A stretch of DNA of 21,958 nucleotides from a virus, in the IMG/VR virus record IMGVR_UViG_3300047318_000148, positions 1-21,958 of that record. One strand, 5' to 3'. Each line of letters opens with the position of its first letter. Positions within the stretch are counted from its first letter, which is position 1. The notes beneath the pieces are model-generated. The model had not been told where the DNA came from and searched no databases. It saw only the letters and a list, made by a program, of their open reading frames with translations. The position numbers and the translations under genes were made by a program. Below, piece after piece: positions 1 through 21,958 of the stretch.

Positions 1-468
1 TGGAATACGCACAGGGAGCGGACGGAGATGTACGGCACTCCCCACAATGGGGTGTCGGATATTTGGGTTCGCTACCGGCCGTGGGAGGAATACACGGGCG
101 ATTGGGCGCGATTCCACGATGAGCATGCAAGCGAGTGGTATCCGGTCATCCAGAAGATTCCGTCCGCATGGTCGCTGGCCCGCAAGGTCAAAAGGTTGAC
201 CGGGGCGGAAACGCTTGGCGGCGTGCTGATTACCAAGGTTCCTCCCGGTGGCCGGGTTGCTCCGCACGTTGATGGGGGCTGGCACGCGCGCCACTACCGG
301 AAGGTGGCCGTGCAACTGCTGGGCAATCAGCAGCAGGCGTTTTGCTTTGAGGACGGCGAGCTGCGGGCCGATCCTGGCGAGGTTTACGAGTTCATCAACT
401 CGCGCCTGCATTGGGTGACCAATGACAGCGACAGCGACCGCATGACGATGATTGTCTGTGTCCGTTGA
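1..468 (+). CDS. 2OG-Fe(II) dioxygenase, aspartyl/asparaginyl beta-hydroxylase-like (5' partial)
   Basis: This resembles the Asp/Asn beta-hydroxylase-like cupins found in tailed phages, which use 2-oxoglutarate, Fe(II) and O2 to hydroxylate a protein or small substrate; the substrate here is unknown. Counting from the ATG at 28, the iron ligands fit H80-x-D82 and H128, and R138 fits the 2OG-carboxylate contact. The frame is open to base 1 and the residues before the ATG (WNTHRERTE) fit the family's usual lead-in to TPH..VSDIWVRY, so the real start is probably upstream of the window and the ATG at 28 is internal, although GGAG lies before it. The stop overlaps the sulfotransferase-like gene. 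It lies just before the ejection genes in the late operon, so it may modify a virion protein or the host during late infection. The fold call is fairly sure; the target is not. Confidence 0.8.
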   Translation, partial: WNTHRERTEMYGTPHNGVSDIWVRYRPWEEYTGDWARFHDEHASEWYPVIQKIPSAWSLARKVKRLTGAETLGGVLITKVPPGGRVAPHVDGGWHARHYRKVAVQLLGNQQQAFCFEDGELRADPGEVYEFINSRLHWVTNDSDSDRMTMIVCVR

Positions 469-949
469 CTTCATTGTCATTGGCCTGCCGCGCAGTGGAA
501 CGACTTGGCTTGCCAATTGGCTGACCACGGATCGCTCGCTGTGCCTGCACGACCCGTTCAACGCATTGCCCGAGCAGTGGCCGCAGGATGGCCGCAGGCG
601 GGGAATTAGCTGCACGGGCGCATACCTGCTGCCCAAGTGGCTAGGCGCTCAGAACTGCGCCGTGGCGGTCATAGAGCGCGACCCGGAAGCGTGCGCGGCA
701 TCGCTAGCGGCGGCGGGCTTGCCGGGGCTTGACGGGCTTCCTGCGGCGCTTGCCGTGGCGGATGGCAGGCGGTGGAAGTTCGCTGACCTGTGGGACGAGG
801 ACAAGGCGCGCGAGTTGTGGGCCTTTTTGCTGCCGGACGTGCCGTTTGACGCGCTCCGGTATCGGTTGCTGCGCGATATGCGCATAGAGCCGAAGAATTG
901 GACGGTGGACACGGACGTGGCCGCTGAAGTGTTTAGGCGTTACAGCTAA
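452..949 (+). CDS. Small sulfotransferase-like P-loop protein
   Basis: The N-terminus (residues 7-20, FIVIGLPRSGTTWL) is the 5'-phosphosulfate-binding loop of PAPS-dependent sulfotransferases. Residues 74-85 (IERDPEACAASL) fit the 3'-phosphate-binding motif, with R76 and S84 as the likely contacts. Such enzymes move sulfate from PAPS to a hydroxyl or amine on sugars, lipids or tyrosine. At 165 aa it is much shorter than typical sulfotransferases (about 250-300 aa), so it may be minimal or may bind nucleotide without transferring sulfate. The start is unusual: TTG at 452 or GTG at 458, both inside the end of the upstream dioxygenase-like gene and without a clear Shine-Dalgarno, which suggests coupling. 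The pairing with an oxygenase points to a two-step modification, but this is inference. Confidence 0.68.
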   Translation: MSVSVDFIVIGLPRSGTTWLANWLTTDRSLCLHDPFNALPEQWPQDGRRRGISCTGAYLLPKWLGAQNCAVAVIERDPEACAASLAAAGLPGLDGLPAALAVADGRRWKFADLWDEDKARELWAFLLPDVPFDALRYRLLRDMRIEPKNWTVDTDVAAEVFRRYS

Positions 950-959
950 GGAGTGGCGT

Positions 960-1601
960 ATGCCGTGGGGAGCAGTAGCAGGAGCGGTGATTGGCGCTTA
1001 TGCGTCCAATAAGGCGTCGAAAAGTGCAGCCGGAGCGGCGTCGTCGGCAAGCAATTCGTCTATCGCAGAGCAGCAGCGCCAGTACGACCAGACCCGACAG
1101 GATCAATTGCCGTGGCTAAATGCTGGCTCAAACGCGCTTTCACAGATGCAGGCACTGAACTCTGGCGACTTCTCCAGCTTCAAACAGTCACCGGATTATC
1201 AGTTTGCCTACGACCAGGGGATGCAGTCGCTTGATCGTTCGGCGGCGGCGCGTGGCGGACTCTACAGCGGCGGCCATAGCGCGGACCTGATGAAGTTCGG
1301 GCAAGGCTTGGCCTCGCAGAATTACGGCACGCTCTACAACCGACTGCAAAGCCTAGCGAATCAGGGTCAGACCACGGGCAGCGGCCTTGGCGCTCTTGGC
1401 GCTAGCGCGGCTTCGAACATCGGCAACGCCTACACCAATGCAGGCAACGCCCGCACGAGCGCCTACATGAACCAAGGCAACAACTACGCAGGACTCGCGG
1501 CCACTGGCGCCAACGCCTTCGGCAACTGGTATCAGAACAACCGCACCAATAACCCTGGCGGCACTGGTTGGTACCTTGGCAACAATCCGGGTAAGGGCTA
1601 A
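960..1601 (+). CDS. DNA-ejection (internal virion) protein, P22 gp7-like
   Basis: A 213-aa protein rich in Ala, Gly, Ser, Gln and Asn. The N-terminus (residues 1-30) is a weakly hydrophobic Gly/Ala stretch, and the central part contains the pattern SPDYQFAYDQGMQSLDRSAAARGGLYSGG in pieces typical of podovirus DNA-transfer proteins. P22 gp7 is about 230 aa and is ejected with gp20 and gp16 to carry DNA across the cell envelope. Here too it is first of three genes with matching sizes (213, 453 and 582 aa). AAGGAG lies 7 bases before the ATG, and the stop TAA overlaps the next ATG by one base. Family assignment rests on composition, the motif and gene order. Confidence 0.7.
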   Translation: MPWGAVAGAVIGAYASNKASKSAAGAASSASNSSIAEQQRQYDQTRQDQLPWLNAGSNALSQMQALNSGDFSSFKQSPDYQFAYDQGMQSLDRSAAARGGLYSGGHSADLMKFGQGLASQNYGTLYNRLQSLANQGQTTGSGLGALGASAASNIGNAYTNAGNARTSAYMNQGNNYAGLAATGANAFGNWYQNNRTNNPGGTGWYLGNNPGKG

Positions 1602-2962
1602 TGAATCCATACGAGATTTACCAAGCCGGGCTTGCCGGAGCAGAGCAGGGCAAGCAGCGCGGCATCGCCTCACTGATCGGCAAGGCGTACAGCGCGCCCA
1701 TTGACCAGCGGCAGAACGCGCTTGCGCGGCTCGCTCAGGTTGATGGCCCGGCCGCGTATGATGCTCAGAAGCACATTGGCGAGATGGACGACGACGGCCG
1801 CCAACGCCTGGGCCAGTACGCCGCTGCATTCGACGCGCTGCCCGACGACATGAAGCCGCAGGCGTATCCGCAGCTCGCCCAGCAGGCGCAGCAGTTGGGC
1901 ATCCCGGCTCCGCCCGAGTGGAATCCGGCCTATGCGCCGCATATCCAGAAGTTGGCGCAGACGCTGGGTGGCGGTGGGCTGGGCGGCAATGTGCAATCCA
2001 CCTACATCAATGCACAAGGTCAGCGCGTGGCAATCATGCGCGACGGCTCGCAGAAAACCTTGGGCGATGCTAACCCCTCGATTCAGGTCTTGGAGCAGGA
2101 AGGGCAGCTTCCGATTGGCGTGGTCAAGAGCGGCGGCGTTGCGGGGTCCACGGTGCCCATCGGCGGCGCCGCGCGGGCGCCTGCTGCGCCGCAGAGCTTC
2201 ACGGCTGGCAACGGCCCGACTGGAGCCATGATTAGCATCGACGGAATGGACCCGAGGGCGCAGCAGCAGTTGGCCCAGCAGGTTGCCGCGATGCGTGCGG
2301 CTGGCGTTCCGGACGAGATCATTGATGCGCACATGAACCGCATCAACGGGCAGTCGCAGCACTTTGAAGCGACGCCCGCGCCTTCCGTTGTGCGCACGCC
2401 CACGTCGGCGGAAAAGGCTGGCGCAGCCGAGGCGGCAAAGCAGTCCGTTGAATTGGGCAATCTGCCGCTCCGTGGGCAGATTGACGCGAGGAATGCGGCC
2501 CTGAAAGCCCAAGCAGAAGCGGCGGCCAAGGCGCAGGCGGAGCGCGATTCGATTGTAGCCACCAAGCAGGTTGACGCGAACAAGACGCTGACCCTGCTTG
2601 ATGAGGCGGAGAAGCTGATTCCAGGCTCCACGGGCAGCGGCGCGGGCAACGTTGTGGACGCCGTAGCAGGCATGGCGGGCTACTCCACAGAGGGCGCGAA
2701 GAACATCGCCGCGCTCCAGACGATTGCGGGACAACTTACGTCCAGCATGCCGCGCATGCAGGGTCCGCAGTCCGACAAGGACGTGCAGCTCTATCGCCAG
2801 ATGGCCGGTGACCTTGCCAACCCGAATCTGCCGCGCGAAACCCGTCTTGCGGCGCTCAGAACCATTCGCAGGCTTAATCGGCAGTACGCGGGCGGTGGGG
2901 CTGATGCTCCGCCCTCCAATAAAATTGGCAATGGCGGCTGGTCCATTCAGAGGGTTCCGTAA
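1601..2962 (+). CDS. DNA-ejection (internal virion) protein, P22 gp20-like by position
   Basis: A 453-aa, Ala/Gln-rich protein with no enzymatic motif that I recognise. Residues 295-325 are a highly charged Ala-rich helix (AKAQAEAAAKAQAERDS), suggesting a coiled coil. The C-terminal third, with MPRMQGPQSDKDVQLYRQMAGDL, resembles the conserved end seen in many phage ejection or structural proteins. It is the second of the three-gene ejection set; P22 gp20 is about 470 aa and occupies the same place. Start and stop overlap both neighbours as TAATG, so the three genes are translationally coupled and late-expressed. An antisense open frame of 354 codons covers the same bases, but the + strand frame is supported by coupling and composition. 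Confidence 0.65.
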   Translation: MNPYEIYQAGLAGAEQGKQRGIASLIGKAYSAPIDQRQNALARLAQVDGPAAYDAQKHIGEMDDDGRQRLGQYAAAFDALPDDMKPQAYPQLAQQAQQLGIPAPPEWNPAYAPHIQKLAQTLGGGGLGGNVQSTYINAQGQRVAIMRDGSQKTLGDANPSIQVLEQEGQLPIGVVKSGGVAGSTVPIGGAARAPAAPQSFTAGNGPTGAMISIDGMDPRAQQQLAQQVAAMRAAGVPDEIIDAHMNRINGQSQHFEATPAPSVVRTPTSAEKAGAAEAAKQSVELGNLPLRGQIDARNAALKAQAEAAAKAQAERDSIVATKQVDANKTLTLLDEAEKLIPGSTGSGAGNVVDAVAGMAGYSTEGAKNIAALQTIAGQLTSSMPRMQGPQSDKDVQLYRQMAGDLANPNLPRETRLAALRTIRRLNRQYAGGGADAPPSNKIGNGGWSIQRVP

Positions 2963-4710
2963 TGGCGAAGTACCGGATCACGGCCCCGGACGGCAACACC
3001 TACGAAATCAACGCACCCGAGGGCGCGACCGAAGATCAGGTTCTCGCCTACGCTCAGCAGAACTACCAGCAGCCCAAGCAGGAAGCACGGCCGCAGGCCC
3101 CGATTGATACCACGAGCGATATGTCGCTACTGGATCGCATCGGCGCGGGCGTTGGTAAGTCATTCGTTGACACGGGGACGGGACTGAAGCAGGCCGTTAC
3201 CGAGCGAATCCGTGGCATGGCTGGCGGCGACTTCGTGGGTGCAATGCCGGAGGGAATGCACTACCGGAATGCGGTCACCGATTGGGCCGACCGCTCACTT
3301 GCTGAGCAGAAGGCCGAGATTGCCAACCGTCGCGAGACGGACGCTCCGCTGATGGCAACTGGTGGCGGCCTGGCTGGCAACATCGGCGGCCAGATCGCAC
3401 AGATGGCGGTCCCGGTCGGCACGCTGAGGGGCGCTCCGTACATCAATGCGGCGCTGCGTGGCGCGGCGTTCTCCGGTGCGCAGCCGGTGGCCGAGGGCGA
3501 GTCTAGGGGCGCGCATGCGGCCGAGGGTGCTGCGTGGGGCCTTGCAGGGCAGGGCATTGCCTCTGGCCTTGGCAAGATTGCCGCGAAAGCTGGCGACAAG
3601 CTGGCTCCGGCCGTAAGGGAGTCCATCGAACTGGCCCGCCGTGCTGGCATCCCGCTGAACCTTGCGCAAGTGACAGAATCCATGCCGCTCAAAGCTGCCG
3701 TGGCGGCGTCTAAGTGGCTGCCGTTCTCGGGTGCGGGCAAGGCCGCCAAGAGTCAGCAGGAGGCGTTCAACGCCGCGCTGGGGCGTTCTATGGGGCTTGA
3801 TGGCGCCACGTCGCTGACCGATGACGTGATGCGGGGCGCGCGCAAGAAGATTGGCGGTGTGTTTGAGGACATTTACAACCGTAACGATGTTGCGCTGACA
3901 CCGGATGCGCTGCGCAAGCTGACTGCCGTCGAGTCCGAGGCCGTCAAGAATCTGACCAAGGAGGAGGCGCGAGTCCTTCGGAATCAGTTTGACCGCATCC
4001 TAGACAACGCTGACAACGGCGTACTGACTGGCAAGAAGTATCAGGCCGTGCGCACGCTAATCCAGAAGGCCGAAGGGCCGGATAAGGTCGGATCGGCCGT
4101 CAAGGAACTTCGCAAGACGCTGGATGACGTGGCTGCTCAGGCAGTTGGCCCCGATGACGCCGCTGCACTAGCTAAGAGTCGCGGCCAGTGGGCGAACCTG
4201 CGGGTTGTTGAGGACGCGCTGAAGCAGGTTGGCGAAGCAGGGAAGGGTGGTGCTGCTGGCAACGTCCGTCCTGGCGCTCTGTGGCCGCTGGTCCGCAAGG
4301 GCAGCACCAAGGAGATGCGCGAACTGGCGAAGATCGGTCAGAACGTCCTCAAGGACGGGCTGGGCGACTCTGGCACGGCGCAGCGGCAGTTCTATACCAG
4401 TCTGCTGGCCGGTGGTGGCGCTGCGTCGATGGGGGCGCTTCCTTTGCTGGCGAAGGGCATCGCGGGTGGCGCGGTCGCTGGGCGCGCGCTCAACTCAAAC
4501 ATCGCGTCGAAGCTGTTGGCGCAGGGCAAACCTGCCGCTGGCCTCGCACGATTGGCGCAGGGCGCACCGCAAGCACTGCCCGTCATCGGCCCACGTATGG
4601 GCCTGCCCGCGTTGCTGGGGCTGGACATTGCGGGTGGTCGGGTGGCAACGCCGGAGGAAATCGCGGCGGATGAGGAAATCGTGCGCCGGTTTAAGGCGGG
4701 TCAGCGCTGA
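2962..4710 (+). CDS. DNA-ejection (internal virion) protein, P22 gp16-like by position
   Basis: A 582-aa protein. The N-terminal 35 residues (MAKYRITAPDGNTYEINAPE, then a helix ending LAYAQQNY) are a small domain common at the front of phage internal virion proteins and virion lysins. Residues 130-215 are Gly/Ala-rich and weakly hydrophobic, as expected for a protein that inserts in a membrane during ejection. Residues 270-450 are mainly charged helices, and a second Ala/Gly-rich hydrophobic part (about 480-560) closes the protein. No lytic transglycosylase catalytic motif is evident. Size and position match P22 gp16 (about 610 aa). The ATG overlaps the previous TAA. The 3' end overlaps by 10 bp the convergent small membrane gene on the other strand. 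Confidence 0.66.
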   Translation: MAKYRITAPDGNTYEINAPEGATEDQVLAYAQQNYQQPKQEARPQAPIDTTSDMSLLDRIGAGVGKSFVDTGTGLKQAVTERIRGMAGGDFVGAMPEGMHYRNAVTDWADRSLAEQKAEIANRRETDAPLMATGGGLAGNIGGQIAQMAVPVGTLRGAPYINAALRGAAFSGAQPVAEGESRGAHAAEGAAWGLAGQGIASGLGKIAAKAGDKLAPAVRESIELARRAGIPLNLAQVTESMPLKAAVAASKWLPFSGAGKAAKSQQEAFNAALGRSMGLDGATSLTDDVMRGARKKIGGVFEDIYNRNDVALTPDALRKLTAVESEAVKNLTKEEARVLRNQFDRILDNADNGVLTGKKYQAVRTLIQKAEGPDKVGSAVKELRKTLDDVAAQAVGPDDAAALAKSRGQWANLRVVEDALKQVGEAGKGGAAGNVRPGALWPLVRKGSTKEMRELAKIGQNVLKDGLGDSGTAQRQFYTSLLAGGGAASMGALPLLAKGIAGGAVAGRALNSNIASKLLAQGKPAAGLARLAQGAPQALPVIGPRMGLPALLGLDIAGGRVATPEEIAADEEIVRRFKAGQR

Positions 4711-4847
4711 TTACGGCGCTGCACCTCGTCCTGAAGTAGCTGGTGGGTCTGTTCCACCTTGTCCTTAATCTTGCTAACGAGCGTGTGAATGATGTTCACA
4801 CCAACAACGATTGCGGCTAGCAGGACAAGAAACATTCCAACGGTCAT
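4701..4847 (-). CDS. Small single-pass membrane protein (48 aa)
   Basis: An overlooked short gene that reads MTVGMFLVLLAAIVVGVNII at its start. Residues 3-23 are one strongly hydrophobic segment, followed by a charged helix (SKIKDKVEQTHQLLQDEVQR) that could form a coiled coil. The start is well supported: TTGGAGGAAGTGC precedes the ATG, and the ATG overlaps the stop of the upstream small gene as ATGA. Its stop lies inside the 3' end of the convergent gp16-like gene. It opposes the late operon and sits where P22 has its minus-strand immI/sieA region, so superinfection exclusion or another lysogenic-conversion role is possible. A holin or spanin component is the alternative. Existence is well supported; function is inferred only from location and topology. 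Confidence 0.72.
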   Translation of the reverse strand: MTVGMFLVLLAAIVVGVNIIHTLVSKIKDKVEQTHQLLQDEVQRRNQR

Positions 4848-5011
4848 GCACTTCCTCCAACGCGCTTAAACAGTACGCGGCGCAGCCTGACGTTACGGAC
4901 TCGCCGTTGCAACCAGTTGTTAGCCAGCTTCCCCGGCCTGAGTAGCAGCCACCAGATCGCCGGTCCAACTATCGGCGTCAGAAACGCGGCAATAGCAGTC
5001 GAAGTCTGCAT
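4844..5011 (-). CDS. Small basic single-pass membrane protein (55 aa)
   Basis: The protein begins MQTSTAIAAFLTPIVGPAIW. Residues 5-25 form one hydrophobic segment with two adjacent tryptophans at its end. The rest is strongly basic (QRRVRNVRLRRVLFKR), predicting a cytoplasmic tail that may touch nucleic acid or lipid headgroups. The stop overlaps the next gene's ATG (ATGA), so the two small proteins are made together. Only a G-rich stretch (GTGTGGGG) precedes the ATG. It is transcribed away from the tail adaptor gene and against the late operon. I do not recognise a family. Together with its partner it may be an exclusion pair like those found at the same place in P22-type phages, but that is inference. 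Confidence 0.65.
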   Translation of the reverse strand: MQTSTAIAAFLTPIVGPAIWWLLLRPGKLANNWLQRRVRNVRLRRVLFKRVGGSA

Positions 5012-5023
5012 AACCCCACACCC

Positions 5024-5048
5024 AGCCCCGCCCAGTGCGGGGCTTTTT
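5024..5048 (+). terminator. Rho-independent terminator within the late region
   Basis: An 8-bp perfect stem, AGCCCCGC and GCGGGGCT (5024-5031 and 5037-5044), with a 5-base loop CCAGT, is followed by TTTT. It can end + strand transcription coming from the ejection genes, just before the tail adaptor gene at 5069. Late transcription would need antitermination or a separate promoter to reach the tail genes. On the minus strand it would lie in the 5' leader of the 55-aa membrane protein. Confidence 0.75.
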
Positions 5049-5068
5049 CGTTCTAGGAGCCTAGCACA

Positions 5069-5857
5069 TTGGCCGCATATCGCATTTACAGCAGGCTTAA
5101 CACCTTCTTCGGCCTCTCGGGCCAGCTCCTGGCGGGCGGCTACCTCAAGTTTTATGCCGAGGAAAGCACCACCCCTAAGAACGTCTACGGCGACGAGGCC
5201 CTGACGGTCAACAACGGCAGCCAGATTGACCTAGACGCCTCGGGCCGCCCTGAAGATGACATTTGGGGCAGCGGCGATTATTTCGTTGAACTGTACGACT
5301 CCGCAGGCGTGAAACAGGGCGACGCGGACAACGTTGCCATCTACGGTGGCAGCGCGGCCACAATCCCCATGCTCAGCTCCGGCCAGTTCCTGTCAGGTAA
5401 CGGCACCGTCTTTCAGGCCGTTACGATCATCCAAGTTCCCGACCCGACCGGGCAGAGCGGCAAAATCCTTGGCAACAACGGCACCGGCCCCCTCTGGCAA
5501 GACCCGCCCGCCACGCCGACCGCGCCCTATACCGTCACCAGCAGCAGCCTCCTGATCGGCACGCTGCTTGACCAGTGGGGCACGGGCACGGCTCCGGCTG
5601 CGGCCTCGGCCAAGTCCAGCTCCGTCAACATCACCTTCGGGACGGCCTTCACGTCCACCCCGTACCACGCCAGCGTGACCATCACCAACGCGGGCGGCTC
5701 CACACCCTCGGGAGCTATCTGCACCGTGGCAGTCACCAACCTGACCACCACGGGCATGACGGTCACGGTCTGCATTCCGGATGACGACACGAACAGCAAC
5801 TGGAAACTGGCGAACAGCACGCCGTTCTCGTACCGCGTGGTGGGGCCGAAGGTCTAA
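5069..5857 (+). CDS. Tailspike/tail-fibre adaptor with head-binding-type N-terminus
   Basis: A 262-aa protein starting at TTG with TAGGAG 9 bases upstream. Residues 1-95 (GGYLKFYAEESTTPKNVYGD, then SQIDLDASGR and DYFVELYDSAG) follow the order of the P22 tailspike head-binding domain, which fixes a spike to the virion tail. The C-terminal 100 residues are Thr/Ser/Gly-rich beta strands (ITFGTAFTSTP, VTITNAGGSTP) like the C-terminal knobs of phage fibres. There is no catalytic domain or beta-helix here, so it probably links the tail to the two following proteins. The stop TAA overlaps the next gene's ATG. Adaptor is my reading of domain order; a short fibre is the alternative. Confidence 0.68.
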   Translation: MAAYRIYSRLNTFFGLSGQLLAGGYLKFYAEESTTPKNVYGDEALTVNNGSQIDLDASGRPEDDIWGSGDYFVELYDSAGVKQGDADNVAIYGGSAATIPMLSSGQFLSGNGTVFQAVTIIQVPDPTGQSGKILGNNGTGPLWQDPPATPTAPYTVTSSSLLIGTLLDQWGTGTAPAAASAKSSSVNITFGTAFTSTPYHASVTITNAGGSTPSGAICTVAVTNLTTTGMTVTVCIPDDDTNSNWKLANSTPFSYRVVGPKV

Positions 5858-7326
5858 TGACGCTGCCCGCACTCCCCAAGCAGAACCAGCCGATGGTTGG
5901 TCCTGGCGGCTTGGCGGCCGTCCCTTGGTATGACTGGATGGCCCGCGTCAGTGCGTCGCTGGCGGCCGATAACACGGCCCTTGCGGCGTCCATTGCCGAA
6001 ATCCTGGCGGCCGTTGAGGACTTCAACCACGGCCAAGTCACGGGGCTGAACTCCGTGCAGACCTCCGGCACGCTGGAGGAAGGCCAAGTATTCGTGCAGC
6101 TTCAGGGCGACGAGGAGAACCCCGGCACCTCGCGGGTGTACGGCACGGACTCGTCCGGGGCCAAGGGCTGGCGGCACCTCATCTCGCCCACCTTCGTCAT
6201 CGTCAACACGAAAGCCGACTTTCCGGCAGCGGTGGCGGGCGTGGTCACACTGGAGGATGACGCCTGCTATCTGCTCACCGACATTATCGATATGGCGGGG
6301 GACCGGATCGTCTGCGGCGCGAACAACACGTTGGAGGGGGCTTCGGCCAATACCTGCGGCCTGCTGTTCTCCGGCGGCGGTTCGTCCACTTGGATCACTG
6401 GCACGTCTTCGCTGTCCCTGCGCTATCTGCAACTGACGGCCAACACGGGCACGCTGTTTAGCCTGGATAGCGACGTTACCCACGTCCTGCTATGGGAGGG
6501 AATCCGCATTCTGGACACGCCAACCATCGGCACGGTTCGGGACTACCAGAACGCCGTCTGGAAAGATCAGATTATCTCCAACTCGGCGAACCTGACGCTG
6601 GACGGTACGTTTGCCTCATTCGTCGCGGAAACGGCGCTATTCGACGGCCGCAGCGGGCAGACCACCATCACGGTTCCGTCTACGGCGACGTTCCTGCGTC
6701 GCTTTCGGATGCTTTACACCGCGTTTCAGGTCGATGCTGGCGAAACGGGCATCAACTTTAGCTCCTCGGCGACGGTCCCGAACGAGTCATACATTCTCGA
6801 CAACGTGAGCTTCGCGGGTGCGGGAACGTATCTGACTGGGATTACCTACACCAGCAATAAGGCGCTGTTCTTCAACTGCACGGGCATCACCAATACCAAC
6901 GCGGTCACGCAGTACACCATGACCGGCAACGCCACGGCGACGGTTATTGGCAGCGCGGGGACCTTCGTCAAGGTGGCAGGCACCACGACGGAAGTCGCCT
7001 CCGTCACGCAGAAGTTCAGCAACGCGACAACCAACCGCTCGGTTTATACGGGCGCATTCCCCGGCTCGTTCCTGGTCACGGTGTTTGCCTCCATGACCTC
7101 GGGCAATAACCAAAACCTGCGGATGCGGGTTGCCGTGAATGGCACGACGATTGCGGCCAGTAATGCACTGTTCCAGACCTCGGGCAGCGGCGCGGCATCC
7201 AACATCGGAACGCAGGTAATGGTGTCGCTATCGACTAACGATTACGTCGAAGTGTTCGTTACCAACGACACAGCGGCCAACAACATTGCGGTGTCTGACC
7301 TCAACGTCACCATCACCCGGTTCTAA
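5857..7326 (+). CDS. Tail fibre/tailspike protein, beta-rich
   Basis: A 489-aa structural protein. Residues 1-50 contain GPGGLAAVPWYDWM and an Ala-rich helix, a tail-docking start seen in phage fibre proteins. Residues 95-370 are irregular short beta strands rich in Thr, Ser, Asn and Gly, with pectate-lyase-like spacing (for example LEGASANTCGLLFSGGGSS), consistent with a right-handed beta-helix receptor-binding body. Residues 385-489 resemble a TNF-like jelly-roll end (AFPGSFLVTVFASMTSGNNQ), which usually drives trimerisation. I see no clear acidic active-site pair, so depolymerase activity cannot be claimed. It is coupled to the adaptor by TAATG and precedes the esterase-tail gene, so the three likely form the host-recognition organ. 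Confidence 0.68.
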   Translation: MTLPALPKQNQPMVGPGGLAAVPWYDWMARVSASLAADNTALAASIAEILAAVEDFNHGQVTGLNSVQTSGTLEEGQVFVQLQGDEENPGTSRVYGTDSSGAKGWRHLISPTFVIVNTKADFPAAVAGVVTLEDDACYLLTDIIDMAGDRIVCGANNTLEGASANTCGLLFSGGGSSTWITGTSSLSLRYLQLTANTGTLFSLDSDVTHVLLWEGIRILDTPTIGTVRDYQNAVWKDQIISNSANLTLDGTFASFVAETALFDGRSGQTTITVPSTATFLRRFRMLYTAFQVDAGETGINFSSSATVPNESYILDNVSFAGAGTYLTGITYTSNKALFFNCTGITNTNAVTQYTMTGNATATVIGSAGTFVKVAGTTTEVASVTQKFSNATTNRSVYTGAFPGSFLVTVFASMTSGNNQNLRMRVAVNGTTIAASNALFQTSGSGAASNIGTQVMVSLSTNDYVEVFVTNDTAANNIAVSDLNVTITRF

Positions 7327-7334
7327 GGACACAC

Positions 7335-8807
7335 ATGCCCACCACCCGCCCCATTACGTCCTGCCTCGTCCGCGCCCTCGCCTCTGCGGTTACGGAGGGG
7401 GGAGGGGGTGCCCAGCCTCCGCTTGCGTTGCGCAATCTCGTGCTGGCGGGTGGCGTGACCGCCGTTAACCCGATGGTGCCGATTGGCGACAGCCACACGG
7501 ACAACGGCACGTCGGCGCACTTCCTGTGGGACCGCCTCAAGACGGTACGCAACCAGCCGGGCGAGGGCTTGGAAGGCGTGCCGTCCGGTGGCATCGTGCC
7601 GATGGGCAACAACGGGCAGACGCTCGCCAACTACTTGACCGGCGCGGGCACGAACACCTTCGCCGCTGCAATGGCGCTAAATCCGTCCGTGGTGGTGTCC
7701 TGCTGGCTAATCAACGATGTGCGCCTGGGTGGGCTGGGCCTGACGGTGGACGCCATCCGTACCGCAGGCGTGGCCCTATTGAACCAGCACGTCGCCAACA
7801 TCAAGGCGGCGCGGCCTTCGGCGCTGATCGTGCTACGCATCCCGTCGCCGTTCCTCACGGTCAACGTGTCGAGCCTGAACTACGTCACGGACGGCTCTAC
7901 CATCAACCCGGCAGGACTGGCGCAGATTTACACAACCGGCATCCGGGCGGCCTACTACGCGGTAAAGAGCACGTATCCGGACGTAATGATCTACGACCCG
8001 CAATCGCGCCTTTTCGGCACGGACTCGCCAACCGCTGTGGGTACGAATTACGCCGATCAGATTCACCAGAACCAAGTTGGCTACGAGGCCGAGGCCGACA
8101 ACTTCGCCGATTGGATCAATGCCCCGGTGGCCTACTCGCAGGCGTCCACCGATGCGGCGCTGGTGGCACAGCCCTATACGCCGTGGCTGTCCTACTCGCG
8201 CGCCGTCGAGGATGGCTCCCGCTTCGTGCGCGTGGGTTACGCCCCGGCGATCACGGTCACCAGTGGCAACACCTTCCTGGACTTCGGCCCGACCGTCCCC
8301 AACGCCGACCCGACCCTGATGGATCGCTACGACGTGGTGCAAACCGTGGGCGCGTCAAAGTCGTTCGTGGTGCCGCCGGCCAGTACGCTTGGCACCTCGG
8401 CAACCAACACCCGCATTTCGCTGGGCGGTGGCGCCACCGTCCCCACGTCTGCCGTGGCGCAAACCAAGGTGCGCGTGTACCGGCAGACGGTTAGCGGCGA
8501 TGCGCTGGTGAATGCCAAGCTGACGGGGGGCAGCTATACCCGCACGGGCCGCATTTCGGCGGGTGGCACGACCTTCATGGACGTGACGGCCTACAGCCTC
8601 ACCAGCACGAAGCCGACGCAGGCGGCGAACCTTTGGGTGCCGGAAATGCTGGCGGGCGATAAGGTGTATGTCGAAGGCTTCGGCGCGACACCGCTCACCC
8701 TGGCGGCCAACTTCTCGCAGAGCGGCGGTAACCTGCGCATCACTGGTCTGTCGGGCACGGACTGGAGCCTGTACGCGGGCCGGATCGTCGTCGTGTATCG
8801 CGCCTAA
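7335..8807 (+). CDS. Tail protein with SGNH/GDSL hydrolase (esterase) domain
   Basis: Residues 46-262 carry the four SGNH blocks. Block I is GDSH with nucleophile S53, block II has glycine in GNNG (91-94), block III is LIND with N127, and block V is DQIH with D241 and H244. Proteins of this family remove acetyl or other acyl groups from carbohydrates or lipids. In a phage tail this suggests de-O-acetylation of LPS O-antigen, capsule or exopolysaccharide during adsorption. Residues 1-45 are a low-complexity lead with a Gly run. Residues 270-490 are a beta-rich C-terminal region of no family I can name. AAGGA lies 6 bases before the ATG, 8 bases after the preceding gene. The domain call is strong; the substrate is unknown. 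Confidence 0.83.
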   Translation: MPTTRPITSCLVRALASAVTEGGGGAQPPLALRNLVLAGGVTAVNPMVPIGDSHTDNGTSAHFLWDRLKTVRNQPGEGLEGVPSGGIVPMGNNGQTLANYLTGAGTNTFAAAMALNPSVVVSCWLINDVRLGGLGLTVDAIRTAGVALLNQHVANIKAARPSALIVLRIPSPFLTVNVSSLNYVTDGSTINPAGLAQIYTTGIRAAYYAVKSTYPDVMIYDPQSRLFGTDSPTAVGTNYADQIHQNQVGYEAEADNFADWINAPVAYSQASTDAALVAQPYTPWLSYSRAVEDGSRFVRVGYAPAITVTSGNTFLDFGPTVPNADPTLMDRYDVVQTVGASKSFVVPPASTLGTSATNTRISLGGGATVPTSAVAQTKVRVYRQTVSGDALVNAKLTGGSYTRTGRISAGGTTFMDVTAYSLTSTKPTQAANLWVPEMLAGDKVYVEGFGATPLTLAANFSQSGGNLRITGLSGTDWSLYAGRIVVVYRA

Positions 8808-8822
8808 TCCCCACCAGCGCAC

Positions 8823-8844
8823 CCCCGGTGTTCGCCGTGGTGGT
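8823..8844. repeat. Hairpin repeat copy 1, between convergent genes
   Basis: CCCCGGTGTTCGCCGTGGTGGT lies between the + strand esterase gene and the minus strand 63-aa gene and ends at that gene's stop codon. It forms an imperfect hairpin with a TGTTCG loop and could slow transcription from either side, although no T-run follows. It differs at one base from copy 2 at 9065-9086. Confidence 0.5.
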
Positions 8845-9035
8845 TAGTCAACCAGAACCCAAGTGTCTGCCGCGATTAGGTGGCTTCCGCGCGGAATCTG
8901 AGGCGGTGCCGCGTACATGGCTTGTGCTATGTCCAACCGGCCTGCGGCTTGGGCTTGTCGGCGCGCGTCGTCAACGTCTGTCGCGATGATCCAGCCCGTA
9001 GGTTTGTTGTCCACAAATGACACGATGCAAAGCAT
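8844..9035 (-). CDS. Hypothetical protein (63 aa)
   Basis: A compact soluble protein beginning MLCIVSFVDNKPTGWIIATD and continuing with DDARRQAQAAGRLDIAQAMY, then a beta-rich end (GSHLIAADTWVLVD). This beta-alpha-beta pattern is typical of small phage early proteins, but I know no function for it. AGGAGGT stands 6 bases before the ATG, an almost perfect ribosome site, so the gene is real and probably well translated. It lies between the tail genes and attP, on the strand opposite the late genes. That is a common place for lysogenic-conversion (moron) genes. Confidence 0.7.
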   Translation of the reverse strand: MLCIVSFVDNKPTGWIIATDVDDARRQAQAAGRLDIAQAMYAAPPQIPRGSHLIAADTWVLVD

Positions 9036-9064
9036 GGGCAGACCTCCTAAAACCGTGAGTTTAG

Positions 9065-9086
9065 CCCCGGTGTTCGCCGGGGTGGT
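9065..9086. repeat. Hairpin repeat copy 2
   Basis: CCCCGGTGTTCGCCGGGGTGGT is a perfect hairpin (CCCCGG/CCGGGG, six-base loop TGTTCG) just beyond the stop of the 65-aa minus-strand gene. It matches copy 1 at 21 of 22 bases, and each copy closes a separate small gene. A shorter 15-base match (9444-9458) lies inside the HNH gene. Confidence 0.6.
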
Positions 9087-9089
9087 GCG

Positions 9090-9287
9090 TTAGCGCGGTG
9101 TGGCTGGGCGGAACGGGATAAATGGACAGTCCGGGTCGGGGAGTTTGTAGACCCGCCCCGTGGCCCGATTGAATGCGAAAGACTCCCCGGAGATAAGCTG
9201 CAACGTTGTCCAGTCCGGGAACACTTGGGCCATCCAAGCAACGTCTTTGCGGGGCTCCAAATCCTTCCCGCAATTCTGGCTTGTCAT
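9090..9287 (-). CDS. Hypothetical protein (65 aa)
   Basis: Reads MTSQNCGKDLEPRKDVAWMA, followed by VFPDWTTLQLISGESFAFNRATGRVYKLPDPD and a Pro-rich end. The NRATGRVYKLPDPD part looks like a small beta-hairpin found in short phage proteins. The start is chosen because AGGA lies 9 bases upstream; an overlapping frame starting at 9297 has a less protein-like composition. It is 41 bases downstream of the HNH gene and upstream of the 63-aa gene, probably in one minus-strand transcript. Function unknown. Confidence 0.5.
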   Translation of the reverse strand: MTSQNCGKDLEPRKDVAWMAQVFPDWTTLQLISGESFAFNRATGRVYKLPDPDCPFIPFRPATPR

Positions 9288-9328
9288 CGCTTTTCATCCT
9301 GTGCAGTTTTTGTGCAGTGGTTGGGGCA

Positions 9329-9862
9329 TTACAAACCGGCTAGCGCGGAAATGTCCTTCACGGCCAGAGCCCGGCAGATTCGCAGGAACGGTACGTCGCC
9401 CCAGCAGTTCATCCCCACGTTGACCGCGTAACACACCAGCCTCGTGTTCGCCGGGGTGTAGCCTTCGTCCGAACTGATCCGGTCGATGCTGGGGGCGAAT
9501 GGGCGGCGCTTGCCGTGAACCTCAAAGCTGAAAGGCAGGCCGGACACCTCGCATCGGCCCTGCGATCGCACAGCCATGTGCACCACGTCGGCAAGGTCTA
9601 GGCTGTTCGCCTTGCGCCCCTTGCGGACCTGCACCAACAAGCGGGAAACCCACGGGCTACGGCTCTCTGCGGCCTCCCGCACCTGCTCAGCCCACCAGGA
9701 GTCGTGCTGGGCGACAAGGGTCTGCGATTCCCACTGGCGGTAGTACGCTATGGCGGCCGGGAGGGTGGTGCATTTCGTGCTGACGCGAACCTGTCGCCCG
9801 TTGATGACGCGGGATATATGCCACGTCTGACCCCGCTTTACTAACCCCCTCGGCACATCCAT
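9329..9862 (-). CDS. HNH endonuclease-like protein with N-terminal DNA-binding region
   Basis: A 177-aa protein. Residues 1-45 (VPRGLVKRGQTWHISRVING and the following basic strands) resemble the arm-type DNA-binding fold at the front of phage integrases or AP2-like domains. Residues 104-155 (CEVSGLPFSFE, PSIDRIS, GYTPANTRLVC, N148) match the phage HNH-like family in which an SxDRID...GYTPDN block replaces the canonical HH-N-H. Only single cysteines are present instead of CxxC pairs, so zinc binding is doubtful. GAGGTGA precedes the ATG. The leader contains the left copy of the att arm repeat, so integrase binding could block its transcription. A free-standing nuclease acting on DNA is likely; a role in recombination or exclusion is guesswork. 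Confidence 0.7.
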   Translation of the reverse strand: MDVPRGLVKRGQTWHISRVINGRQVRVSTKCTTLPAAIAYYRQWESQTLVAQHDSWWAEQVREAAESRSPWVSRLLVQVRKGRKANSLDLADVVHMAVRSQGRCEVSGLPFSFEVHGKRRPFAPSIDRISSDEGYTPANTRLVCYAVNVGMNCWGDVPFLRICRALAVKDISALAGL

Positions 9863-9872
9863 TCGTCACCTC

Positions 9873-9890
9873 AAACGCAACTAACACGCA
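9873..9890. repeat. Left arm-type direct repeat flanking attP
   Basis: AAACGCAACTAACACGCA matches 17 of 18 bases of the copy at 10071-10088, in the same orientation, on the other side of the tRNA-like att core. The placement fits integrase arm-binding sites. It lies in the leader of the HNH gene. Confidence 0.6.
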
Positions 9891-9982
9891 CGGGCGCTGA
9901 AACCCGCATTCTGCCGCTGTCAAAACGGCCCCTGTGATTCCGTAAGTACCTGTATTTCCTGATATCCCCTAACCTTGACATG

Positions 9983-10019
9983 GTAGGGGTCACAGGTTCG
10001 AACCCTGTACCGCCCACCA
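9983..10019 (+). other. attP core: 3' end of a tRNA gene
   Basis: The segment holds a complete tRNA T-arm (ACAGG, TTCGAAC, CCTGT at 9992-10008), the 3' acceptor strand ACCGCCC and an encoded ACCA (10016-10019), preceded by a GGGTC-like variable loop. The upstream bases do not form an anticodon arm or 5' half, so it is not a whole tRNA but the piece a tRNA-targeting phage carries to restore the gene after integration. The acceptor would pair with 5' GGGCGGT, compatible with a valine tRNA, but the anticodon is absent and the identity is uncertain. It sits next to int, as expected for attP. Confidence 0.85.
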
Positions 10020-10062
10020 ATCCTATCAAGCACTTAGCTAGGGTTGGCGACCTTTCATCGGG

Positions 10063-11130
10063 TCACACTAAAACGCAACTAGCACGCAGCCCGTCCATGT
10101 ACCCGTCGATGGCCTGCACGGCATGGCCGAGGTAGTCGGGCCGGTACTTCGCGTAAACCTCCGTCTTGCCGCCATAGGCGCGGTGGCCGAGGAACCCCTG
10201 AATCTCTGCTTCCGGCACGCCTGCTGCGCGTAGCTCGGTCGCCATCGTGTGCCGGATCGTCTTGGGCACCACGTCCTCGCCAAGCCATGCCCGCTTGCGC
10301 ATCTTTCGCCATGCCGTCTTGAAGCTGGCGATCTTCTTCCCCCTCCATTGCACCAGCGGCCCATCCGGGGCGTGTTCCAGCCACGGCAACAGGAACCCAC
10401 ACACCGGCACGGTCGGGCGGTATTTCTTCGTCTGCTTGCGGCCTGGCGGATTCTGCACCAGCAGACGGCGGCCAAAGTCCACTTGGCTGCGTGTTAGGTC
10501 TAGGGCGGCCTCCGTGCGTGCCAGCGTGCCGTACATGAGCGCCAGCATCATCCGTTCGTGCGGCTGCTCGGCCGCCATCCATAGGGCCACGGACTCGTCT
10601 ACCGTCAGCACGCGGTCACGGGGCGGGGCATCCTCGCCGGGGATGATGAAGGGCACCGAGTCAATCTCGCCCTCCTCGTAGGCGTTATTCAGGGCCGCCT
10701 TGCCCACACCGAGGATGCGCTTGATGTAACCGTCAGACAGCGGCGGCTTGCGCTGGCCCCGTAGCCACGCCATGAAGTCGCGTTGGCTCTGCTTGTCGAT
10801 CTCCGACACCATCCGGCCGCTGAAATAGTCGGACCAGTAGGCAAGGGCGATTTCGGTGGTTTCCTTCGCCTTCAGCGCGCTCCCGTGGCGGTGCCAGTAG
10901 CGCACTAGCACCTGATCCAGCGGGACCGCCTGCGGCGCCTGCTTGCCTAGTTTCGCGTTCCGGATGACCCACTCGGCAAGAGCGACCTTGGCCGCCTGAA
11001 AGTCGCTTGCGCTAAGGCTTGCGCGCTTTGTCTGTCGAGTGGCGGCGTCGTACCACGTGCGGCACCACTGTTCGGAGCCTGGACGCTTTGAGAGCCAGTA
11101 GTCGCCGAATTGTCCGAGCCGTTCCTGCAT
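10063..11130 (-). CDS. int: Tyrosine-recombinase integrase
   Basis: A 355-aa phage integrase that would recombine attP with the 3' end of a host tRNA gene. Residues 1-60 form the arm-binding domain (RLGQFGDYWLSKRPGSEQW), 65-155 the SAM-like core-binding domain and 170-340 the catalytic domain. Catalytic residues: R205 (GTLARTEAAL), R293-H294 (TIRHTMATEL), H316 (GFLGHR) and nucleophile Y326 (EVYAKY). The first histidine of the usual HxxR box is lysine (K290), a known variation. Its start lies inside xis by 184 bases in another frame and has no good Shine-Dalgarno, so expression is probably coupled to xis. It points toward attP, about 45 bases beyond its stop, and ends the leftward early operon. 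Confidence 0.93.
   Translation of the reverse strand: MQERLGQFGDYWLSKRPGSEQWCRTWYDAATRQTKRASLSASDFQAAKVALAEWVIRNAKLGKQAPQAVPLDQVLVRYWHRHGSALKAKETTEIALAYWSDYFSGRMVSEIDKQSQRDFMAWLRGQRKPPLSDGYIKRILGVGKAALNNAYEEGEIDSVPFIIPGEDAPPRDRVLTVDESVALWMAAEQPHERMMLALMYGTLARTEAALDLTRSQVDFGRRLLVQNPPGRKQTKKYRPTVPVCGFLLPWLEHAPDGPLVQWRGKKIASFKTAWRKMRKRAWLGEDVVPKTIRHTMATELRAAGVPEAEIQGFLGHRAYGGKTEVYAKYRPDYLGHAVQAIDGYMDGLRASCVLV
10071..10088. repeat. Right arm-type direct repeat flanking attP
   Basis: AAACGCAACTAGCACGCA is the second copy of the 18-base repeat at 9873-9890. It overlaps the last codons of int, so the end of the integrase and a probable integrase-binding arm site share sequence. Confidence 0.6.
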
Positions 11131-11306
11131 TGCCGTAGGTACTCTGAAAGAATCTCGTCTGTGTAACGGATGATGCGCTGACCCATACGGATCGGGCTGA
11201 TTCGACCGGCCAACCGCTCACGGGTCAGCGATGCCTTGCTGATCCCCAGCTTGCGGGCGGCCTCCGTCTCGGTGAACGGGCGCTGCAAAACTTCAGCGGC
11301 TCCCAT
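10947..11306 (-). CDS. xis: Excisionase-like HTH protein
   Basis: Residues 8-60 (FTETEAARKLGISKASLTRE, then RIGQRIIRYTDEILSEYL-like) are a winged-helix of the MerR/HTH_17 excisionase type, with the wing at RMGQRIIRY. Such proteins bend attachment-site DNA and push the integrase toward excision. The last 60 residues run in a different frame over the integrase N-terminus and look like low-complexity overprint, so the functional protein may be only the first half. GGGGGTG lies before the ATG. It follows the 98-aa gene in the leftward operon, with a 19-codon mini-frame between. Lambda xis and int also overlap, but over a much shorter distance. Xis is the best call; a plain regulator is possible. 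Confidence 0.75.
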   Translation of the reverse strand: MGAAEVLQRPFTETEAARKLGISKASLTRERLAGRISPIRMGQRIIRYTDEILSEYLRQCRNGSDNSATTGSQSVQAPNSGAARGTTPPLDRQSAQALAQATFRRPRSLLPSGSSGTRN

Positions 11307-11352
11307 ATCGCACCCCCAGCCACTCCGCCATCTGCCCCCGCGATCCGGTCAT
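11293..11352 (-). CDS. Possible 19-aa coupling mini-ORF before xis
   Basis: MTGSRGQMAEWLGVRYGSR starts at an ATGA overlap with the stop of the 98-aa gene and ends 10 bases inside xis. Ribosomes leaving the upstream gene could reinitiate here and finish beside the xis start, linking translation of the early operon to xis. No homology can be claimed, and it may be chance. Confidence 0.28.
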   Translation of the reverse strand: MTGSRGQMAEWLGVRYGSR

Positions 11353-11645
11353 GGCTTGCTCCGCTTTGTAATCCGTGTCGGCTTGTCTCGCGGGCCGTAT
11401 CCGACCCACACGCCGCGCTCTGGCGTGATCCCGGTCATAGAGTTGCCCCAAGCTCCTGCGCTCCAATACTTGCTCACCTCCGTATAGCCGGGGTCGTACA
11501 GCCCCAGCTCCACACACAGGCGGCGCGCATCGCTCATGCTGTACGCAGCGACGTAGACATGCCCAACGTGGCCGTCTCGTTTCCATTCGTTGTCCGGCAA
11601 AACGCCATAACAGCGGCCGTTCCACAGCTTCAGTTCCTTAGCCAT
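11349..11645 (-). CDS. Hypothetical early protein (98 aa)
   Basis: Starts MAKELKLWNGRCYGVLPDNE and continues VYVAAYSMSDARRLCVELGL, then KYWSAGAWGNSMTGITPERG. This beta-alpha-beta arrangement with a C-terminal WVGYGP segment is common in small phage proteins of unknown function. GGAGGGG stands upstream of the ATG. The ATG overlaps the stop of the 166-aa gene (TAATG), so an upstream extension of the same frame is not the start. Its stop overlaps the mini-ORF before xis. Nothing in the sequence gives a catalytic role. Confidence 0.72.
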   Translation of the reverse strand: MAKELKLWNGRCYGVLPDNEWKRDGHVGHVYVAAYSMSDARRLCVELGLYDPGYTEVSKYWSAGAWGNSMTGITPERGVWVGYGPRDKPTRITKRSKP

Positions 11646-12145
11646 TACTTCACCCCTCCCTCGTCGTGGCTGGTCCCGTTCGCGGCGAGGAAGGCGGCGG
11701 CTTCGTTGCACTTGTCGGCCATGTTGCGGTAGTCGTATGGGTTGGCGGCGAACCATGCGAGCAAGCTGAAAGCCGCCTCCCTGGCGCGCTCGGCGGCCTC
11801 GGCTCGGGCCAGCAATCCGTCAATGTCGGCCATGCACTGCTCGCCGAATGCATCGGCGGTTTCCCGCCTGTAGCGAACGTTAGATAGCGTTTCCTCCAGT
11901 TCGGCCACCTGTAGCAGCAGCGCGGGGAGGGCGTTGACGGCGGCAATCATTAGGCGAGCGTCGGGGATTGCCCATGCCGTGGCGCGGTCAATCGACACCG
12001 TTCGCGGGCCGACCAAAATGGCGTGCTCTTGCGGACCAGTTGCAGGCGGCGAGATTTCCGCGCAGTGCCACGGCCCCGGCGTCGCCAATTTCAGCAACTC
12101 GGCCAGTCTCGCCACGTCCACGCGCTGGGTGTCAGGTGAAGTCAT
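11645..12145 (-). CDS. Ead/Ea22-like phage early protein (166 aa)
   Basis: The N-terminus (VDVARLAELLKLATPGPWHC) is the signature opening of the phage Ead/Ea22-like family, with the ATPGPW motif. Those proteins are common in the left early operons of lambdoid phages and have no settled function. Residues 75-95 (DARLMIAAVNALPALLLQVA) continue the typical helix, followed by a long charged coiled-coil stretch rich in Ala, Arg and Glu to about residue 140. The start at 12145 is preferred because it overlaps the stop of the 48-aa gene as ATGA; an ATG at 12151 with GAGG upstream is the alternative. It is tightly coupled on both sides. Confidence 0.72.
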   Translation of the reverse strand: MTSPDTQRVDVARLAELLKLATPGPWHCAEISPPATGPQEHAILVGPRTVSIDRATAWAIPDARLMIAAVNALPALLLQVAELEETLSNVRYRRETADAFGEQCMADIDGLLARAEAAERAREAAFSLLAWFAANPYDYRNMADKCNEAAAFLAANGTSHDEGGVK

Positions 12146-12288
12146 TTCCATTTCGTGATCCCTCGGCCGTGACGTTGCAGATAGCGCCACGACCAGTTGT
12201 GCAGCCTGTAGGCGCGGGCCAGTGTTTCGCGGTTCCTCCACCACTTGTGCCGCCACGCTGACTTGGCGAATCCGAGCGACTTAGCCAC
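12142..12288 (-). CDS. Small Trp-rich basic protein (48 aa)
   Basis: Reads from a GTG start as MAKSLGFAKSAWRHKWWRNR and ends GRGITKWK. It has six tryptophans among 48 residues and a strong excess of Arg, Lys and His, so it is very basic with aromatic surfaces, suited to binding nucleic acid or a host protein. GGGGAG precedes the GTG. Eight bases overlap the end of the 169-aa gene, and the stop overlaps the start of the 166-aa gene as ATGA. This double coupling is the best evidence that it is real. I recognise no family. An inhibitor or host-takeover peptide is possible, but nothing here proves it. Confidence 0.58.
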   Translation of the reverse strand: MAKSLGFAKSAWRHKWWRNRETLARAYRLHNWSWRYLQRHGRGITKWK

Positions 12289-12790
12289 GGGACTCTCCCC
12301 GCATGGCGGCACGTTCGACTAACGCCTGTGCGTCGCGCATGTTGACGATGCTGATAGTCCCCGCCGCCACGATTCCGACGATTCGCATTGCTTCGGCCGC
12401 GTCCTCGGCCTCGTTAGGCGCTGCGGGCTGGGGGGTGCGCGCGGCGAGGGCGTAGGCGCGCATCTGCTCGGCGGTGTAAAGGTCTGCCACATGGGAGTAT
12501 CGCGGGTTCAACTTGCCGAACGTCAGGGCGTCATTTATGCCGTCATGCGCGACGATTGTTTTCCGCCCTGTCTCGTCGTGCTGAAACTCATAAGCAGACG
12601 CCTCCGGCAACTCCGGCAAACCCTCCCCCGCTTCGGGCAGCGGCGCGGATGGGGTGGCACGTTCGCGCAGCACGTCACGCGCAGTGCCAAGCGCGGCGAC
12701 CGTCTGCTCGTCGAAGTCCAACCCCGCTGCCTCGTCGATCAGGCTTTGCATTTCGCTGGCGCAGCGTTCGTATACCTTAGCGTTAGACAC
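12281..12790 (-). CDS. Hypothetical phage early protein (169 aa)
   Basis: A mainly helical, acidic protein starting at GTG with AAGGAG 7 bases upstream. The middle (EASAYEFQHDETGRKTIVAH and RYSHVADLYTAEQMRAYALA) is a block seen in many proteobacterial phage early proteins, where a short beta hairpin is followed by the YTAEQMRAYA helix; no function is known to me. The N-terminal 45 residues are a charged helix and the C-terminal 50 are Ala-rich helices. The first 8 bases overlap the gene upstream and the last 8 the 48-aa gene, so it is expressed from the leftward promoter with its neighbours. Confidence 0.7.
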   Translation of the reverse strand: MSNAKVYERCASEMQSLIDEAAGLDFDEQTVAALGTARDVLRERATPSAPLPEAGEGLPELPEASAYEFQHDETGRKTIVAHDGINDALTFGKLNPRYSHVADLYTAEQMRAYALAARTPQPAAPNEAEDAAEAMRIVGIVAAGTISIVNMRDAQALVERAAMRGESRG

Positions 12791-13247
12791 TGCTCGGCTC
12801 CTTCGTCAGGGCGGCGGTGAGCCAGCCGCGAATCAGTCCACGCAGCCGGTCATTGCCGAAAATGAAAAAGCAATCGAACTGGCGCATTTCAGCGAACGCC
12901 CGCTCCACCATCGCCTCATCCGCCCCAGCGGGGGCGGCCTGCTGCTGGGCGAGGAGGAAGCGAATCCGCTCCATGGCGGCAATGGTCTGCGGATCCTCGC
13001 CTAACTGTCCGCGCATGTAGGCTTCGTTTAGCTCACCTAGAACGTCGTTCCAAACCTCACCAGCGGGGGCGGCCTGCTGCTGGGCGAGGCTGCGCGCCAG
13101 CTTGGCAAGGTCGTTCGCCCAGCCACGCATCACGCTCATATCCTCGCCATCGGCCGATGCGTCACGGGCCTCCGCGCGCATTTCCGCGATGATCTTTTCC
13201 AGCCGTGCGTTGGGGGCCAATACTGCGGGGGGCGTTGAAAGGGTCAT
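12783..13247 (-). CDS. Hypothetical phage early protein with internal repeat (154 aa)
   Basis: Starts MTLSTPPAVLAPNARLEKII. It contains two copies of LAQQQAAPAG (near residues 65 and 108), encoded by an exact 30-bp direct repeat. The sequence between (VWNDVLGELNEAYMRGQLGE) and the C-terminus (FDCFFIFGNDRLRGLIRGWL) look folded, so the repeats are probably Ala/Gln/Pro linkers. The ATG at 13247 overlaps the stop of the 107-aa gene (ATGA), with AGGA upstream; a longer start is not needed. No enzymatic motif is present. It belongs to the coupled run of small early genes. Confidence 0.7.
   Translation of the reverse strand: MTLSTPPAVLAPNARLEKIIAEMRAEARDASADGEDMSVMRGWANDLAKLARSLAQQQAAPAGEVWNDVLGELNEAYMRGQLGEDPQTIAAMERIRFLLAQQQAAPAGADEAMVERAFAEMRQFDCFFIFGNDRLRGLIRGWLTAALTKEPSSV
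12925..12954. repeat. 30-bp direct repeat, copy 1
   Basis: An exact 30-base copy, starting CCAGCGGGGGCGGCCTGCTG and ending GGGCGAGG, of the segment at 13060-13089. It encodes one LAQQQAAPAG linker. Recombination between the copies would delete 135 bp in frame. Confidence 0.85.
13060..13089. repeat. 30-bp direct repeat, copy 2
   Basis: Second exact copy of the repeat at 12925-12954, within the same 154-aa gene. The distance between copies (135 bp) is a multiple of three, so gain or loss keeps the frame. Confidence 0.85.
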
Positions 13248-13567
13248 GGCTGCTGTTCCTTGATGCATTTGTACATGGCGCGAAGGGTGGAAAGCGGCGC
13301 GGTCTTTGTCGCGGTCTCTACCTCGAGGCGCAGTCGGGAAACTTCAATGGCATCACGATCACGCTGGGTTGGCTGCCGGAGATAGACGGGGTTCCACGAG
13401 TCAGCCCCAATCGCGCGGCCGGAGTGGCGGCGATATTTCGACTTTCCGACGATGATCTGCGTGGACGTAACGCGATCAACCGCCGCGATGGTTGCGGCCC
13501 ATCGGTTATCAATCAGAACCTCGTCACCAACCTTCAACGCGGCCAGCCACTCACTGTCGTCTCTCAC
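13244..13567 (-). CDS. Hypothetical early protein (107 aa)
   Basis: Starts at GTG with AGGAG before it and reads MRDDSEWLAALKVGDEVLID. Residues 8-55 (LKVGDEVLIDNRW, AAVDRVTSTQIIVG, SKYRRHSGR) look like a small SH3-like beta barrel, which suggests binding of nucleic acid or protein. The rest is a charged helix. The stop overlaps the next gene's ATG by four bases. It follows the HNH gene after a 62-base gap holding a short inverted repeat (AGAGC/GCTCT) without a T-run. Function unknown. Confidence 0.68.
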   Translation of the reverse strand: MRDDSEWLAALKVGDEVLIDNRWAATIAAVDRVTSTQIIVGKSKYRRHSGRAIGADSWNPVYLRQPTQRDRDAIEVSRLRLEVETATKTAPLSTLRAMYKCIKEQQP

Positions 13568-13629
13568 GTCTCTCTCCTGTAGTCAGAGCAGCCGGTGCGC
13601 TCTGCTAGTCACGGCTGCCCTGTGGTGCG

Positions 13630-14034
13630 TCAGGCCGCTTGCTTCCTTCTGCCTTTCACGATTGGGCTGTTTTCGCCCGTTCGCCTCTTGCAGTAGGCAA
13701 GGAATCCAGGCGCGTTCAAGTTCTCTTTTTGCGTTCCCCACGCCAGATTGCTTGGCGCGTTGTTGCGCGAGTCCTCGTCCATGTGCATGCAAACCGAGTC
13801 ATAGGACGGCGGCGGGCCTTTGAAGGCTTCGCAGATGAGGCGGGCGACTTTGTATGTGCGCCCGCCACATCTCCAAATGAACCTCGACCCATCCCAGCAA
13901 CCGACCGTGGGGACTCCCCCGTATTGCTTGCGACCAGCACCAGCCACGAACGGCTTCACCATCACCCGACCGAGAGACGAGGCAATTGCCCCGTCAACAG
14001 ATGGGATTGCTCGCCAAATTTCTCGCTCAGTCAT
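13630..14034 (-). CDS. HNH homing-type endonuclease (NUMOD4/HNH_3-like)
   Basis: A 134-aa protein with an N-terminal NUMOD4-like strand (IWRAIPSVDGAIASSLGRVM) that contacts DNA and a C-terminal HNH_3 domain: VARLICEAFKGPPP, then H84-x-D86, N91/N92 and N96 (HMDEDSRNNAPSNLAWGT). This is the I-HmuI-type arrangement of free-standing phage endonucleases, which cut DNA and promote their own spread. Here it lies between the SSB-like and 107-aa genes, 8 bases from the former, and has only a weak ribosome site (TAGG). It could be an invader of the operon or a recruited recombination helper. The domain call is good. Confidence 0.85.
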   Translation of the reverse strand: MTEREIWRAIPSVDGAIASSLGRVMVKPFVAGAGRKQYGGVPTVGCWDGSRFIWRCGGRTYKVARLICEAFKGPPPSYDSVCMHMDEDSRNNAPSNLAWGTQKENLNAPGFLAYCKRRTGENSPIVKGRRKQAA

Positions 14035-14042
14035 GGCGCGGC

Positions 14043-14330
14043 CTAAAACGGGATCTCAGAATCGTCAAACGCACCGGCCGCTGCTGCCTCTTGCTTGGGT
14101 GCGGATCGTTCCTGGCGCTGACCTTCCGGCTTCCAGTTGTCCGCGGCCGCATACCACTTGCCACCCTGCGACACCTTCACGTCAGCGTTAATCCACTCGC
14201 TGGACTTGGTTTGCAGCCACGCAATCAACTCCTCGCGTCGGATAGACAGCTTGGCCTTGACGTAATCCGGTGCGTTTTCGTTCGGTGCCTTGACGATCAG
14301 GCCATTAATAAACTCGGCTTCACTTTTCAT
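14043..14330 (-). CDS. SSB-like protein of the recombination cassette (95 aa)
   Basis: Residues 5-70 (EFINGLIVKAPNENAPDYVK, WINADVKVSQGGKWYAAADN) have the strand pattern of a small OB-fold, and the C-terminus DDSEIPF copies the acidic DDDIPF tip of bacterial SSB, which recruits host repair and replication proteins. A linker rich in Gln, Ala and Glu joins them. It probably coats single strands made by the neighbouring exonuclease. The ATG overlaps the exonuclease stop as ATGA. A role close to SSB is inferred from the tip motif, size and neighbours; the body is too divergent to be sure. Confidence 0.68.
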   Translation of the reverse strand: MKSEAEFINGLIVKAPNENAPDYVKAKLSIRREELIAWLQTKSSEWINADVKVSQGGKWYAAADNWKPEGQRQERSAPKQEAAAAGAFDDSEIPF

Positions 14331-14956
14331 GCTGCGATCCTCATTTGGAGTTCTGCGACTTTGGTTTGCACCAGTTCAAGGAACATGGCGCGGCGTTCTG
14401 CGAGCTGGTTCAGTTCTTCGGTGACCTCTCCGCGATACGTGCGGAAGATCGCCAGTTGGTTCCATTCGGGGTAGTCGGCGCAGTAGCTAACGAAATCGAC
14501 CCAATCGCGCCCCGTGCAGTCCAGGTGCCCAATGCGCTGCCACTTGTAGGCAGGGTCTGCGGCCCCCCGGCGGATGTTGGCCTCATGCACGCTGGCGATA
14601 ACCGACTTAATCTCGATCACACCGTCACGGCTAATGAGTCCGTCCGGGGAGTCGCCATGCGTGCCGTGGCAGAAGAATCCGCCGTTTGTCACGTCTACGA
14701 AGTTCTGTTCTTCGTAGAGCATCCTGGCAATCGGTTCCTGTGCGTGCCCGCGCTCCATGTGTTCGTTCTTGAAGCTGTATTCCGCCTTGCGCCCGGTGAC
14801 GATCTCCAGTGCAATCTTTAGCGCGTACTCTTTCGCTGGCTCGCCGAACGCCTTGCCATAGTTCGCCATGAACGTGCCGAACTTTGACGCGGTAGCCTTG
14901 CCCAACCGCAGCGCATCCCATTCCGGCGTGTTCTGTTCTACGTCGTGAAAGATCAC
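14327..14956 (-). CDS. YqaJ/lambda-Exo-type 5'-3' exonuclease
   Basis: A PD-(D/E)xK nuclease of the YqaJ viral recombinase family. Key parts are TPEWDALRLGKATAS (10-24), the glutamates in MERGHAQEP (67-75), D105 in GDSPDGL, and E115-x-K117 in GVIEIKS; Q140 and the GHLDCTGRDWVDF block complete the fold. Such enzymes chew one DNA strand so that an annealing protein can pair ends, repairing or circularising phage DNA. The GTG start at 14956 is chosen because AGGAGG lies 5 bases upstream and it overlaps the preceding stop as GTGA, giving 209 aa; an upstream ATG at 14983 would read through the previous gene. No classical Beta or RecT neighbour is visible. Confidence 0.88.
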   Translation of the reverse strand: MIFHDVEQNTPEWDALRLGKATASKFGTFMANYGKAFGEPAKEYALKIALEIVTGRKAEYSFKNEHMERGHAQEPIARMLYEEQNFVDVTNGGFFCHGTHGDSPDGLISRDGVIEIKSVIASVHEANIRRGAADPAYKWQRIGHLDCTGRDWVDFVSYCADYPEWNQLAIFRTYRGEVTEELNQLAERRAMFLELVQTKVAELQMRIAA

Positions 14957-15474
14957 GCGGCCTCCTGCTGTGCGGGCGTGCATTCCGTTACGAGCTGCTT
15001 CTGATGCGCCTCGCTAATGTCCACGCGGGACAGCACGGCATCGAGGTTCCCGTCGCGCAGGTATGCGGCCTTGGCGTTAGCCCAAGCGGTGGCCTGCTCT
15101 GGCGTGAGCTGCTTCTTGCCGGGAGCCTTCGGGCTGATACGCAAGCCCTCCATGACCTCGTTGCCGAACTTGACGTTCTTGTCCACGTAGACCGTGACGC
15201 GCACGTCGGTCCAGTCCTCGATAAAGGCGGAGCCGGTCAATTCCTTCACCACCTTGGAATTGGTGGCGTTCAGGATCATGGGCTTCAGCGGCTCACCAGG
15301 ACGAATCTCACTCTCCACGAAATAGGCCGTGTTGAACTGGTCCTTCGTCTTTTTCGTCTTGTCCTTCTCCAGTGCGACACGCTTAATCGTGAGCACGGTC
15401 GGCCCAACAATGTCCGCGCTGCTCAGGTATGGCGAGTTGAACGCCTTGCGGAAGTGGGTTTTGTCAGTAGTCAT
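14953..15474 (-). CDS. Conserved phage recombination-cassette protein (173 aa), candidate ssDNA-binding or annealing partner
   Basis: Reads MTTDKTHFRKAFNSPYLSSA, then a beta-rich body: TVLTIKRVALEKD, TAYFVESEIR, PLKPMILNATNSKVVKELTG, EDWTDVRVTVYVDKNVKFG, VMEGLRISPKAP. The pattern of LTI.., KPMILNATN and DWTDVRVTVY strands belongs to a family often found next to phage exonucleases and annealases, with no function I can name securely. A compact beta body would fit an OB-fold. The last 50 residues are helical. GGAG lies before the ATG. The stop overlaps the exonuclease GTG. Since Beta, RecT or Erf is absent nearby, this protein is the best local candidate for the exonuclease's partner. Confidence 0.68.
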   Translation of the reverse strand: MTTDKTHFRKAFNSPYLSSADIVGPTVLTIKRVALEKDKTKKTKDQFNTAYFVESEIRPGEPLKPMILNATNSKVVKELTGSAFIEDWTDVRVTVYVDKNVKFGNEVMEGLRISPKAPGKKQLTPEQATAWANAKAAYLRDGNLDAVLSRVDISEAHQKQLVTECTPAQQEAA

Positions 15475-15700
15475 TTGCAGACTCCGTTGTAAGTTCCAGC
15501 CCGCCCGCCACTGGGGGGTAGGGGTATTCAGTGGCGGACAGGCCGGAGGGGAGGGTGTTGCCGAAGATCGGCGCCAGGACGCGCGGCGGAATGTCTGCGC
15601 GGTAGCCGTCGCGGGTCTGTGCGGACTGCTGCAAGTAGCGCATACGGTTCTCCATGAACATCGCGGCTTCGGCTGCGCGGTCGGCGTGGTGAAGGTTCAT
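15464..15700 (-). CDS. Hypothetical early protein (78 aa)
   Basis: Begins MNLHHADRAAEAAMFMENRM and continues with a helix to about residue 25 (RYLQQSAQ), then a Pro/Gly-rich, poorly ordered half (PPRVLAPIFGNTLPSG). GAGGAA lies 9 bases before the ATG and overlaps the stop region of the preceding gene, and the last 11 bases overlap the 173-aa gene. A helix plus flexible tail is all that can be read. The position directly upstream of the recombination cassette suggests an accessory role, but there is no direct evidence. Confidence 0.66.
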   Translation of the reverse strand: MNLHHADRAAEAAMFMENRMRYLQQSAQTRDGYRADIPPRVLAPIFGNTLPSGLSATEYPYPPVAGGLELTTESANDY

Positions 15701-15704
15701 GCGC

Positions 15705-15932
15705 TCATTCCTCGTCGGTCTGATTGATGGGAAACGGGGTCCCGGCGAAGTAGTCGGGCACGTCATCGGCCAGCGACACGCGCGGCGACGGCTCGCGGTC
15801 CTCCTCGCAGACGTTCGCGTAGTAGTCGCCTGCGCAGATGCCGTTCTCGGCTTCCCACTCGGCGTCAGCGTCGCGCGGTGTCCCGATGATCGCGGTGAAG
15901 TTGGTTTGCAGATGGCGATTGATGGCGTTCAT
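15705..15932 (-). CDS. Hypothetical acidic early protein (75 aa)
   Basis: Starts MNAINRHLQTNFTAIIGTPR, and is strongly acidic after residue 20 (DADAEWEAENGICAGDYYAN, EEDREPSP). Acidic small early proteins can mimic DNA or bind host proteins, but that is only a suggestion. The ATG at 15932 overlaps the previous gene's stop as ATGA, so the longer MVCMNAIN start is less likely. Short spacing on both sides places it firmly in the leftward operon. Confidence 0.66.
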   Translation of the reverse strand: MNAINRHLQTNFTAIIGTPRDADAEWEAENGICAGDYYANVCEEDREPSPRVSLADDVPDYFAGTPFPINQTDEE

Positions 15933-16243
15933 ACAAACCACCCAGCCATCGCGGCCAGCACGCCAACCGTCGCGCCAATGCAGATGCCAACGATCAGCAC
16001 CGGGGCCATGAATCCATCCGCGTCTTTGCGGCCCTGCTGCAATCCGCGAGTGAATCCGACAACCTCGCCCTTGAGGAATCCGTCGTCGTAGCGGCTCCTG
16101 GCGACGCGTTCGGCTTGGCGCGCAACGTCTTGCATCTGCACAGAGATGGGAAACAGGGGTTGGACTCGGGCGCTCACAGGGCCTCCAGCGATTCGTTCAA
16201 CGATGGGTTCAAGGTCGGAAAGGAACTCGGCAGACGTGCGCAT
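15929..16243 (-). CDS. Small membrane-anchored protein (104 aa)
   Basis: The N-terminal 75 residues are soluble, mainly charged and helical (AEFLSDLEPIVERIAGG, VARQAERVARSRYDDGFLKG). Residues 80-104 (APVLIVGICIGATVGVLAAM) form one clear transmembrane helix at the C-terminus, so this is a tail-anchored protein with its soluble part probably in the cytoplasm. The ATG overlaps the preceding stop (TGATG). Early expressed membrane proteins of this kind often serve superinfection exclusion or host takeover; no family is recognised. Confidence 0.67.
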   Translation of the reverse strand: MRTSAEFLSDLEPIVERIAGGPVSARVQPLFPISVQMQDVARQAERVARSRYDDGFLKGEVVGFTRGLQQGRKDADGFMAPVLIVGICIGATVGVLAAMAGWFV

Positions 16244-16455
16244 CACTTGGAGCCCCCGATGAAGTCGGCCTCATGCACCGTGAAGGTGCCGGGCTCGGCG
16301 CAGCAGGTGACCGGGTTCCAGCGCAGGCACGCTCCGGTGTATTGGCCGTATTCGCGCGGCTCACGTTCGACGGCCGGGCGCCTGACTGGATTGCCTTGCC
16401 ACTCGGGTTCGCAGAACCAGTAGTCGCCGGGACCGGGCAGGTTGTCGTTGCTCAT
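16243..16455 (-). CDS. Hypothetical early protein (70 aa)
   Basis: Begins MSNDNLPGPGDYWFCEPEWQ and includes REYGQYTGACLRWNPVTCCA, with four cysteines (C15, C46, C54, C55) and many aromatic residues. A small metal-bound or disulfide-poor beta fold is plausible. The frame upstream of this ATG lies over the preceding 53-aa gene and is Arg-rich shadow, so the ATG at 16455, overlapping the previous TGA, is the start. Function unknown. Confidence 0.64.
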   Translation of the reverse strand: MSNDNLPGPGDYWFCEPEWQGNPVRRPAVEREPREYGQYTGACLRWNPVTCCAEPGTFTVHEADFIGGSK

Positions 16456-16616
16456 CACAGCGCCCCCAGCAGATGCAGCAGCACCACTTCCGCCAGCAAG
16501 ATCGCGGACAGGATCGCCACGCGGAACTCGTAGTGGATGGACAGGTAGAGGCCGAGGAGGCCGTTCGGCTGCTGCCAGGAGCTGGTGTCTGCGGTGCCGT
16601 CGAGAATCGGAGCCAT
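16455..16616 (-). CDS. Small membrane protein (53 aa), first gene of the leftward operon
   Basis: Reads MAPILDGTADTSSWQQPNGL, then a helix and one transmembrane segment at the end (EFRVAILSAILLAEVVLLHL). AGGG lies 9 bases before the ATG; a GTG at 16673 in the same frame has no ribosome site and lies inside the operator. It is the first gene after the leftward promoter and its operators, so it is probably expressed immediately after infection, as expected for an exclusion or takeover protein. The stop overlaps the next ATG (TGATG). Confidence 0.65.
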   Translation of the reverse strand: MAPILDGTADTSSWQQPNGLLGLYLSIHYEFRVAILSAILLAEVVLLHLLGAL

Positions 16617-16663
16617 TTCTGAGTCCCTTTCGCCGCCTTCGCCAGTTATTGGCGGTGTCTGTG

Positions 16664-16682
16664 GCGTAACCACAAGTTACGC
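16664..16682. promoter_or_regulatory. Operator OL1
   Basis: GCGTAACCACAAGTTACGC is a perfect 7-bp inverted repeat with a 5-base centre. It covers the -10 element of the leftward promoter. It is the best-matched member of the operator family found on both sides of the repressor gene. Confidence 0.82.
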
Positions 16683-16702
16683 TCATGGACGAAGCAGTGC
16701 AA
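16674..16702 (-). promoter_or_regulatory. Leftward early promoter (PL-like)
   Basis: On the minus strand TTGCAC (-35, 16702-16697) is separated by 17 bases from TAACTT (-10, 16679-16674). The -10 lies inside operator OL1 and the -35 inside the weaker site at 16697-16715, so repressor bound at either place would block it. Transcription would begin near 16668 and enter the 53-aa gene. Match to consensus is moderate; the operator overlap is the main support. Confidence 0.6.
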
Positions 16703-16715
16703 CTGCCTGTTACGG
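16697..16715. promoter_or_regulatory. Operator OL2 (imperfect)
   Basis: GTGCAACTGCCTGTTACGG fits GCGTAAC-N5-GTTACGC at 11 of 14 arm positions. Its centre is 33 bp from OL1 and it overlaps the -35 element of the leftward promoter. Confidence 0.5.
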
Positions 16716-16732
16716 CTACAGGCGAGACAAAG

Positions 16733-16750
16733 CGTTCCATCCTTGGAACG
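16733..16750 (-). terminator. Terminator-like hairpin after the repressor gene
   Basis: CGTTCCA and TGGAACG form a perfect 7-bp stem around a 4-base loop, followed on the minus strand by CTTTGTCT. It lies about 30 bases beyond the repressor stop and would separate the repressor transcript from the leftward operon. The T-run is weak. Confidence 0.5.
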
Positions 16751-16778
16751 ATGGGTACTTACGGGGTTAAGGAGAGAT

Positions 16779-17105
16779 TTACTCGGCTGCGGCCGGGTTC
16801 TGGCTCGCCATCTGGCTGGCGACACTAAAGAGAAGCTTCCTCTGCTCAGGCGTGAGCAGGCGGTACAGCTCAATCAACTCTTGCTCATCTTTTACTTCTA
16901 GGACCACGGATCCCTCCCCAAGGGCTTCTGAAACCGACATTTGCGCATGAGCCGCATAAACGGCTATTTCGCGCGGTGTTACCGCGCTCTTGCGCTGGAG
17001 CTTCTGCGTGACGGCTTGCCCCGTGACACCCGTCTCCCGGCCCACCTGGGCTCGATTGACGTTGTGTCGGTCGAAGGCGTTAGCAATTCGTTCGTAGAAG
17101 TCCAT
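16779..17105 (-). CDS. Prophage repressor, short HTH protein (CI-like, no peptidase domain)
   Basis: A 108-aa DNA-binding protein. Residues 15-40 (NVNRAQVGRETGVTGQAVTQ and KLQRKS) form a lambda-repressor-like helix-turn-helix, and residues 70-100 (DEQELIELYRLLTPEQRKLL) a helical C-terminal part likely used for dimerisation. It has no LexA/S24 serine-lysine peptidase domain, so RecA-driven self-cleavage is not expected and induction may need another route. It is divergent from the Cro-like gene, with operators on both sides, the normal immunity layout. The bases before the ATG are C-rich with no Shine-Dalgarno, as in some repressor transcripts with very short leaders; a TTG at 17168 in the same frame is unlikely because it lies close to the proposed promoter. 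Confidence 0.78.
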   Translation of the reverse strand: MDFYERIANAFDRHNVNRAQVGRETGVTGQAVTQKLQRKSAVTPREIAVYAAHAQMSVSEALGEGSVVLEVKDEQELIELYRLLTPEQRKLLFSVASQMASQNPAAAE

Positions 17106-17141
17106 CTTGGGGTAGGAGGCTCGCAGGGGTTGCGACTGAAA

Positions 17142-17160
17142 GCGTAACGTTGAGTTACAT
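17142..17160. promoter_or_regulatory. Operator OR3-like site at the repressor promoter
   Basis: GCGTAACGTTGAGTTACAT matches GCGTAAC-N5-GTTACGC at 12 of 14 arm positions. It covers the proposed -10 element of the repressor's own promoter, so it may set autoregulation or Cro repression of the repressor gene. Confidence 0.68.
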
Positions 17161-17185
17161 AAGTGCAAGCTGCCTACTTGCGCAA
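17156..17185 (-). promoter_or_regulatory. Repressor promoter (PRM-like)
   Basis: Minus strand TTGCGC (-35, 17185-17180), an 18-base spacer and TATGTA (-10, 17161-17156). Its -35 lies in the same TTGCGCAA palindrome as the rightward promoter. The -10 overlaps the operator at 17142-17160. Confidence 0.5.
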
Positions 17186-17206
17186 AGCGAAACTAGGCGT
17201 TACGCT
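17178..17206 (+). promoter_or_regulatory. Rightward promoter (PR-like)
   Basis: TTGCGC (17178-17183), a 17-base spacer and TACGCT (17201-17206). The spacer and -10 are covered by the operator at 17187-17205, and the likely start site by the one at 17209-17227. It would drive the Cro-like gene and the rightward operon. The -10 is poor, so the exact hexamer is uncertain. Confidence 0.48.
17187..17205. promoter_or_regulatory. Operator OR2-like site
   Basis: GCGAAACTAGGCGTTACGC fits the operator pattern at 13 of 14 arm positions, the second-best match after OL1. It spans the spacer and -10 of the rightward promoter. Confidence 0.7.
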
Positions 17207-17208
17207 GA

Positions 17209-17227
17209 CCGTAACTAGAGCTTACGG
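17209..17227. promoter_or_regulatory. Operator OR1-like site
   Basis: CCGTAACTAGAGCTTACGG matches 11 of 14 arm positions and is itself symmetric (CCGTAA/TTACGG). Its centre is 22 bp, about two helix turns, from the previous operator, so bound dimers could touch. It lies over the likely rightward start site. Confidence 0.58.
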
Positions 17228-17235
17228 TTAGTTAC

Positions 17236-17475
17236 ATGAAGGCCATCGATCGGCTCAGGAAGTCCGGACTCACCACCACCCAGGTGGCGGCCGGCATTGG
17301 TTGCACCGAACACATGGTGCGCCTGTACGAGCGCGGAAAGCGCTTCCCGAGCAAAAAGAACTTCGTCTGCATGGTTGAGCTGGCCGAATCGCGCGGCCTG
17401 ATGTTGGTCGCGCGGGATTTCATCTCGGATGGAGATGTGTGCGAAGCCGACAGCGGTAACAAATCCCTGGGGTAA
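17236..17475 (+). CDS. Cro-like HTH regulator
   Basis: A 79-aa protein whose first 45 residues (MKAIDRLRKSGLTTTQVAAG, then CTEHMVRLYERGKRFP) form an XRE-type helix-turn-helix. The size and position, divergent from the repressor and first after the rightward promoter, identify it as a Cro-type regulator that would favour lytic growth by binding the shared operators. The ATG follows a half-operator (GTTACAT) directly, with no recognisable Shine-Dalgarno, so its messenger has a short and weak leader. A strong terminator begins 10 bases after its stop. The fold call is good; Cro is assigned by context. Confidence 0.8.
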   Translation: MKAIDRLRKSGLTTTQVAAGIGCTEHMVRLYERGKRFPSKKNFVCMVELAESRGLMLVARDFISDGDVCEADSGNKSLG

Positions 17476-17484
17476 GCGGTCATT

Positions 17485-17514
17485 GGCTCGGGTCTTCGGA
17501 CTCGGGCCTTTTTT
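17485..17514 (+). terminator. Strong Rho-independent terminator after the Cro-like gene
   Basis: GGCTCGGGTC and GACTCGGGCC form a 10-bp stem (two G-U pairs) closed by a UUCG tetraloop, followed by six T residues. It would end most rightward transcripts before the CII-like gene, comparable in place to lambda tR1, so downstream genes need read-through, antitermination or another promoter. Confidence 0.88.
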
Positions 17515-17570
17515 GTACGCGTCGGAAGTTCGGAAGTTCGCGGAATTTTCTGGGTTAACGAGGAAAGACC

Positions 17571-17966
17571 ATGAAACAAGGCACTTTGAGAGGTTTTGGC
17601 GCTCCGTACCTGTCTGGGGCCATGCCGCCGGAGAACATGCCAGAGGACGTTGTGACGGCCTGCGAGAGTGAGGCTGACGCGATCCGTCGCAGCATCAAGT
17701 TCGCCAAGCGGAAGTTCGGCTACCGGCAGATCGACATTGCGAAGTTGTGCGGCTGGGAAAGCGACAACCACCTGAGCGCATACAAGAAGGCCCGCGACGG
17801 GTCGATGCCGGAGAAGCATTACGACCGCTTCTGTCAGGTGACGGGCTGCAACTTGCTGGCCCAGTACCAAGCGCGCCGCGACGTGATCGCCGGGATCACC
17901 GGCAAGCAGACGCAGAACGACAAGGATCGCGCGCTAGTGGAGCGGATGCTCCAGGTGGCCGCGTGA
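17571..17966 (+). CDS. CII-like phage regulator
   Basis: A 131-aa protein. Residues 38-80 (IRRSIKFAKRKFGYRQIDIA, then CGWESDNHLSAYKKA) contain a helix-turn-helix followed by a helical block (YDRFCQVTGCNLLAQY). Proteins of this plan are usual downstream of Cro in prophages of Xanthomonadaceae and seem to take the place of lambda CII, although they are not proven activators. The C-terminal 30 residues form a charged helix. GAGGAAAG lies before the ATG, downstream of the terminator and a short repeat GGAAGTTC-GGAAGTTC. Its TGA overlaps the next GTG. An activator of the repressor or int promoter is the inferred role. Confidence 0.62.
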   Translation: MKQGTLRGFGAPYLSGAMPPENMPEDVVTACESEADAIRRSIKFAKRKFGYRQIDIAKLCGWESDNHLSAYKKARDGSMPEKHYDRFCQVTGCNLLAQYQARRDVIAGITGKQTQNDKDRALVERMLQVAA

Positions 17967-18085
17967 TAAGCCACGACTCCATTCCGTACTGCCCGCCCTG
18001 CGACCACGAGACGCAGCGCATCCGCGACGCCATCGAGCGCAAGAAGTCCAAAGAGAACGAACGCGACAGCCGGAGGCAGGCATGA
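17963..18085 (+). CDS. Small CPPC-containing protein (40 aa)
   Basis: Reads MISHDSIPYCPPCDHETQRI and then a highly charged helix (ERKKSKENERDSRRQA). It starts at GTG overlapping the previous stop (GTGA), with AGGTGG 5 bases upstream, and its own stop overlaps the next ATG (ATGA). Coupling on both sides supports a real gene although it is below the usual annotation size. The CPPC pair could bind zinc or form a disulfide. Function unknown. Confidence 0.58.
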   Translation: MISHDSIPYCPPCDHETQRIRDAIERKKSKENERDSRRQA

Positions 18086-18279
18086 GCGCAGTCCACAACC
18101 GCTGGCGGCACATCCCCTCCGGCATCCCGAAAGACCCCGAGTTGCGGAAGTTGAAGTTGGTTCAGATCAGGGCAGACGTAGCGAGACCAGTAACACCGGA
18201 AGTAGAGGCAGAGGACCGAATGCGGATCGCGCAGAAGGTCGCTGAGATTCACGGGGTAAGCGGGTTGTTCAGGAAGTGA
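18082..18279 (+). CDS. Hypothetical early protein (65 aa)
   Basis: Begins MSAVHNRWRHIPSGIPKDPE, with two basic stretches and a C-terminal helix (EDRMRIAQKVAEIHGVSGLF). The ATG overlaps the stop of the 40-aa gene (ATGA), and GGAGG lies 5 bases upstream. It is followed 15 bases later by the replication initiator, so it may be an accessory to replication, but no motif shows this. Confidence 0.63.
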   Translation: MSAVHNRWRHIPSGIPKDPELRKLKLVQIRADVARPVTPEVEAEDRMRIAQKVAEIHGVSGLFRK

Positions 18280-18294
18280 CACAGGGGCAGGACG

Positions 18295-19077
18295 ATGCGG
18301 GATTACGGAAAGGTACACACGAGTTTTTGGGGCAGCGGGACGCTGCACGAGCTGGACTCAGATTCACGCCTCCTGGCGCTGTATCTGCTGACTTCCCCCC
18401 ACACCACGATGATCGGCGCCTTCCGCCTTCCGGACGCCTACGCCTGCGAGGACTTGGGCTGGACTGTGGAACGGTTGCGAAACGGTTTCGAAACCCTTTC
18501 CGAAATCGGCTTCTCTAAGTATTGCGAAAAGACCAAATGGGTCTGGATCGTCAAGTTCCTCCAGTTCAACAAGCCGGAGAACCCCAACCAGTGGAAGGCG
18601 GCTGCCAAGCTTGTTGCTCAGATTCCTGAAAACGTTTCTTTCAAATCCGCCGCCGCTGAAACGGTTGCGAAACCGTTAAACAACACTCCTGTTCCTGCTC
18701 CTGCTCCTGCTCCTGTTTCTGTTCCAAAAGCAGAAACCGAGTCCGCCGACCCGACCCACCAGCCCGTGCTGGACGCCTACCATCGGCTGCTGCCGAAGTG
18801 CCAAGGCGTGGCCGTGCTGGGCCCGAAGCGCAAGCGCCTGCTGGCTGCCGCTGTGAAGCAGGCGAAGCAGGTTTGCCGGGAGCAGGGCTGGCCGTATGAC
18901 GCGGACGAGTTTTGGGGCGCCTACTTCGCCGAGTGCGCCACTGACCCCTGGCTGCGTGGCGACAAGCCCAATCCGAACAACCCCGAGTGGAAGCAGAAGC
19001 TTGAAACCCTGATTGACGAGACGCGGTTTAGCGCCGTCATGGACAAGGCCATTGCGGCCATGCGGGGTGCCCAATGA
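18295..19077 (+). CDS. Replication initiator, lambda O-like winged-helix protein
   Basis: Residues 5-100 (SRLLALYLLTSPHTTMIGAF, EDLGWTVERLRNGFETLSEI, KTKWVWIVKFLQFNKPENP) form the winged-helix region seen in phage replication proteins. A Pro/Ala linker (NNTPVPAPAPAPVSVP, about 128-145) precedes a C-terminal helical domain (about 155-260) that would bind helicase. The layout matches lambda O, which binds iterons in its own gene and loads helicase. Candidate iterons lie within the first domain's coding sequence and at 18663. GGGGCAGG precedes the ATG, and the stop overlaps the helicase start (ATGA). It acts with the DnaB-type helicase that follows. Confidence 0.78.
   Translation: MRDYGKVHTSFWGSGTLHELDSDSRLLALYLLTSPHTTMIGAFRLPDAYACEDLGWTVERLRNGFETLSEIGFSKYCEKTKWVWIVKFLQFNKPENPNQWKAAAKLVAQIPENVSFKSAAAETVAKPLNNTPVPAPAPAPVSVPKAETESADPTHQPVLDAYHRLLPKCQGVAVLGPKRKRLLAAAVKQAKQVCREQGWPYDADEFWGAYFAECATDPWLRGDKPNPNNPEWKQKLETLIDETRFSAVMDKAIAAMRGAQ
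18473..18674. repeat. Iteron-like repeats in the initiator gene (candidate origin)
   Basis: Three copies of the 12-base GGTTKCGAAACC are present: GGTTGCGAAACG at 18473-18484, GGTTTCGAAACC (perfect palindrome) at 18484-18495 and GGTTGCGAAACC at 18663-18674. The longer direct repeat ACGGTTGCGAAAC is exact at 18471 and 18661. Lambda-type origins sit inside the initiator gene in this way. Confidence 0.48.
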
Positions 19078-20474
19078 GCCGCCGCAATGTGGAAGCCGAA
19101 CAGGCCGTGCTGGGCGGCATCATGCTGGCCCCCGATGCCTACTGGCGCGTTAGCGGGCTGCTGACTGCTGACGACTTCAGCCACCCCGGCCACGGCCTGA
19201 TTTGGCAGGCCATCCGTGAATCGCTGCAACCGTTGCCGGGGAGTTTGGCAACCCCGGTTGACCCGCTGACGCTTGGCGAGTGGTTCAACGTTCGCGGCAA
19301 GGCGAGCGTTGTGCAGAACGGCGCCTACCTGATGGAGCTTTACAGCACCACGCCGAGCGCGGCCAATATCGTCGCCTATGCCGAGATTGTGGCGAAGCGC
19401 GCCGAGGCCCAGCGCGTGCAGGACGCGGGCCGCCGCATCGCTGCCTGTGACAACTTCGCAGACGCCCAAGACTTGCTCGCCGAGGCAAGGCCGCAGCAGG
19501 CGCAGCGGGTCAAGACGGTTAAAGACGGCGTTTCGGGAATCCTCGACGCGATGGCCCTGCGGGCCAGTGGGCCGGTTGGCCTGTCGTGGGGCATCTCCGA
19601 GGTTGACCGGGTAATCGGCAAGCTGGTTGGCAGCCGCCTCTATGGCATCGCGGGCCGGGCAAAGATGGGCAAGACGACGGCCTCGCTTGCCCCGCAGCTT
19701 GCAGCAGTGCGGGCCGGTAAGCGGGTGCTGAACTTCTCGCTGGAAATGACGGTTGCGGAGCTGACGCAGCGTTTGCTGGCGTCGGTCGGTCAGTTCGACG
19801 CCGACTTCTTTGAGCGTGACGACGGCGTGCCGGATGAGGCGTGGCCGATGATCCATGAGGCGGCAAAGCAGATCATAGGCTCCGGCTTGATGATTGACGA
19901 CGAGCCCGGCCTGACGCTGGACAAAATCTGCGGACGCGCAACACAGATCCACATGGAGGAGCCGCTAGACCTCATCGTGGTTGACCACATGGGACTGATC
20001 CATCTGCCGAAGCGCGGCAACCGGAACGACGAGCTGGGCGAAGTCAGCTACACGCTCAAGAACCTAAGCAAGAAGCTGAACGTTCCGATCCTGGCGCTGC
20101 TCCAGCTCAATCGCGGCTTGGAGAGCCGCACCGACAAGCGCCCCACGATGCCGGACATTCGTGACTCCGGAAACATCGAGCAGGACTTCGACTGCATCGT
20201 CGGCGTGTACCGCGACGAGGTTTACAACCCCAACTCGCCGGACGAGGGGCATGCGGAACTAATCGCCATCGCCAATCGCCATCGCAAGGCGGCCACGGCG
20301 TTTGTGCGCGCACACATGGAGACGATGACCTATGGCCCAGCGACACGGGAGCGCCGCTGCTTCCCAGGCGGTACTGGATCGTCTGGAAACGGAGGCCAAG
20401 GCGGCGGCTTTGCGGGTTACGGAGCGAAGGGCGGCCAATCGCGCTCGTTTTCCGGAGTTCGCGGCAATGACTGA
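19074..20474 (+). CDS. Replicative DNA helicase, DnaB-type
   Basis: A 466-aa protein with an N-terminal DnaB domain (residues 5-115, EAEQAVLGGIMLAP), a linker, and a RecA-like motor: Walker A GRAKMGKT (194-201), FSLEM (221-225), Walker B LDLIVVD (298-304), Q344-L-N-R and DSGNIEQDFD (364-373). It unwinds the fork and would be loaded by the initiator encoded just upstream, with an ATGA overlap. The first 430 residues cover the usual phage DnaB fold. The last 36 are Gly/Ser-rich (GGTGSSGNGGQGGGFAGYGA) and overlap a second gene in another frame, so this tail may be constrained by overprinting rather than by helicase function. Confidence 0.92.
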   Translation: MSRRNVEAEQAVLGGIMLAPDAYWRVSGLLTADDFSHPGHGLIWQAIRESLQPLPGSLATPVDPLTLGEWFNVRGKASVVQNGAYLMELYSTTPSAANIVAYAEIVAKRAEAQRVQDAGRRIAACDNFADAQDLLAEARPQQAQRVKTVKDGVSGILDAMALRASGPVGLSWGISEVDRVIGKLVGSRLYGIAGRAKMGKTTASLAPQLAAVRAGKRVLNFSLEMTVAELTQRLLASVGQFDADFFERDDGVPDEAWPMIHEAAKQIIGSGLMIDDEPGLTLDKICGRATQIHMEEPLDLIVVDHMGLIHLPKRGNRNDELGEVSYTLKNLSKKLNVPILALLQLNRGLESRTDKRPTMPDIRDSGNIEQDFDCIVGVYRDEVYNPNSPDEGHAELIAIANRHRKAATAFVRAHMETMTYGPATRERRCFPGGTGSSGNGGQGGGFAGYGAKGGQSRSFSGVRGND

Positions 20475-20634
20475 CGCCCTCGGCCCGGACTGCAAGCTGG
20501 TGTGGGCGCAGGACGCGCAGGGCGAAATCGGGAAGCGGCCCGCGCTGGAGAGTCACCTTTTCGAAATCAGCGCCGAGACCTTCGACGCGCTGCGGCTGCA
20601 CGCGAAGTACATGGGGGGCAAGCGCCGTGGCTAA
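20332..20634 (+). CDS. Hypothetical protein overlapping the helicase 3' end (100 aa)
   Basis: Reads MAQRHGSAAASQAVLDRLET, then a charged helix (EAKAAALRVTERRAANRARF) and a folded-looking half (DCKLVWAQDAQGEIGKRPAL, ISAETFDALRLHAKYMGG). The first 143 bases overlap the helicase tail in another frame. GGAG lies 10 bases before this ATG. A second ATG at 20467 also has GGAG 9 bases upstream and would give a 55-aa protein with only 8 bases overlap. The RRAANRARFPEFAAM part reads on smoothly into the second half, which favours the long form. Function unknown; it is part of the replication operon. Confidence 0.6.
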   Translation: MAQRHGSAAASQAVLDRLETEAKAAALRVTERRAANRARFPEFAAMTDALGPDCKLVWAQDAQGEIGKRPALESHLFEISAETFDALRLHAKYMGGKRRG

Positions 20635-21097
20635 GGCCGCCAAGAAGCCCCGCCACGCTCTGCGCGTCATCCGTGGTGGTTACGCCCCGGCCGATGCCAG
20701 CACGGCCGCTGTGCTGCGCGATGGGCACCGCATCGGAGACCTCGTGTTTGCGGAGTTCACCAAGCCCCGCAATCCCGGCTTCCATCGGCTCGCCCACCAG
20801 CTTGGCGGGATGCTTGCCGAGAACCTGGACGCCTTTGAGGGCATGGGTTGGCACGCCGTCCTCAAGCGGTTGCAGATCGAGGGCGACATTGCGTGCGAAC
20901 ACATCGCGCTGCGCTTCCCTGGCGTTGGTCCCGTCGAATACCGGCAGGCCCGCAGCCTGTCCTACGAAAGCATGGACGACGCGGAGTTCAAGGCGGTCAT
21001 CGCGGCCATGTGCCGATACGTCGCAAAGACCTACTGGCCGACCTGCACGCCTGAGCAGGTGCAGCAGATGGCCTCGTGCTGGGTGGAGGCCGTCTGA
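20627..21097 (+). CDS. DUF1367-like phage protein
   Basis: A 156-aa protein starting at GTG, 8 bases inside the preceding gene. The block RIGDLVFAEFTKPRNPGFHR, the following helix, then HIALRFPGVGPVEYRQARSL and the AMCRYVAKTYWP end match the DUF1367 pattern of lambdoid phages, found near nin-region genes. No catalytic residues are known for that family. It lies between helicase and Ref-like genes, which places it among the replication and recombination accessory genes. The stop overlaps the next start (TGATG). Confidence 0.7.
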   Translation: MAKAAKKPRHALRVIRGGYAPADASTAAVLRDGHRIGDLVFAEFTKPRNPGFHRLAHQLGGMLAENLDAFEGMGWHAVLKRLQIEGDIACEHIALRFPGVGPVEYRQARSLSYESMDDAEFKAVIAAMCRYVAKTYWPTCTPEQVQQMASCWVEAV

Positions 21098-21372
21098 TGT
21101 GGAGCAAGAACAAAAAGGCGATGACCAAGGGCGAGCGCGCCCACGTCGATAAGGTCAAGTCCGGGCCGTGTGTGATCTGCGGCAACGGCGACTACAGCGA
21201 GGCGCACGAAATCGAGCAGGGTCTTTGGTTCTGCTCCGTGGCCCTGTGCGCCGACTGCCACCGTGGCCCGATGGGCATTCACGGAGACAAAACAATGTGG
21301 CGCATCCACAAGATGAACGAGATGGATGCGCTGAACGAAACGCTACGTCGAATCTATGAAGGGGTGAAGTAA
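21097..21372 (+). CDS. Zinc-binding HNH protein, Ref/YbcO-like
   Basis: A 91-aa protein with two cysteine pairs, C25-x-x-C28 (PCVICG) and C51-x-x-C54-H55 (LCADCHRGP), a histidine at EAHEIE (H37) and GIHGD (H62). This order is that of the Ref/YbcO-type HNH nucleases of phages; Ref of P1 is a RecA-dependent nuclease. The zinc pairs hold the fold and H37/H55/H62 are candidates for metal and catalysis. The ATG at 21097 overlaps the previous TGA; GGTGGAGG lies upstream. A longer start at 21076 is unnecessary. Nuclease fold is likely; the Ref-like activity is inferred. Confidence 0.72.
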   Translation: MWSKNKKAMTKGERAHVDKVKSGPCVICGNGDYSEAHEIEQGLWFCSVALCADCHRGPMGIHGDKTMWRIHKMNEMDALNETLRRIYEGVK

Positions 21373-21958
21373 TGACTACAGCAGAACAGATGAGGGAATA
21401 CCTGCGGACGGTCGGTGCGACCTGTAAGGATTCCATCGCTACGACTAAGCAGATTCGCGCGGCGCTGGGGCTGGACCGCAGCACGATGGGTTCGTGCATT
21501 AGCGACCTGAAGCGCGCTGGCTACGTGATTGGCGTTGGCAAGCCTGGATCAATGGGCTACTACCTCACGGGCAAGGTTCCCCCGGTGCCGATGACGGAGG
21601 AGGAGCTAAAGCAGCGGGAGAGGGACCGGAACATTGAGCGCCGCCGGATCAACGGGAGCGTATCGCGTGCCGAGTATTACGCGGCCTGTGCAGCGAAGCG
21701 GGAGGCGAATGCTGCCGCGCGTAAGGCGCAACGTAAGGCGACGCGCGATGCCAAGCGGACTGAGGGAGAGCAACTCCGCGCAGAACTGAAAGCCGCAGCC
21801 GCCAAGGTCCGGGCCGCCAAGAAGGTCGCCAAGACGGTGGCGAAGGTCCGCGCGGTGGCTGAGTCGAACTATCGGTTTACGTCCACGGCGCCGGTCAAGC
21901 AGCAGATCGCCCCGCCGCAGTCGGTGGAGGAATGGCTGGCACAGGGCGGCACGGTGGA
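21372..21958 (+). CDS. Winged-helix DNA-binding phage protein (3' partial)
   Basis: The frame opens at ATG overlapping the previous TAA and stays open to the end of the window (195 codons seen). Residues 20-68 (IATTKQIRAALGLDRSTMGS, then KRAGYVIGVGKPGSMGYYLT) form a winged helix-turn-helix. A basic helical stretch rich in Ala, Lys and Arg follows to about residue 160, then QSVEEWLAQGGTV, an SVEEFLARGG-like ending common in phage DNA-binding proteins. GGGGTGAAG lies before the start. A late regulator or antiterminator role is possible from its position at the end of the replication operon, but the C-terminus is missing. Confidence 0.72.
   Translation, partial: MTTAEQMREYLRTVGATCKDSIATTKQIRAALGLDRSTMGSCISDLKRAGYVIGVGKPGSMGYYLTGKVPPVPMTEEELKQRERDRNIERRRINGSVSRAEYYAACAAKREANAAARKAQRKATRDAKRTEGEQLRAELKAAAAKVRAAKKVAKTVAKVRAVAESNYRFTSTAPVKQQIAPPQSVEEWLAQGGTV

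Follow-up and report, generated by a model that had tools for sequence, protein, structure and literature searches.

In phage lambda, CI and Cro act at the operators OL and OR, with three operators between the divergent repressor and cro genes and three more at the leftward promoter, which cover the -35 and -10 boxes. Related designs are known from the immB switches of the telomere phages N15, phiKO2 and PY54 (PMC4488713, PMC4997575). In PY54 the operator is a 16-bp palindrome, Cro binds a single site only, and leaderless mRNAs were demonstrated for both cro and cI (PMC4488713). In phi11 the repressors fail to bind all three of their operators (PMC3991615), so that, with phi11 and PY54 in mind, it should not be taken for granted that repressor and Cro bind equally. 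Salmonella phages of the Gifsy type have non-cleaved repressors, for which antirepressor-driven induction is known, and heteroimmune relatives with different operators (PMC3121763).

The DNA analysed here (the window), a linear IMG/VR fragment of 21,958 bases, holds five inverted repeats which, with a probability of roughly 0.92, serve as operators in a bipartite lysis-lysogeny switch of the lambda type. As in lambda, three of them lie between a divergent repressor and cro and others lie at the leftward promoter; the proposed -35 and -10 boxes fall within them. The locus differs from lambda in its 19-bp operator with an N5 core and another sequence, in having two OL sites instead of three, in its 108-aa repressor devoid of a peptidase domain and in a spacing between OR2 and OR3 that varies within the family by about helical turns. 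A leaderless cro, shown for PY54 among the telomere phages, is predicted here as well, whereas the operator sequence and the linear-plasmid lifestyle of these phages are different, and no sequence kinship with the N15, phiKO2 or PY54 regulators was found. Non-cleaved repressors and heteroimmune relatives with different operators are common to this locus and the Gifsy type, but antirepressors are present there, while the window has neither an identified antirepressor nor a consensus LexA box. In its architecture the switch follows lambda and N15; what is new to the libraries searched is the operator sequence and the family of regulators.

Regulators and putative operator sites of the window

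Two helix-turn-helix genes stand divergently in the window, as in lambda-type switches, and the 108-aa repressor frame of the original prediction was recovered with its ATG at 17105.

16779..17105, minus strand: prophage repressor (CI-like), 108 aa, N-terminal XRE-type helix-turn-helix and two C-terminal helices
17236..17475, plus strand: Cro-like lytic regulator, 79 aa, all-helical helix-turn-helix protein

The AlphaFold models of the repressor and of Cro have pLDDT values of 83 and 86, respectively, and the C-terminal part of the repressor consists of two helices only. No C-terminal S24-type self-cleaving peptidase domain was detected in the repressor with Pfam, NCBIfam or the structure model; at 108 aa and lacking this domain, it does not belong to the RecA-cleavable lambda CI family. 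Neither Pfam nor NCBIfam has a model above cut-off for the repressor/Cro family. In Foldseek neither model had a match below E 0.001, which limits the structural kinship of both regulators to the level of the helix-turn-helix fold; the best fold neighbours of the repressor, all above this value, include P22 c2, the N-terminal domain of lambda CI and DdrO. Cro has a profile match to the lambda-repressor-like PDB chain 28tn (E 1e-4).

Searches by tblastn with the repressor and Cro against 50,697 phage records returned zero relatives. No relative was found when the repressor alone was searched against contigs of viruses and of genomes, by tblastn with the repressor of one homologous switch (L152, see below) against phages and plasmids, or by an order-level search around Caldimonas mangrovi; relatives were obtained through a Cro search, a family-level genome search and alignments only. 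Judged by sequence, the repressor/Cro pair is a new family with a new operator specificity, within a well-known kind of switch.

The five sites of the form GCGTAAC-N5-GTTACGC were found where the original prediction had placed them, two at the leftward promoter and three between the divergent regulators, and with the same scores: 14, 13, 12, 11 and 11 of 14 arm positions at 16664, 17187, 17142, 17209 and 16697, respectively.

16664..16682: OL1, GCGTAAC-CACAA-GTTACGC, perfect; encloses the proposed PL -10 TAACTT (minus strand, 16674-16679)
16697..16715: OL2, GTGCAAC-TGCCT-GTTACGG; proposed PL -35 TTGCAC (minus strand, 16697-16702), 17 nt from TAACTT
17142..17160: OR3, GCGTAAC-GTTGA-GTTACAT; proposed repressor-promoter -10 TACGCT (minus strand, 17141-17146)
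17187..17205: OR2, GCGAAAC-TAGGC-GTTACGC; proposed PR -35 TTACGC (17200-17205)
17209..17227: OR1, CCGTAAC-TAGAG-CTTACGG; proposed PR -10 TACGGT (17223-17228)

Comparable matches elsewhere, which would have counted against the prediction, came down to two. In the 21,958-base record seven places score at least 11 of 14 against 1.06 expected, a number reached in 0 of 100 shuffles; the two additional places, 4880 and 21726, are isolated matches of 11/14 each, and none above 11 lies outside the cluster. In 300 first-order Markov sequences a 564-nt stretch contained two matches at most, and none at 13/14. When the composition of the two regulator-flanking regions was used for the Markov control, the maximum in 3,000 tries was again two, compared to the five observed.

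Homologous switches and a heteroimmune sibling

Homologous switches were retrieved from two viral contigs (L142 and L159) and, within the Lysobacter gilvus family, from two genomes (L151 and L152; L158 and L160 are the same prophage as L152). Their repressors are 44-53% and their Cro proteins 43-55% identical to those of the window. All five switches of this small set, including the window, have three sites between the genes, in a geometry that is largely fixed: the distance from the start codon of the repressor to the start of OR3 is exactly 37 nt, OR2 and OR1 are 22-23 bp apart and OR1 ends 7-8 nt before cro. On the left, the window, L151 and L159 have two sites, always 33 bp apart, whereas L152 has three and L142 has four. 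The multi-copy operators, intergenic as well as leftward, carry the same motif at the same positions in L142, L151 and L152, with the L142 OR3 scoring 10/14; in L159, whose sites were registered with a relaxed pattern, the positions are kept, the operator sequence is shifted and the recognition helix is altered. Since the intergenic DNA of these switches is barely alignable apart from short words, the conserved sites are more than merely inherited sequence. The comparison of related immunity regions, proposed as a check, strongly supports the lambda-like OL/OR reading with a different sequence.

The motif was present beside every close homologue of the repressor/Cro pair, which supports a co-occurrence of the putative operators with these regulators. 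Motif clusters were seen in 0 of 75 viral relatives and 0 of 3 named phages, all of which have just the neighbouring recombination gene in common with the window, and comparable sites are absent from L161-L164, which have weak Cro matches. An exact-motif scan of viral contigs yielded 63 stretches, single sites for the most part. Three contigs with clustered motifs (L091, L126 and L129) were set aside as they have no homologue of the window's repressor; an obvious switch was not seen in L091. L126 comes from an unrelated phage; its region 6688-7869 combines another divergent pair of HTH-like genes with GCGTAAC-type palindromes at 6688, 6720 and 7711, one of which adjoins the regulators and is a possible convergent operator.

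A sibling phage, L001, is 99.7% identical to the window over 7.6 kb (window 8956-16556) and then diverges. The exchange boundary at 16556 falls 108 bp past OL1, inside the first leftward gene.

16455..16616, minus strand: first leftward gene, 53 aa, hydrophobic; contains the L001 exchange boundary

The genes of the replacement block in L001 are those of another HTH repressor and of a Cro of 63 aa; L002 has the same replacement of the immunity block. In L001 the GCGTAAC motif is at chance level overall and absent from the switch, and another palindrome, ATTGGGNATNCCCAAT, is found on the right at 3458, where it separates the regulators, and twice on the left, at 4330 and 4355. At the sequence level, L001 shows that the putative operators of both promoters were replaced along with the regulators; as the exchange is one contiguous block, it demonstrates consistency and not independent co-selection. 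Operator specificity changes together with the regulators in both heteroimmune relatives, L001 and L159. The locus belongs to a compact immunity family with its own operator code; a heteroimmune sibling has the same backbone, and relatives occur in the Lysobacter gilvus family.

Comparison with L001 brought out two further features. Near the exchange boundary, where the left operators of L001 give way to the leftward operon common to both phages, L001 has an HNH-type frame (about 4414-4875) that the window lacks. Within the leftward operon, a 30-nt exact match between window 12925-12954 and 13060-13089 forms a short direct repeat.

These data bear on two other explanations of the five sites. 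The two isolated 11/14 matches elsewhere in the window might suggest chance inverted repeats, favoured by AT-richer intergenic DNA, but the Markov controls, local composition included, never reach the cluster and the same positions are occupied in four other switches; the comparative data refute this explanation, to which we give practically no weight. The palindromes could also bind a host regulator borrowed by the phage, inverted repeats over promoters being generic regulator sites. We consider this very improbable: in the two whole bacterial genomes with homologous prophages that were scanned besides the IMG/VR fragment (G194 and G221, 3.6 and 4.0 Mb), 3 of 3 and 2 of 3 matches with at most one mismatch are inside the prophage switch, so that strong matches concentrate there and not in host genes, and the motif alters when the phage repressor alters (L159, L001).

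Predicted promoters, operator code and spacing

Each site had been predicted to lie over a promoter element. The family-conserved hexamers do coincide with the sites, but a generic scan of 16000-18000 recovered no sigma-70 promoter and the proposed hexamers are weak matches to the consensus, so the assignment of promoters rests on conservation. The predicted PR is present in all five switches as TTGCGN, TTACGC or TTGCAA, then N17 (N18 in L142) and TACGGT. Its -35 is located at the right arm of OR2 (TTACGC in the window, TTGCGN or TTGCAA in the four homologues) and its -10 in the right arm of OR1. The predicted -10 of the repressor gene, TANNNT, is in the outer arm of OR3 in five of five, and the predicted PL reads TTGCAC-N17-TAACTT in the window and TTGCGC-N17-TAACAT in L142, both within operators. 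In L142 (4883) and L152 (1140, reverse) a TTGCG arm that faces rightward and belongs to none of the assigned promoters is present in the left operator closest to the repressor gene, and a rightward (antisense) promoter is possible there.

17229..17235, plus strand: gap between PR -10 and cro ATG, 7 nt (6-7 nt in all five switches)
17485..17508, plus strand: intrinsic-terminator-like hairpin (tR-like), directly 3' of cro
16733..16750, minus strand: hairpin CGTTCCA-AGGA-TGGAACG, downstream of the repressor gene

No Shine-Dalgarno sequence was seen before cro in the window, L142, L151 and L152; given also the short gap between the -10 and the ATG, we predict a leaderless cro mRNA that begins with the AUG. 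A similar hairpin followed by a T-run is present after cro in L001. On the other side, the block GGCGAGACAAAGCGTTCCA-N4-TGGAACG is conserved between window 16711-16750 and L159 5482-5525, just upstream of PL; the hairpin and its block are probably a terminator of the repressor gene and possibly a regulatory element.

The half-site consensus is NCG(T/C)AAC, from 46 half-sites of four switches (window, L142, L151 and L152), with G3 and A6 invariant and C7 in 45 of the 46. The recognition helix reads T-G-Q-A-[IV]-T in four switches compared to S-G-Q-A-V-G in the L159 repressor, and position 4 of the L159 half-site is A/T instead of T/C, which is suggestive of a correlated change in this one lineage. 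Position 4 is C in 7 of 8 -35 arms of PR and PL but in just 2 of the remaining 38 arms (P 5e-6 in a post hoc Fisher test); on this post hoc view of the sequences, the T-to-C variant in the -35 arms is a compromise between operator and promoter sequence.

The coincidence of hexamers and operator arms would also be expected if the GTAAC/GTTAC words were kept chiefly as promoter elements (-10 TACNNT, -35 TTGCG) and not as protein-binding sites. Nevertheless, the core is kept in non-promoter arms as well (the inner arms of OR1-OR3 and the extra OL sites of L142 and L152), and a two-fold symmetry with a fixed N5 is foreign to promoters, which leaves this explanation a very small chance compared with that of operators.

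The start-to-start spacing of OR2 and OR3 in the five switches is 45, 35, 25, 35 and 36 bp, the other geometry being fixed. A phase test at 10.5 bp, made post hoc on few loci, gave P 0.002 with the five spacings taken as independent and 0.012 with the two of 35 counted once. Relative to the repressor promoter, with a start assumed 7 nt beyond the -10, the centre of OR2 is at -62, -52, -42, -52 and -53. A tentative reading, to which we grant somewhat less than even odds, is that OR3 with the repressor promoter and OR2-OR1 with PR are two rigid units, joined by a linker that varies by about whole helical turns, and that the short repressor makes a face-dependent contact across it. The partner in this contact would be a repressor at OR3 or RNA polymerase. 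If true, a repressor without the lambda-type C-terminal domain would make the contact, and the family would be a natural counterpart of the classical integral-turn experiment on lambda repressor (Hochschild and Ptashne 1986, as cited in PMC8053113). The switches can be regarded as a natural experiment on the joint evolution of operator spacing, operator sequence and recognition helix, and lead to the following predictions: a half-site NCG(T/C)AAC, a residue T33 tied to position 4, a leaderless cro and a helical-turn spacing. The spacing pattern is the part most worth testing.

Proposed circuit and genomic setting

In the proposed circuit, repressor dimers would sit on OL1/OL2 and OR1/OR2, where they cover the -35 and -10 elements of PL and PR, so that the lytic operons stay off. 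Cro, expressed from PR, probably on a leaderless mRNA, would bind the same sites and, at OR3, block the repressor's own promoter. The binding itself, a reversed order of affinities, the promoter start points and a cooperativity or activation between OR2 and OR3 are what we infer. An asymmetric circuit, not fully lambda-like, in which one regulator alone uses the full set (for example, the repressor all five sites and Cro OR3 only), is unlikely but keeps an appreciable share of the probability. PY54 Cro and the phi11 repressors are precedents (PMC4488713, PMC3991615), and the cro-proximal arm of OR3 deviates (GTTACAT in the window and in L142). On the other hand, the core is invariant in all five sites and both recognition helices are conserved in the family, features which argue against such an asymmetry while leaving undecided which protein binds at each site.

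Under the lambda-type circuit that we prefer, induction has to be considered for a repressor without a self-cleaving peptidase domain: it probably involves an antirepressor or another route, and RecA-stimulated self-cleavage is unlikely. The analysis did not identify an antirepressor, and a search of the window for LexA boxes, with the E. coli type and a Xanthomonas-type pattern, found none.

The gene order around the switch is the normal layout of a temperate phage. Leftward, the gene for the small hydrophobic protein is accompanied by the integrase and by two conserved recombination genes, for a phrog_21613 protein and a YqaJ exonuclease; rightward lie Cro, a CII-position protein, a replication initiator (DnaD-like/O-like) and a DnaB-type helicase.

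17571..17966, plus strand: CII-position protein, 131 aa, function suggested by position alone

Relatives of the CII-position protein are 59% identical in Lysobacter gilvus (L143) and 45% in L001. Among phage records, no near relative of the whole record was found except for a 48-nt match. Beside the integrase, at about 9980-10022, there is a tRNA 3'-end-like sequence (GGTTCGAACCCTG...CCGCCCACCA) that recurs in Acetobacter phage phiAX1 (48 nt) and, along with the integrase, in the prophage region L154; it is a probable attachment site.
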